From positions 3,736,666 to 3,800,665 of the forward strand of contig KV440964.1 of the NCBI GenBank assembly GCA_001636495.1: a DNA stretch of 64,000 nt, in the 5' to 3' direction. The stretch is from Sutcliffiella horikoshii (GTDB lineage Bacteria > Bacillota > Bacilli > Bacillales > Bacillaceae_I). The notes beneath the pieces are model-generated. The model was not told where the DNA came from. It ran no database searches and saw only the letters and a list, made by a program, of their open reading frames with translations. Positions 1 to 64,000 of this stretch are shown piece after piece (the first letter of the stretch is position 1; the number at the start of each line of letters is the position of its first letter). A program made the translations under genes and the position numbers.

Positions 1-1
1 C

Positions 2-814
2 TTTGGAATAGGCGGCGGTCTAGTACTGACACCAGTATTGCTTCTTATTGGGTACACACCCATAGAAGCGATTTCCACCAGTCTCCTTTATACCATCGGG
101 ACATCCATGGCGGGGGTGTACGCCCATTTCAAAATGAAAAATATACAATGGAAAGCTGCACTAATTATCGGAGCAAGTGGAGTGCTTGCGACCCAAATCG
201 CCTATCCAGTGGTCAGTTGGCTCGAATCAAAGGGATACGATACAACCGTTGTACCAATCCTTTATCTTGCCTTGCTAACCTATTTCGCTTATAAGATGTT
301 GAAAAAGGATAAAGGGGACAAGCGAGCTGCGTATGATGCCTCTGTAAAAGGCCAAGGTATCTTAAAATTCATTTTCATCGGTATCATTGCCGGCTTTCTT
401 TCTACCACGCTTGGTGTAGGTGGAGGGTTCATCATTGTGCCCCTGTTGATTGCTTACTACGCATTTTCTTCCAAACAGGCAGTCGCAACAAGTTTAGCGG
501 GGGTCATCTTGATTGTCACTGCAGGATTCATTACATATGCGGTGAATAATCCAATCAATTTCAAGGTTGGACTGTTTTTGATCGCAGGAGCAATCATCGG
601 CTCTCAGTTGGGTGCACGTGCCACTTCTTTTTTCAATAGCAGAAGCATTCAGAAACTGCTGGGATTCCTCTATATAGTGACCATGCTCAGTTTGATTTTG
701 GAGATGATAGAGCTTTCTACAGTTGGTTTGGTAGCTTTGGGGTGTTATACCCTCTTCATCAATATCTTTTTAATAACAAGGCTCCTACAGAAGAAAGTGC
801 AACCTTCGAATTGA
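2..814 (+). CDS. TauE/SafE family membrane permease, 5' end outside window
   Basis: The frame is open from base 2, so the gene begins left of the window. The reading frame carries the two hallmark glycine-rich repeats of the TauE/SafE family: GIGGGLVLTP at the very start and GVGGGFIIVP about 125 residues later, each opening a half of hydrophobic segments. The family exports or takes up sulfite, sulfoacetate and other small organic anions across the cytoplasmic membrane; the substrate here cannot be told. About 270 residues are visible, close to the usual 250-300, so little is missing. It converges with mgtE and shares a terminator with it. The first internal start candidate is TTG at 38, but the first repeat lies upstream of it, so that is not the true start. 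Confidence 0.85.
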   Translation, partial: FGIGGGLVLTPVLLLIGYTPIEAISTSLLYTIGTSMAGVYAHFKMKNIQWKAALIIGASGVLATQIAYPVVSWLESKGYDTTVVPILYLALLTYFAYKMLKKDKGDKRAAYDASVKGQGILKFIFIGIIAGFLSTTLGVGGGFIIVPLLIAYYAFSSKQAVATSLAGVILIVTAGFITYAVNNPINFKVGLFLIAGAIIGSQLGARATSFFNSRSIQKLLGFLYIVTMLSLILEMIELSTVGLVALGCYTLFINIFLITRLLQKKVQPSN

Positions 815-817
815 AGT

Positions 818-870
818 AAAAAAGACCATCCTCGAACAGGTAATTACCTGATGATGAGGAGGTCTTTTTT
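818..870. terminator. Bidirectional terminator between tauE-like gene and mgtE
   Basis: AAAAAAGACC-ATCCTC pairs with GAGGA-GGTCTTTTTT around a loop that itself contains a small hairpin. T runs on both strands fit both convergent genes. Confidence 0.8.
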
Positions 871-872
871 GA

Positions 873-2237
873 TTATGGCGTCAAATAAGAAAGGAATGCT
901 GTAGCGATTCCGAAGTAAATCATTAATGATAGGATATCATTTAATGTAGTAATTAATGGACCAGAGGCGATTGCAGGGTCAATGTTAAGTTTGTATAAAA
1001 TTAACGGAATAATGGTTCCTGCCAATGTTCCAATTATTAAAGTCAAGAACAATGATGAGCCTACTACGACTCCTAAAATCCAATTTCCATCTTGCCAGAC
1101 ATACGCTATTAATGTAATTAAAATTGCGCACGTTACTCCTATTGTAATACCTACCCTAAATTCACGTAAAATCAGTTGAAAAACAACTTTCTTGTCAATT
1201 TCTCTTGAAATTAATCCACGTACAACAACTGCCAGTGATTGTGTTCCGGTATTACCAGTCATTCCAGCTATCATCGGCATGAAAAACGCCAATGCTACAA
1301 CTTCATCTAGAGTTGCTTCAAATCCACTTATAATACTTCCAGAAATGAGTCCAATAAATAATAATAATATTAACCATGGAAGCCTTCTTTTGGATGCCAC
1401 AAGTGCAGGGGTATCAAAATCAATATCCTTACCTGAGGCGGAAAGCTTTTCAATATCCTCATTCGCTTCCTGGATTACGACGTCAATGACATCATCGACC
1501 GTAACAATCCCAATTAATATTTTTTCATCGTCCACAACCGGTACCGCTAAGAAGTCATATCGTTCAATGATATTTGCCACTTCCTCTTGGTCCGTGTCCA
1601 CATGAACAGAAATGACCCTCGAAAACATGATTTCCTGAATCTTTTCATGAGCGTCTGCCAAGATAAGATCACGATAAGAGACAACTCCTACAAGCCTTTT
1701 CTCTTCGTCAATGACATATAAGTAGTTAATCGTTTCAGCAAGTTCCGCAAAAGATTTCAGCTTATCCACCACTTCACGGACTGTATACTCCTGAGGTATC
1801 CAAACATATCGGTTTGTCATTAATCTACCGGCAGTTTCCGCTTCGTATTTCATTAAGTCTTGAACTGCGGTGGATTCTTCTTTATTCATTTTTGCTAAAA
1901 ATCGGCCTTTGATCTCCGGATCCATTTCGTCAAATAAGGAAGCCAGGTCATCGTTGTCCATTCGGTCCATGACTTTTGCCGATTTTTCCACGCCGATTTT
2001 TTGTAAGACTTCCAACTGCACTTCCTGGTTCAGCTCCTGGATTAACGCAGTTAACTGTTCAATGGTAAGGTAGGTTAGAAATCGGACCTTATGTTTTTCG
2101 GGGAGCTGTTGATAAATGACTCCCGTATCGTAAGGCTGTAGTTCTTCTATGATATCTTGGAAGGCTTTTCGCTTTCCATCTTTCAAAAAGGTAATGATGT
2201 TTAGTATGATTTGATCCTCTGTCATGTTTTTCACCAT
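873..2237 (-). CDS. mgtE: MgtE magnesium transporter
   Basis: 454 residues, the usual MgtE length. An acidic N-terminal superhelical domain (about 1-130) is followed by two CBS domains (about 135-255) that gate the channel by binding Mg2+, then five membrane segments (about 285-454) with the conserved pore stretch PMIAGMTGNTGTQS. It imports Mg2+ at the cytoplasmic membrane. The ATG at 2237 is preceded by AGGAGG eight bases upstream, which supports this start over the ATG four codons in. The gene stands alone and its 600-base leader carries an M-box riboswitch and terminator, so expression should rise when intracellular Mg2+ falls. Confidence 0.95.
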   Translation of the reverse strand: MVKNMTEDQIILNIITFLKDGKRKAFQDIIEELQPYDTGVIYQQLPEKHKVRFLTYLTIEQLTALIQELNQEVQLEVLQKIGVEKSAKVMDRMDNDDLASLFDEMDPEIKGRFLAKMNKEESTAVQDLMKYEAETAGRLMTNRYVWIPQEYTVREVVDKLKSFAELAETINYLYVIDEEKRLVGVVSYRDLILADAHEKIQEIMFSRVISVHVDTDQEEVANIIERYDFLAVPVVDDEKILIGIVTVDDVIDVVIQEANEDIEKLSASGKDIDFDTPALVASKRRLPWLILLLFIGLISGSIISGFEATLDEVVALAFFMPMIAGMTGNTGTQSLAVVVRGLISREIDKKVVFQLILREFRVGITIGVTCAILITLIAYVWQDGNWILGVVVGSSLFLTLIIGTLAGTIIPLILYKLNIDPAIASGPLITTLNDILSLMIYFGIATAFLSYLTP

Positions 2238-2264
2238 GAGCTCTGCCTCCTCTGCTTGCTAAGG

Positions 2265-2334
2265 AGTACAAGGAATCATATCGTTATTTTACCAATGGTG
2301 TGGTAACAAAAAATGATATGTATGCTCTTGTACT
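2265..2334 (-). promoter_or_regulatory. Stem-loop in the mgtE leader next to the ribosome binding site
   Basis: On the minus strand AGTACAAG (2334-2327) can pair with CTTGTACT (2272-2265), with CATATC/GATATG pairing inside. The 3' arm ends about 20 bases before the mgtE ribosome binding site. It lies downstream of the M-box terminator and is not part of the riboswitch; its role is unknown. Confidence 0.4.
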
Positions 2335-2435
2335 TCTTATAAATTTCGTCCTCGGACTTGGACTACTATCCATTTTCGTTACCACCACCTTGAATGATCT
2401 TTATTTAAATTCTGTGTAACTCCCTTTTTCCCATT

Positions 2436-2471
2436 AAAAAAGCACCTTTCATCTGTACGAATGAAGGCGCA
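2436..2471 (-). terminator. Rho-independent terminator of the M-box riboswitch
   Basis: On the minus strand GCGCCTTCAT pairs with ATGAAAGGTGC and is followed by TTTTTT. It lies just after the M-box aptamer and before mgtE, where a Mg2+-dependent terminator is expected. Confidence 0.85.
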
Positions 2472-2497
2472 TTAAGGCATGATTTATCCTTATGATT

Positions 2498-2656
2498 TCC
2501 CTCACTCGTAGAGCTTTAGCACTGTGTGGCATAGGAATATCCAGCTGCATTAAATACCACCTTATATCGATGGTATCTGTTGACCCATTGGCGTCTTTGG
2601 ACGTTTCTGGGCAGCAGCGTATCTCCACACAGGAGCCTCACCTAACGAAGGTAAAT
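2498..2656 (-). promoter_or_regulatory. M-box (ykoK leader) Mg2+ riboswitch
   Basis: Reading the minus strand, conserved M-box blocks appear in order: TTCGTTAGGTGAGGCTCCTG, GCTGCTGCCCAGAAACGTC, GACGCCAATGGGTCAACAG, AAGGTGGTATTTAATGCAGC, and GTGCTAAAGCTCTACGAGTG. This is the full aptamer as known from B. subtilis mgtE. High Mg2+ should fold it so that the downstream terminator forms, stopping transcription before mgtE. Confidence 0.95.
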
Positions 2657-2673
2657 GAGTTTTCACAAATACT

Positions 2674-2703
2674 ACTCTACAAGGGGAAAACAGACTATGT
2701 CAA
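2674..2703 (-). promoter_or_regulatory. Sigma-A promoter of the M-box/mgtE transcript
   Basis: TTGACA (2703-2698) and TAGAGT (2679-2674) on the minus strand are separated by 18 bases and lie just upstream of the riboswitch. Confidence 0.65.
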
Positions 2704-2853
2704 CCTTTTTCAGTTACTCTTTTTTTCTTCCATTAAAAATTCTTTATTTTTTCCACTTGAGCAAAAGTAGTATCTGATACGATTATAAAAACACTTAACA
2801 AATTTAATACCCATTTTCCCATAAAAGAAAACATACTTTTTTAATACATGAAG

Positions 2854-3882
2854 TTATTCTTCCTCATTATTACTCGGAAAATTACTGGTCATAAAAAGAT
2901 TTTTGGATTTAGCTGCAAGATAGATTCCGACCTTTTTGTTACGATTCCATTCTTCTTGAAAGACGGACAATGGTGGGTTCGTATCTTCCACAAAATAGGA
3001 AATCTCCGGGGTGAATGACGGCCTTTTGAACTCTGATACAAACCAATCGGAAAACCCTCCACCTACAGCATGTTCCTCCGGCTGATCAAGGGAGTACCCT
3101 GTGATTTTTGATAACTGATCTGCTATTTTCTTATCCCGTTTAACGACTGCATGGTCATTTTTGAAATACCAATATAAGACTCGGCCTGATGAGTGATAGG
3201 TGACTGCCATCAGGGGCTGCACCTCTCTTGTAAAGGTCACAACCGCTCTGACCTCCTTCGCCTGCATTGGGAATTTCCCTTTATAATATTGATACGAAGG
3301 AGTACTCGTTTTTTCTTTAATGCTTTCCCAGCCTGCTGGATATTGCCGGTTCAAGTCTATTCCCTCCCCATTGGCTTTCCAGCGATCAAAATCTGAATTG
3401 TTTTCATTCATTTTTATTAATCGCTTTTGATAGTATTGGGGCAAGAAACCAATCCCTTCCTGCTGAATTCGAATACCATCCGGATTGACCATTGGAATGA
3501 ACCAAATCGAGACTTCATCTAACAGGGCAGAATCATAGCCGAAAATCTGTTGATGGCTGTTATATGCTTTTAGATAATACTCCAATTTGGTCATAACAAG
3601 GCTCGTGGTCAGCCACTCTCTTCCATGATGCCCGCCAAGTATGATGATGTTGGACTTTCCGCGACCTATTTTTGCAGCCCAAATAGGTTGGCCGAATTCT
3701 GATTTTCCAACCAACTCAATATCCATCTCTTCCCGATACTTTCTTTTCAAAAGCTTCAGGTCTTCCCGCATCCTGTCGTATGTGTACCATTCTTGCGCGT
3801 TTACAATATGTTCTGCATGTGGCGTGTACGAGTTTATTTGTAACAAAATAAATAGCAACACAACCGCTTTATATATCCTCAT
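2854..3882 (-). CDS. Secreted M14 zinc carboxypeptidase
   Basis: 342 residues with an N-terminal signal peptide (about 1-24). The M14 zinc site is complete: HGRE gives His86 and Glu89, and His230 lies in TYHSSG; the catalytic glutamate is Glu293 in TPEIS. NPDG (133-136) and the DLNRQYP stretch (176-182) are further family signatures. The Bacillus relatives include gamma-D-glutamyl-diaminoacid endopeptidases that cleave peptidoglycan stem peptides, so a cell-wall or peptide scavenging role outside the membrane is likely, but the exact substrate is inferred. GAGGTG lies eight bases before the ATG. It is divergent from yhdB and appears monocistronic. Confidence 0.88.
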   Translation of the reverse strand: MRIYKAVVLLFILLQINSYTPHAEHIVNAQEWYTYDRMREDLKLLKRKYREEMDIELVGKSEFGQPIWAAKIGRGKSNIIILGGHHGREWLTTSLVMTKLEYYLKAYNSHQQIFGYDSALLDEVSIWFIPMVNPDGIRIQQEGIGFLPQYYQKRLIKMNENNSDFDRWKANGEGIDLNRQYPAGWESIKEKTSTPSYQYYKGKFPMQAKEVRAVVTFTREVQPLMAVTYHSSGRVLYWYFKNDHAVVKRDKKIADQLSKITGYSLDQPEEHAVGGGFSDWFVSEFKRPSFTPEISYFVEDTNPPLSVFQEEWNRNKKVGIYLAAKSKNLFMTSNFPSNNEEE

Positions 3883-4020
3883 TTATACACCTCAAAAAAG
3901 CATTTCCCTTATTTTGTGTAAGTTTTCGAATGGAGATACGACCAACATTTTCAACGAGGGAAACCTGCCATTTTGACACAAAATAATAGCACTCCTTAAC
4001 AAGAGGAGGAGAGGACTCAG

Positions 4021-4278
4021 ATGAACACAGTTGATTATGACCGCGCGTTATATTACACGCACCGCTCAGAATGGGATAACCTGCTTATCCTGATGGTGCG
4101 GACTAAAGATGACTTCCTCTCCAAGAATATCGAGCATTTCCTTCACTCCTACAATTTTTCTAAGGATTACAAGGAAATTGAGAAGAACCTATATCAACTG
4201 CTCCGATATATTGATCACGCTGTAACAAGGAGCACAGAAGATCAATTGGCTGAGGTAAGTCACGGATATATGGTGTAA
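4021..4278 (+). CDS. yhdB: YhdB-like small protein
   Basis: 85 residues, soluble, rich in charged and aromatic residues and predicted mainly helical. The start (DYDRALYYTHRSEWDNLL) fits my memory of the YhdB family, and its position next to yhdA and the yhcYZ pair matches B. subtilis gene order, which is the stronger evidence. AGGAGGAGAG lies about eleven bases before the ATG. No function is known. It converges with yhdA. Confidence 0.65.
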   Translation: MNTVDYDRALYYTHRSEWDNLLILMVRTKDDFLSKNIEHFLHSYNFSKDYKEIEKNLYQLLRYIDHAVTRSTEDQLAEVSHGYMV

Positions 4279-4347
4279 TTCATTTCTTAGGCAAACAGTG
4301 ATCCGAGGTGAGACAATCCTTGGGTTGCTGTTTTTAGTATTCAATAA

Positions 4348-4927
<580 letters not shown>

Positions 4928-5030
4928 TTATAGTCTCAGTATATTCGACAATAAGCTTTGGCAAATCGGAAGAAATAGCTAACTTCACCTACGAAAAATG
5001 AATCATTTTTTCTACGTCTAAAGATGTAGG

Positions 5031-5663
5031 TTAGGCAATGCCATGTTTCACCGCATATAATGCCGCCTGTGTCCGATCTGCCAATTCCAATTTAGCTAAG
5101 ATATTGGAAACATGCGTCTTCACCGTCTTTTCCGTAATGAAAAGGGCAGAGGCAATTTCTTTATTGCTTTTCCCTTTCGCAATCTCCGCTAAAACCTCCA
5201 ACTCCCTTTTCGTGAGCTCCTCGTGAAGGTTCTTATTTCCGACTCCTCGTGCAAAATGGGACATGACATGGGAAGTTACTTTGGGATGCAGCTGGCTTTC
5301 CCCCCGATGCACCGCACGAATAGATTCAATCAGCTGATCGGGTTCCACATCCTTCAACTGATAGCCTGACGCGCCAGCACGGATTGCAGGGATAACATGA
5401 TCCTGATCGGAGAAACTGGTTAGGATCAATACCTTGGAAGGAATGTTTCTTTCCATGATCTGTTTTGTTGCCTCGATTCCATCCATCTCCGGCATTACCA
5501 AATCCATCAAGACAACATCCGGTTTCAAGGCTTCAGCCAGCTCAACTGCTTCCATCCCGTTTTTTGCCTCCCCAACAATCTCAATATCCTTTTGTGTTTT
5601 GAGGAAAAAAAGCAAGCCCCTTCTAACCACATGATGGTCATCTGCAATTACTACCCTGATCAT
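5031..5663 (-). CDS. yhcZ: NarL-family response regulator YhcZ
   Basis: 210 residues. Receiver domain (1-120) with the acidic pocket ADD at 7-9, phosphoacceptor Asp54 in VLMDLVMP and Lys near 103; LuxR-type helix-turn-helix at about 145-205 (ELTKRELEVLAEIAKGKSN). It should be phosphorylated by the adjacent kinase YhcY and then bind DNA as a dimer. The ATG overlaps the kinase gene end by four bases (ATGA), so the two are translationally coupled. Targets are unknown; in S. aureus the related AirR controls genes for anaerobic metabolism, which is only a guide here. Confidence 0.9.
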   Translation of the reverse strand: MIRVVIADDHHVVRRGLLFFLKTQKDIEIVGEAKNGMEAVELAEALKPDVVLMDLVMPEMDGIEATKQIMERNIPSKVLILTSFSDQDHVIPAIRAGASGYQLKDVEPDQLIESIRAVHRGESQLHPKVTSHVMSHFARGVGNKNLHEELTKRELEVLAEIAKGKSNKEIASALFITEKTVKTHVSNILAKLELADRTQAALYAVKHGIA

Positions 5664-6799
5664 TTTTTCTCCCCCTTTGTCACTGGCATTTCTATACGTA
5701 CGAGAGTACCTTTCCCAAGTTCACTTAACACGGTGAACGTTCCTCCTCGAGCTTCCGTTCTCTCCTTCATACTTCTTAAGCCAAGTGATGGAATTTTTTC
5801 GCTTTGTGTAAAAGAAAAGCCTGCACCTGCATCTTTAATTTCCATGGAGACTTTTTTGTTCTTCACTTCCATTAGCAGGCAAGCCTCCTTTTTCCCTGCA
5901 TGCTTTTTGCAATTGTTCAATGCCTCCTGGCCAATCCTCCATAAACATTCTTCAATATGGTTAGGGAGGTCAATAACACCTTTCACCTCGGAATGAAGGG
6001 TGAGTCCCAGTACTTTCCCATAGTTGAGCAGCGCACTGACAACCCCATTTTCCAACCCTTCTGGCCTCAGTTGCCAAATGAGCGCACGCATTTCACTCAA
6101 TGCTTCCTGAGAAAGCTCCTGCATGTATGTCAGCACCTCGAGGATTTGCGGATCTGTTGTAAGCTCTTTTGTCCCTCTGGCAGTAAGCATGAGTGAGAAT
6201 AGAAGTTGATTGACCGAATCATGCAAGTCCCTTGCCAAGCGGTTTCTTTCTGCCAAAATTGACAGGTGTTGTTCGTTTTCAGAAAGCCTAATACGCTTGA
6301 TTGCCGTCCCAATTTGATAGGCAACCGATTCTAAAAGTGCCAGTTCTGTATCCGAAAAATGTGTTTTGGAAGGAGCCGCAACATTGAGAAGTCCAAACTT
6401 TTCCTCTCCTGCACGTAATGGAACTGTTGCATGATGGGTGATATTATTCGTTTCTCCCCATTCATATTTGACTGCATCCTCGAGTCGTTTACAGGCAATG
6501 ATGTTGGATGCACGCTTGAGCCGCCCGTCTTGATAACGATCAAGGCACCAGCACCCACCTTCGCACATCGGTTTTTTACTGGGGATTATTAGTGCATCCG
6601 GTAGCTTATGATCAGCTGCTAATGTATAGTTTCCCTTTTCATTTATAAGATAAATCCAGCCTGTTTGGAGACCGGTCACTTGAAGTAATTCCTTTAACAC
6701 ACTTTCCAGCATTGTCGGTAAATCATTTGCTTGATTAAGCGATTCTGCAATGATCTTCAATGCTCTCAGTTCTTGGATTCGTTGATTTTCCTGGACCAC
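5660..6799 (-). CDS. yhcY: GAF-domain sensor histidine kinase YhcY (AirS-like)
   Basis: 379 residues, no membrane segment, so a cytosolic sensor. GAF domain at about 20-170; HisKA_3 dimer domain with phosphoacceptor His193 in LARDLHDSVNQLL; HATPase_c at about 270-375 with N box EALNNCKKH and G box DAGAGF. The GAF domain carries four cysteines, Cys79, Cys83, Cys85 and Cys103. S. aureus AirS (YhcS), a homologue, holds a redox-active Fe-S cluster on four GAF cysteines, so oxygen or redox sensing is likely here. The start is GTG at 6799 with GGGGGA ten bases upstream. Forms an operon with yhcZ. Confidence 0.88.
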   Translation of the reverse strand: MVQENQRIQELRALKIIAESLNQANDLPTMLESVLKELLQVTGLQTGWIYLINEKGNYTLAADHKLPDALIIPSKKPMCEGGCWCLDRYQDGRLKRASNIIACKRLEDAVKYEWGETNNITHHATVPLRAGEEKFGLLNVAAPSKTHFSDTELALLESVAYQIGTAIKRIRLSENEQHLSILAERNRLARDLHDSVNQLLFSLMLTARGTKELTTDPQILEVLTYMQELSQEALSEMRALIWQLRPEGLENGVVSALLNYGKVLGLTLHSEVKGVIDLPNHIEECLWRIGQEALNNCKKHAGKKEACLLMEVKNKKVSMEIKDAGAGFSFTQSEKIPSLGLRSMKERTEARGGTFTVLSELGKGTLVRIEMPVTKGEKK

Positions 6800-6915
6800 T
6801 TGAATGTCCCCCTTGTTTTACCTACCTTTTATCTTTCTATTGTACCAGTGGAAATCCCTTTTGGCTTTCGGAAAAAGTCCGGTGTTTGTATGCGACTTTG
6901 GTCGTAGATGAACAA

Positions 6916-6957
6916 CAAAAAGCCGCTTCAAGCAACGATGCTGTGCTTGAAACGGCA
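6916..6957 (-). terminator. Terminator of pgcA
   Basis: On the minus strand GCCGTTTCAAGCA pairs with TGCTTGAAGCGGC, followed by TTTTTG. It sits right after the pgcA stop. Confidence 0.85.
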
Positions 6958-6972
6958 ATCTATTTTATCAAC

Positions 6973-8736
6973 TTAAGCTTTACCTACAGAATTAATGCTA
7001 TTTAAAAACTGATCCACTTTCTCCATCAACGAAGTGGAGATGGTATCCAACTTTTCCTTGCTGGCTTCCATTGTCTCAGATTGCGTTCCAAAGTAGAACT
7101 TAATCTTTGGCTCTGTACCTGAAGGTCGTACACATACCCATGTGCCGTCTTCTAGGAAATACTTCAGTACGTTTGATTTTGGGAGTTCCATCTTTTCCAC
7201 CGCTTTTGTTTCTACAACCAATCTTTCTTGTGTAGAATAATCCTCAATTGCTGTAATCGCATATCCTGCCACTTCAGCAGGCGGCGTGTTGCGGAATGCT
7301 GTCAGAAGGTTAGCAATCTGTTCTGCTCCTTCTTTTCCTTTTAACGTTAAGGATTTCATGCCTTCAAGGTAGTAGCCGTACTCTTCATACAGCTCCATTA
7401 ACCCTTCATACATCGTCTTGCCAAGTCTCTTGTAGAATGCGCCGATTTCCACTGCCATGATGCATGCTTGAACCGCATCTTTATCGCGGGCAAAATCAGC
7501 GATCAAGGAGCCATAGCTCTCTTCGTAACCGAATAAGAAGGTGTATTCCCCGCTCTCTTCATACTGCTTGATCTTCTCGCCGATGAACTTAAATCCTGTT
7601 AACGTATCGACAGTTGCAACTCCGTAGCTGTCTGCGATCACGCGGCCGAATTCAGATGTTACAATCGTTTTCAACATCACACCGTTTGAAGGAAGCGTAC
7701 CTGTTGCCTTCTTTTCAGATAATAAATAATGCAGGAAGAGCGCACCTGTCTGATTACCAGTCAACACCATATACTCACCATCAGCATCTTTGACTGCAAC
7801 ACCTAGACGGTCCGCATCCGGATCTGTAGCAATAAGGATATCTGCATCAATCTCCTTGCCATCACGGATCGCCAGTTCAAATGCTGCATGCTCTTCCGGG
7901 TTTGGAGAGGATACAGTAGAGAAGTTTGGATCTGGCTGTTCTTGTTCAGCCACCACTTTCACATTTTTGTACCCAAGTGCTGCAAGACCTTCGCGTACTG
8001 GCAGGTTCGCTGTTCCGTGTAAAGGAGTGAATACCACCTTTACATCCTCGCCCATCTCATTCCCTAATTCAGGGTGCACACTGATGGTAGTAAGCTGCTT
8101 CAAGTATTCTTTATCCAATTCTTCGCCAATGATTTTAATCAAGCCTTTATTCTTCAGCTCTTCTTCTGAAGCAACCTGTATCTCAAGCTCATTTTCGACT
8201 TCATTCACTTTGGAGATGACTTGATCTGCTTCAAACAATGGCAATTGCCCTCCGTCTGGACCATACACTTTGTATCCGTTATATTCTGGAGGATTATGGC
8301 TCGCCGTAACAACGATTCCGGAAAATGCTCCTAAATAACGAACAGCAAAAGAAAGTTCCGGCGTTGGACGCAGGCTTTCGAATACATAAGTCTGAATGCC
8401 ATGGCTTGCCAATGTTTTAGCAGCTTCCATTGCAAACTCCGGAGATTTATGACGACAATCATAAGCGATTGCCACTCCGCCTTTTTTCGCTTCCTCACCG
8501 AAAGATTCTATGTATCGTGCCAATCCTTCAGATGCTTTTCGAACGGTATATATATTCATTCGGTTTGTACCTGCGCCGATTTCCCCGCGCATTCCACCTG
8601 TACCAAATTCCAATTCTTTATAAAAACTTTCTTCTTTCGCCTTTTCGTCGTCCTTCATTTCTTGAATCAGCTTAACCATTTCTTCATCAAGATTGGTGTG
8701 TGACTCCCAAAGGTCAAATTTCTCCATCCATTTCAT
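6973..8736 (-). CDS. pgcA: Alpha-phosphoglucomutase PgcA
   Basis: 587 residues; B. subtilis PgcA has 581. Interconverts glucose-1-phosphate and glucose-6-phosphate in the cytoplasm, supplying UDP-glucose for glycolipids and teichoic acid decoration. The active-site phosphoserine is Ser146 in TASHNPP; the metal loop is DPDADR near residue 305; the sugar-phosphate loop is [12 protein letters not shown] near 545. The ATG at 8736 has AGGAGG ten bases upstream. Same position as B. subtilis yhxB, between glpD and yhcY, and on the same strand. Confidence 0.95.
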
Positions 8737-8865
8737 CTGTCTTTTCCTCCTTGCGTTTATCAGGATATAGTATAACTTCTACTTACATACTAATGCTTCC
8801 TGCAAAAAAAATACGTCGAATTATGACAAATTACGCGTACGTGAACGTTTTTACTGATTATTATA

Positions 8866-8902
8866 CTAAAAAAGAAAAGGAATTGCTTTATGCAATTCCT
8901 TC
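8866..8902 (-). terminator. Terminator of glpD
   Basis: GGAATTGC/GCAATTCC hairpin with TTTTCTTTTTT downstream on the minus strand, just after the glpD stop. Confidence 0.8.
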
Positions 8903-8914
8903 ATTAATAAATTC

Positions 8915-10621
8915 TTAGCTTATTCTATTAGAAACTTTCTGATCAAAACCCTGTTCTTCGTCTACCGCTCTAACTGCATCATGTAGATGGCGCTCTAAAA
9001 CTATTCGGTTTTGCTCTTTTTGCTCTCTGCTCCAAACTAATTCCTTTCCCATTAGGTCCAATACTTTCGTTTTCCATTTCTCTACCCATGCAATATCGAA
9101 AAACAATGCTCCCGTTCTGCGGATGAAAAAGTCAGATGTTGTGGATGTCATTTCTTCCCTTATTGCATATAGCACCTGTACAAAAACATCTAATGGTAAA
9201 CCTGCTTTTTCAGCTTGGCTGCCATCTGTTTTCGCAATGTCATATAATTTCTCCACATTGGAACCATACATTGAGGAGAGCTTTGTAGCTTCTTCTTTTG
9301 TAAACCCAATTTCCATTCCTTCCTTCACTTTCTCTTTCATATAGGAAGGAAAATTATTAGAGCCTCCGACATCACCGCCAGATATCGGCATGTGCTTCGT
9401 TTTGGATGTTCCGTAGTTTTTACCCGATTCTTTGACAAACTGTTTATTCATTAAATCAACAACCATCTCAGCCATTTTACGATAACCTGTCAGTTTGCCT
9501 CCTGCAATGGTGATCAACCCTGAGTCAGAAACCCACACTTCGTCTTTTCTGGAAATCTCAGAGGCTGATTTTCCTTCTTCATGGATTAAAGGACGTAATC
9601 CAGTCCAACTAGATTCAATGTCAGACTCCTTCAACTTTAAAGAAGGAAACATGTATGAGATGGCTTCAAGTACATACGACTTATCTTGTTTGGTCATTCT
9701 CGGATGTGCCATGTCTTCTTTATAAACAGTATCTGTTGTTCCAACATATGTTTTCCCATCACGTGGAATGGCAAAAATCATTCTTTTATCTTGTGTGTCA
9801 AAATAGATAGCTTGTTTCAACGGAAATTTCTTTTGATCGAATACTAAATGAATACCTTTTGTAAGTTGCAAATGCTTTCCTTTTTTAGAGCCGTCCATTT
9901 CACGTAAAGTATCTACCCAAGGACCTGCAGCATTAACGATTTTTTCAGCTCGAATAGTATGGGTCTTATTCGTTAATTGATCCACTACCTTTGCTCCAAC
10001 TACTTTACCATCTTCATAAAGAAGTTCTTCCACTTTTGCATAGTTAACGGCCTCTGCACCGCGCTTCACAGCTTCTTTCATTACTTCAATGGTGAGGCGC
10101 GCGTCATCTGTGCGGTATTCCACATAAACGCCGCCGCCTTTTAAGCCCTTGCTATTTAAAAGTGGTTCACGAGTTAATGTATCTTGTGCGTTCAACATTT
10201 TACGGCGTTCGGATTTTTTTACATTTGCCAGAAAGTCATACACTCTTAAACCTAAGGAAGTCGAGAACTTTCCAAATGTTCCTCCTTGTTGAATCGGCAA
10301 TAGCATCCATTCAGGCGTTGTAACATGCGGGCCATTTTCATATACAACCGCGCGTTCCTTCCCTACTTCTGCTACCATTTTCACTTCAAATTGTTTTAAA
10401 TAACGAAGTCCACCGTGAACAAGTTTAGTGGATCTGCTGGATGTTCCGGCAGCAAAGTCCTGCATTTCCACAACAGCTGTTTTTAACCCCCGTGTTGCAG
10501 CATCCAAGGCGATACCACTGCCTGTAATCCCACCGCCTATAACTAATACGTCATAAGTCTCTTCTGTCATTTTTTCTAAAATAAGGCTTCTGTTAAAGCT
10601 TGCAAAGTTTAATTTTTTCAT
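8915..10621 (-). CDS. glpD: Aerobic glycerol-3-phosphate dehydrogenase
   Basis: 568 residues from the ATG at 10621, which has GGAGG eight bases upstream; the frame stays open another 36 codons upstream but those run through the leader hairpin and are not coding. FAD-binding motif VIGGGITGSGIALDAATRG near the start; substrate and FAD contacts GTSSRSTKLVHGGLRYL follow. Oxidises glycerol-3-phosphate to dihydroxyacetone phosphate and passes electrons to menaquinone at the membrane. Controlled by GlpP antitermination at the hairpin in its leader. Same order as B. subtilis glpK-glpD-pgcA. Confidence 0.95.
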   Translation of the reverse strand: MKKLNFASFNRSLILEKMTEETYDVLVIGGGITGSGIALDAATRGLKTAVVEMQDFAAGTSSRSTKLVHGGLRYLKQFEVKMVAEVGKERAVVYENGPHVTTPEWMLLPIQQGGTFGKFSTSLGLRVYDFLANVKKSERRKMLNAQDTLTREPLLNSKGLKGGGVYVEYRTDDARLTIEVMKEAVKRGAEAVNYAKVEELLYEDGKVVGAKVVDQLTNKTHTIRAEKIVNAAGPWVDTLREMDGSKKGKHLQLTKGIHLVFDQKKFPLKQAIYFDTQDKRMIFAIPRDGKTYVGTTDTVYKEDMAHPRMTKQDKSYVLEAISYMFPSLKLKESDIESSWTGLRPLIHEEGKSASEISRKDEVWVSDSGLITIAGGKLTGYRKMAEMVVDLMNKQFVKESGKNYGTSKTKHMPISGGDVGGSNNFPSYMKEKVKEGMEIGFTKEEATKLSSMYGSNVEKLYDIAKTDGSQAEKAGLPLDVFVQVLYAIREEMTSTTSDFFIRRTGALFFDIAWVEKWKTKVLDLMGKELVWSREQKEQNRIVLERHLHDAVRAVDEEQGFDQKVSNRIS

Positions 10622-10657
10622 GGTTGTTGCCTCCATCCTGTTATTAAGTATATATAC

Positions 10658-10718
10658 AAAAAGAGACCACAGAAAACATAGACAAAGCTTTTGCTTTGAA
10701 AATGTTCTGTGGTCTCTC
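10658..10718 (-). promoter_or_regulatory. GlpP-dependent terminator/antiterminator in the glpD leader
   Basis: AGAGACCACAGAA pairs with TTCTGTGGTCTCT over 13 perfect base pairs and is followed by TTTTTG on the minus strand, 40 bases before glpD. In B. subtilis GlpP loaded with glycerol-3-phosphate binds the glpD leader at such an inverted repeat and lets transcription continue. Confidence 0.9.
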
Positions 10719-10769
10719 CTAATCTCCAACCGAAATATTAACTTGTGTTTAGTATATCATATGCAATGA

Positions 10770-12281
<1,512 letters not shown>

Positions 12282-12839
12282 TTATTTTGAATAATGCTCC
12301 CAAAGTTCCTGTTTGGATGTGGTAACTGCTGTTGCCCCTGCTTCAATGGCTCGGTCCACATCTTCCACAGAGCGGATCAAGCCTCCTGCAAATACAGGAA
12401 TGCCTGTTTTTTCTTTTACTTCCCTAATCATATGAGGAACGACACCTGGCAATACTTCTATAAAGTCAGGCTGAATCTTTTCAATTACCTGATAACTTTT
12501 TTCTACTGCATTGGAATCAAGTAAAAAGAGGCGCTGTATAGCATAGATACCCCTTTGTTTGGCCTTGGCAATCACTGCAGCTCTTGTGGAAACGAGTCCG
12601 GCTGGCTTTAGGGTTTGGCATAAGAATTCTGCCGCATGCTCATCGTTTTTAATGCCTTGAATAAGGTCCACATGGACGAACAGTTTTTTCTTCTCTTTAT
12701 TTGCTGCTTTTATATAATTCGGTATCTGTGAGAGTTGACTGTCTAATATAACACCATATTCATAGCTGCTTTGCAAAAACCTTTCGAGCGTTTTGCCGTT
12801 TTTCACAGCTGGGAGTATGGTTTGGTTTTGGAATGTCAT
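12282..12839 (-). CDS. glpP: Glycerol uptake operon antiterminator GlpP
   Basis: 185 residues, B. subtilis GlpP 192. TIM-barrel-like RNA-binding antiterminator; motifs [34 protein letters not shown] and [18 protein letters not shown] are diagnostic. Binds glycerol-3-phosphate and the glpD leader to prevent termination. GGAGG lies seven bases before the ATG. It is the first gene of a short glpP-glpK unit. Only glpD in this window carries a target hairpin. Confidence 0.93.
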
Positions 12840-12853
12840 GGGACACCTCCATT

Positions 12854-12882
12854 TTTAATGAATTATAATATGATTTTGTCAA
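12854..12882 (-). promoter_or_regulatory. Probable promoter of glpP-glpK
   Basis: TTGACA (12882-12877), 17-base spacer, ATTAAA (12859-12854) on the minus strand, just before the glpP ribosome binding site. A TATAAT also lies inside the spacer. No cre site is evident. Confidence 0.45.
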
Positions 12883-12922
12883 AATAAAAAGACGCACCTT
12901 TAAAAATACAAAGATTGGAATT

Positions 12923-13825
12923 TTAAAGTATCAACCAAAACATCAACGGCAATGTAATTAGAGTTAATAACGTGCTAACTAATGTTGCACTCGAGACGAA
13001 TTCAGGCTCTGTATTGAACTCCAAGGCATACATTGTAGTATTCGCTGCGGCTGGCATTGCTGCCATGATGATCATCAACTGTTTAATCATAGGATCCACA
13101 GGAAGCACAAGTGTAAATAGAAATGCAATGAACGGCGACACTATCAGTTTAATAGAAAGAGCGTATAGCAATTTCTCCTTTGCTGTCGTACGGATAGATA
13201 TTTTCGCAAGCTGCATCCCAAGAATCACCATGATAACAGGAATGGTTGCATCTGCCACCAAATGAACCGCTTGCATGATTGGTTGTGAGACAGGGATAGA
13301 TAACCATTGAAAAAGGAGCCCTATAATTGCTCCATACATAATTGGCATTTTCAACACCGACATAAGTGCCGAACGGATGCCGTCATTGTCCGGACTCCCT
13401 TTTGCTGCATAGTACACTCCAACTGTTGCCATAAGCAAAGATTGAATGACCATCAGCACGATTGCATATTCAAAACCGGCAGCACCAAAAAGTAACAGGG
13501 CAACAGGTGTCCCGTAATTTCCATTGTTCATGAAACTGGAGGATAGAATGAGACCGCAAGTTTCCGATTTAGAATACTTTCTCACCCATGCAACAAAGTA
13601 TGTGAAAAAGATTAATGAAAAACAAAGTAAACAGCAATATATAATGATATATAGATGATCACTGGAAAATTCGTTTACAAAAAAAGTCCTGAAAACAAGA
13701 ACCGGTGACAATAGGTACATCGCCATCTTAGACAATGCTTTAACGTCAAACCCAATTGTTTTTTGTCCAATAAAACCAATTGCAAATATCATGAAAACCG
13801 GTAAGATTACCTCAAAAAATATCAA
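12923..13825 (-). CDS. AEC family (auxin efflux carrier-like) transporter
   Basis: 300 residues with about ten hydrophobic segments in two halves, the topology of the AEC family. The segments start VILPVFMIFAIGFIG and a second half opens PIMYGAIIGLLFQWL; the family broken-helix region contains SSSFMNNGNYGTPVALLLFG. Bacterial members move malate, malonate or other organic anions; the substrate here is not evident. The start is TTG at 13825 with GGGGAG upstream; the first in-frame ATG (codon 12) would cut into the first membrane segment. It lies downstream of nothing related and appears to be an insertion relative to the B. subtilis gene order. Confidence 0.8.
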   Translation of the reverse strand: MIFFEVILPVFMIFAIGFIGQKTIGFDVKALSKMAMYLLSPVLVFRTFFVNEFSSDHLYIIIYCCLLCFSLIFFTYFVAWVRKYSKSETCGLILSSSFMNNGNYGTPVALLLFGAAGFEYAIVLMVIQSLLMATVGVYYAAKGSPDNDGIRSALMSVLKMPIMYGAIIGLLFQWLSIPVSQPIMQAVHLVADATIPVIMVILGMQLAKISIRTTAKEKLLYALSIKLIVSPFIAFLFTLVLPVDPMIKQLMIIMAAMPAAANTTMYALEFNTEPEFVSSATLVSTLLTLITLPLMFWLIL

Positions 13826-13927
13826 TCTGCTCTCCCCAAATCTATGTGTATATTAACTATCTCAGTTTTGTGTAACTCCTATACTATCAAAACTTATCAC
13901 ATTTTTCTTCTTACCAGTTTTTAATTG

Positions 13928-13957
13928 TTGCACTTCTTTATCCAAGTCGAGTATGAT
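13928..13957 (+). promoter_or_regulatory. Sigma-A promoter of the DUF4395 gene
   Basis: TTGCAC (13928-13933), 18-base spacer and TATGAT (13952-13957), 43 bases before the ATG at 14001. Confidence 0.6.
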
Positions 13958-14000
13958 AGTGATAACAAATATCCGATTATACAGGTGGGATTAATTATAT

Positions 14001-14417
14001 ATGAAAAATACTACTATACCTAAACCCTTGGTTACCTTTAATCAATGGTTCATATTGACGACTGTCATTCTTTCTCTTGCTACGGGATTATACTTTCTGA
14101 TGGCTTTTCCATTGCTTGCTGGGCTGATGGGATTGTTGTTTAAATGGAATCCGGCTCTTGTGGTTGCACGGAAATTTCTATCTAAACCTGCAGGATCTTA
14201 TCCTCAGGAAGACGTTGCACAGCTGCAATTCAACCAGAGCATTGCGGTAGCCTGCTTGGCACTGGCGCTTTTCGGTTTTTATTCTGGATTTGTTGTAATT
14301 GGGTTTGTGTTTGGCATTATGGTGGCTGTTGCTTCAGGAGTTGCTTTGATGGGCTTTTGCGTAGGATGTTTTATCCGGTTTCAATGGCAGCAATATCGAT
14401 ATCGTCGGGCCAACTAG
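14001..14417 (+). CDS. DUF4395 membrane protein
   Basis: 138 residues with two to four membrane segments (about 15-50 and 80-125). The pattern FNQWFILTTV near the start, the second FNQSIAV near 77 and the C-terminal CVGCFIRFQWQQYRYRR are typical of DUF4395 proteins, whose function is not established; the two cysteines four apart near the last membrane edge suggest thiol or metal chemistry, which is inference. GGTGGG lies about ten bases before the ATG. It is monocistronic, with its own promoter and terminator. Confidence 0.7.
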   Translation: MKNTTIPKPLVTFNQWFILTTVILSLATGLYFLMAFPLLAGLMGLLFKWNPALVVARKFLSKPAGSYPQEDVAQLQFNQSIAVACLALALFGFYSGFVVIGFVFGIMVAVASGVALMGFCVGCFIRFQWQQYRYRRAN

Positions 14418-14441
14418 ATAGTGATATAATTATTTTTGATG

Positions 14442-14468
14442 TGAACTCCTTTATGGGGTTCTTTTTTT
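14442..14468 (+). terminator. Terminator of the DUF4395 gene
   Basis: GAACTCC/GGGGTTC stem followed by TTTTTTT. Confidence 0.8.
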
Positions 14469-14486
14469 GTCTGGGATTTATTCTTG

Positions 14487-14698
14487 AAAACGTATGAGGA
14501 CATTGTTTGGCTGCATTGGGTCAACGTTGTCCTCATTGGTCTCGTATGACGACCTCCCAGGCCCAAAACTCTCAAACATTGTCCTCATAGACCTCGTATG
14601 ACGACCTCCAACCCCAAATCCTTCAAACATTGTCCTCATAGCCACCGTATGACGACCTCTCACCCCATAAAACCTCAAACATTGTCCTCATTCATCCC
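14487..14698. repeat. Tandem array 1, 51-52 bp period, TCATA-N7-TATGA core
   Basis: Between the convergent DUF4395 gene and yhcX. TATGA of successive units lies at 14545, 14597 and 14648, spacing 52 and 51. Each full unit reads AAACATTGTCCTCATA then GACCTCG then TATGACGACCTCC; a fourth unit decays after ATTGTCCTCAT (14682). An inverted partial copy, CGTATGAGGACATTGTTTG, lies at 14490. The reverse strand can be translated as repeated SMRTMF peptides but shows no ribosome binding site. Confidence 0.85.
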
Positions 14699-14741
14699 TC
14701 TCATCAAATACTTCTAACCCTCAAAAATTGCAAAAAAACAT

Positions 14742-14770
14742 CAAAAAAACGACCCCACAACAGGGTCGCT
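14742..14770 (-). terminator. Terminator of yhcX
   Basis: GCGACCCTG...GGGGTCGT hairpin followed by TTTTTTT on the minus strand. Confidence 0.85.
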
Positions 14771-14779
14771 TTTCCTATG

Positions 14780-16324
14780 TTATTTTTTATACTTAATCTC
14801 ATAAACATCTCTTCGTCGGTCCTTCAACTGACGCACCGTGCCGGATTGGCGCTGACGGCGAAGAATCTCCAAGTCCACATCACCGATGATGACCATCTCA
14901 ATATTCGGATTGCACTCCCCAACGATTCCGTCCCTTGCAAACTCAAAATCGGACGGTGCGAAGATAGCTGACTGGGAGTACTGGATATCCATGTTTTCCA
15001 CCTGTGGCAGGTTCCCACAAGTTCCGGCTATAACCGTATATATTTGATTCTCCACCGCACGTGCCTGCGCACAATAACGGACACGCAAGTAGCCTTGTCG
15101 GTCTTCTGTATTAAATGGACAGAAGATGATGTTCGCGCCCTTCTCTGTTGCAATACGCGCAAGCTCTGGGAACTCGATATCATAACAGATTTGAATTGCA
15201 ATTTTTCCGCAATCAGTATCAAAGACACGTACACTTTCGCCACGGCTTATTCCCCACCATTTGCGTTCATTTGGTGTGATATGCAATTTGTACTGCTTCT
15301 CAATCGTTCCATCACGTCGGAAAAGGTAAGCAATATTAAATACCTTTTCATCTTCCTCAACGAAATGAGAGCCTCCAATGATATTCACGTTATATTTCAC
15401 CGCAAGATCAGTAAACAGCTGGATATACTGTTCTGTATATTCCGTTAGACGCTGAACAGCTTTGCTTGGTACCTTCTCATGTAAGAAGCTCATTAACTGA
15501 GTCGTGAAAATCTCCGGAAAAACAGCAAAATCAGCGCCGCCATCTGATGCAACATCTGTATAATATTCTACCTGTGTTGCAAACTCCTCAAAGGAGCTAA
15601 TCGACTTCATCATGTATTGAACGACACATATCCTAACCGGGAAAGAAGTCTTGAAATGACGCTTTGTCTGTGGGATATACTCCACATTGTTCCACTCCAT
15701 CAAAGTGGCATACTTGTTGGAGGCCAAATCGTCAGGAAGATAACCTGGATTGATACGCATCAAGGTAAACTCATTCAACAGCTGGAATGATAGAACCGGA
15801 TCATAAATTTTATGTCGCATCACCTGTCTGACATACTCACGTGGCGTCATTTCTTCTGCATACTTATGATAGTTCGGAATCCGTCCACCAATAATGATAC
15901 TTTTTAGATTCAGTCTGCGTGCCAAATCTTTCCTTGCCTCATACAGGCGGTGACCGACTTTCATGCGGCGATAGCCCGGATGCACCATTACTTCAATACC
16001 ATATAAGTTATAACCATCTGGATTGTGGTTGGTAATATACCCTTCATCTGTTATATCGTCCCAAGTATGACGATCATCATATTCATCAAAGTTAATCAAC
16101 AAACTTGAGCAAGACCCAATTATTTCCCCATCATACTCCGCACAAAGCTGGCCTTCAGGGAACATATTCAAATGACTTTCCAAGTGCTCTTGCTTCCAGG
16201 GCTGCATGCCAGGAAAACACAAATGCTGAAGCGTAATAATATCATCTATGTCTTTCATCTCTATGTTTCTGATAATCATTTTTTTCTCGAATTTAGATAA
16301 ATCGATTTTTGACAACGCCATCAT
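14780..16324 (-). CDS. yhcX: YhcX: GNAT acetyltransferase fused to a nitrilase-fold amidohydrolase
   Basis: 514 residues; B. subtilis YhcX has 513. Residues about 15-200 form a GNAT domain with the acetyl-CoA loop PGYRRMKVGHRLYEAR; residues about 225-510 form a carbon-nitrogen hydrolase with the Glu-Lys-Cys triad: Glu in VFPEIFTTQ, Lys in QYKLHITPNE, Cys in IQICYDIEFPE. It should cleave a carbon-nitrogen bond in a small amide and perhaps acetylate an amine; the natural substrate is unknown. Two adjacent ATG codons (16324 and 16321) follow AAGGATAGGAG; either may be used. Single gene with its own terminator, in the B. subtilis position upstream of glpP. Confidence 0.9.
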   Translation of the reverse strand: MMALSKIDLSKFEKKMIIRNIEMKDIDDIITLQHLCFPGMQPWKQEHLESHLNMFPEGQLCAEYDGEIIGSCSSLLINFDEYDDRHTWDDITDEGYITNHNPDGYNLYGIEVMVHPGYRRMKVGHRLYEARKDLARRLNLKSIIIGGRIPNYHKYAEEMTPREYVRQVMRHKIYDPVLSFQLLNEFTLMRINPGYLPDDLASNKYATLMEWNNVEYIPQTKRHFKTSFPVRICVVQYMMKSISSFEEFATQVEYYTDVASDGGADFAVFPEIFTTQLMSFLHEKVPSKAVQRLTEYTEQYIQLFTDLAVKYNVNIIGGSHFVEEDEKVFNIAYLFRRDGTIEKQYKLHITPNERKWWGISRGESVRVFDTDCGKIAIQICYDIEFPELARIATEKGANIIFCPFNTEDRQGYLRVRYCAQARAVENQIYTVIAGTCGNLPQVENMDIQYSQSAIFAPSDFEFARDGIVGECNPNIEMVIIGDVDLEILRRQRQSGTVRQLKDRRRDVYEIKYKK

Positions 16325-16490
16325 CTCCTATCCTTATGTACAAAAAATCATGCTGGGCTGTTTCAGAATGTAAAAACGGAGAATAGCCCAATATTACTTA
16401 TTCCCCAATTTTATCATAACGAAACACAAAACAATAAAGGACTGGCCCCTGCCCACTAAAAGTGTTCAAAATAAAAGGAAAGGAATAGTT

Positions 16491-16519
16491 TTGCATAAAT
16501 GATGAGTAAGGTCTATAAT
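16491..16519 (+). promoter_or_regulatory. Sigma-A promoter of bdbC
   Basis: TTGCAT (16491-16496), 17-base spacer, TATAAT (16514-16519). The two hexamers and the spacer length are the same as in the mhqO promoter at 34628. Confidence 0.7.
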
Positions 16520-16530
16520 TTTAGAAAAAG

Positions 16531-16548
16531 TATCTTGAATTCAAAAGA
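16531..16548 (+). promoter_or_regulatory. MhqR-operator-like palindrome before bdbC
   Basis: TATCTTGAATTCAAAAGA matches the left arm and centre of the MhqR consensus (tATCTcgAAtTCgAGATa); the right arm is degenerate. It lies 11 bases after the -10 box. Confidence 0.4.
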
Positions 16549-16556
16549 GGCGAAAT

Positions 16557-16994
16557 ATGGTGGATCATTCTAAGAAAGTGGAGAACCTATTGCTTGCGGC
16601 AGCAATCATTTCCCTAGTCGCAGCACTAGGAAGTTTATATTTTTCGGAAGTATTGATGTATATACCATGTGAGCTATGCTGGTATCAGAGGATATTGATG
16701 TACCCGCTTGTAATTCTGCTTGGAATTGCTGCGGTAAAAAAAGATGCAGGCATTGCAACGTATGTCCTTCCTCTTTCCATTATCGGGGGAAGCATTTCCT
16801 TCTATCACTATTTGATACAGAAGGTTGCATTTTTCGGTGAGAACTCCGTTTCCTGTGGAGTGGTCCCATGTACCGGTCAATACATCAACTGGATGGGTTT
16901 TATTACCATCCCGTTTCTAGCACTTATCGGTTTTACATCCATCACGGTAATCTTATTTTATGTAAGAAATATGGCAAAGAAAGCAGGTATTTAA
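16557..16994 (+). CDS. bdbC: Disulfide bond formation protein BdbC (DsbB family)
   Basis: 145 residues with four membrane segments. The two functional cysteine pairs are present: CELC in the first extracellular loop (YIPCELCWYQRILMYP) and the pair in SCGVVPC of the second loop. It reoxidises an extracytoplasmic thiol oxidase and passes electrons to menaquinone. GAGGCG precedes the ATG. It is followed after two bases by a thioredoxin-like gene, the usual partner arrangement. The pair is inserted next to yhcX/yhcU relative to B. subtilis. Confidence 0.92.
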   Translation: MVDHSKKVENLLLAAAIISLVAALGSLYFSEVLMYIPCELCWYQRILMYPLVILLGIAAVKKDAGIATYVLPLSIIGGSISFYHYLIQKVAFFGENSVSCGVVPCTGQYINWMGFITIPFLALIGFTSITVILFYVRNMAKKAGI

Positions 16995-16996
16995 CA

Positions 16997-17479
16997 TTGA
17001 AGAAACTCATCATTATTATGGCAGTCATCATGGCCATCTTTATAGCTCTCGTTGTCATCACTAATATTCAGCAGAAACAGAATGTAGAAGGTAATCCTTT
17101 TGGAAAAGACAAACTTCACCCAGAAACACAAAAACAGCTGGAAGATCCGCTTTATCAAAACATCATTACTCCCAATCAATTAGAGGAAGATTTAGCTGCT
17201 GGAGAAACGAAAACTATCTATTTCTACAGCTCCACATGTCCCGCTTGTAAACAGACAAGCCCTGTTGTCGTTCCAATGGCAGAAGAAATGGGCATTGACA
17301 TGGAACTTTATAATCTTGAAGAATTCAAAGCTGGCTGGAATGTTTATGGCATCAGGTCCACTCCAACCTTCATTCATTTCGTAGATGGTAAGGAAGTGGA
17401 ACGCCTTGAAAACTACCACGAGGACCAAAGCGTATACACCGACTGGTTCGAGAAAGTAAAAGAAACTCCTAGCGAATAA
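16997..17479 (+). CDS. Membrane-anchored thioredoxin-like thiol-disulfide oxidoreductase
   Basis: 160 residues from a TTG at 16997, two bases after the bdbC stop. One N-terminal membrane anchor (about 2-22) is followed by a thioredoxin fold with CPAC in FYSSTCPACKQTSP and the cis-proline loop STPTFIHF. It is shorter than BdbD (about 220 residues) and lacks the DsbA helical insert, so it resembles BdbA or a YneN-type protein rather than BdbD. Expected to oxidise secreted proteins and be recharged by BdbC. Upstream sequence is open within bdbC, but the hydrophobic anchor fixes the start near 16997. Confidence 0.82.
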   Translation: MKKLIIIMAVIMAIFIALVVITNIQQKQNVEGNPFGKDKLHPETQKQLEDPLYQNIITPNQLEEDLAAGETKTIYFYSSTCPACKQTSPVVVPMAEEMGIDMELYNLEEFKAGWNVYGIRSTPTFIHFVDGKEVERLENYHEDQSVYTDWFEKVKETPSE

Positions 17480-17497
17480 TCGCCAGGAGTTTCTTCC
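17459..17497 (+). terminator. Terminator overlapping the thioredoxin-like gene end
   Basis: AGAAACTCCTAGCGA pairs with TCGCCAGGAGTTTCT around AATAA; the stop codon is within the stem-loop. Confidence 0.75.
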
Positions 17498-17532
17498 GTT
17501 ATCTGAATTTACAGCGGTGCTGAACAGTGTCA

Positions 17533-17946
17533 TTAAATCAAAAAATGATTAGAAGGACGAATAAATTTACTAAAAATATTCGACTTACTTGGTTTATGTG
17601 CAAATTGATCAATCGAAAATGGAAAGGAAAAACCGAACTCCCCTAACATATTGACATTCCGCTTAAATATTTCACGATGCTTGCTTAATAAATCCTCTTC
17701 CTGGATTGCTTCAATAACTGCAATGATTGCTTGAAGGCATGAAATGATATGAAATGCTTCTTTCAATGTTCCATTATAATCGGAAAAAGTATCATGGACT
17801 TCTCCAGTGTGAAGGGATAATTGTTTGGCAAGGTTTTCTATCTCTTTATCTGTGAAATAATAAGGAAGAATGTTCGTCAAGAGGTGTTGGACCAATTCAC
17901 CGATATGGTCCTCTTGCTCTGGAGTTGAAGCGTACATTACTTTCAC
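17533..17946 (-). CDS. yhcU: YhcU-like protein (DUF5365)
   Basis: 137 residues, soluble, largely helical, no cysteine cluster or catalytic signature. It begins MKVMYASTPEQEDHIGELV and sits beside yhcT, as yhcU does in B. subtilis, with a similar length (about 131). The identification rests on both. Function is unknown. The gene is read toward the bdbC pair and away from yhcT. Confidence 0.6.
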   Translation of the reverse strand: MKVMYASTPEQEDHIGELVQHLLTNILPYYFTDKEIENLAKQLSLHTGEVHDTFSDYNGTLKEAFHIISCLQAIIAVIEAIQEEDLLSKHREIFKRNVNMLGEFGFSFPFSIDQFAHKPSKSNIFSKFIRPSNHFLI

Positions 17947-18113
17947 GAATTAAAACCACCCTTGTAACTTCTCTATAACAAAAGAGTAACATAAATGCAT
18001 CTTTATTTGGGTAGGTAGTTACTGGAATCCATAGACTGATTACGACAAAAAATCAGACCAAATGCCGGAAAAAGACTTTGTTTAAGTTGACTGATGATAA
18101 TAGCTGGTTTCCA

Positions 18114-18240
18114 GCTGTTGATTGGAGCAAAAGGCGTAGACTCCAGCGGGGGAGTAGCGACAATCTTGAGACCCCGCAGTGAAACGAGGAGGCTCAAGGT
18201 CGCCCCGCGGAAAGCGAAGCCTATTGCGGAAATCAACAGC
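18114..18240 (+). repeat. 127-bp inverted-end repeat, copy A
   Basis: Ends are GCTGTTGATT and AATCAACAGC. Inside, GCGAC..CTTGAG pairs with CTCAAG..GTCGC. It lies directly upstream of yhcT; the yhcT frame is open through it, but the real start is beyond. The rest of the 330-base gap around it shows no gene. Confidence 0.85.
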
Positions 18241-18276
18241 GACGTAATAGAAACTATTTTAAAAAAGGAGCTTAAT

Positions 18277-19173
18277 ATGAGCAACCACACGATTACATTC
18301 ACTGTTACACAAAATAACTCCCTTCCCTTACAAAACTACCTGAAAGACGTGATAGGTATACCAAAGGGGCTACTTCACGAGTTGCGGATGTCTAAGCAGG
18401 TTACGGTGAATGACGAAATTCCTAATTGGACAACTCCCCTTCAGGAAGGCGACCAACTCTCTATACCTATTCTGGCAGAAGAAATATCCCCTGCCGCTAC
18501 CCCGATAAGCATAGAGGTAGTATATGAAAATGAACATTTTTTAGTGGTAAATAAGCAGGCTGGGATAGATACACACCCCTCTTCAGAAAAAGACTTGCAC
18601 TCCCTATCCAACGGGGTTGCTCATTATTTCAAAGAAAATGAGATTCATTCCAAAGTACGCCATGTCCACCGGTTGGATAAAGACACCAGTGGAGCCATTC
18701 TTTTTGCCAAACATGCCATCTCTGGAGCTATACTTGATAGGATGCTGGAGGAAAGAAAAGTGAAACGAACATATCTCGCTCTTGTGGAGGGAATATGGAA
18801 CACCTCGAAAGGTACAGTTGACAAAGCAATCGGAAAAGATCGCCATCATGCATCCAGAAGGCGAATCTCCCCAACCGGCCAAAAAGCTGTCACTCATTAC
18901 AAAGTTATAAAGACATTTCCAAAGGATATATTGTCCCTTCTGGAACTGACGCTTGATACAGGTAGAACACATCAGATTCGTGTACATATGAGTAGCTTGG
19001 GCCACCCTTTATACGGCGACAAACTTTATGGAGCAACAAGCAAACACCATCGTCACAGCCTTCATGCCTGGAAGCTGAGCGTTCCCCATCCGTTCACTGG
19101 TGAAAATGTAACTGTTCACGCACCACTACCTGATGGGTTCGGTCCATCTTTTCTAAAGTTAGAGGAGCTGTAG
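18277..19173 (+). CDS. yhcT: RluA/RluD-family pseudouridine synthase YhcT
   Basis: 298 residues from the ATG at 18277, which has AAGGAG eight bases upstream; the B. subtilis protein has 302. An S4-like N-terminal RNA-binding segment precedes the catalytic domain. The catalytic aspartate is in HRLDKDTSGAILFAK near residue 130; GRTHQIRVHM and HPLYGDKLYG are further family motifs. It converts uridine to pseudouridine in an RNA, most likely rRNA. Upstream in-frame codons lie inside repeat copy A and are not coding. Confidence 0.92.
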   Translation: MSNHTITFTVTQNNSLPLQNYLKDVIGIPKGLLHELRMSKQVTVNDEIPNWTTPLQEGDQLSIPILAEEISPAATPISIEVVYENEHFLVVNKQAGIDTHPSSEKDLHSLSNGVAHYFKENEIHSKVRHVHRLDKDTSGAILFAKHAISGAILDRMLEERKVKRTYLALVEGIWNTSKGTVDKAIGKDRHHASRRRISPTGQKAVTHYKVIKTFPKDILSLLELTLDTGRTHQIRVHMSSLGHPLYGDKLYGATSKHHRHSLHAWKLSVPHPFTGENVTVHAPLPDGFGPSFLKLEEL

Positions 19174-19195
19174 CATATTAGCTACAGCTTCTTTC
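19166..19195. terminator. Terminator between yhcT and the GNAT gene
   Basis: AGCTGTAGC/GCTACAGCT hairpin, containing the yhcT stop; TTCTTTC follows on the plus strand. Confidence 0.65.
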
Positions 19196-19601
19196 TGAAA
19201 ACATAACTCGCTTTCTCATAATCCATCTTTTCTTCATAAAATCTATGGGCATTCACCCTTGCTAGACCGGAAGACAGTGTTACCTTTTCACAGCCTCTTT
19301 CTTTACCCAGCTCTTCTATATACCTTAACAATCTTTCCCCATATCCCTTGGATCGAGAAGTGTTTTTGGTCACAAGATCATAGACATAAATATGGCGCCC
19401 ATCATAGAAATTTGTCAGCGTGATGATACCGGTAACTGCCACTACATTTTCGCCTTCAAAATATGCATGCACTTCATAGCCCTCCCTTTGCATCGTTTCG
19501 TAAATTTCCAGAAAGGATTCCTCAGTCAAATGTGGTCTTAACTCTTTTAATACATGATATCCTTGTAATAGTTCCTCTTTTGTTTGCAGGTGCTTCATCA
19601 T
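19182..19601 (-). CDS. GNAT family N-acetyltransferase
   Basis: 139 residues from the ATG at 19601, chosen because GGGAGG lies nine bases upstream; an in-frame TTG at 19610 is too close to that site. Acetyl-CoA binding motif A reads SRSKGYGERLLRYIEELGKERG, followed by the NAHRFYEE motif typical of the C-terminal half. Substrate unknown. Converges with yhcT. Confidence 0.85.
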   Translation of the reverse strand: MMKHLQTKEELLQGYHVLKELRPHLTEESFLEIYETMQREGYEVHAYFEGENVVAVTGIITLTNFYDGRHIYVYDLVTKNTSRSKGYGERLLRYIEELGKERGCEKVTLSSGLARVNAHRFYEEKMDYEKASYVFRKKL

Positions 19602-19749
19602 ACTCCTCAACCTCCCTATGTATAAACCATATCGATTATGGCCAATACCAATATAGTACTATTTTTGTTCACAGGATTGATCTTTTTTCCATAATTTTTT
19701 GTTAGGATTCTAGATATAATATAACCATTGAACGAGAGGAGTGTTCTGC

Positions 19750-20574
19750 TTGAAAAAATTCACTTTACTGATCAGCCTGCTTTCCTTATTGATGTTGGCA
19801 GCTTGCGGATCATCCAATAACAATGAAAATACTAATGGGAACTCAGACAACATCCCTAACATGGTGGAAGTGGAAATTAAACTTCCAGAAGAAATTGAAC
19901 CGAATGAAGAAGTGAAAATTGAAGCCTTGGTCACACAAGGTGACGAACATGTGGAAGATGCAAACGAAGTAACATTTGAAGTTTGGAAACAAGGTCAGGA
20001 AGCCGACCATGAAATGTTAGAAGCGGATAATGATGGCAAAGGAGTTTATTCCATTACGAAAACGTTTGAAGAGGAAGGTTTTTATTACGTTGTTGCTCAT
20101 ACAACAGCAAGAGATATGCACGTTATGCCACGTGTAGAGGTTACAGTGGGAAACCCTGATCCTTCCAAGCATGAAGAAGATGATCACAATCATAAACATG
20201 GAGAAGAAGGACACAGTCACGACCATGAAACTCATGAAAAGACTGACCATGATGATCATCACAGCCACGGACACGAACATGAAAATACCTTACACATGAC
20301 TTTACAACATGCTAAAACGGTGAAAGCAAATCAAGAAACCACCCTATCTACAGAACTCAAGCAAGAAGAAACACCATTTACCGGTGCAAATGTACGTTTT
20401 GAAATATGGCATGAGGATTCCGAAAAGCATGAATTCATAGATGCAGAAGAAAAAAGTGACGGTTTATACGAAGCCAAAGCTACCATGAACGAAAGCGGTT
20501 TGCACTATGTCCAAATACATGTGGAAAAAGATGAACTGCACGAACACCAGATGGAAGAATTGGAAGTCCAATAA
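19750..20574 (+). CDS. Lipoprotein with two YtkA-like domains and a histidine-rich linker
   Basis: 274 residues from a TTG at 19750 with GAGGAG nine bases upstream (the GTG at 19741 abuts that site). Lipobox LMLAAC puts the lipidated Cys at residue 19. Two YtkA-like (FixH-type) immunoglobulin-fold domains, about 35-135 and 175-272, flank a linker near 138-178 where about one residue in three is His, mixed with Asp and Glu. YtkA-like domains occur in extracytoplasmic metal-related proteins; the linker strongly suggests binding of Zn, Cu or Ni outside the membrane. That role is inference. It has its own terminator and is not linked to a transporter. Confidence 0.8.
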   Translation: MKKFTLLISLLSLLMLAACGSSNNNENTNGNSDNIPNMVEVEIKLPEEIEPNEEVKIEALVTQGDEHVEDANEVTFEVWKQGQEADHEMLEADNDGKGVYSITKTFEEEGFYYVVAHTTARDMHVMPRVEVTVGNPDPSKHEEDDHNHKHGEEGHSHDHETHEKTDHDDHHSHGHEHENTLHMTLQHAKTVKANQETTLSTELKQEETPFTGANVRFEIWHEDSEKHEFIDAEEKSDGLYEAKATMNESGLHYVQIHVEKDELHEHQMEELEVQ

Positions 20575-20587
20575 AAAGATATAAAGC

Positions 20588-20623
20588 AAGGTGCCGGTTC
20601 TACAAACAGAACCGGCACCTTTT
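20588..20623 (+). terminator. Terminator of the YtkA-like lipoprotein gene
   Basis: GGTGCCGGTTCT/AGAACCGGCACC, 12 perfect pairs, then TTTT. Confidence 0.9.
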
Positions 20624-20658
20624 GCATAAAAAGCAGCCATTGTATATGTGCAGAAACC

Positions 20659-20784
20659 CTGTTGATTGCAGTGGAAGGCGCGCAGACTCCTGCGGGAGGA
20701 AGGGACATGGGAGACCCCGCAACGAAGTGAGGAGGCTCCCGGACCGCCCGCGGAAAGCGAAGCGCCTGAAACGGAAATCAACAG
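20659..20784 (+). repeat. 126-bp inverted-end repeat, copy B
   Basis: Same architecture as copy A but more divergent. The internal stem is GGGAG/CTCCC where the other copies have TTGAG/CTCAA, so both arms changed together. Ends are CTGTTGATT and AATCAACAG. Confidence 0.8.
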
Positions 20785-20801
20785 TGAATATTGGATTTCA
20801 C

Positions 20802-21629
20802 TTAGAAATCAAAATTATCCGGATCCGGACCTACTCGCTTGTCTTCATTCAACGCATGAATCCTCTGCATCTCATCTGCAGACAATTCAAAATCAAAAAT
20901 ATCCGCGTTCTCTTTAATACGGTGCTCCTTCACGGACTTCGGAATCGTCACCACACCGTTCTGGAGATCCCAGCGCAGGATGACCTGTGCAACCGATTTA
21001 TTATGTCCAGCTGCAATTTCTTTTAACACTTCATTGTCCAGTAGCTGTCCCTGCATCAGAGGCGACCATGCTTCAAGCTGGATTCCATTTTCTTTACAGA
21101 AGTTAAGCAGCTCTACCTGTGAAAGCTTAGGATGGTATTCCACTTGGTTCACCATCGGCTTTATTTCTGCCACTTCCAAGATATCCTCCAGGTGATGAAT
21201 ATGAAAGTTACTCACCCCGATTGCGCGGACTTTCCCATCTTTATATAACTTTTCTAAAGCTTTCCAAGTGTCAACGTACTTTCCTTTTACCGGCCAGTGA
21301 ACCAGGTAAAGATCAAGATATTCCAAGCCAAGCTTTTCCATGCTTTCGTCGAAAGCTTTCAAGGTAGATTCATACCCCTGATCGGCATTCCAGACCTTTG
21401 TTGTGATAAAAAGCTCTTCGCGAGGAACATCGGATTCTCTAATTCCTTTTCCGACACCTTCTTCATTTTTATAAATGGCAGCCGTATCGATACTCTTATA
21501 CCCGGCATGTAACGCCAATTTCACAGATGCCTCAACCTCTTGCCCCTCTTCTACTTTAAAAACTCCCAAGCCAAACCATGGCATTTCTACCCCATTATGT
21601 AAGGTTGTAGTGGACGCTAAACTTTTCAT
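20802..21629 (-). CDS. yvgN: Aldo/keto reductase, glyoxal/methylglyoxal reductase YvgN
   Basis: 275 residues from the ATG at 21629 (GGAAG nine bases upstream; a GTG at 21638 overlaps that site). Very close in pattern to B. subtilis YvgN (276 residues): [18 protein letters not shown], catalytic Tyr in [13 protein letters not shown], Lys and His of the AKR tetrad in TTKVWN and LVHWPVK, and NADPH loop [10 protein letters not shown]. Reduces glyoxal and methylglyoxal with NADPH in the cytoplasm. Confidence 0.92.
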
Positions 21630-21756
21630 TTCTATCACCTTCCTATTTTAAAGAATAATTCTATTATGTCCGATTACCGAAATTATGCAATTTATTTGCC
21701 TAGGCACTCACCCATAAATTTGTCCTGCCATATAAATAGAAAAAAGGAGTTTTATA

Positions 21757-22083
21757 ATGGAGATGTATGACTACATTATGCTCTTGAATCTGTTGGCCAT
21801 TGTTTCTACGACTTTGGGCAGTTATCTGTACGTCTCGCTGATGGTGAAACGAAAAGCTGCTTTCTTCTTCCATACGGTCATCAGTCTTTTCTTTATTGTC
21901 ATCACCTGGTTCATCACCACGACAATATGGTACTTCCTGACCATACAGGTTGACGGACTCCTTTATATAGGTGGGATGCTTTTCAACATGATGGTCGCCA
22001 TATTCTGTTCAACTGTTCTCTTGGCTTATCTGTTTGTCCAACGCGCGTATTTTATTAAGAAGTATAAAAAAAACAATAAATAA
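21757..22083 (+). CDS. Small three-helix membrane protein, unknown function
   Basis: 108 residues with three hydrophobic segments at about 8-30, 37-63 and 68-93 and a basic C-terminal tail (KKYKKNNK), so the tail is probably cytoplasmic. I do not recognise a family. AAGGAG lies before the ATG, and a strong terminator follows, so it is a real single-gene unit. Not connected functionally to its neighbours on sequence evidence. Confidence 0.75.
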   Translation: MEMYDYIMLLNLLAIVSTTLGSYLYVSLMVKRKAAFFFHTVISLFFIVITWFITTTIWYFLTIQVDGLLYIGGMLFNMMVAIFCSTVLLAYLFVQRAYFIKKYKKNNK

Positions 22084-22131
22084 CACCTATCCTAAGGTTC
22101 GCAATGAACCTTGAGATAGGTGTTTTCCTTT
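22084..22131. terminator. Bidirectional terminator between the small membrane protein and wrbA
   Basis: AACACCTATC..AAGGTTC pairs with GAACCTT..GATAGGTGTT, followed by TTTT on the plus strand. Confidence 0.8.
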
Positions 22132-22132
22132 A

Positions 22133-22750
22133 TTATTGCATTACGTTCTTGATGGCACTTGCCACCTGGATCGTGCGATTGGTTTGATGCTTCACGGCTG
22201 CTGCGACATCTTCTTTCCAGTTACCGTCCTGATCAGCCGTCACACTTGTTCCATATGGATTTCCTCCCGTTTCAAAGATGGAGTTATCCGTATAGCCAGG
22301 TGCTGCTACAATTGCTCCCCAATGGTACATGATAGTGTACAGGTTAAGGATTGTCTGCTCCTGGCCACCGTGGGGATTACTAGCAGATGTCATGGCACTT
22401 ACCACTTTATTCGCAAGCTTTCCTTCTCCCCACAACCCACCTGTCGTATCAAGGAATTGCTTCATCTGCGCAGGTAATGTCCCATATCTAGTCGGAACAC
22501 TGAAGATATAGGCATCTGCCCATGTCAGGTCATCAAGGCTTGCTTCGGGTACATCCTTTGTCTCCTCAAGATGTTGCTTCCAGGCCGGGTTGGAGTCGAT
22601 TGCCTGCTGCGGGGCAAGTTCTGGCACCTTGACCAACTTCACTTCCGCTCCAGTTGCTTTTGCAGCCTCTTCTGCCGTTTTCGCTAGTTTGTAGTTGGTA
22701 CCTGTTGAGCTGTAATAGATAATTGCCAATTTTACATTCGTTTCCATCAT
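22133..22750 (-). CDS. wrbA: NAD(P)H:quinone oxidoreductase, WrbA family
   Basis: 205 residues, flavodoxin fold. FMN loop YYSSTGTNYKLA at the N terminus, PTRYGTLPAQMKQFLD and the TSASNPHGGQE region are WrbA signatures. It catalyses two-electron reduction of quinones with NAD(P)H, limiting semiquinone stress, in the cytoplasm. GGAG precedes two adjacent ATGs. A degenerate MhqR-like box lies about 100 bases upstream, consistent with quinone-responsive control. Confidence 0.9.
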   Translation of the reverse strand: MMETNVKLAIIYYSSTGTNYKLAKTAEEAAKATGAEVKLVKVPELAPQQAIDSNPAWKQHLEETKDVPEASLDDLTWADAYIFSVPTRYGTLPAQMKQFLDTTGGLWGEGKLANKVVSAMTSASNPHGGQEQTILNLYTIMYHWGAIVAAPGYTDNSIFETGGNPYGTSVTADQDGNWKEDVAAAVKHQTNRTIQVASAIKNVMQ

Positions 22751-22837
22751 ATAACGCTCCTTTTCCTTTTAGTCCAAGGGTTTAATTCTGGATTGTGGGG
22801 TCATGATACTTTTCCCTCTAAGTTATCTTGTACCCAA

Positions 22838-22857
22838 ATATCTTGAATTAAAACTTT
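22838..22857 (-). promoter_or_regulatory. Degenerate MhqR-operator-like site before wrbA
   Basis: ATATCTTGAATTAAAACTTT has an intact ATATCT.GAATT half and a weak other half. A second ATCTTG half site lies 14 bases away (22824). Confidence 0.35.
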
Positions 22858-22863
22858 CTATTC

Positions 22864-22895
22864 AAAAAAACCTCCTGCCAGTTAAGACAGGAGAT
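22864..22895 (-). terminator. Terminator of the nprR-like/peptide operon
   Basis: On the minus strand CTCCTGTC pairs with GGCAGGAG, followed by GTTTTTTTG. It lies about 20 bases after the peptide gene stop. Confidence 0.85.
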
Positions 22896-22913
22896 TTTCT
22901 CTCAATGCCGTGA

Positions 22914-23063
22914 TCAGCCACCAGGAATGATCTCAGGGTATTCGTCCTTATTTGAAGGTGACATCACATCAGGCTGAGTTTGGACCTCAGCCTTTTGAAA
23001 TTCTCCTGCTCCACCAAACATTAGGAATACTGCTAGTGCTAAAAGGACCAATCTTTTCTTCAT
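22914..23063 (-). CDS. 49-residue secreted signalling pro-peptide (NprX/PapR-like)
   Basis: A short frame of 49 codons beginning 13 bases after the stop of the RRNPP-type regulator. GGGAG lies nine bases before the ATG. Residues 1-20 form a signal peptide (MKKRLVLLALAVFLMFGGAG); the rest is hydrophilic and ends NKDEYPEIIPGG. The position immediately downstream of its regulator, the length and the secretion signal match PapR (48 residues, partner of PlcR) and NprX (partner of NprR). The tail P-E-I-I-P-G resembles the NprX core SKPDIVG. The likely mature signal is a 6-9 residue C-terminal peptide cut outside the cell and re-imported by an oligopeptide permease. No neighbour function other than signalling fits. 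Confidence 0.78.
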   Translation of the reverse strand: MKKRLVLLALAVFLMFGGAGEFQKAEVQTQPDVMSPSNKDEYPEIIPGG

Positions 23064-23076
23064 ACTGACCATCTCC

Positions 23077-24378
23077 CTATTTTAAGAATGTTTGTTTCTT
23101 TAATTCTTTATAACCAAGTGAGTAGTAATAGCTAGCTTTTTTATATTTATAAGTGGATTCAAAGTAATGGGCCAGCCGTTCCGCATAGATGATGAGCGGT
23201 TCCTTTAAATCCTTTTTTTGAAAATATGGCAAAGCTTCTTCCAGATAGATCTGGTCGAACCTTTCATAATCGCCTTCCAAGATACTTTCGTGGATAGAAA
23301 AATAGTAATGATACTCAATGGCATCCTCAGGATTCTCCAATAGCGTCTGACCTATTTGTAGCCACCTTCTGCATTCGGATATATCACCAAGCTTGTCATA
23401 CTCCAGCAGAATGCAATATATAGAGGTGAGCTTAGTTAACGGTTTATCCTCCCGTTTCAAATAGTAGCTTTTTTCATATTCCTTTATGGCTTCCATCTGC
23501 AGGCCCTGAATGGAATACAACTTCCCTAAATTATGATAGATGAGCGATTGCAGATACATATTGTTAAGGGATTCGGAAAGCTTTTGTGCCAGCAGATAGC
23601 TTTCCTCCGCTCGATCATACTCTCCTATCCTTCGATAACAGATGCCCAACAGCACCTGGCACTCGGCGCTCCTCTTGAAATCATAGATTCCTTGGAACTC
23701 GAGGAGCGCTTTGGTGGTGTAAGTGATACTAAGCGGTTCCTTTAATGTCTGGCTGTATGTAAGACCAAATAGGTAATAAAGGTCCGCTTCTTCGGACTTA
23801 TCAAAATTGGAATTCCTCTGCAGAAGCTTTTCCGCTATTTTCAAGTGCTCCAGGGCACTGACAAAATTATTCAATCTATATTCGTAAATGGAGTAGAACT
23901 TCTGGAAATAATAGTGCATTTGTATATCAAAAATATCTATAAACTGTTGCAGCTTATCAATCAGAATTCGGGATTGCTCCATATTCTTAAGGTATAGTTG
24001 ATAGCGTAACTCAAACAATACAAAATACATGTAGGTCTTCGTATTTACAGATGAGATTTTATTGGAAAGTACCTCATGACGCCGCCGGATTTCTTCACTT
24101 TCACTTGTTGTCATCAGTTTGTACCAAGAAACCAGCTCTTGAAGAATCGTATCATCCTGCTGTTCAATCAAACTGACTTCAAGACGTTCACATAACAGTC
24201 TCAATACTTCCTCACTTGGGGAGGTCAAATTATTTTCTATTTTTGATAAATAGGAAACAGATATAATCCCTCTTGCAAGGTCCTCTTGCTTTAATCCTTT
24301 TTGAATGCGAAAAAATTTGATTTTACTTCCCATATCCATTTTAGTTGTCTTAGCTGCTGGCTGATCTAGATTTATCAT
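23077..24378 (-). CDS. RRNPP-family peptide-responsive transcription regulator (NprR/PlcR-like)
   Basis: 433 residues from the ATG at 24378 (AAGGA nine bases upstream; the ATG at 24387 abuts it). N-terminal XRE helix-turn-helix at about 15-70 (KIKFFRIQKGLKQEDLA, SYLSKIENNLTSP) followed by eight or nine tetratricopeptide repeats to the C terminus, including LIYHNLGKLYSIQG, whose Asn is a usual peptide-backbone contact. The length matches NprR (about 424) better than PlcR (about 285). Should bind DNA and switch activity on binding the peptide encoded 13 bases downstream. No protease gene of the nprA type is adjacent, so targets are unknown. Confidence 0.85.
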   Translation of the reverse strand: MINLDQPAAKTTKMDMGSKIKFFRIQKGLKQEDLARGIISVSYLSKIENNLTSPSEEVLRLLCERLEVSLIEQQDDTILQELVSWYKLMTTSESEEIRRRHEVLSNKISSVNTKTYMYFVLFELRYQLYLKNMEQSRILIDKLQQFIDIFDIQMHYYFQKFYSIYEYRLNNFVSALEHLKIAEKLLQRNSNFDKSEEADLYYLFGLTYSQTLKEPLSITYTTKALLEFQGIYDFKRSAECQVLLGICYRRIGEYDRAEESYLLAQKLSESLNNMYLQSLIYHNLGKLYSIQGLQMEAIKEYEKSYYLKREDKPLTKLTSIYCILLEYDKLGDISECRRWLQIGQTLLENPEDAIEYHYYFSIHESILEGDYERFDQIYLEEALPYFQKKDLKEPLIIYAERLAHYFESTYKYKKASYYYSLGYKELKKQTFLK

Positions 24379-24470
24379 ATGGATCATTCCTTCGCTTTGT
24401 ATTCTATTTTAAATATTCAGATTACTATAAGTAAACCTCTACGTCAAAGCGGATTGAATTCTGTCTCTCT

Positions 24471-24499
24471 ATTATAAAAGCCTATCCATATTTTTGTAA
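24471..24499 (-). promoter_or_regulatory. Sigma-A promoter of the nprR-like operon
   Basis: TTACAA (24499-24494), 17-base spacer, TATAAT (24476-24471) on the minus strand. A second possible promoter, TTGACG (24447-24442) with TAATCT (24424-24419), lies closer to the gene. Confidence 0.6.
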
Positions 24500-24584
24500 C
24501 CATTTTTTTATAGTTATCTAGGCATATTTAATTAGGAATTTTTTCCTGTCTGGCGGATGTGTCGTAACAGATATATCACTATTT

Positions 24585-24615
24585 TTGACGAACGATAACT
24601 AGTTTTGTCTATCAT
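24585..24615 (+). promoter_or_regulatory. Possible promoter of racA
   Basis: TTGACG (24585-24590), 19-base spacer, TATCAT (24610-24615). Confidence 0.4.
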
Positions 24616-24632
24616 AGAGGAGTTCGCTTATC

Positions 24633-24648
24633 CATGTGTAATTACATA
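24633..24648. promoter_or_regulatory. PlcR-box-like palindrome before racA
   Basis: CATGTGTAATTACATA agrees with the PlcR box TATGNANNNNTNCATA at eight of ten fixed positions. It lies between the candidate racA promoter and its ribosome binding site, in the region divergent from the RRNPP regulator gene. Chance occurrence cannot be excluded. Confidence 0.3.
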
Positions 24649-24671
24649 TAGATAAAGGGAGGTAGTTTGAA

Positions 24672-25178
24672 ATGGAATTAAAGACACATGAAGTTGCAAA
24701 GGCATTGGGAATGGCCCCCCGGACCATCCGAAAGTGGGTCCAGAAATACAACATCCCTTGCAGCAAAAATGATTATGGCCATTATGTCTACGATGCAGAA
24801 GCCATTGCCCGTCTGGAAACTCTAAAAGCAAACTCGGAAGTGGCCGGTGCACTTGAATGGTATGAGGCCGAGACAGCCCCCCCTCAAAAGGTACAAGAAA
24901 AAGACGAAAGTCGAATGGAACAAAAAATGGAAGCTTTGCTTGAGAGAGTGAGCAGAACAGAGCAGCTAGTCCAGCAAAAGGCAGACGAAGTTGTGTCCTA
25001 TCAACTCCTGCAACATAGAAAAGAAATGGAAGAGCTGACAAAGAAAGTGGAAAAGATAGAAGAAATGCTCGATCAATTGCAAATCAAACAAGTAAAAAAA
25101 CTCGATCCCCCACTTATCTTTGACCAGCCTCCACAACAAAAGCGCCGCAATGTATTTCGTTCCATATTCGGACTATAG
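24672..25178 (+). CDS. racA: Polar chromosome anchoring protein RacA
   Basis: 168 residues; B. subtilis RacA 184. N-terminal MerR-like helix-turn-helix (5-70, THEVAKALGMAPRTIRKWVQ), a long coiled coil (about 85-145) containing ADEVVSYQLLQHRKEMEEL, which is nearly identical to RacA, and a basic tail (KRRNVFRSIFGL) of the kind that contacts DivIVA or the membrane. RacA binds GC-rich inverted repeats near oriC and pins the origin at the cell pole when the axial filament forms at sporulation. GGGAGG precedes the ATG. Its presence marks a spore former. Confidence 0.88.
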   Translation: MELKTHEVAKALGMAPRTIRKWVQKYNIPCSKNDYGHYVYDAEAIARLETLKANSEVAGALEWYEAETAPPQKVQEKDESRMEQKMEALLERVSRTEQLVQQKADEVVSYQLLQHRKEMEELTKKVEKIEEMLDQLQIKQVKKLDPPLIFDQPPQQKRRNVFRSIFGL

Positions 25179-25180
25179 TG

Positions 25181-25221
25181 AAGCTGCCTATCATTAGTGT
25201 GATGGTCAGCTTTCTTTTTTT
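25181..25221 (+). terminator. Terminator of racA
   Basis: AGCTGCCTATCAT/GATGGTCAGCT hairpin followed by TTCTTTTTTT. Confidence 0.75.
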
Positions 25222-25481
25222 ATTTCATCCAGTACATTGGTGAATTCCTTAATTAATAAAAGTTGATTGGAATCCTTTAGGGGTGAATCAATGATACGTT
25301 TGATCGCCAAGATATACTTGTCCTCCGGCTTCTTTCTTGTTCTTGGATGGGTCAATTCATCATTTAATTCTGTCCGGATAGCCTGATGGAGCACATTTCC
25401 CCCATCTTTACTGAGATTGTGTAGTGAACGATTATTCCATAATTGTTTATATATCTCTAATAAATCATCTGCCGCTTTCAT
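25206..25481 (-). CDS. Hypothetical small soluble protein
   Basis: 91 residues, charged, helical throughout, no signal peptide, membrane segment or cysteine. AGGAGG lies seven bases before the ATG, so it is probably expressed. I do not recognise a family. It converges with racA and is divergent from the 5TM pseudo-kinase. Confidence 0.7.
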   Translation of the reverse strand: MKAADDLLEIYKQLWNNRSLHNLSKDGGNVLHQAIRTELNDELTHPRTRKKPEDKYILAIKRIIDSPLKDSNQLLLIKEFTNVLDEIKKES

Positions 25482-25598
25482 GGTATCCCTCCTAAATTTC
25501 TACAAATTATCTTAAATTTTATAGAATTTTCTTTCAATTTATGGTACTTTGATAAGGAATACTAGTACTTATAGCATCTGGGGGTAAGGAGTCTAGCA

Positions 25599-26906
25599 AT
25601 GAACTTTCTGAAAGATATACTATTGCAACTATTCTTTTTGGTCGTTCCTCTTATTTTATACTATTCATGGGTGCACAGGAGATACAGTAAGCCTTCAGAA
25701 TTTTTTCGGCAGGTAGCTGTTTTTATCTTTTGTGCCACTTCTGCATTTTTATGTATACTGTTTCCAATACAAACCTTTCCTGACTTTACTCTTTACTTGA
25801 GTGGGATCCCCTTGATCATAGCCATTATATATGGTGGTTATTTGGCAGGCACTTTGACTATCCTGACTTTAATCATTTATACCATTATTTCACCATCCTT
25901 TACCTGGTATATGCAGGCTCATTCCATTATTCCAGCTCTTGCAATCCTGCTTCAAGTTTTTCTAAAACGTTGGAAATCCCATTCTGTACAAACCAAAAAT
26001 ATATTCTTTGTTGCTATAGCAGCTATTGGTGGTATATTACATTCCATTTCCATCATTTTTTTAGACTTTAATCGCAACTCACCTGCTGGGTGGACAAATT
26101 ATTCTCCACAGGTTTTCTGGTCAGGAATCCTATTTATGGGGATTACCCTCCTTCTTTTTCATATAATTGAATTTCTCCGTGGAATTGATCAGCTTCAACA
26201 GAATTTCAGGAAAATGAAAAAGCTTTATCATATCAATAAAATGGCTGATGAAACGTCAAAAGAGTTCCAAAAGCCCTTAACTATGGTTAAAGGTTTTACA
26301 CAGTTACTAGGAGCTGAACAAAATAAAGTCAATAAAGAATTCGTACCTATCATCCTTGAAGAATTAAATCGGGCAGAAAGAATCATTGATTCCTATATTA
26401 AACGAACACAAATAGAGATGTTTCCATCTAGGACTATCTCCTCTAAAGAATTATTAGAGTATGTGCTAGCAGGAATTTATACTTATGCAAACAACCATAA
26501 GGTTCATATTAAAACAAAGCATATGCGCAATCTTAGAATTAAAGGCAATATGGATATGTTGGTAGAATCCATAACAAATATATTAAAGCATTGTATCGAC
26601 GCAAATGAGGGGGAAATCAATAGAATTCACCTTAATCATTATCTCCACCGAGATGATGTTGTGTTTGAAATTCTGCTTAATTCTAAGGACCATGTTAAAG
26701 AACCGATTAAATCATTATTACGTTTACCTTCGATGCTTGAAAAAGAAGACAGTTCCGCTCTCTATTCCGCCTACACCATTTTTCTTGCCCATGGAGGGGA
26801 TATCCAGATCAGACACAAGATGTTCAAGAAAGTGCTAGTCCTTATCCTTCCAGCACAAACGAAAAAAAGCGAATATGCTGGCCGTAAAGTGATAAGAACA
26901 AACTAA
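25599..26906 (+). CDS. 5TM-LYT sensor, histidine kinase-like but lacking the phosphoacceptor histidine
   Basis: 435 residues. Six hydrophobic segments (about 5-190) of the 5TM-LYT type, with YGGYLAGTLT at the position of YGGWLTG in the intact kinase at 62669-63931. The dimerisation motif reads SKEFQKPLTMVKGFTQLL: Lys221 stands where the intact paralogue has the His of AHEVRNPMTSTRGFLQLM. The N box (NILKHCIDANEGE) and the C-terminal G boxes are also eroded, though a HATPase fold probably remains. It therefore looks like a pseudokinase, possibly a sensor partner or regulator of a true kinase. AAGGAG precedes the ATG; no frameshift or stop is present, so it is maintained as a protein. Confidence 0.8.
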   Translation: MNFLKDILLQLFFLVVPLILYYSWVHRRYSKPSEFFRQVAVFIFCATSAFLCILFPIQTFPDFTLYLSGIPLIIAIIYGGYLAGTLTILTLIIYTIISPSFTWYMQAHSIIPALAILLQVFLKRWKSHSVQTKNIFFVAIAAIGGILHSISIIFLDFNRNSPAGWTNYSPQVFWSGILFMGITLLLFHIIEFLRGIDQLQQNFRKMKKLYHINKMADETSKEFQKPLTMVKGFTQLLGAEQNKVNKEFVPIILEELNRAERIIDSYIKRTQIEMFPSRTISSKELLEYVLAGIYTYANNHKVHIKTKHMRNLRIKGNMDMLVESITNILKHCIDANEGEINRIHLNHYLHRDDVVFEILLNSKDHVKEPIKSLLRLPSMLEKEDSSALYSAYTIFLAHGGDIQIRHKMFKKVLVLILPAQTKKSEYAGRKVIRTN

Positions 26907-26943
26907 AGGAAAGGGATTCCTGTAATGTAGGTATCCCTTTCCT
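26907..26943 (+). terminator. Terminator of the pseudo-kinase gene
   Basis: GGAAAGGGAT..CC pairs with GG.ATCCCTTTCC, followed by TTCC; T run is weak. Confidence 0.6.
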
Positions 26944-27027
26944 TCCATTTATATATCCATGATAGTGTCTGGATCAATTAATAGATAAATTAATACTGCT
27001 GTCACCTCTGCTCCTTAAACGTGTTAA

Positions 27028-27417
27028 TTATAAATTCATGACAAAAAAACCTACTATAAAACCTACTATCGAACCACCAATGCTTAAGGTGATATAAATT
27101 CCTGCTTTCTTATAGTACTTATCCGCAATAAGCTTTACAGCCTCCACACTAAAAGTGGAGAACGTCGTGAAAGCTCCAAAAAAACCTAACCCTAACGCAA
27201 GGAAAATGGTGTTTCCGTATAATACTTCTGGTTCGTCATACATACCGCCGTACAGCAATCCCAGTCCAAGGGAACCGACCAGATTCACTATAAGCATGGC
27301 AATGGGAATAGGTGAATTTGGGATTTTGCTCATGAAAAACAGCCCTACCAAATATCTGCATACCGCTCCAACCCCTCCACCGGAAGCAAGTAACAAAGCC
27401 ATAAAAGACTGACTCAT
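27028..27417 (-). CDS. crcB: Fluoride efflux channel subunit CrcB (second of pair)
   Basis: 129 residues with four membrane helices, the Fluc/CrcB length. GGGVGAVCRYLVG at the N terminus and the GFFGAFTTFSTFSVE motif carry the conserved Phe/Thr residues lining the fluoride pore. It overlaps the upstream crcB by four bases. Pairs of Fluc genes usually encode a heterodimeric channel with one subunit of each orientation, exporting F- from the cytoplasm. Confidence 0.93.
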   Translation of the reverse strand: MSQSFMALLLASGGGVGAVCRYLVGLFFMSKIPNSPIPIAMLIVNLVGSLGLGLLYGGMYDEPEVLYGNTIFLALGLGFFGAFTTFSTFSVEAVKLIADKYYKKAGIYITLSIGGSIVGFIVGFFVMNL

Positions 27418-27821
27418 TTCACCTCTCCCTCCTTATGAATGGAAAGGCGCCTCTCAGCTAACCTTCGCCCTAAAATAATCCCGATGAAAGCAAACAGCAA
27501 TCCCCCTATGACAGAGGAAAGTAGATAGGTGGCAGTGAGGACCGTATTCACCTGTGAACCCATTAGGAATACATCTCCGGCCAAAGTAGACATCGTGGTA
27601 AAACCTCCGCAAAGACCGACACCCAAGCCCACCTTCACCCATTCCGCAGGCTTGATATAGAGGAACCAACCAGTAAGTACTCCTAGCAAAAAGCTACCCA
27701 AAATATTCTCCATTAACGTTCCAAAAGGAAAGCCGTGCGCAAGCGTTCCCAAATTAATGCCATACCTTAGTAAAGAGCCCATTGCTCCTCCAATGAGTAC
27801 AGCCAATATATTTTTCATCAT
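27414..27821 (-). CDS. crcB: Fluoride efflux channel subunit CrcB (first of pair)
   Basis: 135 residues, four membrane helices. GGAMGSLLRYGIN and GLCGGFTTMSTLAGD are the family motifs. AGGTGG lies nine bases before the ATG. First gene of the two-gene unit; the 185-bp repeat lies just upstream and no fluoride riboswitch is visible. Confidence 0.93.
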   Translation of the reverse strand: MMKNILAVLIGGAMGSLLRYGINLGTLAHGFPFGTLMENILGSFLLGVLTGWFLYIKPAEWVKVGLGVGLCGGFTTMSTLAGDVFLMGSQVNTVLTATYLLSSVIGGLLFAFIGIILGRRLAERRLSIHKEGEVK

Positions 27822-27853
27822 GAATCTTAACCACCTATTTGGAACTTTTAAAA

Positions 27854-28038
27854 AGGCTCTTTTCTCAAAGATTATTGCTATTCACTTGTAAAAAGTCTGC
27901 AATTGGACTTTTTACCGCATATAGACCCTGAGGTAGACATAAAACCTATCCGGATAGCCAGGAAAAGAGCACGATAGCAAGGAATACAACGGTTGGTTTA
28001 AAAATACGAAAAAGCAACAAAGTTTACGAAAACAGCCT
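27854..28038 (+). repeat. 185-bp structured repeat, copy 1
   Basis: Contains the perfect hairpin GTAAAAAGTC-TGCAATTG-GACTTTTTAC and an outer pair GCTCTTTTC/GGAAAAGAGC. It ends AAGTTTACGAAAACAGCCT. It fills most of the gap between crcB and the epimerase-like gene; the second copy, of identical length, is at 30460. Confidence 0.85.
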
Positions 28039-28053
28039 AAATTTATTATGCAT

Positions 28054-28089
28054 GAAAAGAGTGGATGACTGCAATTGTCATCCACTCCA
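28054..28089 (-). terminator. Terminator of the reductase-like gene
   Basis: GAGTGGATGAC/GTCATCCACTC, 11 perfect pairs, followed by TTTTCATG on the minus strand. Confidence 0.85.
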
Positions 28090-28095
28090 TTTCTC

Positions 28096-29160
28096 TTACA
28101 TTTCCACCTTTTCCTTTTCCGGTTCAAAGTAAGCGCGAACGATGATTTCTAGAATTTCATGTGTCATATTAAGATGCGCAATAGGACTGCCTTTTAACAG
28201 TTCTTGTGTATTTCCATCTTCAAATGAGATACTACGATCCAAATAAGGTTCAAATACGTCAATCATGCTATTCAATTGAATTTCAACTGGTGTTAACGAG
28301 AAATTCGTCCCTTTTTCGTAAATGCCTAGAGTGTCAAATTGTAAGTGCTGCTTGATGGTACCGAGTACCTCCCTATTAGTGGGCGGTGCAGGGTTCGTAA
28401 TATTGTAGATGGTATTTTTCGTAGCTCTTTTTGCAGCAATCGTTAGGATATCCGCTACATAATCCACTGGAACCAGGTTGGACGTACCTTCCTTCGAACC
28501 TACAAGGTGAACCTTTTCGTAATAATTCTTTCTCACAAGCTTTCGTTTGAAAAGTTCCAGACCTCGCATGAATCCATAAAGTGTAAAGTTGGAATCTGCT
28601 TCTCCCGTCTTTGAATCCCCTACAATGATAGCGGGTCGGAATATAGATACATCCATCTTACCCTTGTATTTCATCACCTCATGCTCCGCAAGTGCCTTAC
28701 TCTCCTCATAAGGGTTGTTGAAATCCTGTTGCAAATCATACAGTTTTTCCTGCCCCTTATTGGACACCCCTACTGTGTAGGCCGTACTGACATGGATGAA
28801 TCTTGGAACCTCCATTAATCTTGCCACGTCCAAGGCGTTCTTTGTGCCATGAAAATTCATTTCCATAAGAGTGTCACGAAGATGGTGATCAAATTTTACC
28901 AGTGCCGCAAGATGGTAGAAAATATCTATGTTGTTGGTAAGTTCTGAAAGCAGGTCCGAAGAAAAGCCGAAATTCTTTTCACCGATGTCCCCTTTTAGTA
29001 TCGTGACATTCCCTTGTAAGGAAAAAGGCAAGTGTTCCTTTAATCCCTTTGCTTTCTCTATGTTTCTGGCTAATAGGTAGACAGCGTGCCCCTCCTCCAA
29101 GAGGTTGCGTATCAACCTTCCTCCTAGAAATCCAGTAGCACCCGTTAAGAATATATTCAT
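28096..29160 (-). CDS. NAD(P)-dependent extended SDR, thioester reductase-like
   Basis: 354 residues. Rossmann start TGATGFLGGRLIRNLLEEGH and the active-site Tyr/Lys in NPYEESKALAEHE mark an extended short-chain dehydrogenase of the NAD_binding_4 (thioester reductase/male sterility) type. Relatives reduce carrier-bound or CoA acyl groups, but no carrier protein or adenylation gene is nearby, so the substrate is unknown. GGAGG lies six bases before the ATG. A single-gene unit. Confidence 0.8.
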   Translation of the reverse strand: MNIFLTGATGFLGGRLIRNLLEEGHAVYLLARNIEKAKGLKEHLPFSLQGNVTILKGDIGEKNFGFSSDLLSELTNNIDIFYHLAALVKFDHHLRDTLMEMNFHGTKNALDVARLMEVPRFIHVSTAYTVGVSNKGQEKLYDLQQDFNNPYEESKALAEHEVMKYKGKMDVSIFRPAIIVGDSKTGEADSNFTLYGFMRGLELFKRKLVRKNYYEKVHLVGSKEGTSNLVPVDYVADILTIAAKRATKNTIYNITNPAPPTNREVLGTIKQHLQFDTLGIYEKGTNFSLTPVEIQLNSMIDVFEPYLDRSISFEDGNTQELLKGSPIAHLNMTHEILEIIVRAYFEPEKEKVEM

Positions 29161-29331
29161 TGAAGTCCTCCATTGTTGAACATGATTTTTCAGTCAAATC
29201 TACTACAATCTTAATATAGAATCTGGTATAAATCAAAACTTGGAAAATATTGATGAAGCATATCATGATTAGGGCTCTGAGGATGGCATACGTTATACTT
29301 GGAATAACGACATATGATAAAGGAGTCTGTG

Positions 29332-30459
29332 ATGAGTAAAAAATTCTGGGGGTTACTTCTTGTAATTGGTTGTCTTGCCGCTTACTTCTTTATACCCAAA
29401 ATGTATGCCACAGTAACTCAAAAATCCGTTGGCAGTCTGCCCTATGAATTCGAGAAAAGCGAAAATATTGCATATGCCACTTTTGCTGGGGGCTGTTTCT
29501 GGTGCATGGAGCCTCCATTTGAAAAACTTCCTGGTGTGTATGAGGTTGTTTCTGGTTATACCGGTGGAAACGTGGAAAATCCAGCCTATAATGAGGTGAC
29601 TACAGGCGAGACGGGACATGTGGAAGCAGTTATTATCGCCTACAATCCTAACGTTGTAGATTATGGCGTATTATTGGAGGTATTTTGGAGACAGGTCGAC
29701 CCCACTGACGACAAGGGACAATTTGTAGACAGAGGGAACCCATACCAATCCGGTATCTTCTATCACAATGAGGAACAGCAGCAGCAAGCGCAGGAATCCA
29801 AAGAAGCTCTTGAAGCTTCTGGACGTTTTGACCAGCCCATAGTTACGGAAATCAGAGCGGCCGAAACGTTTTACATTGCTGAAGATTATCACCAGGACTA
29901 CTATTTACAAAACCCTGTACGCTATGAATATTATCGTGAAAATTCCGGACGGGATAAGTTTCTAGATGAAGCTTGGGGAGCAGATCGAACTTTCACTCCT
30001 GTAGTAGAGGATGATGGCAAAACCCTCCTTCATTTATCCAAAGAGGAATTGCGTTCTGTCTTAACTGCTGAGCAGTATTATGTTACCCAAGAGGATGGTA
30101 CGGAAGAACCGTTCAACAATGAATACTGGGATCTAAAGGATGAAGGTATATACGTGGATCTTATTTCAGGAGAACCGCTATTCAGTTCAACAGACAAATA
30201 TGATTCTGGCACAGGATGGCCGAGTTTCACTAAGCCACTTATTGAAGAAAACATAGTTGAGCTTGAGGATCGGAGTTTTTTCTCCGTACGGATAGAAATT
30301 CGCAGCAAACTGGGAAATGCCCACTTGGGTCACGTATTTGATGATGGACCTGAGCCAACAGGGCTAAGATATTGCATGAACTCCGCTGCGCTCCGTTTTG
30401 TACCAAAAGAGGAGATGGAAGCGGAAGGATATGGAGAGTTTCTTAATCTGTTTCAATAA
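29332..30459 (+). CDS. msrAB: Membrane-anchored methionine sulfoxide reductase MsrA-MsrB fusion
   Basis: 375 residues from the ATG at 29332 (AAGGAG seven bases upstream; the ATG at 29314 lacks one). One N-terminal membrane anchor (about 4-25) is followed by MsrA with [12 protein letters not shown] (about 50-210) and MsrB with [10 protein letters not shown] and catalytic Cys in [12 protein letters not shown] (about 225-370). It repairs both S- and R-methionine sulfoxide in proteins outside the membrane. The MsrB zinc CxxC pairs are absent. B. subtilis has separate cytosolic msrA and msrB, so this is an accessory form. The 185-bp repeat begins at its stop codon. Confidence 0.92.
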
Positions 30460-30644
30460 AGCTCTTTTCTCAAAGATTGTGGCTATTCACTAGTAAAAAG
30501 TCGGCAATTGGACTTTTTACAGCTTAGATACTCTAAAAAATGCACGCTGGCTATCCTGTAAAGCCAAGAAAAGAGCACGACAGTAAGGAATATAACGATT
30601 AGTTGGTTAATACGCAGGAGCAACAAAGTTTACGAAAACAGCCT
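30460..30644 (+). repeat. 185-bp structured repeat, copy 2
   Basis: Same length as copy 1. Hairpin GTAAAAAGTC-GGCAATTG-GACTTTTTAC is conserved exactly in both arms, and outer arms GCTCTTTTCT/AGAAAAGAGC pair perfectly. It starts immediately after the msrAB stop. Confidence 0.85.
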
Positions 30645-30655
30645 TCAATAAGAAA

Positions 30656-30692
30656 TAACACCCACTCTACCTTAAATGGGAGTGGGTGTTTA
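30656..30692. terminator. Terminator between msrAB and proC
   Basis: ACACCCACTC/GAGTGGGTGT hairpin; moderate T tracts on each side. Confidence 0.7.
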
Positions 30693-30696
30693 GTAA

Positions 30697-31509
30697 TTAC
30701 GCATCTTTTAGTTTTTTTGCTTTTTCCGTACAGGCTTCCATCGCAGAGACCACTGAAGATCGGAATCCGTGCTTCTCCAGTGTTGTTACCGCTTCAATTG
30801 TCGCTCCACCAGGGGTGCATACATTGTCTTTCAATTCTCCAGGGTGCTTGCCTGTTTCTAGCACCATTTTTGCTGCACCAAGGACGGCCTGGGCTGCCAT
30901 CGTGTATGCCTGGCTCCGGGCTATTCCCTGCTGGACCGCTCCATCCGCCAATGCTTCGATGAACATATACACATAGGCAGGTGAAGAACCGCTGACAGCA
31001 GGCACTGCATCCATCAATTTTTCTGGGAGCACCTCCGCTTTACCGAAGCTTTCAAAGAGACGGATAACATCTTGCAGCTCTTGCCTATTCACTTCTTCAT
31101 TAGCACAAATTGCACTCATCCCTTCCCCTACCAAGGATGGGGTATTGGGCATCACACGTACCGCTTTTATTTTCTTTCGGAAAGTTTCTTCAAGGAACTC
31201 AAGCGAAATGCCAGCAGCAATGGTGATAATTACGGCCTCACTCTTGACCAAATCTAAAATCTCCTCTATTACCTCTTTGTGAAGATCTGGTTTCACAGCC
31301 AAGATAAGCATATCTGCTGCTTTAGCTATTTCCCTGTTTTCTATAGACGCAGCAATAGCGTATTTTTCTACTACCTTATCTACCGTCGCTCTTGTTTTCG
31401 CACTGGCAGATATCTGGTGATTAGGTACAAGCTCCGACTTAATAAGCCCCCCAATAATCGCCTCAGCCATTTTTCCGCAACCAATAAAACCTATTTTCTT
31501 ATCCAACAT
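30697..31509 (-). CDS. proC: Pyrroline-5-carboxylate reductase
   Basis: 270 residues from the ATG at 31509 (AGGAA nine bases upstream; the GTG at 31518 abuts it). Rossmann motif IGFIGCGKMAEAIIGG, AVKP region and the C-terminal signature DNVCTPGGATIEAVTTLEKHG. Reduces pyrroline-5-carboxylate to proline with NADPH in the cytoplasm, the last step of proline synthesis. B. subtilis has several paralogues (ProI, ProH, ProG); which one this equals cannot be told. Single gene. Confidence 0.95.
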   Translation of the reverse strand: MLDKKIGFIGCGKMAEAIIGGLIKSELVPNHQISASAKTRATVDKVVEKYAIAASIENREIAKAADMLILAVKPDLHKEVIEEILDLVKSEAVIITIAAGISLEFLEETFRKKIKAVRVMPNTPSLVGEGMSAICANEEVNRQELQDVIRLFESFGKAEVLPEKLMDAVPAVSGSSPAYVYMFIEALADGAVQQGIARSQAYTMAAQAVLGAAKMVLETGKHPGELKDNVCTPGGATIEAVTTLEKHGFRSSVVSAMEACTEKAKKLKDA

Positions 31510-31621
31510 ATGTATCACTTCCTAAACGTTCTGCCTTGAATTATATAGAACACATATAAAGAAAGCTACCCCATAAAGAGGCCACTGAAAAACTGATATA
31601 CATTTGGTTGGATGGTTTCTA

Positions 31622-31748
31622 GCTGTTGATTGGAGCAAATGGCGAAGACTCCTGCGGGGGGGTAGCGACAATCTTGAGACCCCGCAACGAAGTGAGGAGG
31701 CTCAAGGTCGCCCCGCGGAAAGCGAAGCCATTTGCAGAAAGAAACAGC
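31622..31748 (+). repeat. 127-bp inverted-end repeat, copy C
   Basis: Ends GCTGTTGATTGGAGCAAATGGC and its near-complement GCCATTTGCAG..AAACAGC. The internal GCGAC..CTTGAG/CTCAAG..GTCGC stem is identical to copy A. The element carries an open frame beginning MIGANGEDS that recurs, altered, in copies A and D and is not considered a gene. Confidence 0.85.
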
Positions 31749-31771
31749 GGTGTTAGATGGATAGCTACCTG

Positions 31772-32764
31772 TTATGGACTGACAAACAGAAAGATGCTGT
31801 TCGCCACATAAAGCGCAATAATCGCAAGCGAAATGACAAGATAGCTTGGTGCCTGCTTGGCTTTCGTCCGATGAAGCATCGTATATAAAACAATAAGGTT
31901 CATGACAATAAGGGTAATCGTGGATACATAATGAAAAAGCTCCACCGAAGAAAGCAACAGCCCTCCTCTATAGAAAATATCTGAACTTCCTAGCACAAAC
32001 AAGTTGAACAGATTGCTTCCCAGTACACTTCCAATGGCAAGCCCCGGATTTCCAAGACGTACCGCAACGATACAACTTACCACTTCCGGCAACGAGGTTG
32101 TTACAGCAATCATGAACATTCCTACAAAGCTTGAGCCCAACCCTGTAAGCTCTCCTATTTTGTCTCCTGTCACCGTCAGGACGGTTCCAAATACCATGAT
32201 AAGAAAGCAGCTAAGGATGAAATACGATATGGTCCGTTTCATGGAAATGGATGAGTAATCGATCTCCTTTTTTACGTTGGTGGTGTTAAGTGGAACTTCC
32301 GGTACCTGTATCTTGGAAAGAAAAAACATTCCGAGACCGTATCCGGCTAATAGCAAGATGGAATCCAAACCAATTCCGAACACCTGAAACCCAGATTTTA
32401 TATGAAGGCCCACCAAAAGGTAGATGGAAAGGATCAGACCAACGAGTGCTGTAAACACATGCTCCTTCGTCTTGTGCTGAAAAATCCTCCTCTTTATGAA
32501 ATAGATATTAATAAATGCCAAAGTCAGCATATTGAAAAGGTTACTTCCCAGAATGTTACCTAAAATAAGATCGGGATTGTTGATGATAGCCGCTGTATAG
32601 CTTGTCGTAATTTCCGGTAGGGAAGTTGCTCCCCCTAGTAAAGCAGCCCCCAAGAAGGCCCCACCCTTTTGGGATTTTTTGCTGATGATATCCGCATACT
32701 TGGATAATTTAACAGCCACACCAACTGTTACAATCACACTGACGATAAATAACAAATAGACCAA
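31772..32764 (-). CDS. Sodium/calcium exchanger family protein (YrbG/CaxA-like)
   Basis: 330 residues with about ten membrane segments in two inverted halves. Each half carries an alpha repeat: GATSLPEITTSYTAAIINNPDL... with GNILGSNLFN near 75, and VTTSLPEVVSCIVAV with GSVLGSNLFN near 235. These acidic repeats bind the exchanged Ca2+ and Na+ or H+. It likely exports Ca2+ at the cytoplasmic membrane. The start is TTG with GAGGA seven bases upstream. Single gene; array 2 lies upstream. Confidence 0.9.
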   Translation of the reverse strand: MVYLLFIVSVIVTVGVAVKLSKYADIISKKSQKGGAFLGAALLGGATSLPEITTSYTAAIINNPDLILGNILGSNLFNMLTLAFINIYFIKRRIFQHKTKEHVFTALVGLILSIYLLVGLHIKSGFQVFGIGLDSILLLAGYGLGMFFLSKIQVPEVPLNTTNVKKEIDYSSISMKRTISYFILSCFLIMVFGTVLTVTGDKIGELTGLGSSFVGMFMIAVTTSLPEVVSCIVAVRLGNPGLAIGSVLGSNLFNLFVLGSSDIFYRGGLLLSSVELFHYVSTITLIVMNLIVLYTMLHRTKAKQAPSYLVISLAIIALYVANSIFLFVSP

Positions 32765-32949
32765 TTCGCATTCCTCTTTCTAACAGTCGTCGTTAAATAA
32801 ATTTAAACATGCCTTAATTTCCCTCAAAAGCGCGGCTTTTAAAGCAACAGATATTGGTAGTATTTCCATTTTGGTATTCCCTATTTGATGGGGAAATTAA
32901 CTTATTCTTAGGAAGCGGTGTTAAGTGGAGGATTTTTTGCATTCCAGTA

Positions 32950-33152
32950 ACCCCTATGAACCCCAAGAATCAAAAAACAATTAAACATTGTCCTTATAGA
33001 CCCCCTATGAACCCCGGAGATCACCAAAACAACTAAACATTGTCCTCATAGACCTCCTATGAACCCCGGAGATTACCAAAACAACTAAACATTGTCCTCA
33101 TAGACCCCCTATGAACCCCCGAGATCACCATAACCACTAAACATTGTCCTCG
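32950..33152. repeat. Tandem array 2, 51-52 bp period, TCATA-N7-TATGA core
   Basis: Between the CaxA-like gene start and the CorC-like gene end. TATGA lies at 32955, 33006, 33058 and 33110 (spacing 51, 52, 52). Unit: TAAACATTGTCCTCATAGAC, then CTCCTATGAACCCCGGAGAT, then CACCAAAACAAC. It shares AAACATTGTCCTCATAGACC with array 1. The remaining 280 bases of this 480-base gap hold only the terminator at 33200. Confidence 0.85.
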
Positions 33153-33199
33153 AGTTAATAACCCCATACCACTGGGGTCAAATCTTACAGTAATAAAAA

Positions 33200-33235
33200 C
33201 AAAAAAGCCCTGGCAACAATAATCGATGCCAGGAC
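33200..33235 (-). terminator. Terminator of the CorC-like gene
   Basis: On the minus strand CCTGGCA/TGCCAGG hairpin followed by GCTTTTTTG. Confidence 0.85.
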
Positions 33236-33246
33236 CCAATATAAGA

Positions 33247-34512
33247 TTATGCAGAAAAAACAATATCTACATTTTTCTCTACAACGACTTTTTGAATTCG
33301 GTGTTTTTTCACTTCTTCTATGTGAATGACGAAGCTTTCACATTCTACCCGTTCTCCCTTTTTGGGAAGGTAGCCAAGCATGTCAGAGATCCAGCCCCCT
33401 AATGTGTTAGCCGTGGACTCCGCTACGTCAAGCTGTAATAACTCTGTAAATTCCTCTACTGGCAGTCGCCCATCCATCCGGAATTTCAGTTCATCAAGGA
33501 TTTCCACAAAGTTTTCATTTTCATCATGCTCATCCCAAATTTCCCCTACAATCTCCTCAATGATATCTTCAATGGAGATGATACCTGCTGTTCCACCATA
33601 CTCATCAAGTACAATGGCCAGATGGTTTTGCGAGGTTTGCAACTCCTTCAACAAGTTAGAGATTTTTGCAGAACCGATAACATAGAATGGACTGCGTGCA
33701 ATGTCTTTTAAAAGAAAATCAGGATTTTGGACATATTGTGCGAAAAAGTCTCTATGTGAAATAACTCCGATTATATTATCAATGGATCCTTCATATAAAG
33801 GTAAACGTGAATATTGCTCTTTTATAAAAATGTCTTTAATTTCTTCAATAGACGTATCCTCCGAGATAGCTACTACATCCGGCCTTGGCGTCAAGATATC
33901 TTTCACGACGATATCATCAAACGCGATTGCGTTATGCAGCAATTCCCGTTCTTGTGTGAGAAAAGTCCCTTCTTCTTCTCCAATCTCCACCATCGCTATT
34001 ACGTCTTCTTCTGTTACAGTAGGCTCCTCCTTATCTGCACCAAGAAGTTTTTTGATGCCCACTTTTAATTGGACGAACAACCATGTAATTGGATAAAAGA
34101 GTTTCATGACTGTCATTAAAGAAGCAGATATTAAAAGTAAATATTTTTCTGCATATTGTTTTGCTAAAGATTTCGGCAAAATCTCCCCAAAAACAAGGAC
34201 TACTATAGTAATAACTCCGGTGGTGATAGCAAGTGTACTGCCGCTAGGTCCATACATTTGTGTGGCAATGTTTGTTGCTATCGCTGCCATTGCAATGTTG
34301 ACAATATTATTACCAATTAGAATTGTAGAAACACTTTGATCAAAGTTTTCCGCCATGTTTAATGAGCGTTTTGCTCTTGCATTGTTGTCAGCTTGATTAC
34401 GGAGACGCAATTTGTTTACGCTCGTAATAGCTGTTTCAGATGCCGAAAAATATCCTGATAATATTAACAATGCCCCTAATAAAATTATCGAGTCATAGGG
34501 TATACTATCCAA
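33247..34512 (-). CDS. CNNM/CorC family (DUF21-CBS-CorC_HlyC) membrane protein
   Basis: 421 residues: DUF21 membrane domain (about 5-190) with three or four helices and SASETAITSVNKLRLR; a CBS pair (about 205-330) containing TPRPDVVAI and VLDEYGGTAGIISIED; CorC_HlyC C-terminal domain (about 345-420). Bacterial CNNM relatives export Mg2+ with Na+ exchange or support cobalt/Mg resistance. The start is TTG at 34512, with GGAGAG about a dozen bases upstream, so the exact start is less sure. Divergent from mhqO. Confidence 0.88.
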   Translation of the reverse strand: MDSIPYDSIILLGALLILSGYFSASETAITSVNKLRLRNQADNNARAKRSLNMAENFDQSVSTILIGNNIVNIAMAAIATNIATQMYGPSGSTLAITTGVITIVVLVFGEILPKSLAKQYAEKYLLLISASLMTVMKLFYPITWLFVQLKVGIKKLLGADKEEPTVTEEDVIAMVEIGEEEGTFLTQERELLHNAIAFDDIVVKDILTPRPDVVAISEDTSIEEIKDIFIKEQYSRLPLYEGSIDNIIGVISHRDFFAQYVQNPDFLLKDIARSPFYVIGSAKISNLLKELQTSQNHLAIVLDEYGGTAGIISIEDIIEEIVGEIWDEHDENENFVEILDELKFRMDGRLPVEEFTELLQLDVAESTANTLGGWISDMLGYLPKKGERVECESFVIHIEEVKKHRIQKVVVEKNVDIVFSA

Positions 34513-34627
34513 GTTCTCATCACTCTCCTACATATATATATTATAAATATATTTTGAAACGGGGAATTTAGCAATAAAAATGAAAAAAATACCTAAAAAA
34601 ATTATATTTTTCCAAATATTTAACAAA

Positions 34628-34656
34628 TTGCATAACCTGTATTTTCATGATATAAT
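34628..34656 (+). promoter_or_regulatory. Sigma-A promoter of the mhqO-like gene
   Basis: TTGCAT (34628-34633), 17-base spacer, TATAAT (34651-34656). The MhqR-like operator begins at the next base. Confidence 0.8.
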
Positions 34657-34674
34657 TATCTCGAATTCAAGATA
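34657..34674 (+). promoter_or_regulatory. MhqR-like operator of mhqO
   Basis: TATCTCGAATTCAAGATA is a near-perfect palindrome matching the B. subtilis MhqR consensus tATCTcgAAtTCgAGATa. Overlapping the start of transcription, it would block RNA polymerase until quinones inactivate the repressor. Confidence 0.75.
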
Positions 34675-34716
34675 TATTAATTAAAACCATTCATATAAAA
34701 AAAGGAGCGAACCCTT

Positions 34717-35685
34717 ATGGAATTGTTAGGTTTACACCATGTTTCTTTATTAACAGCTAAAGCGGAAAAGAATTATCAATTTTTCACAGAGGTGCTTGGA
34801 ATGCGACTTGTGAAAAAAACGGTGAATCAGGATAACACCTCCTCTTATCACCTATTTTACGGAGACGCGGTAGGAAATCCAGGAACAGAAATCACTTTTT
34901 TTGACATTCCAGGTCTTGGCCGGACACATGAAGGGGTTTCTAGCATTTCATCCACTTCATTAAGGGTCCCTACTACAGAATCCCTTCATTTTTGGCAAAA
35001 GCGCTTTACAGCCTTGGGAATTAAGCACGAAGAAATAGAAAAAAGAGCAAATCGGGATACTTTAGCATTCGAGGATTACGAAGGAACAAAGCTGATTATT
35101 GTGGCTGATAATAACGAAGAGGGAGTCCCAGCAGGTGTTCCATGGGAGAAAAAGGATATACCTAAGGAGCACGCTATCATTGGGCTAGGGCCAGTAACGT
35201 TGACAGTGAAATCCGCTCCTCCGACAGCCAGTATTTTAACAAATGTCCTTGGCTTCCGTCATGTTGGCTCTTATCCTTCCTTAAAAGGAGACTTCCCGGC
35301 TATCGAGGTTTATGCAACCGGGGAGGGTGGAGCTGGAGCAGAAGTCCATATCGAGTCAAGGCCGGATCTTCCTGCTGAAAAAATTGGCAGAGGGGGCGTT
35401 CACCATGTCGCGTTCCGCATTCCCAACAAAGAGGAATTTAACCATTGGGTGCAGCGAATTAGACAAACTCGTCTTCCTAACTCCGGAGAAGTAGAACGAT
35501 ATTACTTTAAGGCTTTATACTTTAGAGAGCCAAACGGCATTCTGTTTGAACTCTCCACAGACACCCCAGGATTCAGTGCAGACGAACCACTGGAAACAAT
35601 GGGCGAAAAACTAGCTCTACCTCCATTCCTTGAGCCAAAAAGAGCCGAAATCGAAGCAAGCCTGAGACCTCTTGAAATTGATTAA
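34717..35685 (+). CDS. mhqO: Ring-cleaving extradiol dioxygenase, MhqO-like
   Basis: 322 residues; two vicinal-oxygen-chelate (glyoxalase/dioxygenase) modules, about 3-130 and 150-280. Metal ligand His in GLHHVSLLT, second-module GGVHHVAFRI and the Glu in PNGILFELSTD fit this family. MhqO of B. subtilis cleaves hydroquinone-type rings and confers resistance to methylhydroquinone. AAGGAG precedes the ATG. The MhqR-like operator upstream supports the assignment to the mhqO group over generic dioxygenases. Confidence 0.85.
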   Translation: MELLGLHHVSLLTAKAEKNYQFFTEVLGMRLVKKTVNQDNTSSYHLFYGDAVGNPGTEITFFDIPGLGRTHEGVSSISSTSLRVPTTESLHFWQKRFTALGIKHEEIEKRANRDTLAFEDYEGTKLIIVADNNEEGVPAGVPWEKKDIPKEHAIIGLGPVTLTVKSAPPTASILTNVLGFRHVGSYPSLKGDFPAIEVYATGEGGAGAEVHIESRPDLPAEKIGRGGVHHVAFRIPNKEEFNHWVQRIRQTRLPNSGEVERYYFKALYFREPNGILFELSTDTPGFSADEPLETMGEKLALPPFLEPKRAEIEASLRPLEID

Positions 35686-35734
35686 TTTTTTAATGATAAA
35701 TACAGGAGAGTTAAATGGAATATGATGGTTTCTA

Positions 35735-35861
35735 GCTGTTGCTTGTAGCAAAAGGCGAAGACTCCAGCGGAGGAGTAGCGACAATCTTGAGATCCCGCAA
35801 CGGAGTGAGGAGGCTCAAGGTCGCCCCGCGGAAAGCGAAGCCATTTGCGAAAAGCAACAGC
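35735..35861 (+). repeat. 127-bp inverted-end repeat, copy D
   Basis: Ends GCTGTTGC and GCAACAGC are perfectly complementary, although both differ from copies A and C (GATT/AATC), another paired change. The internal stem is the same as copies A and C. Confidence 0.85.
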
Positions 35862-35892
35862 GGTGTTTTACCAAGGAAACCTTCAGTAATCT

Positions 35893-36621
35893 CTAACTGT
35901 TTTCTTCCACTTCCTTTTTATAAATAATCCCCAACACAAGAACCGAAATGATCGGTGCCAGTGCCACAAGTGCTATCATCCCAAATCCGTCTGTCAAAGG
36001 ATCACTCCCCTCTGTCACAGAAGCCACTCCCACCGCCATCGACAGGATAAAAGTAACCGTCATGGGCCCAGTTGCCACCCCACCAGAATCAAAAGCGATA
36101 CTCACAAAGATTTTTTTTGTAAAAAACAACAGAATGAACGCGATAATATACCCTGGGATGATGTAATACCAGATGGAAAAATTAAATTGGATACGGAGCA
36201 TGGAAAGAGCAATGGCCACCCCGACTCCTACAGAAAGCGTTAAAAGCATCGCTTTCTTCGAGATATAGCCTTCGGTGACATCCGATACCTCTTTATTCAG
36301 CACCCTTACAGCCGGCTCTGCTACTGTAGCAACAAACCCCAGCACAAAGCCGATTGGAATCAGTATCCACGAGTGAGTCATCTCACCAAGACTTTCCCCC
36401 ATCTTTTCCCCTACCGGCATGAAACCGATATGGACACCTTGGAGAAAAAGGGCTAGTCCTATGTATGCAAAGCCGAATCCTAATAGGATTTTCTTCAATT
36501 TATCCCAATCCAACTTCAGAAAAATGAATTGAAAAATCAGGAAGAATACTAATAGTGGCACTAAAGCGAAGGTAACTTCTAATAACAGTTCTCCAAAACC
36601 ATCAAATATTTCCTGAATCAT
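35893..36621 (-). CDS. DUF1538 membrane protein (second of pair)
   Basis: 242 residues with six or seven hydrophobic segments. The DUF1538 motif SFAFDSGGVATGPMTVTFI-like sequence appears here as FDSGGVATGPMTVTFILSM, and PAVRVLNKEV follows the family pattern EPDVRVLATQV in its partner. Two adjacent DUF1538 genes overlap by four bases, so the products probably assemble together as a transporter or channel. Function is not established. GGGGGG lies before the ATG. Confidence 0.8.
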   Translation of the reverse strand: MIQEIFDGFGELLLEVTFALVPLLVFFLIFQFIFLKLDWDKLKKILLGFGFAYIGLALFLQGVHIGFMPVGEKMGESLGEMTHSWILIPIGFVLGFVATVAEPAVRVLNKEVSDVTEGYISKKAMLLTLSVGVGVAIALSMLRIQFNFSIWYYIIPGYIIAFILLFFTKKIFVSIAFDSGGVATGPMTVTFILSMAVGVASVTEGSDPLTDGFGMIALVALAPIISVLVLGIIYKKEVEENS

Positions 36622-37310
36622 TGATAAATCCCCCCTAACAAAAGAACGGCAAGTATCGGGCCTATTGAAGCTAAAGCAACCAGTCCAAACCCTTCACTGG
36701 AGGATTCGTCCTTCCTCATGACAGAAGCAACTCCAACACCAAGCGCCAGAATAAACGGAACTGTTAAAGGACCTGTCGTCACCCCGCCTGCATCAAATGA
36801 GATCGGGACAAATGTATCCGGAGTAAAAAATGCAAGGAGGAAAACAAGCAGATAGGCAGGCATTAATAAGTAAGGCAACTTTATCTTATAAATGGTTCTT
36901 ACCATGGCCAACGCCACAAATATCCCTACTCCAAGCGCAACCGAAAGAATCAGGATGGTGGAAGTGATTTTCCCCTCCGACACTTCATCCACCTGTGTTG
37001 CCAGCACTCGCACGTCAGGTTCTGCCACTGTGACAGCCACCCCGAGCAATAAGCCGACAAGAATGATAAGCCACTTCTTCTTAGGCTTCGGAAGAGCCTT
37101 TCCTATCATATCACCCACTGGCAAAAGGCCAATGTTGACCCCTATCAGGAAAAACATGAGTCCAAAAGTCACCATCAATAAACCGATTAAAAACAACAAG
37201 AACTTCTCAAAAGGAAGGCCAATTAAAAAAATCTGAAGTAAAATGATTACTACTGAAACAGGCAATATTGCCAGAAAAGACTCTTTCACCGAATCTTTGA
37301 TATCCTCCAT
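36618..37310 (-). CDS. DUF1538 membrane protein (first of pair)
   Basis: 230 residues, same fold as the next gene: FDAGGVTTGPLTVPFILAL and EPDVRVLATQVDEV. The repeated (G)GVxTGPxT loop is reminiscent of a selectivity element in a membrane carrier, but this is only inference. GAGGGA lies before the ATG. The two genes form one unit with no linked regulator. Confidence 0.8.
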   Translation of the reverse strand: MEDIKDSVKESFLAILPVSVVIILLQIFLIGLPFEKFLLFLIGLLMVTFGLMFFLIGVNIGLLPVGDMIGKALPKPKKKWLIILVGLLLGVAVTVAEPDVRVLATQVDEVSEGKITSTILILSVALGVGIFVALAMVRTIYKIKLPYLLMPAYLLVFLLAFFTPDTFVPISFDAGGVTTGPLTVPFILALGVGVASVMRKDESSSEGFGLVALASIGPILAVLLLGGIYQ

Positions 37311-37395
37311 TCCCTCACTCCCACTCTTCTTATCTCTTTCTATCCTGTTACCCTATTATTCCCATAACATAACAGCGAAATGCTCAAAAAATAGT

Positions 37396-37409
37396 TGAAA
37401 GCGCTGACA
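37396..37409 (+). promoter_or_regulatory. Perfect cre site before a small membrane protein gene
   Basis: TGAAAGCGCTGACA fits the CcpA cre consensus TGWAANCGNTNWCA at every fixed position. It overlaps a candidate -35 box (CTGACA, 37404-37409; TATAGT 18 bases on), a position that suggests repression by CcpA in sugar-rich conditions. Confidence 0.55.
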
Positions 37410-37460
37410 CTTTTAAGCCTATTTACATATAGTGATAGCAAAGGGAAAGGAGGGTGTAAC

Positions 37461-37640
37461 ATGGAAAGAATTCTTCTGTTTTTTGCAGCCATGCTAGCAG
37501 GATTTGCGCTTCTTAGAGTACCAATGACGGGAACGTTTGCTGCGCTGGAGCCGATCACTAGTATTTTGGGCGTCATTACCGTTCTAGTATTCGCACTTGC
37601 CTTAATCTATCGAGGGGTACGAAACCTTATAAACCGATAA
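37461..37640 (+). CDS. Small two-helix membrane protein under a cre site
   Basis: 59 residues from the ATG at 37461, with AGGAGG nine bases upstream. Two hydrophobic segments (about 3-21 and 32-53) and a basic end (RGVRNLINR). I do not recognise a family. Upstream in-frame codons (from 37395) run through the promoter and cre site and are not coding. It is 83 bases before the tandem GNAT gene and may be in the same transcript. Confidence 0.7.
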   Translation: MERILLFFAAMLAGFALLRVPMTGTFAALEPITSILGVITVLVFALALIYRGVRNLINR

Positions 37641-37723
37641 TACTTTATGTTATAATTGTAAATAATCTGAAAAGTCCTGGAGGCGTGTACACTCTGGGCT
37701 TTTTAATTGGGGTGAAAAGAGAT

Positions 37724-38617
37724 ATGAATGAAACAGTAATTGCGTTTCCTTCTAGAGATTCATTAGAGAAAGTGGCAGCTTTTATTGCAATGCTCAATGG
37801 ACAAGCGCAAAGCCATATCGGATATTGCGGAAGGCAACAGGAAGAGATAGCCTCCTCCTTGAGAAATGATTTTACAGATGTACCATTCGAAAAAGCTTTT
37901 GTTGTAGCTTATCAGGACGAAACATTAGTAGGCGTGCTTGGCTTCGATGCTGACATCAAGCACAAAGCAGCAGAGATTTGGGGACCGTTTGTAGCAAATA
38001 ATCAGCAGGAGCAAGTGCCATTATTATTTAAAAAGATGCTACCCCTCATCCCAGAAGAGGTGGAAAAGCTTTGCATGTTTCCGAACAAGGAAAATGAACT
38101 GGCTGCGAATTTAGCAACGGAATTTGATTTCTCGAAACACAGTGAACAGGCTATCCTGACCATGAAAGAAAAAAAATGCACCATGGCTCAAGATTCGTTG
38201 CTACCTGAGCTCTCAAAGCAACTTCACCGTGAAATGGTGCGTCTCCACGACCTTGCCTTTCCTGGTACATACTATAATGGCGAACAGATCATTCACCGTA
38301 TGAATGAGTACCGCAAAGTATTTATTTATCAAAAAGAAGGTTGCTTAGCAGGGTATATTTATGTGGAAGTGGAGCCTGAATTCTCAGAGGCCAGCATTGA
38401 GTTTTTTGCAGTGGATGAGCGGTTTCAGGGAAAAGGAATAGGGGCAGAACTATTGAAAAGCGCAGTTGCTTGGATCTTTTCATTTGAGGGGATCAATGAG
38501 CTTCAATTATGCGTGGATGCCACAAATTCTCATGCAATCAGGCTCTATCAGAAGGCCGGTTTCACACTTGCTAATGAACTCCATTATTTCGAAAAGAAGC
38601 TGAAGGTCCACGCCTGA
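37724..38617 (+). CDS. Tandem GNAT N-acetyltransferase
   Basis: 297 residues from the ATG at 37724 (GGGGTG nine bases upstream); an ATG at 37685 has no site. N-terminal half (about 1-145) is a degenerate GNAT-like fold, and the C-terminal half (about 150-295) has the acetyl-CoA loop RFQGKGIGAELLKSAV and NSHAIRLYQKAGF. Substrate unknown. A perfect hairpin terminator overlaps the stop. Confidence 0.85.
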   Translation: MNETVIAFPSRDSLEKVAAFIAMLNGQAQSHIGYCGRQQEEIASSLRNDFTDVPFEKAFVVAYQDETLVGVLGFDADIKHKAAEIWGPFVANNQQEQVPLLFKKMLPLIPEEVEKLCMFPNKENELAANLATEFDFSKHSEQAILTMKEKKCTMAQDSLLPELSKQLHREMVRLHDLAFPGTYYNGEQIIHRMNEYRKVFIYQKEGCLAGYIYVEVEPEFSEASIEFFAVDERFQGKGIGAELLKSAVAWIFSFEGINELQLCVDATNSHAIRLYQKAGFTLANELHYFEKKLKVHA

Positions 38618-38632
38618 CCTTCAGCTTCTCTA
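38592..38632. terminator. Bidirectional terminator between the GNAT and DUF3231 genes
   Basis: GAAGCTGAAGGTC/GACCTTCAGCTTC, 13 perfect pairs; the GNAT stop lies in the loop. Confidence 0.85.
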
Positions 38633-39631
38633 TTCCTGCAGCCTCTCTCGATCCACTGATTGTGGGGGTTGTTCCATCCACCCTCGCTTAATCAGCATTT
38701 CCAAACCATCCTCCCCATATTTAGCTACATCCAATAGGATGGTGGAATAGTGCATGGCAAGGTCTTTACGCATTGCAGTAGACATGGCATATGCCTGCAA
38801 GTATAATCCGGCAGAACTTGTGGTCGTAATCAAAAACAAGATTAACTTGTCGGAAAAGGGGGAAACGGTCGAATCTGTTACCTCTATGCTGACAGGTATA
38901 TTCCCCAGATGTTCCTCCTCTTTCAACACCTTGTTGAAAATGTCCACTTGTTTTTCCGCAAGCTTCTTTCCTTCTTTCAGATACTCCTTGATCTCTTGAT
39001 CCTTCATGACTTGAATCAGTCCCATTAACATGACCATCCCTATGTAATTCCTCTCAATTACATAAAAGATTTCGCCAAGCTCCATCACATTCAATGGCCT
39101 TTTGTCACCAAACCAAGTGCCAAGAATAGTCTGCTGATTTTGAACATACCTTACACTCTTAGGATAAGGTATCTTGGGCGGGCGATCATATATTCCTTTG
39201 GCCAGCATTAAATTCAGTGAATGTTGGTAATGCTTTGAGGAAGTTTTTAAACATTCGCTGAAAAAGGCAACTACATCGCTTCTTGCAATCTTGGTCAATA
39301 CGGATGCATAGTAAGGTACAGTCATCTGCCCCACCCTATATGCAAAACTCAAGGCAAAAAGGTCTGTATATAATGGTGGTGCAGACAAATTGATATCTTT
39401 ATCGGAAAAACCATCAGGCATCGGAAAGCTCTCTTTTGTAAAAATCTTTTCAATTTCCTCATTGTATCTTGTTTCCAAATATAAAGACTCTTTCAGTATG
39501 TGTTCTATTTCAGTATCTTCCACCTGTTTAAGAAAATGTTTATAAAAACAGATAGTTGCACTGTTTTGAATGTAAGTTGTCCATAATGCCGCAATCTCTG
39601 GCGTTGTAAGTTGTATGTTATGCTCTTTCAT
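38630..39631 (-). CDS. DUF3231 family protein
   Basis: 333 residues made of two related halves (about 10-165 and 180-330), each a four-helix ferritin-like/CotF-like bundle. The pattern LTTPEIAALWTTYIQNSA at the start and LNVMELGEIFYVIERNYIG near the middle match DUF3231 proteins of Bacillus. These are often linked to spores or stress, but no metal-binding set is evident here. Single gene. Confidence 0.8.
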   Translation of the reverse strand: MKEHNIQLTTPEIAALWTTYIQNSATICFYKHFLKQVEDTEIEHILKESLYLETRYNEEIEKIFTKESFPMPDGFSDKDINLSAPPLYTDLFALSFAYRVGQMTVPYYASVLTKIARSDVVAFFSECLKTSSKHYQHSLNLMLAKGIYDRPPKIPYPKSVRYVQNQQTILGTWFGDKRPLNVMELGEIFYVIERNYIGMVMLMGLIQVMKDQEIKEYLKEGKKLAEKQVDIFNKVLKEEEHLGNIPVSIEVTDSTVSPFSDKLILFLITTTSSAGLYLQAYAMSTAMRKDLAMHYSTILLDVAKYGEDGLEMLIKRGWMEQPPQSVDRERLQE

Positions 39632-39733
39632 AGAAAACTCCCATTGTACATGTAGTTAACCTTAAGATGTGTTGTACAACTATCATTTATACAATAGAAA
39701 AAACAGACTCCGCTTTGAAGCCTGTTTTCCCGT

Positions 39734-40588
39734 TTAAACCAGTTTTATTTTATTACCTGATGGATCAAGTGCGAAATACTGCCCATTGTCTAGCAGCTCT
39801 ACTCTATTGCCCAGTGATTTTAACCTTGCAACGACAGACAATTTCTTCTCTTCACTCGGAAACACCAACGAAAACCATTCAAGACCTACCATGTTCTCGG
39901 CAGGTGCTGGTGCCCCCACTCCATTCCATGTGTTAAGGCCGATATGATGATGATATCGTTCTGTTGATATGAAAAGCGCTTGCCCACCATAACGGGTTAC
40001 CACTTCAAATCCAAGCCCTTTCGTGTAAAAATCCTCGGTACCTTTTAACTCTGACACATGAAGATGTATATGCCCCATTAAAGTTTCCTTAGGAAGGCCA
40101 TGCCACCTGACATCACGTCCCTCTTTAATGAGGTCTTCCACATCCAATGCAATTGATGCCATTTCTACCTCTGCTCCGTTCCAATTCCATTGATTAGACG
40201 GTCGGTCCGTATAAATTTCAATTCCGTTCCCATCCGGGTCAGCAAGGTATAGTGCCTCACTTACAAGGTGATCGGAAGCACCTTGAAGACGGACCCCAGT
40301 GTTAATGAAATGTTGAATGATGCTCCCAAGATCCGCTCTTGATGGTAATAATAATGCAAAATGATAAAGACCGGTTGTCCTAGGCTGCTTTGGTTGAATG
40401 TTCTCTGATTGAACAATCGTTAATAGTGCTGTGTCACCATCAGCAGTAAAAACAGCTGTTGATTCCGTTTGTTTTAATACTTTAAACCCTATTACCTCTG
40501 TGTAGAATGCGATGGAGCGTTGTAAGTTTTCCACTCTAATCATAACTTCTCCTACATAAGTGGCTGGATAGCGATGAAAATGTTCCAT
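39734..40588 (-). CDS. catE: Catechol-2,3-dioxygenase CatE
   Basis: 284 residues, two VOC modules, close to B. subtilis CatE (285). Iron ligands are in MGHIHLHVSELKG and HHIGLNTWNG; the substrate-side motif YLADPDGNGIEIY is also present. It opens catechol with O2 using Fe2+, detoxifying catechols in the cytoplasm. AGGAGG lies nine bases before the ATG. A palindrome of MhqR type lies 36 bases upstream of the ATG, unlike the B. subtilis gene, which is controlled by YodB and CatR. Confidence 0.92.
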   Translation of the reverse strand: MEHFHRYPATYVGEVMIRVENLQRSIAFYTEVIGFKVLKQTESTAVFTADGDTALLTIVQSENIQPKQPRTTGLYHFALLLPSRADLGSIIQHFINTGVRLQGASDHLVSEALYLADPDGNGIEIYTDRPSNQWNWNGAEVEMASIALDVEDLIKEGRDVRWHGLPKETLMGHIHLHVSELKGTEDFYTKGLGFEVVTRYGGQALFISTERYHHHIGLNTWNGVGAPAPAENMVGLEWFSLVFPSEEKKLSVVARLKSLGNRVELLDNGQYFALDPSGNKIKLV

Positions 40589-40623
40589 TTATTATTACCT
40601 CCTGAGAGAAACTTTGAATATAA

Positions 40624-40643
40624 ATATCTCGAATTAAAGATAT
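40624..40643 (-). promoter_or_regulatory. MhqR-like operator of catE
   Basis: ATATCTCGAATTAAAGATAT: arms ATATCT/AGATAT are intact and the centre matches GAATT. It lies 36 bases before the catE ATG. Confidence 0.65.
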
Positions 40644-40727
40644 TTTATCACATTATCAGTAATTTTCATATCACTTTGTAACTTTATTTTCACTGTCTCC
40701 GTCTATTGAGCTAAGGAGGATTGAATT

Positions 40728-41063
40728 ATGATGAAAAAAATTAGCTCGTTGATTTTGGCTTTCTGTTTAATGGCTGTTCTCGCTGCCTGTTCTTCCACCT
40801 CTGAAAACACTACTCCGGAAACGGCTGATGATGCTGCCGGCAACCCTGCAGGTATCGAGCTGACATCCCAGATAGAAGGTGTATTTAAAGGCTTTGAAGG
40901 AGATAATTTCGTCAAAATAGAGCACGATGGAAAAGTAGAAACGTATGAAATTGTGGATGAAGTGACCGGAGATCTCGATAAGGTGAAAGAAGGAGACGCC
41001 ATCGCCTTCTCCACAAAAGAAGTGGACGGGAAAACGGTATTGGAAACATTGAGGTTGAATTAA
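40728..41063 (+). CDS. Small lipoprotein
   Basis: 111 residues with signal peptide and lipobox VLAAC (lipid Cys at 21). The mature part, after an acidic low-complexity stretch, is one small beta-rich domain of the DUF3221/OB-like kind (GVFKGFEGDNFVKIEHDGK, VKEGDAIAFSTKEVDG). Function unknown; extracytoplasmic. AAGGAGG lies seven bases before the ATG. Single gene with its own terminator. Confidence 0.75.
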   Translation: MMKKISSLILAFCLMAVLAACSSTSENTTPETADDAAGNPAGIELTSQIEGVFKGFEGDNFVKIEHDGKVETYEIVDEVTGDLDKVKEGDAIAFSTKEVDGKTVLETLRLN

Positions 41064-41103
41064 TCAGCAAATTCAGGGACCTGGAGAATTAATTATTATG
41101 ACA

Positions 41104-41142
41104 AGGGTCTGGCTAAAGATATGCGCCAGACCCCATTTTATT
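41104..41142 (+). terminator. Terminator of the small lipoprotein gene
   Basis: GGGTCTGGC/GCCAGACCC hairpin followed by CATTTTATTT. Confidence 0.8.
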
Positions 41143-41146
41143 TAAT

Positions 41147-41659
41147 TTAAATTGGCTGATTTTCCTCGCTTACTTTGCTCCAAAGATCCTCTGTTCCAAC
41201 TGCTCGCTTAATAGTATTGATTGCACCTTGATGCAACCCCTCATGCCAGATAGCAAAGCTCAGCAGCTCTCCAAGTGTGGTAAGCTCATAGTCTCCCAAT
41301 TTGAACGGCCGTTCAACACGTTCCTCAAGCTTGCCTGCAAAATCCGCTTGAATACGTTCTGGCTGTCCCACTAAATACTCTCTGATTTCTTGAAGGGACG
41401 GAACTTCCGCTTCCCATTCATGAGGGCTTGTACCCATTCCAAACAGCTCTAAATATTGTTTTGGGATATGATGTGCTTCCCCGATGAATGGATAGAGCAA
41501 CGTATCGTGTGAAACAAATATATGCCCTAGGTTCCATCTGATCGAGTTTTTCACATCCCCCGGCATCTCATCTGCAAGTTGTTCTGTTGTGGCATCCAAG
41601 GCTGCTATGGTTCTTTTTCGTACAAACTGCATCTGTTTAAAAAGCAATTCTTCCATCAT
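41147..41659 (-). CDS. DinB-family metal-binding protein
   Basis: 170 residues, four-helix bundle. The DinB metal triad is visible: His in RWNLGHIFVSHD and two His in AIWHEGLHQGAI, spaced four apart. Bacillus DinB proteins include thiol transferases (BstA/YfiT) and others of unknown function; the enzyme activity here is not evident. Two ATGs begin the frame; the ribosome binding site is GGGATGGAATG-like and weak. Confidence 0.85.
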   Translation of the reverse strand: MMEELLFKQMQFVRKRTIAALDATTEQLADEMPGDVKNSIRWNLGHIFVSHDTLLYPFIGEAHHIPKQYLELFGMGTSPHEWEAEVPSLQEIREYLVGQPERIQADFAGKLEERVERPFKLGDYELTTLGELLSFAIWHEGLHQGAINTIKRAVGTEDLWSKVSEENQPI

Positions 41660-41762
41660 TCCATCCCCAATGTAATTGAAATTTAATTCCCCTTTATATT
41701 CTTCTTCATTTTTAAATAAAACCCTTTTTTATGGACTTATCAGGCATTGACGATTCTTGGCA

Positions 41763-41900
41763 GGAAATATCGAACGGCATGTATTTTTGGTTTTTGGAAA
41801 GTATTTTGGGTGTTTTGGAAAATAAATCAGAAGTTACGGCTCGTATTTTTTGTCGAATGGAAAATAAATCAGCCACTTCGGAAAGTAGATCTATTTAATT
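41763..41900. repeat. Degenerate short repeat, GGAAAATAAATCAG
   Basis: GGAAAATAAATCAG occurs at 41817 and 41859 (42-base spacing); related GGAAAGTAT and GGAAATAT occur at 41796 and 41763. A plus-strand frame rich in Trp, Phe and Lys crosses it, but no convincing ribosome binding site precedes it. The rest of this 310-base gap holds only the terminator at 41914. Confidence 0.45.
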
Positions 41901-41913
41901 GCCAATACGATCA

Positions 41914-41954
41914 AGAAAAAGCCACAGGTTCAAACAAGAACCTGCGGCTTCCAA
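41914..41954 (-). terminator. Terminator of alsT
   Basis: On the minus strand AAGCCGCAGGTTC/GAACCTGTGGCTT hairpin followed by TTTTCTTG. Confidence 0.85.
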
Positions 41955-41969
41955 TTTAACTTTTTTCAT

Positions 41970-43391
41970 TTAAGCGCCTTTTTTCTCTGCGCTTGCCGAA
42001 TCATCTTCCCAGCATTCTGTATTCTTCAATCCTTCAATGTTACTCGCATAGAATACAGGATCTTTCCCTTCTTTACGCTGCTTTAAATAGTCCTTCAGCA
42101 CAGCTAGGGCAATTTTTCCGATAAAGGCCAAAGCCACAAGGTTGGTAATGGCCATTAATGCCATAAACAGATCTGCCATGTTCCACACCATGCTTAAGCT
42201 TGCAACAGAACCGAAAATGATCATGCCAAGCACCGCAAATCGGAAGACCATGATAGCCACTTTGCTTTCTTTGATGAATTCAATATTAGACTCACCATAA
42301 TAGTAATTTCCGATGATGGAACTGAAGCAGAATAGCAAGATGGCAATGGCGATAAAGATGCTTGCCCATGGTCCTACATGTTCTGCTAGGGCCACCTGTG
42401 TTAATTGAATTCCCTCCATCTCCGCTCCACCAGGAATGCCTGCAAGCAGAATGATGAACGCTGTTGCACTACAGATTAGGATGGTATCTACGAATACTCC
42501 AAGTGTCTGGATGAAACCTTGCTTGGCAGGGTGACTAACATCCGCCGTTGCTGCTGCAACCGGAGCACTACCCATACCGGCTTCGTTGGAGAATAATCCA
42601 CGTTTGACACCATTCATGATCGCAGCCCCGATACCACCGGCTACCGCTTCGTTCAATCCAAAAGCACTGGAGACAATGACACCAATCAATCCAGGAATTT
42701 CTCCAATGTTCAATGCAATGACATAGAAAGCCAGCAATAAATAAGAAACGGCCATAACCGGCACGACAACTTGTGAAACTTTTGCAATCCGTTTAACTCC
42801 CCCGAAAATGACTAATGCTACTATCGCCGTTAGGACAAGTCCCAGTGCCAAGCGGTTCACTCCGAATGCTTCATGGAATGCGACTGTGATGGTGTTCGCT
42901 TGAACAGATGTAAAGGCCAATCCGAAACAGAACGTGATCAGGACCGCGAAAAGGATCCCCATCCATCTTGCTCCCATCGCTTTTTGCATATAGTAGGCTG
43001 GTCCACCTTTAAATCCGCTCTTATCCTTCACTTTATACACCTGTGCAAGTGTACTTTCTATAAAGCTTAAAGATGCGCCGAACAAGGCTACGACCCACAT
43101 CCAGAATACGGCACCAGGTCCGCCAAGGGATATGGCAATGGCCACCCCGGCAAGGTTTCCTGTACCAATTCGCGTTGCTGCACTGATACAGAACGCCCCG
43201 AAGGAAGATACCCTTTGTTTCGTTTCATTAGATGTTGGGCTTTCCTTTAAAAGCCGAATCATCTCCCCCAGCTGGGTAAACTGGACAAACTTTGATTTTA
43301 ATGAAAAAAAGATTCCAAGGCCAACCAATAATGCAATTAGAACGTATGACCAGAGAATATCATTACTCCACTCTATGATTGTGTCTATCAT
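41970..43391 (-). CDS. alsT: Sodium:alanine symporter AlsT (AgcS family)
   Basis: 473 residues from the ATG at 43391 (AGAGG upstream; GTG at 43400 overlaps it). About eleven membrane segments; the AgcS signatures GNLAGVAIAISLGGPGAVFWMW and GGPAYYMQKAMG are present, and NEAGMGSAPVAAAT is the substrate region. Imports alanine or glycine, sometimes glutamine, with Na+ or H+ at the cytoplasmic membrane. Codons continue in the standard frame with no anomalies. The 360-base region upstream holds its promoter and a weak cre-like sequence (43438-43451, two mismatches). Confidence 0.93.
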   Translation of the reverse strand: MIDTIIEWSNDILWSYVLIALLVGLGIFFSLKSKFVQFTQLGEMIRLLKESPTSNETKQRVSSFGAFCISAATRIGTGNLAGVAIAISLGGPGAVFWMWVVALFGASLSFIESTLAQVYKVKDKSGFKGGPAYYMQKAMGARWMGILFAVLITFCFGLAFTSVQANTITVAFHEAFGVNRLALGLVLTAIVALVIFGGVKRIAKVSQVVVPVMAVSYLLLAFYVIALNIGEIPGLIGVIVSSAFGLNEAVAGGIGAAIMNGVKRGLFSNEAGMGSAPVAAATADVSHPAKQGFIQTLGVFVDTILICSATAFIILLAGIPGGAEMEGIQLTQVALAEHVGPWASIFIAIAILLFCFSSIIGNYYYGESNIEFIKESKVAIMVFRFAVLGMIIFGSVASLSMVWNMADLFMALMAITNLVALAFIGKIALAVLKDYLKQRKEGKDPVFYASNIEGLKNTECWEDDSASAEKKGA

Positions 43392-43751
43392 GCTGTTCAC
43401 ACCTCTTCTGTTAGTTTCAACACAACACCTGTCACATTGGTAACGCTTCCAATATTTGTTTCCAATAAAAATATTTAATAGAAAAGCTTCAAAGTTTTCC
43501 TATTAAATACTTCTAATGAATTAATTATCCACTATTACAGCCCAGGAAGCATTAATCTACGGTGTTATATAATACTTTTATAACTTTATCACTATACTAA
43601 GATAGTTTCAATAATAATTACTGAATTAAATATTTTCGGTATTTTCAGACTAAATACCCTTTCACTATTTTTCGAATAATTTCATATTACCTTTCTTGCC
43701 AGAAATGGTTTATACTGAATCTACAATATTTGTTGGCGAGGAGGAGTTAAG

Positions 43752-43934
43752 ATGACCGAAAACAATCAACCAAAGAAGATCAGTCTGCAAGAAGCAATGA
43801 AACAGCAATTGGAAAACAAAAAGAAACAGGCAGCCGGCGGCAAAGGAAACTTTAACGGTGCACAAGGCACACAAAAGATGAAAAGCCAGCAGACGAAAAA
43901 GCCGAGTAACACAAGAAGAAAGATGGGCGTTTAA
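43752..43934 (+). CDS. Small basic protein with conserved tail
   Basis: 60 residues, about a third Lys, Gln or Asn, with no membrane segment. N-terminal half is a short amphipathic helix (SLQEAMKQQLENKKKQ) and the end reads KMKSQQTKKPSNTRRKMGV. I have the impression this is a conserved Bacillus small protein of unknown function, perhaps nucleic-acid binding because of its charge. GAGGAGG lies nine bases before the ATG. It converges with the sigma-54 regulator. Confidence 0.7.
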   Translation: MTENNQPKKISLQEAMKQQLENKKKQAAGGKGNFNGAQGTQKMKSQQTKKPSNTRRKMGV

Positions 43935-43939
43935 TCAAT

Positions 43940-43986
43940 GCAAAAAGCAGTATGAAAGGCTTAACTCGCCTATACATACTGCTTTT
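43940..43986. terminator. Bidirectional terminator between the small basic gene and the sigma-54 regulator
   Basis: AAAAGCAGTATG/CATACTGCTTTT, 12 perfect pairs with a long loop. Confidence 0.75.
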
Positions 43987-46081
43987 CCTTTGCCTTTTTC
44001 AACAAATTAAACCCTGCTTCTGTTATCCTCGTCCCTTGCCTTCCTCTTTTCTTTTCAATAAAGCCCATTTTCTCTAGTGTATTTAGCCTTAACCTCACCT
44101 GTTGCTCCGTTAAAGAGCGTTGACGCACTTTTGTTTCCGCAGAGATTTTTCTGCGACTTACCGAACCTTCCTTATTTTGCAGATAATAGAGGATTTCCAT
44201 CAGGTTCAACAATTCTTCTGTCAATTCTTGCTGATGAGTCCCAAGTGTCCCAAGCTGCGGGGTATTAATCACATTTCCATCGGAACTATCCATATCTAAG
44301 GCCCTTTCCTTTACCGTTTTTCGGCTTTGTTGAAAGAACCCTTCATTTGGTATATCGTCCTCTCTTATCAGATTGTTTTCACATACAGCGAGCATATAGT
44401 CGATGGTATTTTTCAGTTCGCGAATGTTTCCGTACCAATCATATTGCTTAAGCCTCTCCAGAACCTGCATTTCCAGTTTGATATGTTGCCTGCCACTTTG
44501 GTGAATGAAATGGGCAATGAGGTGCTCAATGTCTTCCTTCCGCTTACGAAGTTCAGGAAGCTGTAAAAATAGCACTTTTAAACGATGATACAAATCTTCC
44601 CTGAACTTCCCCTCCTCTATTAGGGCAAGGAGATCTTTATTGGTTGCCGCTACTATTCGTACATCCACTGGAATAATCTTGTTCCCTCCAATTCGCAGCA
44701 ATTCTTTTTCCTGCAGGACACGCAGCAACCTCGCTTGGACCTTCAAGCTAATATCTCCTATTTCATCTAAAAAAATAGTACCCCCATCGGCCTGTTCAAA
44801 GAGTCCCTTTCTGCCACCCTTTTTCGCTCCAGAAAACGCTCCTTCTTCATATCCGAAAAGTTCACTTTCCACCAGGTCTTCTGGAAGGGCGCTGAAATTA
44901 ACTGCCAAAAAGGGGCCGTTATTACGGGTCGAAGCGTTGTGAATGGAGCTTGCGAAGAGTTCCTTTCCAGTACCACTCTCCCCTTGGATCAGGATGGTTA
45001 ATTCCGTTTTGGCAAGCTTTCTGGCTATTTCCTTCGTTCTCTGCAATTCTGGATGGCTACCAATAATATCTTTGAAATTGTATTTCCCGTAGAACCCTCT
45101 TTTTACAAGCTCCCTTTTTAATTGCTTTTCCATTTCAATAGTTTCACTTGCATCCTTGAATGTGACCACAATGGTCCCTGCCGGATCAATCATAAAACGA
45201 TGAACCATATAGCTCATGGAGTTGATGGTAAAATAACCGTCCGCTTCCTCTTCCTGTTTGTTTATGATGAAATCATACAGCGTTCGGTCAGAAATAATAT
45301 CTCGAACATGCCTGTCCACCGCTTTCTTCATCGGCACTCGGAGAAAACGTTCCATAATTTCATTGAAAACTGTAACCCTTCCCATCTGATTAATGGCCAG
45401 GATCCCATCATTAACCCCATTTACCACCTTTTTTAGATGATCACTGATTTTATTGGCTTCTTGATTTGCAGCACCTAATCTCTTGCTCAATCTTGTAATC
45501 GTGCTTATGTATTTACTTGATACCTGGTCCTGTTTTTCTTCTAAAAGCCCCAACCTGTTTAGTATGGTAATAATGGTTGTAATATCTATGAGTCTCGGCC
45601 CGATATTAATGACTTCTTCCACATAAGGCGGAACAAGATCCAGTTCCCCAGGTGTAATGGCTATTTTTATTTTTTCCTCTTCTTTTTTCCCAGGAAAATA
45701 GGGTATCAATTGAAGATGGTTAATTCCTAGAATCTCAAAAGAAGATATCGCCTCCTGAACAGTTTCGGGGAAATCATTCACATAAAGTACCTTCTCCCCT
45801 TTTGCGACACTGTATATTTTTTCAATGTTAAGAAAATTAACGATACGCCTCGCTACTAATACTGTACAATTGTCTCCGATATAGGCTTGCGCTTCCTCCT
45901 CAATCAGATGGGAGGATAAAATAATTAGTTGGTTGTGAACCTTTGTCACTTTGTGGGCATCAACGGAATAGCTTCGTATTCGAATAAAATCTCCAATAAT
46001 TTCGTTCAATTGATTATCAAGCGTTCTTCTCGTTTCCTCAGATCCCGCCAATATCGTCAGTTCCCTTGCTTTGATCCCCAT
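43970..46081 (-). CDS. Sigma-54 enhancer-binding regulator with a winged-helix C terminus
   Basis: 703 residues from the ATG at 46081 (AGAGG eight bases upstream; GTG at 46090 is too near). An N-terminal sensory region of PrpR-N type (about 1-195), a PAS domain (about 215-320), then a sigma-54 AAA+ domain: Walker A GESGTGKE (about 367-374), GAFSGA loop in place of the usual GAFTGA (about 414-419), Walker B GGTIFLDEIGD (about 433-443). The C-terminal end lacks a Fis-type helix-turn-helix and instead has a winged-helix-like block (about 620-700, RQRSLTEQQVRLRLNTLEKMGFI). It should activate a -24/-12 promoter, most likely that at 55978-55993. A sigma-A promoter precedes it, so it can be made independently. 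Confidence 0.88.
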   Translation of the reverse strand: MGIKARELTILAGSEETRRTLDNQLNEIIGDFIRIRSYSVDAHKVTKVHNQLIILSSHLIEEEAQAYIGDNCTVLVARRIVNFLNIEKIYSVAKGEKVLYVNDFPETVQEAISSFEILGINHLQLIPYFPGKKEEEKIKIAITPGELDLVPPYVEEVINIGPRLIDITTIITILNRLGLLEEKQDQVSSKYISTITRLSKRLGAANQEANKISDHLKKVVNGVNDGILAINQMGRVTVFNEIMERFLRVPMKKAVDRHVRDIISDRTLYDFIINKQEEEADGYFTINSMSYMVHRFMIDPAGTIVVTFKDASETIEMEKQLKRELVKRGFYGKYNFKDIIGSHPELQRTKEIARKLAKTELTILIQGESGTGKELFASSIHNASTRNNGPFLAVNFSALPEDLVESELFGYEEGAFSGAKKGGRKGLFEQADGGTIFLDEIGDISLKVQARLLRVLQEKELLRIGGNKIIPVDVRIVAATNKDLLALIEEGKFREDLYHRLKVLFLQLPELRKRKEDIEHLIAHFIHQSGRQHIKLEMQVLERLKQYDWYGNIRELKNTIDYMLAVCENNLIREDDIPNEGFFQQSRKTVKERALDMDSSDGNVINTPQLGTLGTHQQELTEELLNLMEILYYLQNKEGSVSRRKISAETKVRQRSLTEQQVRLRLNTLEKMGFIEKKRGRQGTRITEAGFNLLKKAKEKQYV

Positions 46082-46097
46082 CTCCCACACCTCTATC

Positions 46098-46138
46098 TAT
46101 AGAAAAACACTGTCCTTTTTGGCAACAGTGTTTTTCTA
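46098..46138 (-). terminator. Terminator between iadA and the sigma-54 regulator gene
   Basis: On the minus strand AAAAACACTGT/ACAGTGTTTTT hairpin with a TTTTTC tail. It separates the catabolic operon from the regulator gene, which has its own promoter overlapping the iadA end. Confidence 0.75.
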
Positions 46139-46140
46139 CT

Positions 46141-46171
46141 ATTATAGCTTACTCGAATGTTCCTTTTACAA
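46141..46171 (-). promoter_or_regulatory. Possible sigma-A promoter of the sigma-54 regulator gene
   Basis: TTGTAA (46171-46166), 19-base spacer, TATAAT (46146-46141) on the minus strand. The hairpin at 46098 lies downstream of it, so the transcript may be attenuated. Confidence 0.4.
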
Positions 46172-47318
46172 GCAGTTTTTTATCCCACATCATTTTTTGG
46201 CCAAGTGCCATCACGGACTCAATCTCAAAGGAAGACTCATTCAAGATAACAAGATCCGCGTCCTTCCCGACTGTAATGGTCCCTTTAGAGGAGAGACGCA
46301 ATACTTTTGCGGGATTTTCCGTAATAACCCTTAACGCATCGGCTGGCCCCACACCTTGTTCCACGATGGCCTCCCTCACTTCCTTGTATAAGGAGGTAAC
46401 CCTTCCGAGCTGCAGGCCGATAAACTCTCCGTCCTCATCAAACTCCGGCAAACTTGCCTGGCCATCTGAGGAGAACGTAATCTGGCCGATCGGCACGCCT
46501 TGATCGAGCATCTCTTTCAAACCGACACTGCATTTTGTTTCTCCCTGTTCGATGAACTTTGCAATACTTGAAGTGGTAAAGTCCACAAAACCGCCTTTTT
46601 TCGCATGCGCAATTCCCGCTTCAAACAATTCGCGGTTACGGTTGATGTGTGTAGGCAAGAATTGACGAATAGGAATGTCCGTTTTTTCGATGACCTCATC
46701 AAGAATCGATAGCTTACTTGCACTATCTCCAAGGTGCATATTGACGATTCCCGCTTTTCCGGAAAGCATCCCACCTACACGGGCAGCCGCAGCAATTTTG
46801 GCAATATCCTCATAACCCGGCTGGGAGGAGCGGTGGTCAGCAATGGCTATTTCCCCGACTCCGATAATCTCTTCAATTAAAATAAGGTCATCTTCAATCA
46901 TTCCTGTCAGCGTTTTGACGGGAACCTGATAGGAGCCTGTGTGAACATAACAACTGATTCCCTCTTCCTTTAACGCTTTGGCTTTGGCTATAAGGCTGGC
47001 CATCGTCCTAGTTGTTCCATCTGTTCCAATGACACCCACAAGGGTCGTGATCCCGCCTTTAACAGCATCTGAAAGAACAAGCTCGGGAGTACGCGTTCGA
47101 TAGCTCCCTTCTCCGCCACCGCCCATGATATGGACATGATTATCGATAAACCCAGGTACAATAAGCTGACCAGTTACATCTAGCACTTCTACATGGGCAC
47201 TTTCTTCAAAATGTATGGAATTCTCTATTGCCGCAATTCTTTTATCAACAATCAGTATATCTTTTTTTCCTAGATAATCAGGACTGTAGACGGTCCCGTT
47301 TTTTAATAACTTAATCAT
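46149..47318 (-). CDS. iadA: Isoaspartyl dipeptidase IadA
   Basis: 389 residues, amidohydrolase superfamily; E. coli IadA has 390. Metal ligands His61 and His63 in DNHVHIMGGGGEGSY, His195 in NMHLGD, His224 in PTHINRN and Asp285 in FSSDG. The conserved GDSASKL and DHRSSQPG loops are also present. It hydrolyses beta-aspartyl dipeptides such as beta-Asp-Arg to aspartate and the second amino acid in the cytoplasm. AAGGAG lies ten bases before the ATG. Last gene of the sigma-54 operon, 28 bases after the cyanophycinase gene, which explains its role. Confidence 0.93.
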   Translation of the reverse strand: MIKLLKNGTVYSPDYLGKKDILIVDKRIAAIENSIHFEESAHVEVLDVTGQLIVPGFIDNHVHIMGGGGEGSYRTRTPELVLSDAVKGGITTLVGVIGTDGTTRTMASLIAKAKALKEEGISCYVHTGSYQVPVKTLTGMIEDDLILIEEIIGVGEIAIADHRSSQPGYEDIAKIAAAARVGGMLSGKAGIVNMHLGDSASKLSILDEVIEKTDIPIRQFLPTHINRNRELFEAGIAHAKKGGFVDFTTSSIAKFIEQGETKCSVGLKEMLDQGVPIGQITFSSDGQASLPEFDEDGEFIGLQLGRVTSLYKEVREAIVEQGVGPADALRVITENPAKVLRLSSKGTITVGKDADLVILNESSFEIESVMALGQKMMWDKKLLVKGTFE

Positions 47319-47346
47319 AGTAAGAAGTCTCCTTCAGTTTTTCATC

Positions 47347-49728
47347 CTATTGAACCCATAGTGATAATCTAATATTGGTTATGGTTCCTTTTTTATAAGG
47401 AGCCAAGGCGTCAGCCATATAATCTATATCACTTTGGTAGTATTTAGAATCATCATCTTTTGCCCATTGTACCGCAAAAACCGGGTCAGATGCAGTACCT
47501 TTTACAGTGGTCACTTGTTCTGAACCTGTACTTTTTGCAAAAGATAACAAGGATTTGGTAGATTCATAGTCTCCACCGAATAGATTAGAGCTATGATAAA
47601 GCGTGTCTTCACTTCGATCCACTTCTTGTTTATTCTCAGCAGGGATGACTTCTTTCGTGTTCATGTTGAAGGTATCCCCCTCAGTCAGGTGGTGCACAAT
47701 GATGTTTTCAACTTCAAAACCTGGGGCAACACCCTTTGCATTGAAGTTGGCGCTACTTGCATCGAGAATCCATACCCCATTTTCACCTACCACTTTTCCA
47801 ACATTATCTTTAACTTCTATTGCTGTACCTTCGTCTAAACCAAAACCTAGTTCATGACCGGTATCACGCATCGCGACAAGCAGGCGCCCCAATCTCCCAC
47901 GCTCATCAAAGTGCGTGTCAGTCAAGACATTCTCAAAAAGGCCAAGTCCAGGAATTTGAAAATTATTCCCTTCCATACTTGGGTCTAGAAAGCCAGTTGA
48001 TGGGACATCAGCGATGGTTTTCACTTCCGTATCGTTGATGACTAACACTTCAAAACTCCTTCCAACCCCAAACATCGGGTCACTCATCACATGTGCCCCT
48101 GCACTTGTCCCAGCTACCACACCGCCTTGGTCATAAACATAGTTGATGGCTTCGAGGAGCGGAGTCGCTCTTCCATCATCCTCAAGCAACGACCGTGCAT
48201 GCTTCATCTGATCTCCACCCTGAAGCATCACTGCATGACTGCTTTTCACAAGATTGACGAAGTAGTCGTCATAGGCAACAAAATCAAATGTGTCTATCGC
48301 CAACGGAATATAAAGCGGTTCAAAGCCTCTGTTGCTAAACTCGGTTTCGAGCGCCAGATAAGGTCCATCATCAAGGTGGAAGTAGTCATATGCAACGTCA
48401 ACGGAATCTCTGGAACTATTAAAAATGGCTATTCGCGGGCGTGCGACACCGGTTGCTTCGCGGATTGCGTCATAGTATTCATCCGTAGCACCGGTTGCAC
48501 CACCTGCAGGCAACAGAGCTCCTATCCCGTCCCCGATTGTCTCTAAAGGTATCGGCATAGAGTTTGTATTGATCATCTTAAGGGACTTACTAGATCCAAG
48601 CACTTTTTCTTCACTTACCGCTGTCACATAGGCATAGTACAACTCACTGCCTAGTGTGTCACCCTCCATCGTTTTTTGATTATTCATAAATGAAACACGG
48701 TCATTTCCAATCTCATCTAGCGAAAATAACTTTCCTCTATTCTCTCGTTCCAACGCTTCAAGAAATGCAATATTTCCATCATTTATTAGAGGTTCCACTA
48801 ATTTTGTCAATCCTTTGGAAGAGTAAAACAAGAAATAGTGAGTAATCTTTTCATCATCTGCTGGTTCGAATGTCACTGAATAGTTTCCTATTTCCTTCCC
48901 GCTACCCAACAATTCCACGTTGGTAGGGTAAGCCATGATACTGATGGTTCGATCCGCCTCTGTCATTCCTAATACTCCATTCTCTCCAAGGGTCGCAGCG
49001 TACGCATAGTAATCACCTACATCTAACGCTTTTCCTGTAATTACATCCCGCTGTCCAGAACGAAAGGTATTTCCTCCTCCATCTGCGTAGCTAAGGTTGG
49101 ATATTTTAAAGAGTTTATTTTTGTTCTCCCCTTCTGTCTGTGAGGTGAGATGTTGATCTATTTGTTCGGGAGTCAACCCCTTCATATAATCCCAGACGTC
49201 GTAAAAGCTCTCTTTTGAATAGAAAATCAAATATGCTTTAACCCCGTCCATCACATCTGCCTTCAAAAAACCTAACTGATAATCTTGGATGACGGAACCA
49301 TCTCCGTTTTGAAAAAGGGTAACATCCTTTAAATCATAATCCGGACCCTTTTCAACAAATAAGGTGTAGGTATCTTTTTCACCTTTGGGAGTGGAAATAT
49401 TAATTTGCACCCTCTCTTTAGTTGAAAGCAATTTTACCATCACTTGCTTTTTATGGTTCACTTTTTCTCCATTTACTGCAACTTTTGCATTTACTGCTAA
49501 TGGAGTAATCGTTAATAAAAACTGGTCTTCATTGGTTTTTACTTGATATTCTTTTGTTTCCCGGCTGAATTCACCTTCCAATTGTCCATTATGGACAACC
49601 AACTTCTTCAAATCCGTATTATGGACATGGGAAGGTTTTGAATAACCGGTGGTTGTAGGAAATAATAAAGCACCACACAATAAGACAACTAGCAACTTTG
49701 TTAAACGCGTCCACCGCTTTCTGAACAT
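47347..49728 (-). CDS. Secreted cyanophycinase (S51 serine peptidase family)
   Basis: 793 residues. Signal peptide (about 1-28), a cadherin-like beta-sandwich (about 38-125), two further beta-rich modules (about 130-270 and 275-385), then the catalytic domain (about 395-690). It shows the cyanophycinase signatures GGDQMK (504-509), nucleophile elbow GTSAGA with Ser542, His606 in DTHFDERGR and Glu633 in GLDEGTA; the tail after about 690 is beta-rich. It is far longer than cytosolic CphB (about 270 residues) and belongs with the extracellular CphE type. It cleaves multi-L-arginyl-poly-L-aspartate outside the cell to beta-Asp-Arg. GGAGG lies seven bases before the ATG; the gene overlaps the ABC ATPase gene by 28 bases, so translation is coupled. 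Confidence 0.9.
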   Translation of the reverse strand: MFRKRWTRLTKLLVVLLCGALLFPTTTGYSKPSHVHNTDLKKLVVHNGQLEGEFSRETKEYQVKTNEDQFLLTITPLAVNAKVAVNGEKVNHKKQVMVKLLSTKERVQINISTPKGEKDTYTLFVEKGPDYDLKDVTLFQNGDGSVIQDYQLGFLKADVMDGVKAYLIFYSKESFYDVWDYMKGLTPEQIDQHLTSQTEGENKNKLFKISNLSYADGGGNTFRSGQRDVITGKALDVGDYYAYAATLGENGVLGMTEADRTISIMAYPTNVELLGSGKEIGNYSVTFEPADDEKITHYFLFYSSKGLTKLVEPLINDGNIAFLEALERENRGKLFSLDEIGNDRVSFMNNQKTMEGDTLGSELYYAYVTAVSEEKVLGSSKSLKMINTNSMPIPLETIGDGIGALLPAGGATGATDEYYDAIREATGVARPRIAIFNSSRDSVDVAYDYFHLDDGPYLALETEFSNRGFEPLYIPLAIDTFDFVAYDDYFVNLVKSSHAVMLQGGDQMKHARSLLEDDGRATPLLEAINYVYDQGGVVAGTSAGAHVMSDPMFGVGRSFEVLVINDTEVKTIADVPSTGFLDPSMEGNNFQIPGLGLFENVLTDTHFDERGRLGRLLVAMRDTGHELGFGLDEGTAIEVKDNVGKVVGENGVWILDASSANFNAKGVAPGFEVENIIVHHLTEGDTFNMNTKEVIPAENKQEVDRSEDTLYHSSNLFGGDYESTKSLLSFAKSTGSEQVTTVKGTASDPVFAVQWAKDDDSKYYQSDIDYMADALAPYKKGTITNIRLSLWVQ

Positions 49729-50720
49729 GAGGATACCTCCATTTTTTCAGTTTTCGCAGAATACAAGTGACATGCAACGTGGTGACCATCTGAGTGTTCC
49801 AACAACTCCGGGCGGTCGGTGTGACAGCAAGGCATTACTTTCGGACATCTGCCCACAAACGCACAACCTTTAGGTGGATCCACCGGAGAAGGCACATCGC
49901 CTTGAAGAATGATTCTTTCCTTCCGATTTCTAGGGTTGGATATTGGAATGGCATCAATCAATGATTCTGTATATGGATGAAGCCTGTTCTCAAAAATCTT
50001 ATCCGCCTCTCCTATTTCTACGATTCTACCTAAATACATTACTGCCACCCGGTTGCATAAATGCTGGACTACACTCAAGTCGTGCGAGATAAATAGATAC
50101 GTCAGTCGGAATTCTTCCTGCAAATCCTTTAATAGATTTAAGATTTGGGCTTGGATGGATACATCAAGAGCCGCGACGGGTTCATCGGCTATGATCAATT
50201 TCGGCTTCAAAATAAGGGCACGGGCTATTCCGATCCTCTGCCTTTGACCACCTGAAAATTCATGAGCATACCGGTGGAGATAGGTCTTGTTAAGACCGCA
50301 TACCTCCATGATATCTTCCATCAGCTTACGTCGTTTGCTTCGCTCTATCCCATGTGCCTTTAACGGTTCAGCTAAAATCTGTTCTACAGTCAGTCGGGGA
50401 TTAAGGGAGGCATAGGGATCCTGAAATACCAGTTGCATTTCTTTTCGCATGCTACGCATCTCTTTTGCCGAAAGTTCCTGTAAGCAATCCCCTTGGAACA
50501 GCACTTCGCCTTCCGTTGACTTTATAAGCTGAGCAATCCCTCTTCCCGTTGTCGATTTACCACAACCGGACTCCCCGACCAATCCAAGCGTCTCCCCTTC
50601 TTTTATTGAAAAGGAAACATTGTCTACTGCCTTTACATAAGAAGCAACCTTTTGTCTTATCCCTTTTTTTATCGGAAAATATATCTTAAGGTCCTTCACT
50701 TCTAATAACGGTTCCCTCAT
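49701..50720 (-). CDS. Oligopeptide ABC transporter ATPase, DppF type
   Basis: 339 residues. Walker A GESGCGKST (residues about 49-57), LSGGQ-type signature FSGGQRQRIGIARAL, Walker B LIIADEPVAALD, and the C-terminal oligopeptide_ABC tail with CAFVGRCPKVMPCC cysteines that in related ATPases binds a Fe-S cluster. It drives peptide import on the cytoplasmic face. The ATG overlaps the DppD-type gene end by four bases. Second-last ABC gene of the operon. Confidence 0.93.
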   Translation of the reverse strand: MREPLLEVKDLKIYFPIKKGIRQKVASYVKAVDNVSFSIKEGETLGLVGESGCGKSTTGRGIAQLIKSTEGEVLFQGDCLQELSAKEMRSMRKEMQLVFQDPYASLNPRLTVEQILAEPLKAHGIERSKRRKLMEDIMEVCGLNKTYLHRYAHEFSGGQRQRIGIARALILKPKLIIADEPVAALDVSIQAQILNLLKDLQEEFRLTYLFISHDLSVVQHLCNRVAVMYLGRIVEIGEADKIFENRLHPYTESLIDAIPISNPRNRKERIILQGDVPSPVDPPKGCAFVGRCPKVMPCCHTDRPELLEHSDGHHVACHLYSAKTEKMEVSSCSESGGRV

Positions 50721-51700
50721 ACGGTTACACTCCTATCTGCATGGAGCCAGCAACGGCAGGAATGTCCTTTGTCTATTTCAAAGAGCTCCGGGTCCTCTTC
50801 TCTGCACAATGGAATCGCCTTACTGCAGCGATCAGCAAAACGGCAGCCCTTTGTAATCGTCCCTGCCAACGGAACCTGACCGGGTATGGATCGCAGCCGA
50901 TCGCGTTTTTCCCCAAGTTTTGGAATCGACTCTAAAAGTCCAATCGTATAGGGGTGCTTTGGATTATTAAACAATGTATCTACATCCGTCTCCTCAACAA
51001 TCTCTCCTGCATACATGACAATCACCCTGTCACACATTTCAGCAATCACTCCTAAATCATGGGTGATCAGCATGATGGCCGTATCGGTCTTCTCTTTTAA
51101 ATCTTTCATCAAATGCAGGATCTGCGCCTGGATGGTGACGTCCAACGCTGTCGTCGGTTCGTCCGCTATCAACAGCTTCGGCTGACAGGCAAGACCCATC
51201 GCAATCATCACTCGCTGGCGCATCCCACCTGATAGCTCGAACGGATAGGCTTCATAAATCTGCTCCGGACGTGGAATCCCCACAAGCTTTAGCATGTCTA
51301 TCGAGCGTTCCCGTGCCGCTTTTTTAGAAATGTCATTATGTAAAAGCAACACTTCGTCCAATTGCTTTCCAATCTTAAAAACAGGGTTTAGGGAAGTCAT
51401 CGGTTCCTGAAAAATCATGGAGATCTCATTCCCTCGGATTTTACGCATCTCTTTCTCTTTCTTTTTCAACAGATCTTCTCCTTGATAATGTATGGAGCCC
51501 CCTGTAATCTTACCTGGAGGGGATGGCAGCAGCCGCATGATGGATAGGGACGTGACACTTTTTCCACAACCTGATTCCCCTACAATCCCTAAGGTTTCTC
51601 CTTTATGAACATCAAATGATATTCCGTTTACCACCTTCAACTGTTTTCCATCACTTTTGAAGCTAACCTCTAATTCTTTTATTTTAAGCACTTTTTCCAT
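50717..51700 (-). CDS. Oligopeptide ABC transporter ATPase, DppD type
   Basis: 327 residues from the ATG at 51700 (AGGAGG eleven bases upstream; GTG at 51712 overlaps it). Walker A GESGCGKSV, signature [15 protein letters not shown], Walker [13 protein letters not shown] and the C-terminal Cys loop CRFADRCSKAIPLC. Paired with the DppF-type ATPase, one for each nucleotide site. The next gene upstream ends 15 bases away. Confidence 0.93.
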   Translation of the reverse strand: MEKVLKIKELEVSFKSDGKQLKVVNGISFDVHKGETLGIVGESGCGKSVTSLSIMRLLPSPPGKITGGSIHYQGEDLLKKKEKEMRKIRGNEISMIFQEPMTSLNPVFKIGKQLDEVLLLHNDISKKAARERSIDMLKLVGIPRPEQIYEAYPFELSGGMRQRVMIAMGLACQPKLLIADEPTTALDVTIQAQILHLMKDLKEKTDTAIMLITHDLGVIAEMCDRVIVMYAGEIVEETDVDTLFNNPKHPYTIGLLESIPKLGEKRDRLRSIPGQVPLAGTITKGCRFADRCSKAIPLCREEDPELFEIDKGHSCRCWLHADRSVTV

Positions 51701-51715
51701 CTCTGTTGCCACCTC

Positions 51716-53275
51716 CTACTCTTTTAACTTCGGATCAAGTGCATCTCGCAATCCGTCTCCCAAAATATTAAAGCTAAGTACCGTAATCACAATCGCAAGG
51801 CCAGGGAAGAACGTTGGATGAAACACATTTCCGCTGTTATCTTTTGCCGCACTCAACATGGACCCCCATTCAGGAGCAGTAATGTCTCCTCCCAATCCGA
51901 GGAAACTTAGTGCTGCTCCAATCAAAATCGCCACCCCAATCCGCATCGTCAAATAGACAATCACCACAGAAAGGGTGCCAGGAAAGATATGCCTCATGAT
52001 GATGACGCGATCCTTCACGCCTATCGACTGTGCCGCTTCCACATAGGTCATCTCTTTTAAAGCAAGGGTACTTCCGCGGACAATCCTGATAAAGATCGGA
52101 ATGGTAAACACCGCTACCGCAAAAATAATATTCGTTAATCCTGCTCCAAGGAAGGCGATTACGGCAATTGCAAGTAAAATCCCCGGAAATGCCAACAGAA
52201 TATCAGTGAAGCGGGTAATCAGATTATCAATCCTGCCTCCATAATATCCGGCAATCAACCCGAGCGTCGTTCCAATCACTGCACCAATCGCAACTGAAAC
52301 AAATCCGATCATTAGCGTTTCCCTTGTCCCCATGACCACCCTGCTGAATATATCCCTGTTCTGATGGTCCGTTCCAAAGAAATGAAGGGTGGATGGTGGT
52401 TGATGTTTATAAATATCTACTAAACTCACATCTGTGGACTCCGGTACAATTGAAACCAGCCTTGGCGTTATTTCTTGGACATCAATCGGTAGATGGACGA
52501 CAGTAGACACCATACCGGCATTGACCTGAACAATAGCGTCTCCTTGCCCTTTCAACGTCACAGTTCCTTCTTGAGCTACTGTTGCCAGTTCCTCATCCAG
52601 TGACAGGAATTGAACTCCTCCTTCACTCTCTTCAGAACTTCCCGCCGACACAAAACCGCTTCCCTGATTGGAACCTTGTTTTGCTTCTTGTCCATCCAAC
52701 AGGAAGCTTTCTATTTCATCTAGACCATGGATGGAGGTTCCATCGGAAAGAATTGCCTTTAACTGGACGGTATATCTATCCCCAATTTTCATTACTTCGT
52801 TCGGCTGTTCCGCCTCTATACGTAAAATGGTGGGTTCCACAGCTTCAGGGTCACTTGATACGCTCACACCAATCAGTGAACGGACCCCTTCACTTTCAAT
52901 GGTTGCATTAGTGGTGCCGGAAGTATTTGCCGTTAACGTCACGCCATTTGTTATTCTTCTAATGGAAGCAACTCTTCTATCTTCACTTTCCACCTTGACA
53001 TTCATTAATTCGGAGCCTGAAATGGTACTCCCATCACTAAGCACCCCATTTATCTCCACTCGTTGACTTGTTAGCTGTTCACTATCAATCCCTTTATCCT
53101 CATATTGCAATGTTACCGGCCGGTAGGGGTCGAACGGGGCAAGCCAAGAACCGAACACCCCAACCAACACAATGAACGCCACCACGATAAACGCTAGGAA
53201 CGCAAACCGTTGCTTGATGAATTTGTGGAGAAACACCTTGAAAGGAGAATACGAAGAATGCATTTTTTTGCTCAT
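51716..53275 (-). CDS. Oligopeptide ABC permease, DppC type, with a large inserted extracellular domain
   Basis: 519 residues, against about 300 for DppC proteins such as the one at 59733-60632. First membrane helix at about 23-45 ends in APFDPYRP (46-53); the next landmark of normal DppC, FGTDHQNRDIFSR, appears only at about 300. The roughly 215 residues between consist of two or three Ig-like beta modules, each with a short SDGS or SDGT loop (VEINGVLSDGSTISG, VQLKAILSDGTSIHG), resembling BIG_2 domains. The permease core (about 310-519) is intact: EAA motif region AAQSIGVKDRVIIMRHIFPG and C-terminal GDGLRDALDPKLKE. AGGAG lies nine bases before the ATG. Confidence 0.9.
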   Translation of the reverse strand: MSKKMHSSYSPFKVFLHKFIKQRFAFLAFIVVAFIVLVGVFGSWLAPFDPYRPVTLQYEDKGIDSEQLTSQRVEINGVLSDGSTISGSELMNVKVESEDRRVASIRRITNGVTLTANTSGTTNATIESEGVRSLIGVSVSSDPEAVEPTILRIEAEQPNEVMKIGDRYTVQLKAILSDGTSIHGLDEIESFLLDGQEAKQGSNQGSGFVSAGSSEESEGGVQFLSLDEELATVAQEGTVTLKGQGDAIVQVNAGMVSTVVHLPIDVQEITPRLVSIVPESTDVSLVDIYKHQPPSTLHFFGTDHQNRDIFSRVVMGTRETLMIGFVSVAIGAVIGTTLGLIAGYYGGRIDNLITRFTDILLAFPGILLAIAVIAFLGAGLTNIIFAVAVFTIPIFIRIVRGSTLALKEMTYVEAAQSIGVKDRVIIMRHIFPGTLSVVIVYLTMRIGVAILIGAALSFLGLGGDITAPEWGSMLSAAKDNSGNVFHPTFFPGLAIVITVLSFNILGDGLRDALDPKLKE

Positions 53276-53295
53276 AGATTTTGTCTCCTAACTTT

Positions 53296-54219
53296 TTAAT
53301 CGTATCTGATCTGTGGATTCAAGAACCCATAACTGATATCCACTAATAAATTGACTACTAGGAATTGAAAGGAGAAAAGTAAGATCAGTGCCTGAATGAC
53401 AGGGTAGTCCCTAGCAAGAATGGAATCCACCAGGTATGAACCTAGTCCTGGCCAGGCAAATACCTGCTCCACCACCACTGCACCCCCAATAAGAAAACCA
53501 AATTGAAGGCCAGTCATGGTCACCACTGGGATAAGGGCGTTCCTAAGTACATGGCTCCAGACGACAACCGATTCCTTTTGTCCTTTCGCACGCGCCGTTC
53601 TCACATAATCCTCTCTCATCACTTCAAGTACACTCGATCTCGTGAATCTTACAATGGTCGCCGCCACTCCAAACCCCAAAGTGATGGATGGCAAGAAAAT
53701 GTGGGCGAACGTACCACTTCCACTTGTCGGAAACCATCCGAGCTGTACGGCGAAGATCTGCATCACCATCAAACCGAACCAGAACTCAGGAACACTCAGC
53801 GCCGTAATCGCCGATACCATACCAAGGCGGTCCCACACTGTATTTCTTTTCGTAGCGGAAATGATCCCGACAAATATACCGATAAGAATGGCCCAGAACA
53901 TCGCTAGCATCGTCAGTGTGAACGTAAAACCAAAACGCCTCATAATCTCCGAGGACACTTCCGTTTTTGTCCGGTAGGAAGAACCGAAATCACCATGAAC
54001 CACCATGTTGTACATATAGTTTCCATATTGAATTAAGAGTGGTTGATCAAACCCTTCCTTCGCCCTCAAGTTCTGGTATGTCTCCTGATCCAGCTCCGCT
54101 CCGTACATGATGCGTATCGGATCTCCAGGTGTTAAATGAACAAACAAAAATGCGATAATCGTTATGATAAGTAAAATAGGAATCATGCCAATTATTCTTC
54201 TGACTGCAAATTGAATCAT
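53296..54219 (-). CDS. Oligopeptide ABC permease, DppB type
   Basis: 307 residues with six membrane segments. N-terminal RRIIGMIPILLIITIIAFL and HLTPGDP, then the permease EAA loop region RTARAKGQKESVVVWSHVLRN and the C-terminal DISYGFLNPQIRYD are typical of DppB. Works with the DppC-type subunit 20 bases downstream. 65 bases from the binding-protein gene, with an intercistronic hairpin. Confidence 0.94.
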   Translation of the reverse strand: MIQFAVRRIIGMIPILLIITIIAFLFVHLTPGDPIRIMYGAELDQETYQNLRAKEGFDQPLLIQYGNYMYNMVVHGDFGSSYRTKTEVSSEIMRRFGFTFTLTMLAMFWAILIGIFVGIISATKRNTVWDRLGMVSAITALSVPEFWFGLMVMQIFAVQLGWFPTSGSGTFAHIFLPSITLGFGVAATIVRFTRSSVLEVMREDYVRTARAKGQKESVVVWSHVLRNALIPVVTMTGLQFGFLIGGAVVVEQVFAWPGLGSYLVDSILARDYPVIQALILLFSFQFLVVNLLVDISYGFLNPQIRYD

Positions 54220-54242
54220 GCGGATTCACCTCTTTATAAAGA

Positions 54243-54280
54243 GTAGACTCATAGGTTTCATGCTTCCTATGAGTCTATTT
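54243..54280 (-). terminator. Intercistronic hairpin after the binding-protein gene
   Basis: AGACTCATAGG/CCTATGAGTCT, 11 perfect pairs, between the binding protein and DppB-type genes. The minus strand has no T run, so it more likely stabilises the upstream mRNA, giving excess binding protein; read from the plus strand it ends in TTTTTT. Confidence 0.55.
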
Positions 54281-54284
54281 TTTA

Positions 54285-55925
54285 TTATTGTTTTTCTACT
54301 AGATTCAGATGTACTCCACCTGAAGGCAGCACATAAATACCATTCACATCTTTCCCTTTTGCAATAATGGTGTCAGGGATATGTAGGAATACCCAAGGAG
54401 CATCCTCATAGATCTTCATTTGGATATCTGCATAGAGGGATAGAGCTTGATCTTGGTCTGGTGTACGAAGCGCATCATCAAACAATCCATCCAGCTCTTC
54501 ATTAATATAGAAGCCGGAGTTATTAAAGTTTGGTGGCACCCGGTCAGATGCAAAGTTCGGTCTTAAACCGTAATCCGCTTCTCCTGTACCTGGTGACCAG
54601 CGTCCAATCCAAAGATCTGTCTCTTCTCCAGCATCCAGCATGTCAAACAACGTTCCACTCTCAAATGCCTGTACTTCTACATCAATACCAATTTCCTTTA
54701 ACTGGATTGCTACATACTCAGCAACTGACACAAACTCTGTTGTGTTTCTCGTCCATAATGTCGCTTGGAACCCCTCTTCCATTCCAGCTTCTTTTAAAAG
54801 TTGCTTGGCCAGTTCTTTGTCATGCTCATACACACTTTGCCCTGCATAACCATAAACAGCAGGAGCGATGGCGGAATCTGCCACCTGTGCATATCCATCA
54901 GCAATCTGTGCAATAAGCCCATCTTTATCGACTGCATGGTTCATCGCTTGACGAACTTTGAGGTCGTTGTATTTTTCTTCTTTAAAATTCATTCCGATAT
55001 AGAAAACGTTCGTGGAAGAACCAACATATAAATCCACATTTTCTTCTTGCTCCAGTTCTTTGGCATTAAGCGTAGGGATTGGGAAAATCACATCGACTTC
55101 ACCAGTTTTCAGCTTATTGACACGCGTGCTGGCCTCTACAATCGGCAAGAAGGTGATGCTGCTTACTTTTGGTTGCTCTTGGTCATTCCAATAGTTTTCA
55201 TTTTTGGTGACAACCACTTGCTCGCTGTCCTTCCATTCCTGGAATTTGAACGGTCCGGTTCCTACTGGGTTGCGGTCCAAGTTATAGTCCGAATCTTCTT
55301 TTTTCTTTTTCAGTTCTTCCGGTGATTTGAAAGAAGCAGAAGAATGCGCCATATAGGAAGCCATAGCAGAGTTTGATTCTTCCGATTTAATGGTGATGCT
55401 GAATTCGTCGTTGACTGTTACTTCGCTGATAAAAGAGAAGAAGGACGCACGTGCCAAGCCATTTTCCGCATCTCTTACAAAATCCAAGTTTTCTTTGGCC
55501 ACTTCCGCATTAAAATCTGTTCCATCGTGGAACTTCACTCCCTGTTGCAGGGTGAAGGTGATTTCCGTTGCGTCTTCATTGAAGTTGAATTCCGTAGCCA
55601 GGACAGGAACAAGATTCATCTTCTCATCAAAACGCAGGAACCCTTCGAACATCGTGCTTTGAACGGTTGCAGAGTTACCGTCTGTGGAGTTAAATGGATC
55701 CAAGGACGTAGGTTCCGCTTCAATTCCGACTGTCAGTTCTCCATTGGCATCTGTTGTTTCTTCAGAGTTTGTATTTTCGTTGGAGTTTGTTTGATCTGGT
55801 TGCGAGTTGTTGCTGTTATTGCTCGTAGGGTTGGAACTACATGCTGCCAGAATGAGCAGACAGAGGATTAGTAAATACGATAGGAACCATGTTGCTTTGT
55901 TTTTCTTTTGTTTTTGCATTTGCAT
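54285..55925 (-). CDS. Peptide ABC transporter substrate-binding lipoprotein
   Basis: 546 residues from the ATG at 55925, with GGGGAG ten bases upstream; the open frame extends to 56009 but runs through the sigma-54 promoter. Signal peptide with lipobox LILAAC (lipid Cys at 29), an Asn/Ser/Thr-rich linker, then an SBP_bac_5 domain (TVGIEAEPTSLDPFNS, DRNPVGTGPFKFQEW). Captures peptides outside the membrane for the Dpp-type permease. First gene of the operon; given its downstream genes, the ligand is probably beta-Asp-Arg or other isoaspartyl dipeptides. Confidence 0.92.
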   Translation of the reverse strand: MQMQKQKKNKATWFLSYLLILCLLILAACSSNPTSNNSNNSQPDQTNSNENTNSEETTDANGELTVGIEAEPTSLDPFNSTDGNSATVQSTMFEGFLRFDEKMNLVPVLATEFNFNEDATEITFTLQQGVKFHDGTDFNAEVAKENLDFVRDAENGLARASFFSFISEVTVNDEFSITIKSEESNSAMASYMAHSSASFKSPEELKKKKEDSDYNLDRNPVGTGPFKFQEWKDSEQVVVTKNENYWNDQEQPKVSSITFLPIVEASTRVNKLKTGEVDVIFPIPTLNAKELEQEENVDLYVGSSTNVFYIGMNFKEEKYNDLKVRQAMNHAVDKDGLIAQIADGYAQVADSAIAPAVYGYAGQSVYEHDKELAKQLLKEAGMEEGFQATLWTRNTTEFVSVAEYVAIQLKEIGIDVEVQAFESGTLFDMLDAGEETDLWIGRWSPGTGEADYGLRPNFASDRVPPNFNNSGFYINEELDGLFDDALRTPDQDQALSLYADIQMKIYEDAPWVFLHIPDTIIAKGKDVNGIYVLPSGGVHLNLVEKQ

Positions 55926-55977
55926 GTGGTTGATTCTCCCCTTTTTCGTGTATGGTTTTGTTCTCAATGATGGGAGA

Positions 55978-55993
55978 TGCAAGAAACGTGCCA
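55978..55993 (-). promoter_or_regulatory. Consensus sigma-54 (-24/-12) promoter
   Basis: On the minus strand TGGCAC-GTTTC-TTGCA fits the consensus TGGCAC-N5-TTGCW at every position. It is 52 bases upstream of the substrate-binding-protein ATG at 55925 and heads the transport-cyanophycinase-IadA operon. Confidence 0.85.
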
Positions 55994-56023
55994 AAAATAG
56001 AATATTCAATATTTTTTTATTTT

Positions 56024-56200
56024 AATGGTGGTGGAGTATGGGATGTATGCAAACTTATGATGGTTTTATTGGGTGTTTTTGGGACGTTGGTTGATTATTG
56101 GGTTGATTTAGGTTATTTTGGGTTCTTTTTGGGTGGTGTTGAATTGGGTGGGCTAGTTAAAGGCTTAAATTGCACTGCTATTTTAGCGTGTTATGACTAA
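56024..56200 (+). other. G/T-rich noncoding stretch upstream of the sigma-54 promoter
   Basis: The plus strand from about 56028 to 56160 is almost free of C and A-poor, with repeated TTGGGT and GGGTTG words. It lies where enhancer sites for the sigma-54 activator would be expected. No clear operator or gene is seen. Confidence 0.4.
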
Positions 56201-56223
56201 ACTACTTCAAATTTCAAGCAACT

Positions 56224-56645
56224 TCATATGGTCTCTATGACACACGTTTTTCTATCTCCTCCTCCATTTCGCGTTTCATACAACCTCTATGACACGCGTT
56301 TTTCTCTCTCCTCACCAATTTCGCGTTTCATACAACCTCTATGACACACGTTTTTCTCTCTCCTCACCAATTTCACGTTTCATACAACCTCTATGACACG
56401 CGTTTTTCTATCTCCTCACTAATTTCACGTTTCATACAACCTCTATGACACACGTTTTTCTATCTCCTCACCAATTTCGCGTTTCATACAACCTCTATGA
56501 CACGCGTTTTTCTATCTCCTCATCAATTTCGCGTTTCATACAACCTCTATGACACACGTTTTTCTATCTCCTCACCAATTTCGCGTTTCATACAACCTCT
56601 ATGACACGCGTTTTTCTATCTCCTCACCAATTTCACGTTTCATAT
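56224..56645. repeat. Tandem array 3, exact 52 bp period, TCATA-N7-TATGA core
   Basis: TCATA starts at 56224, 56276, 56328, 56380, 56432, 56484, 56536 and 56588, exactly 52 apart; a ninth at 56640 is cut short. Each is followed by CAACCTC-TATGAC (the first TGGTCTC). Units alternate strictly between CACACG and CACGCG after TATGA. The array fills the gap between the first ABC operon and the second. Confidence 0.93.
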
Positions 56646-56689
56646 GCCAACACAGAACTCAAAATCCTCATCGAAACAATTTTTAAACA

Positions 56690-56728
56690 CAAAAACCACC
56701 CCCAACAACCGTTGAGAGTGGCCTTTTT
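56690..56728 (-). terminator. Terminator of the second ABC operon
   Basis: On the minus strand GCCACTCTCAAC/GTTGGGGGTGG hairpin followed by TTTTTG. Confidence 0.75.
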
Positions 56729-56740
56729 AAACAAAACCTA

Positions 56741-57754
56741 TTAATAATTCGTCTTCAATTGAGAGAAATCAACTGCTCCGTCTTCCACCAAGTGGCAAGC
56801 GGACTGCTGGTTGACACCAGAAATCGCATGAAGCTTCGGTTCTTCCGTCCGGCATCGATCAAAAGCGTACGGACAACGCGTATGGAAACGGCAGCCTGCA
56901 GGAGGATCGATTGGAGAAGGAACATCACCTTTTAAGATGATACGCTCTTTCTTTTTGCTAAGGTCCGTACTTGGAATCGCAGATAATAACGCTTTTGTAT
57001 AAGGATGCTGTGGGTTTGCAAAAAGGGCATCTTTATCCGCAATTTCTACAATTTTACCCAAATACATAACTATGATTCTATCAGAAATATGACGTACAAC
57101 CCCAAGGTCATGGGAGATGAACAGATACGTCAGGTTAAATTCACGTTGTAATCTTTTTAAAAGGTTCAATACCTGTGCTTGAATGGATACGTCCAATGCT
57201 GATACAGCTTCGTCACAGACAATCAACTTTGGATCCACGGATAATGCACGTGCAATACCAATACGTTGACGTTGCCCTCCACTGAATTCATGGGGATGGC
57301 GGTCAACCTGATGAGCACCGATTCCAACCGTTTCAAGTAATTCCACAATCTTTTTACGACGGTCTTTACGAGGCACTACGTTTTGGATTTCCAGTGCTTC
57401 CTCTAAAATGTCGCTTACTGTCTGACGAGGATTCAAGGATGCATACGGATCTTGGAAAATAATTTGTAGATCCTTACGTTTTTTCCTCATTTGAGACTTG
57501 CTTAATGCTAGTAAATCTTCCCCTTGGAAGCTAACTTCACCGGAATATGGATTATCCAGGCGAAGGATCGCACGGCCTGTCGTGGATTTTCCGCAACCGG
57601 ATTCTCCTACGATACTGACCGTTTCCCCTTCTTTGACGGAAAAGCTGATGTCGTCTACTGCTTTGACATGGTTAACCGTTCTTCCGAAGATGCCACCTTT
57701 GATAGGAAAGTATTGTTTAAGGTTTTTCACTTCTAATAATGTTTGATTACTCAT
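56741..57754 (-). CDS. Oligopeptide ABC transporter ATPase, DppF type (second system)
   Basis: 337 residues from the ATG at 57754; the frame opens at 57775 but [17 protein letters not shown] aligns with other DppF starts. Walker A GESGCGKST, signature FSGGQRQRIGIARAL, Walker B VCDEAVSALD and the C-terminal Cys motif CRFHTRCPYAFDRC. It overlaps the upstream DppD-type gene by eight bases. Powers peptide import. Terminator follows. Confidence 0.92.
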   Translation of the reverse strand: MSNQTLLEVKNLKQYFPIKGGIFGRTVNHVKAVDDISFSVKEGETVSIVGESGCGKSTTGRAILRLDNPYSGEVSFQGEDLLALSKSQMRKKRKDLQIIFQDPYASLNPRQTVSDILEEALEIQNVVPRKDRRKKIVELLETVGIGAHQVDRHPHEFSGGQRQRIGIARALSVDPKLIVCDEAVSALDVSIQAQVLNLLKRLQREFNLTYLFISHDLGVVRHISDRIIVMYLGKIVEIADKDALFANPQHPYTKALLSAIPSTDLSKKKERIILKGDVPSPIDPPAGCRFHTRCPYAFDRCRTEEPKLHAISGVNQQSACHLVEDGAVDFSQLKTNY

Positions 57755-58769
57755 GGCTAGCAGCAACCTCCTCATCTTCCCACTTATCTGTATAGATCCA
57801 GCAACGAACCTGATCTCCGTCTTCTGTTTCCTTTAAATCAGGCAGACTGCTTAGGCAAATATCCTTTGCATGCGGACAACGAGGAGCAAAGCGGCAACCC
57901 TGTGGTAGGTTGAATGGACTTGGCACAGATCCGTGAATAACGGATAGGTCCCCTTCTACATCCTGATCATGCTTTGGAACAGAGTTTAATAGTCCGACAG
58001 TGTACGGATGTTTTGGGCTTGAGAAGATGGTTTGAACATCTGCATATTCTACCACTTTTCCGCAATACATGACTGCAACCTTGTCACACATCTCAGCAAC
58101 CACTCCAAGGTCATGGGTGATTAGCATAAGCGAAGTACCAAGCTCATCTTGCAACTTTTTCATTAAGTCCAGAATCTGCGCTTGGATCGTTACATCTAAT
58201 GCAGTAGTCGGCTCATCGGCAATTAATAACTCAGGATTACAAGCTAGTGCAATCGCGATCATCACACGCTGACGCATTCCGCCTGAAAGCTCGAACGGAT
58301 ATTGTTTGGCACGTTTTTCAGGAGAAGGGATACCAACTAAACGTAGCATATCCACCGCCTTCACCCAAGCTGCTTTACGGCCAAGCTTTTGGTGAATACG
58401 AACAGATTCCGCAATCTGCTCCCCACAGGTCAATGTCGGATTCAATGAGGTCATCGGCTCTTGGAAAATCATCGAAACATTATTTCCGCGAATCTGCATC
58501 ATCTGTTTTTTTGTTTTATCTAAAAGGTTTTCCCCTTTGAAAATAACTTCTCCGCCCACTACTTTACCAACAGGCTCTTGAAGCAGTCGTAAAATAGATA
58601 GAGAGGTAATGCTCTTTCCGGATCCGGACTCCCCAACTATACCAAGCGTTTTCCCTTTTTCGATGGAAAAGTCCACACCATCAACGGCTTTTACTTCTCC
58701 TTCATCAGTAAAGAAGGAAGTACGCAAGCCTTTCACTTCCAATATTTTATCTTTCTTTGCAGTTGTCAT
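57747..58769 (-). CDS. Oligopeptide ABC transporter ATPase, DppD type (second system)
   Basis: 340 residues from the ATG at 58769 (a GTG at 58778 is possible). Walker [10 protein letters not shown], signature [15 protein letters not shown], Walker [13 protein letters not shown], Cys loop [14 protein letters not shown]. Close relative of the first system's ATPase. Fifteen bases after the permease gene. Confidence 0.92.
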
Positions 58770-58784
58770 TTTCTTCACCGTCCT

Positions 58785-59711
58785 TTAGTTAAGGTCTATA
58801 CGTTTGTTAATTAAACGGTATGTGATATCCACCAGGAAGTTTACGAATACGAACAAAACCGTACAGACAAGGATTGTTCCCTGAACCATAGGGAAGTCAC
58901 GCATCGTAATGGAACTGATAATCAATCGTCCCAATCCATTAATTGCGAATACTGTTTCTGTAATTACTGCTCCACCCAATAGTCCACCGAATTGTAAACC
59001 TACTACTGTAACTACCGGAATCAATGCATTACGCAGAGCATGCTTATAAATGACCAATCTATCACTAACACCTTTTGCATAAGCAGTACGAATATAATCC
59101 TGATCAATAACATCCAGCATACTGGATCGTGTCATACGTGCGATAATCGCCGCTCCACCAGTTCCAAGTGTGATAACCGGCAAGACCATCTGCTTCCAAT
59201 CGTTCCCCCATCCCGCAACAGGCAAGACACCCAGGTTAACGGAGAAGAAATAGATAAGCATGATTCCAAGCCAGAAGTTAGGCATGGAAATACCAAACAA
59301 CGCCACAATCATTAATGAAGTATCAGCAAACGTGTATTTTCTAGTTGCCGATACAATACCAGCAATCAATCCAAGAATGACAGATAAAATCGTTCCCCAA
59401 ATGGCCAATTCCACCGTAATCCAGAACCTACTTGTAAAAATCTCAGAGGTAACATCTCGGTTTGTACGGATAGAAGTTCCCAAATCCCCTTGAATCGCAT
59501 TTCCAATATAGCTGAAGTACTGAACATATAAAGGGTCGTTCAATCCTAATTTTTCACGCATTGCCTCAACCTGTTCCGGGTTCGCCTGCTCCCCCGCCAT
59601 AATTTGGGCTGCATCACCAGGAATCAAGTGCATCATCATAAATACTGCTAACGTTACACCAAACATAACGGGTATCGTTTGGAAAAGTCTTCGAATGATA
59701 TATATAAACAT
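58785..59711 (-). CDS. Oligopeptide ABC permease, DppB type (second system)
   Basis: 308 residues, six membrane segments. MFIYIIRRLFQTIPVMFGV, LIPGDAAQI and the EAA loop RTAYAKGVSDRLVIYKHALRN are typical. Normal length for the family, with no insert. AAGGTG lies seven bases before the ATG. Confidence 0.93.
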   Translation of the reverse strand: MFIYIIRRLFQTIPVMFGVTLAVFMMMHLIPGDAAQIMAGEQANPEQVEAMREKLGLNDPLYVQYFSYIGNAIQGDLGTSIRTNRDVTSEIFTSRFWITVELAIWGTILSVILGLIAGIVSATRKYTFADTSLMIVALFGISMPNFWLGIMLIYFFSVNLGVLPVAGWGNDWKQMVLPVITLGTGGAAIIARMTRSSMLDVIDQDYIRTAYAKGVSDRLVIYKHALRNALIPVVTVVGLQFGGLLGGAVITETVFAINGLGRLIISSITMRDFPMVQGTILVCTVLFVFVNFLVDITYRLINKRIDLN

Positions 59712-59732
59712 GTTAGTTCACCTTCTTCTCCA

Positions 59733-60632
59733 TTATTTTTTCGCTTTCGGATCTAACGCATCTCGAAGTCCGTCACCCATCAAGTTAAATCCGATAACCA
59801 CCAACAAGATAACAAGACCCGGGAATAGCGTAATATGTGGAGCCTGCGCAATATAAGAACGCCCTTGACTCAACATCGCACCCCACTCTGCAGTAGGTGG
59901 TCTAGTTCCCATCCCAAGGAAGGAAAGGGCACTTGCCGTAATAATGGCAGAAGCAATATATAATGTTGCTTGTACAATAATCGGTGACATAATATTCGGT
60001 AAAATATGTTTGAAAATAATTCTAAAGTCTTTCGCACCCATCGCCTTAATTGCGTCAATGTATTCGAGTTTCTTCACACTTAATGTAGAACCACGCACAA
60101 TCCTCGCAAAAGATGGTATGGCGTAAAATGCAACAGCAATAATAACGTTTCTAGTGCTTGCACCAAGAACACTTACGATAGCTAATGCAAGAAGGATTCC
60201 AGGGAAAGCCAGCAACACGTCACAAATTCTCATGATAAGAGAGTCTACCCATCTACCATAGTAACCGGATACAATTCCAAGTGTGACACCAACAATGGCT
60301 CCAAGAATGGTAGATACAAATCCTATCCCCAATGAAATTCTTGCACCATAAAGCAATCGACTGAAAATATCACGTCCTACATCATCTGTTCCCAAGTAAT
60401 TTTCAGCAGAAGGTCCCTGCAGCTTGTTCATTACATTGGTTGTGTTTGGATCATGTGTCGCAAGTAACGGGGCAAATATACCCATCAATATAACAAATAT
60501 AATAATAAAGGCACCAGCCATGGCAGCTTTATTTTTCGCCAGCTTCTTATAGAAAGTTCTCCATCGAACCGACTTCGTATTTTCAATAGTAACTGGAACT
60601 CCTGTTGTCGTTTGTGCTTGTGGTTGATCCAT
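59733..60632 (-). CDS. Oligopeptide ABC permease, DppC type (second system)
   Basis: 299 residues, the normal DppC length; compare the 519-residue homologue at 51716-53275. TM1 at about 38-58 is followed within 40 residues by YLGTDDVGRDIFSRLLYG. EAA loop AIKAMGAKDFRIIFKHILPN and GDGLRDALDPKAKK end are canonical. First gene of the minus-strand unit; promoter at 60703-60731. Confidence 0.93.
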   Translation of the reverse strand: MDQPQAQTTTGVPVTIENTKSVRWRTFYKKLAKNKAAMAGAFIIIFVILMGIFAPLLATHDPNTTNVMNKLQGPSAENYLGTDDVGRDIFSRLLYGARISLGIGFVSTILGAIVGVTLGIVSGYYGRWVDSLIMRICDVLLAFPGILLALAIVSVLGASTRNVIIAVAFYAIPSFARIVRGSTLSVKKLEYIDAIKAMGAKDFRIIFKHILPNIMSPIIVQATLYIASAIITASALSFLGMGTRPPTAEWGAMLSQGRSYIAQAPHITLFPGLVILLVVIGFNLMGDGLRDALDPKAKK

Positions 60633-60702
60633 ACGCTCTTCTCATCCCTTCATCTCTTTGTAACAAACTTAATATTTCAAAATATTCAACATAACTAGTA
60701 CT

Positions 60703-60731
60703 ATAATAGCTATTAATTCGTAATATTACAA
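60703..60731 (-). promoter_or_regulatory. Sigma-A promoter of the second ABC operon
   Basis: TTGTAA (60731-60726), 17-base spacer, TATTAT (60708-60703) on the minus strand. Confidence 0.65.
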
Positions 60732-60902
60732 TAGTTTTAAAGAGTCTTAGCATACTTAATTTTAAGATTAATAGATTTTTTCCATAGAATTACCTTTCAT
60801 TATATACAAGAAAAAATTAACAAAAACGTAATATTGAATGGCATTTCAACTTAAATTATTACAAAAATAATAAATTTGTTAAAATTTCTTGTAAAACAAC
60901 TC

Positions 60903-60931
60903 TTGTGAATTTTCAGTTTTTGAATTATGAT
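60903..60931 (+). promoter_or_regulatory. Sigma-A promoter of the divergent binding-protein gene
   Basis: TTGTGA (60903-60908), 17-base spacer, TATGAT (60926-60931). The 373-base divergent region is very A/T-rich; no sigma-54 promoter or clear operator was seen. Confidence 0.65.
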
Positions 60932-61005
60932 TATAAGCAATCGTGGCTTATCCATTGATTACAATCTTGTAACACAAACTAAAATCTTCAGGGGGGTAAT
61001 TTTAC

Positions 61006-62601
61006 ATGAAAGCAAAAAAGAATGTGTTTTTTATGCTTCTACTTTCACTTATGCTAGTTCTTTCGGCATGTAGTGGCGGCAACAGCAGCACACCGACAAA
61101 CGGAAACACTAACACTGGTTCTGGTGATGGTGAAGAAGTTGCAGGACAAGAAGGCGGAGAATTAGTTTATGTAGTTTCATCTGACGCTCCAACACTTGAC
61201 CCACACGGAATGAACGATACTGCTACAACTAACGTAACAACTCAATTATTCGACCGTTTAACTGCATATGAAGCAGACGGTACTGTCATTCCTTCTTTGG
61301 CTGAATCTTGGGAAGCTGTAGACGAAACTACTTGGGAATTCAAACTTCGCAATGATGTTAAATTCCATGACGGAACAGATTTCACTGCAGATGCTGTAAA
61401 AATGACGATCGAGCGTATCATCGATCCTGAATTCGCATCTCCACGTGCAGTTGTACTTAACATGATTAAAGAAGTAAATGTTGTTGATGACCACACTGTA
61501 CAATTTGTAACAGAAAAGCCTTTCGCTCCACTACCAGCTCACTTAGCACATAATGCTGGATCTATCATTGCTCCTTCTGCTATTGAAGAAGAAAACAACG
61601 GTGGTAAAAAAGTAGACGAAAATCCGGTTGGTACTGGTCCATTCGTATATGGATCTTGGAACCGCGGTGCTGAAATCGTATTAAACAAAAACGAAAACTA
61701 CTGGAATGGCGCTCCTGCCCTTGATTCCATTAAATTCGTAGTGAACGCAGAGCAAGCTACTCGTGTTGCACAACTTGAAACTGGTGAAGCTCATGTTATC
61801 CAAGTCGGTGCATCTGACGTTGGACGTGTAGAAGGTATGGAAAGTGCTGGAATCGAATTGACTCGTGTTCGCGGTACTCGTATGGATTACTTAGGATTCA
61901 ACATGGACAAAGAGCCTTTCAACATTAAAGAGGTTCGCCAAGCAATCTCCATGGCTGTAAACAAAAACGATATCGTTGACGGTATCCTTGACGGTCAAGG
62001 TGTACCAGCAGTAGGACCACTTGCTCCTACAGTTGTTGGTAACTACCAAGATCTTGAGCCACTTGGATATGATGTAGAAGCTGCAAAACAATTGCTAGCT
62101 GATGCAGGATTTGAAGATGGATTCAAAACTACTCTTTATGTGAACGAAGGTTCTAAAGAGCGTGCTGATATCGCAATCCTTGTTCAAGACCAATTGAAAC
62201 AAATCGGAATTGACGTAACAATCGAAACGATCGAATGGGGTGCATTCCTTGACGCTACTGCGAATGGTGAGCACGAACTATTCATCTTAGGTTGGACTAC
62301 TGTAACAGCTGATGCTGACTACGGTTTATACGCTCTATTCCACTCTTCAGCTTTCGGTGCTCCTGGTAACCGTTCATTCTACGCAAACGACCGCGTGGAT
62401 GAGTTACTTGACCTAGCTCGTTCTGAGACTGATCAAGGTAAACGTGACGAAGCGTACAAAGAAATTTCTGAAATTCTTGTAGACGAAGCTCCAATGGTTT
62501 ACTTGCAACATCCTGATTTCATCTACGGAACAAACGGTGCAACTGGTCTATTCGTAGACTTCAGTGGTACTCCTTACTTCCACGGTGTGAAGCTTAAATA
62601 A
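61006..62601 (+). CDS. Peptide ABC substrate-binding lipoprotein (second system)
   Basis: 531 residues. Signal peptide with lipobox LVLSAC (lipid Cys at 22), a Gly/Ser/Asn-rich linker and an SBP_bac_5 domain (LVYVVSSDAPTLDPHGMND, ENPVGTGPFVYGSWNRG). Binds peptides outside the membrane for the divergent permease genes. Codon choice (AAC, TTC, GAC, GGT, CTT, GTA) is much more biased than in neighbours, suggesting a highly expressed protein. GGGGGG lies ten bases before the ATG. Confidence 0.93.
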   Translation: MKAKKNVFFMLLLSLMLVLSACSGGNSSTPTNGNTNTGSGDGEEVAGQEGGELVYVVSSDAPTLDPHGMNDTATTNVTTQLFDRLTAYEADGTVIPSLAESWEAVDETTWEFKLRNDVKFHDGTDFTADAVKMTIERIIDPEFASPRAVVLNMIKEVNVVDDHTVQFVTEKPFAPLPAHLAHNAGSIIAPSAIEEENNGGKKVDENPVGTGPFVYGSWNRGAEIVLNKNENYWNGAPALDSIKFVVNAEQATRVAQLETGEAHVIQVGASDVGRVEGMESAGIELTRVRGTRMDYLGFNMDKEPFNIKEVRQAISMAVNKNDIVDGILDGQGVPAVGPLAPTVVGNYQDLEPLGYDVEAAKQLLADAGFEDGFKTTLYVNEGSKERADIAILVQDQLKQIGIDVTIETIEWGAFLDATANGEHELFILGWTTVTADADYGLYALFHSSAFGAPGNRSFYANDRVDELLDLARSETDQGKRDEAYKEISEILVDEAPMVYLQHPDFIYGTNGATGLFVDFSGTPYFHGVKLK

Positions 62602-62608
62602 TCAAAAA

Positions 62609-62643
62609 TGACCCTCGACTAGCAGTAGTCGAGGGTTTTTTTA
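62609..62643 (+). terminator. Terminator of the second binding-protein gene
   Basis: ACCCTCGACT/AGTCGAGGGT hairpin followed by TTTTTT. Confidence 0.92.
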
Positions 62644-62668
62644 GTTCTATTTAAGCTATATAGTTACC

Positions 62669-63931
62669 CTAGCTGGAACTGGTGCTTGGTGAAACCGGAA
62701 GCTTGATGGTAAAGGTCGTCCCCTTCCCCAACTCACTTTTCACTTCTATTTTCCCTTGCAACAATTCAATAATCTGAAATGAAATAGTCAAACCAATCCC
62801 GGTTCCCTTATCTTTTGTTGAATAAAATGGCGTCCCCAATTTATCCACCTGTTGCGGGGTCATTCCCACCCCATCATCAATTATCTCTATTAAAACAAAT
62901 TTATGATTGCTAGAAACATTCACGCACACCGAACCGCCCTTGCCCACAGCTTCTATTGCATTTTTTATCAGGTTGATTAGCACTTGTTTCATTTCATCCT
63001 TATTCGCCTTAATATACAGTTCTTCTTCTATGTGGTGGCTGATCATCGTATTATTGATGTTTGTATAGGTGGACATTAGCTGCAAAACATGTCTCACCTC
63101 CACGGATATGTTTATCCTGTCCAGCCCCTGTTTATTGGGTTTTGCCAATGAAAGATAATCCTGAATGATGGATTGTGCCCGGTCCAGCTCTTCGATGGAG
63201 ATATCAATATATCTTTTTTGGGCGGAGCTTAAATTGTCATCCTGACTCATCAATTGCAGAAACCCACGCGTGGATGTCATAGGGTTCCTGACTTCATGTG
63301 CCACCGACGCCGCCAGCTCACTTACCACTTTCAGCTTTTCCGAACGCTGCAATTCATGTTGGAGCCGCATTTGTATATTTAAATTTTCAATGATCATTAT
63401 CGCCGTCACCAAGGATATCCAGGTAATTACAGAGACAATCACAGTCAGAAAGATCTCTCCGGGTTCATCCCGATGAATGAATCTAAGCGCCCTGGTAGTG
63501 GTGACCAGCAACAACAAAATAGAAGTGATATATACTTTCTTTTTCAATGTCATATTCCGATAGATGTTTGTACACACCACCAAGAACACGGAAACAACGG
63601 CATAATTCAACATCATCACCAGCAAATTGCTCTCATCAATGATGTACAGATAATAAAGCATGGAAACCATAACTGCAAGCCCCGTGAGCCATCCTCCGTA
63701 CAAAAAAGCCAAGATGAACGGAATGATCTTTTGATCATAATAGGAACCGTCTGTCACTTCTATCGGAAAAGACATCGTACACACCAGCATGACGAAGAGT
63801 GTCCCCAAAAAACGATAATTTACTTTAGTTGTTTGTTCTATGGCACCTTTGTGTAAAAACTGATAATAAAACAAGATGGGGAATAAGATAATTAATACGT
63901 GATATAATACATGTCCAACATTTTCAAACAT
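62669..63931 (-). CDS. KinB-like sensor histidine kinase (5TM-LYT type)
   Basis: 420 residues with six hydrophobic segments (about 6-185) of the 5TM-LYT type. HisKA with phosphoacceptor His212 in SVAHEVRNPMTSTRGFLQL; HATPase_c with N box LINLIKNAIEAV, G1 DDGVGM and G2 GTGIGLTIS. Domain order and size match sporulation kinases such as KinB, which feed the Spo0F-Spo0A phosphorelay; no response regulator is adjacent, as is typical of orphan phosphorelay kinases. GGGGCG lies about seven bases before the ATG. It is the intact paralogue of the pseudokinase at 25599. Confidence 0.88.
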   Translation of the reverse strand: MFENVGHVLYHVLIILFPILFYYQFLHKGAIEQTTKVNYRFLGTLFVMLVCTMSFPIEVTDGSYYDQKIIPFILAFLYGGWLTGLAVMVSMLYYLYIIDESNLLVMMLNYAVVSVFLVVCTNIYRNMTLKKKVYITSILLLLVTTTRALRFIHRDEPGEIFLTVIVSVITWISLVTAIMIIENLNIQMRLQHELQRSEKLKVVSELAASVAHEVRNPMTSTRGFLQLMSQDDNLSSAQKRYIDISIEELDRAQSIIQDYLSLAKPNKQGLDRINISVEVRHVLQLMSTYTNINNTMISHHIEEELYIKANKDEMKQVLINLIKNAIEAVGKGGSVCVNVSSNHKFVLIEIIDDGVGMTPQQVDKLGTPFYSTKDKGTGIGLTISFQIIELLQGKIEVKSELGKGTTFTIKLPVSPSTSSS

Positions 63932-64000
63932 ACCAACGCCCCTACTGAGAAGTAATCACTTTTTCATCATTATTACTTCGACCTGCGTAGCATCTATTCC

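Follow-up and report, generated by a model that had tools for sequence, protein, structure and literature searches.

A sigma-54-linked gene set of Sutcliffiella horikoshii, probably for the use of isoaspartyl dipeptides and here extended to cyanophycin

Cyanophycin is a nitrogen-rich store of cyanobacteria, and its harvest by Gram-positive bacteria has, to our knowledge, been little studied; discussion of isoaspartyl dipeptides mostly concerns their origin in protein damage. What purpose is served by a gene set of S. horikoshii that brings together a cyanophycinase-type peptidase, a peptide importer and an isoaspartyl dipeptidase? The window (the whole stretch of 64,000 nucleotides that was analyzed; contig KV440964.1, positions 3,736,666 to 3,800,665) had been read in an initial annotation as holding a sigma-54-linked operon for cyanophycin scavenging, with an importer dedicated to β-Asp-Arg. 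The reading that is preferred here, and held with good confidence, is that of a sigma-54-controlled unit for the use of isoaspartyl (β-aspartyl) dipeptides, in this organism extended to cyanophycin. Its features are as follows.

56004..56174, - strand: upstream stretch with possible half-sites for the activator (ACCAA / AACAACC type), tentatively assigned; 2 matches here where shuffles give 1.33
55978..55994, - strand: sigma-54 -24/-12 promoter, TTGGCACGTTTCTTGCA; single exact match in the window
54285..55925, - strand: SBP_bac_5 lipoprotein solute-binding protein; nearest NCBIfam model GsiB, score under the GsiB cut-off
54244..54277, - strand: strong stem-loop between the binding-protein and DppB genes; -20.8 kcal/mol, z -6.66 (66-nt stretch)
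53296..54219, - strand: DppB/GsiC-type permease; family profile match
51716..53275, - strand: DppC/GsiD-type permease with insertion, 519 aa; family profile match
52406..53122, - strand: insertion of ~239 residues in DppC (residues 52-290), after the first transmembrane helix
50717..51712, - strand: DppD-type ATPase; family profile match
49701..50720, - strand: DppF-type ATPase; family profile match
47347..49728, - strand: S51 cyanophycinase-type peptidase, predicted to be secreted, 793 aa; family profile match
46149..47318, - strand: IadA isoaspartyl dipeptidase; TIGR01975 match
46099..46139, - strand: hairpin in the gap from iadA to the activator gene, perhaps a terminator; z -4.46 (66-nt stretch)
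43970..46090, - strand: sigma-54 activator of 706 aa; N-terminal domain of its own, then AAA+ domain and winged-helix C-terminus (HTH_12)
41970..43400, - strand: AgcS sodium:amino-acid symporter; a neighbor in the window and in 8/8 loci of the genus, of uncertain membership

The seven open reading frames from 46149 to 55925 had been correctly placed on the - strand and correctly assigned to families, and the gene overlaps are real (4 bp shared by DppD and DppF, 28 bp by DppF and S51). The activator gene at 43970-46090, which the initial annotation did not count in, is part of the unit. The genes are presumably co-transcribed; the hairpins that follow the binding-protein gene and iadA (the latter, 46099..46139, absent from the list of a terminator scan) could split the transcript, and are counted against the main reading. 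In the proposed sequence of events, the activator would sense a signal through its N-terminal domain and switch on the promoter at 55994; the S51 protein, secreted, would cut cyanophycin outside the cell to β-Asp-Arg; the lipoprotein and a Gsi/Dpp-type ABC importer, the DppC of which would carry an outward-facing Ig-like insertion, would import dipeptides; and cytoplasmic IadA would split β-Asp-Arg to Asp and Arg.

For the last of these steps, IadA scores 556.7 bits over its full length against TIGR01975, far over the equivalog cut-off (331.25), and also aligns with solved IadA. Rather than scavenge, the unit might turn over isoaspartyl polymer or spore material that the cell makes itself with CphA-like Mur ligases; for Bacillus horikoshii, PMC5532821 raised the idea of cyanophycin as a reserve and as spore material, and the genome does contain Mur-ligase-like CphA matches. 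The two best of these, however, cover positions 463-849 only and reach 155.4 and 136.8 bits, far under the cut-off of 850. Since the profile search found no cyanophycin synthetase over cut-off in the genome, synthesis of its own cyanophycin is rejected. An S51 protein that looks secreted, sigma-54 control and an importer fit external supply, so that turnover of an own polymer is very improbable.

The S51 protein retains the catalytic set attributed to it (GTSAGA at 540-545, His606 within DTHF, Glu633 within GLDE), and its N-terminus resembles a signal peptide, as had been claimed (judged by eye). Its S51 domain aligns with three solved cyanophycinase sequences (7uqv, 3en0 and 7uqw), retaining GGDQ, GTSAGA and D-x-HF-x2-R-x-R-x2-R, none of which turned up in the five other S51-match loci of the genome; we take the Ser, His and Glu to be catalytic and the other conserved residues to line the substrate site. 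At position 605 it has Thr, where the solved enzymes have Gln. Against the TIGR02069 cyanophycinase model it scores 115 bits (protein) or 117.4 bits (genome), slightly under the cut-off of 126.6. All five of the S51 proteins of related loci that were scanned exceed this cut-off (128-328 bits), and one of these (L066:8641-9894) shares the DTHF variant. Upstream of the S51 domain are a cadherin-like N-terminal region (slightly under cut-off in the window protein, over it in genome G159) and two repeats of ~115 residues. The AlphaFold2 model of the protein is unusable (mean pLDDT 43.2); the Foldseek matches of this poor model have low TM-scores and include several FnIII domains, at most a hint for the middle part. 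Motifs and alignment point to cyanophycin as the probable substrate of the S51 protein.

The importer has all its parts: an SBP_bac_5 binding protein, two BPD permeases and two oligo_HPY ATPases. Among NCBIfam models, DppF exceeds the PRK11308 cut-off (414 against 408) and DppB that of Opp2B, a nickel permease (360 against 350), this being the sole NCBIfam cut-off that DppB passes. Gsi (glutathione) models are best for the binding protein and both permeases, yet all three fall under the cut-offs. DppC passes no NCBIfam permease model, and neither does the uninterrupted neighboring permease at 59733-60632, so that these failures are not discriminating for DppC. Because the Gsi matches are under cut-off and DppB passes Opp2B alone, the ligand of the importer can only be inferred; it would be an isoaspartyl dipeptide. 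These same scores leave room for a unit that serves some other extracellular polymer or peptides in general, with S51 a generic aspartyl peptidase and an importer of oligopeptides or of γ-glutamyl compounds (glutathione): the Gsi models are the best ones, the nearest solved relative of the binding protein is YliB (1uqw), and S51 is under its curated cut-off. Against such a unit stand the linkage to isoaspartyl hydrolases across genera, the cyanophycinase-type substrate-site motif and the related S51 proteins that do exceed the cut-off; it is improbable.

The DppC permease has an unusual anatomy that poses a clear structural question. At 519 residues it is far from the length of uninterrupted OppC/DppC permeases (about 240-300 aa). 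The insertion, not noticed in the initial annotation, probably consists of two Big_2-like Ig repeats, judging from profile comparisons, and is expected to lie outside the cell. With Pfam, one of five insertions (that of G021) exceeds the Big_2 cut-off, those of the window, L094 and L109 are slightly under it, and that of L064 has no Ig match. The best PDB match of the insertion profile is a Hoc-like protein, 7x30 (E 2.7e-6), followed by intimins (about 0.003-0.004), an S-layer protein (0.012) and an alpha-galactosidase (0.027); matches to picornavirus coats (0.05-0.08) are regarded as chance. The AlphaFold2 model of DppC is likewise unusable (mean pLDDT 31.7). The insertion may have a role in the unit.

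The claimed sigma-54 linkage holds in both its parts: a -24/-12 element stands upstream, and a gene for an enhancer-binding activator is linked. TTGGCAC-N5-TTGCA at 55994-55978 has no other exact match within the window; with at most one mismatch the window has three sigma-54 matches where 0.87 are expected (at least three in 1/100 shuffles). The motif by itself is weak, since TTGGCAYN5TTGCW occurs 7 times genome-wide and the reversed-pattern control 4 times. What makes for strong evidence is its conserved position in sequence comparisons: a strict site stands by the start of the binding-protein gene in 20/24 related loci, and a TTGGCATN5[AG]TGCT variant in the remaining four. Possible activator sites are less distinct. 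A half-site pattern, picked after inspecting the sequences and with 5/9 of the Sutcliffiella promoters used, has at least one match in 24/26 promoters of the system and in none of five other sigma-54 sites of the genome (L077, within another gene, being excluded from the latter). In the window's own promoter the half-sites are not significant (81/200 shuffles reach two matches); they are not clearly above shuffles in the L031, L064, L065 and L072 promoters, and there are none in L070 and L076. An inverted repeat common to the promoters of the system was sought and not found (L110 not covered). With the profile of the activator N-terminal domain, neither the PDB (at E<=1) nor Pfam (over cut-off) gives a match. 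Among the matches listed, 80 genomes have positions for both this domain and IadA, and in 78 of them the two are within 5 kb of each other (31 genomes with an activator match and no listed IadA position are outside the 80). The two exceptions are G159, in which IadA does stand beside the activator in L064, and G026, with a weak activator match.

A search for the same gene order, as the initial annotation suggested, finds the block in 8/8 other Sutcliffiella genomes with a full-length S51 protein. Outside the genus it recurs in one other family, with G159 (in which the beginning of the operon iadA seems to be out of frame). A full-length S51 match is absent from 7/16 genomes of the genus, and any S51 match from 6/16. 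The inserted DppC is present in 17/397 genomes of the order and, at the level of the class, in a further 7/398, making 24 loci in all. (The search at the level of the order matched 33 genomes; weak insertion matches, with E above 1e-6, in other ORFs of 700-2338 aa were excluded, and G000 and G008, recovered twice, were each counted once.) The activator adjoins the inserted DppC in all 23 loci where it would be visible, the sequence of L110 stopping before it, and every one of the 24 has a hydrolase gene (IadA in 16, Asparaginase_II in 5, M20 in 3). Importer subtype, activator and hydrolases are thus linked across genera.

It is this distribution that bears on the claim of dedication, under which importer and regulator would both have arisen to serve nothing but cyanophycin. 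An S51 gene within the operon, overlapping genes, and S51 in 15 of the 24 loci speak for such a system, but the other nine have IadA or M20 without S51, and five of the six of these found at the level of the order (all but G044) are in genomes outside the 59 with S51 at E<=1e-20. Moreover, M20 loci exist, and the IadA of a cyanophycin cluster has no preference for β-Asp-Arg (PMC10206079). Dedication is therefore unlikely; a broader ligand class, isoaspartyl dipeptides as a whole, is more likely, because the same importer subtype occurs without S51, and the cyanophycinase appears from these comparisons to be an add-on to the importer unit.

The preferred reading of an isoaspartyl dipeptide unit draws on the IadA score, the S51 motifs, the related S51 proteins over cut-off, recurrence, linkage, the sigma-54 site, the lack of CphA, the iaaA-gsiA pairing of E. 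coli and the expression of both enzyme genes reported for B. horikoshii 20a (the last two taken up below). Weighed against it are the sub-threshold S51 score, Thr605, the loci and genus genomes without S51 or its full-length form, the iadA frame in G159, the missed Gsi cut-offs, the Opp2B pass and the unusable structure models. Some relatives have import and control genes but no cutting enzyme, which points to a wider nutrient system, and the linkage suggests that many Bacillales use isoaspartyl dipeptides from outside as a nutrient under regulation. What it yields is a concrete regulon open to testing: a single family of activators, an importer subtype with a distinguishing mark and a few candidate hydrolases. 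A bolder form, the chances of which are put a little below even, is a Bacillales-wide sigma-54 regulon for isoaspartyl peptides, as yet without a name, in which a single activator family, marked by an N-terminal domain of its own, would control import by either of two routes (a YfcC-type carrier, or the ABC importer with a DppC Ig-like domain at its docking face), interchangeable cytoplasmic hydrolases (IadA, with Asparaginase_II, PF06089, and M20 as new β-aspartyl dipeptide hydrolases) and optional secreted cyanophycinases, single or tandem-double.

Of the sigma-54-linked cyanophycin unit as first proposed, the secreted S51 protein, peptide ABC importer, IadA and conserved order stand; dedication and novelty, in the form claimed, are unsupported. 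Clusters of cyanophycinase, iadA and transporter genes are in the literature (Ben Hania et al. 2017, cited in PMC10206079). As that account has it, the cyanophycin utilization locus of strain L21-Spi-D4 clusters these genes, as does the window, for external cyanophycin; the version in the window is a Gram-positive one, with a Gsi/Dpp-type ABC importer that carries the DppC insertion and with a sigma-54 activator. What marks a locus of this kind is found in the window: a cyanophycinase-type S51 gene (under the TIGR02069 cut-off), iadA and a transporter, clustered, with no CphA1. For B. horikoshii 20a, PMC5532821 had also reported the two enzyme genes, along with their expression; these cyanophycinase and isoaspartyl dipeptidase genes are very probably orthologues of those in the window. 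That paper deals with the two enzymes only, and has no importer, activator, promoter or comparison. CphEal, the CphE-type enzyme of Pseudomonas alcaligenes (PMC3235067), is a secreted cyanophycinase, as is predicted for the window protein; the latter differs in its 793 residues, extra domains before the S51 domain and score under the TIGR02069 cut-off.

An independent pairing of isoaspartyl hydrolase and Gsi importer is that of E. coli K-12, where iaaA overlaps gsiA by 14 bp; IaaA is unrelated to IadA, and the importer of iaaA-gsiABCD is annotated for glutathione. In Pseudomonas aeruginosa, the aot operon and CphZ combine an ABC importer with a β-Asp-Arg hydrolase and allow growth on the dipeptide, but their importer is of the amino-acid type and their hydrolase comes from an unrelated family. 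The general kind, cyanophycinase with IadA and a transporter, is already known, and the combination in the window is a variant of it.

The seven ORFs that the initial annotation assigned to a cyanophycin-scavenging operon (binding protein, DppB, DppC, DppD, DppF, S51 and iadA, 46149-55925) are all found at these coordinates on the minus strand, and Pfam and NCBIfam bear out their family names. Genes overlap as had been claimed (DppD/DppF by 4 bp, DppF/S51 by 28 bp), and 28 bp separate S51 from iadA. The catalytic residues ascribed to S51, a cyanophycinase-type peptidase (47347-49728), are confirmed; the protein scores below its own family cut-off. The sigma-54 link of the operon also stands: an exact TTGGCAC-N5-TTGCA lies at 55994-55978, its start ~70 bp before that of the binding-protein gene. 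Pfam and NCBIfam place the following gene, and then an AgcS symporter gene, downstream:

43970-46090, sigma-54 activator gene, next gene after iadA

In the proposed pathway, the secreted S51 protein would cut cyanophycin to give beta-Asp-Arg, which would enter the cell by way of the lipoprotein and importer and be cleaved by IadA.

The surroundings of the operon have features of their own. A very stable stem-loop between the binding-protein and DppB genes (54244-54277; z -6.66 for a 66-nt stretch) may keep the binding protein in large excess over the transporter. A 52-bp tandem repeat (56233-56644; 7.9 copies, 94% matches) separates the operon from its immediate upstream neighbour, another Gsi/Opp-type importer operon (56741-62601), with a divergent binding protein (61006-62601); genes of this neighbouring operon are present upstream in 7/7 genus loci covering that side (L032, which begins too close, is excluded). 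Elsewhere in this 4.26-Mb genome (contig C1, near 3.03 and 3.35 Mb), three CphA-like Mur-ligase genes (L007, L008 and L011) match the C-terminal half of cyanophycin synthetase only.

The S51 protein has a match in 10 of 16 genus genomes (this one included), full-length in nine. A search for the same gene order recovers the whole series from binding protein through iadA, activator and agcS in all eight other genus genomes with full-length S51. (In one genome, G012, the S51-iadA gap is about 350 bp vs the usual about 30; L034, about 6342-6698.) The unit is also present in G159, a genome of another family, with no agcS match within the 18.5 kb read. The G159 operon iadA (L064:12395-13560) matches in two pieces, in different frames; it appears out of frame near the gene start and may be broken or misread there. 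G159 has two further copies of IadA outside the operon. G021 has the activator, divergent, with the importer and S51, with Asparaginase_II (PF06089, 387.7 bits) in the iadA position and no IadA match at E<=1e-80. For both order and class, the genomes compared are a sample.

Of 24 loci, 20 have a strict sigma-54 site beside the start of the binding-protein gene, and the remaining four have TTGGCATN5[AG]TGCT; when 360-bp stretches were drawn at random from these loci, 163 of 20000 held a strict site. Genome-wide there are seven TTGGCAYN5TTGCW sites vs four for the reversed pattern, so that the motif alone is not significant; four of the six other genomic sites (L078-L081) come after an activator-like gene, as assigned by reading of the loci. 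The N-terminal domain of the activator (A4) has matches in 111 of 368 order genomes (E<=1e-15), and IadA is above cut-off in 174 of 397. Where both positions are listed, activator and IadA are <=5 kb apart in 78 of 80 genomes (median 2.8 kb), implying that the activator accompanies IadA well beyond the present operon.

DppC owes its length of 519 aa to about 239 residues (52-290) inserted after the first transmembrane helix. The topology of OppC/DppC permeases is known, and by it the insertion would face outward, where it may serve in docking of the lipoprotein or in tethering polymer or enzyme near the pore. The insertion is probably composed of Big_2-like Ig repeats: among five insertions scanned with Pfam, that of G021 scores 26.7 bits, above the 22.8 cut-off, those of the window, L094 and L109 just under it (19.4, 20.2 and 21.2), and that of L064 has no Ig match. 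In six relatives, identity to the window is 73-82% for the insertion and 97-98% for the permease core. Full-length matches to the insertion profile occur in 17 of 397 order genomes and seven further ones among 398 class genomes, and at 24/24 of these loci the permease is DppC-type, in the same kind of five-gene importer block.

The activator adjoins this importer in all 23 loci where it is visible. The hydrolase at the 24 loci is IadA in 16, Asparaginase_II in five and M20 in three (in L110 and L113 Asparaginase_II, and in L111 M20, were assigned from sequence similarity rather than a Pfam scan). S51 genes are found at 15, ten with IadA and five with Asparaginase_II; none lies within the 19.5 kb read in six order-level loci (L094-L099) or the three M20 loci. 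With S51 an accessory in this way, the likely ligand class of both importer and activator is isoaspartyl dipeptides at large. The best NCBIfam models for the importer are Gsi proteins, every one under cut-off, and the structure nearest to the binding protein is 1uqw, YliB.

Three of the Asparaginase_II (PF06089) genes, L073:10418-11428, L107:5862-6947 and L108:6046-7074, occupy the iadA position between importer and S51 and are candidate new beta-Asp-Arg hydrolases. Short ORFs between DppF and iadA (L094:6592-7371, 259 aa; L095:12744-13556, 270 aa) match the Asparaginase_II start only (26.7 and 18.0 bits, cut-off 25) and are possibly decayed or repurposed copies. An M20 peptidase is in the hydrolase position of L109, L111 and L112 (by Pfam scan for L109 and L112), with no S51 or IadA match within these loci.

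Activator and IadA also occur, at L066 and L071, with a YfcC-type carrier (PF03606) in place of the ABC importer; a secreted S51 protein is present at both. The L071 carrier passes the NF008611 cut-off and the L066 carrier does not; L071 has a sigma-54 site at both carrier and S51 genes. Several genomes encode secreted double-S51 proteins of ~840 aa with tandem domains (L069, L070, L075, L076, L066:15002-17506). A sigma-54-like site lies 150-222 bp ahead of the first S51 match in L069, L070, L075 and L076; none of their own was found for those of L066-L068 in the loci read.

Descriptions of the sigma-54 activator, the inserted importer or the hydrolase swaps were not found in searches that covered few subscription journals and were not aimed at the insertion or the swaps. 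The enzymes themselves have been reported: cyanophycinase and isoaspartyl dipeptidase genes of B. horikoshii 20a, said to be expressed (PMC5532821, 2017), are very probably the operon genes of G005, a relative within the genus, since the sole IadA match of that genome (E<=1e-80) sits in the operon. The cyanophycinase-iadA-transporter kind of cluster is likewise already known, to go by the account in PMC10206079 of the cluster of Ben Hania et al. 2017, in which cyanophycinase and iadA go with a transporter; according to PMC10206079, an IadA from a cyanophycin cluster shows no beta-Asp-Arg preference. In E. coli K-12, gsiA overlaps iaaA, a pairing of Gsi importer and isoaspartyl hydrolase that is independent of the window operon.
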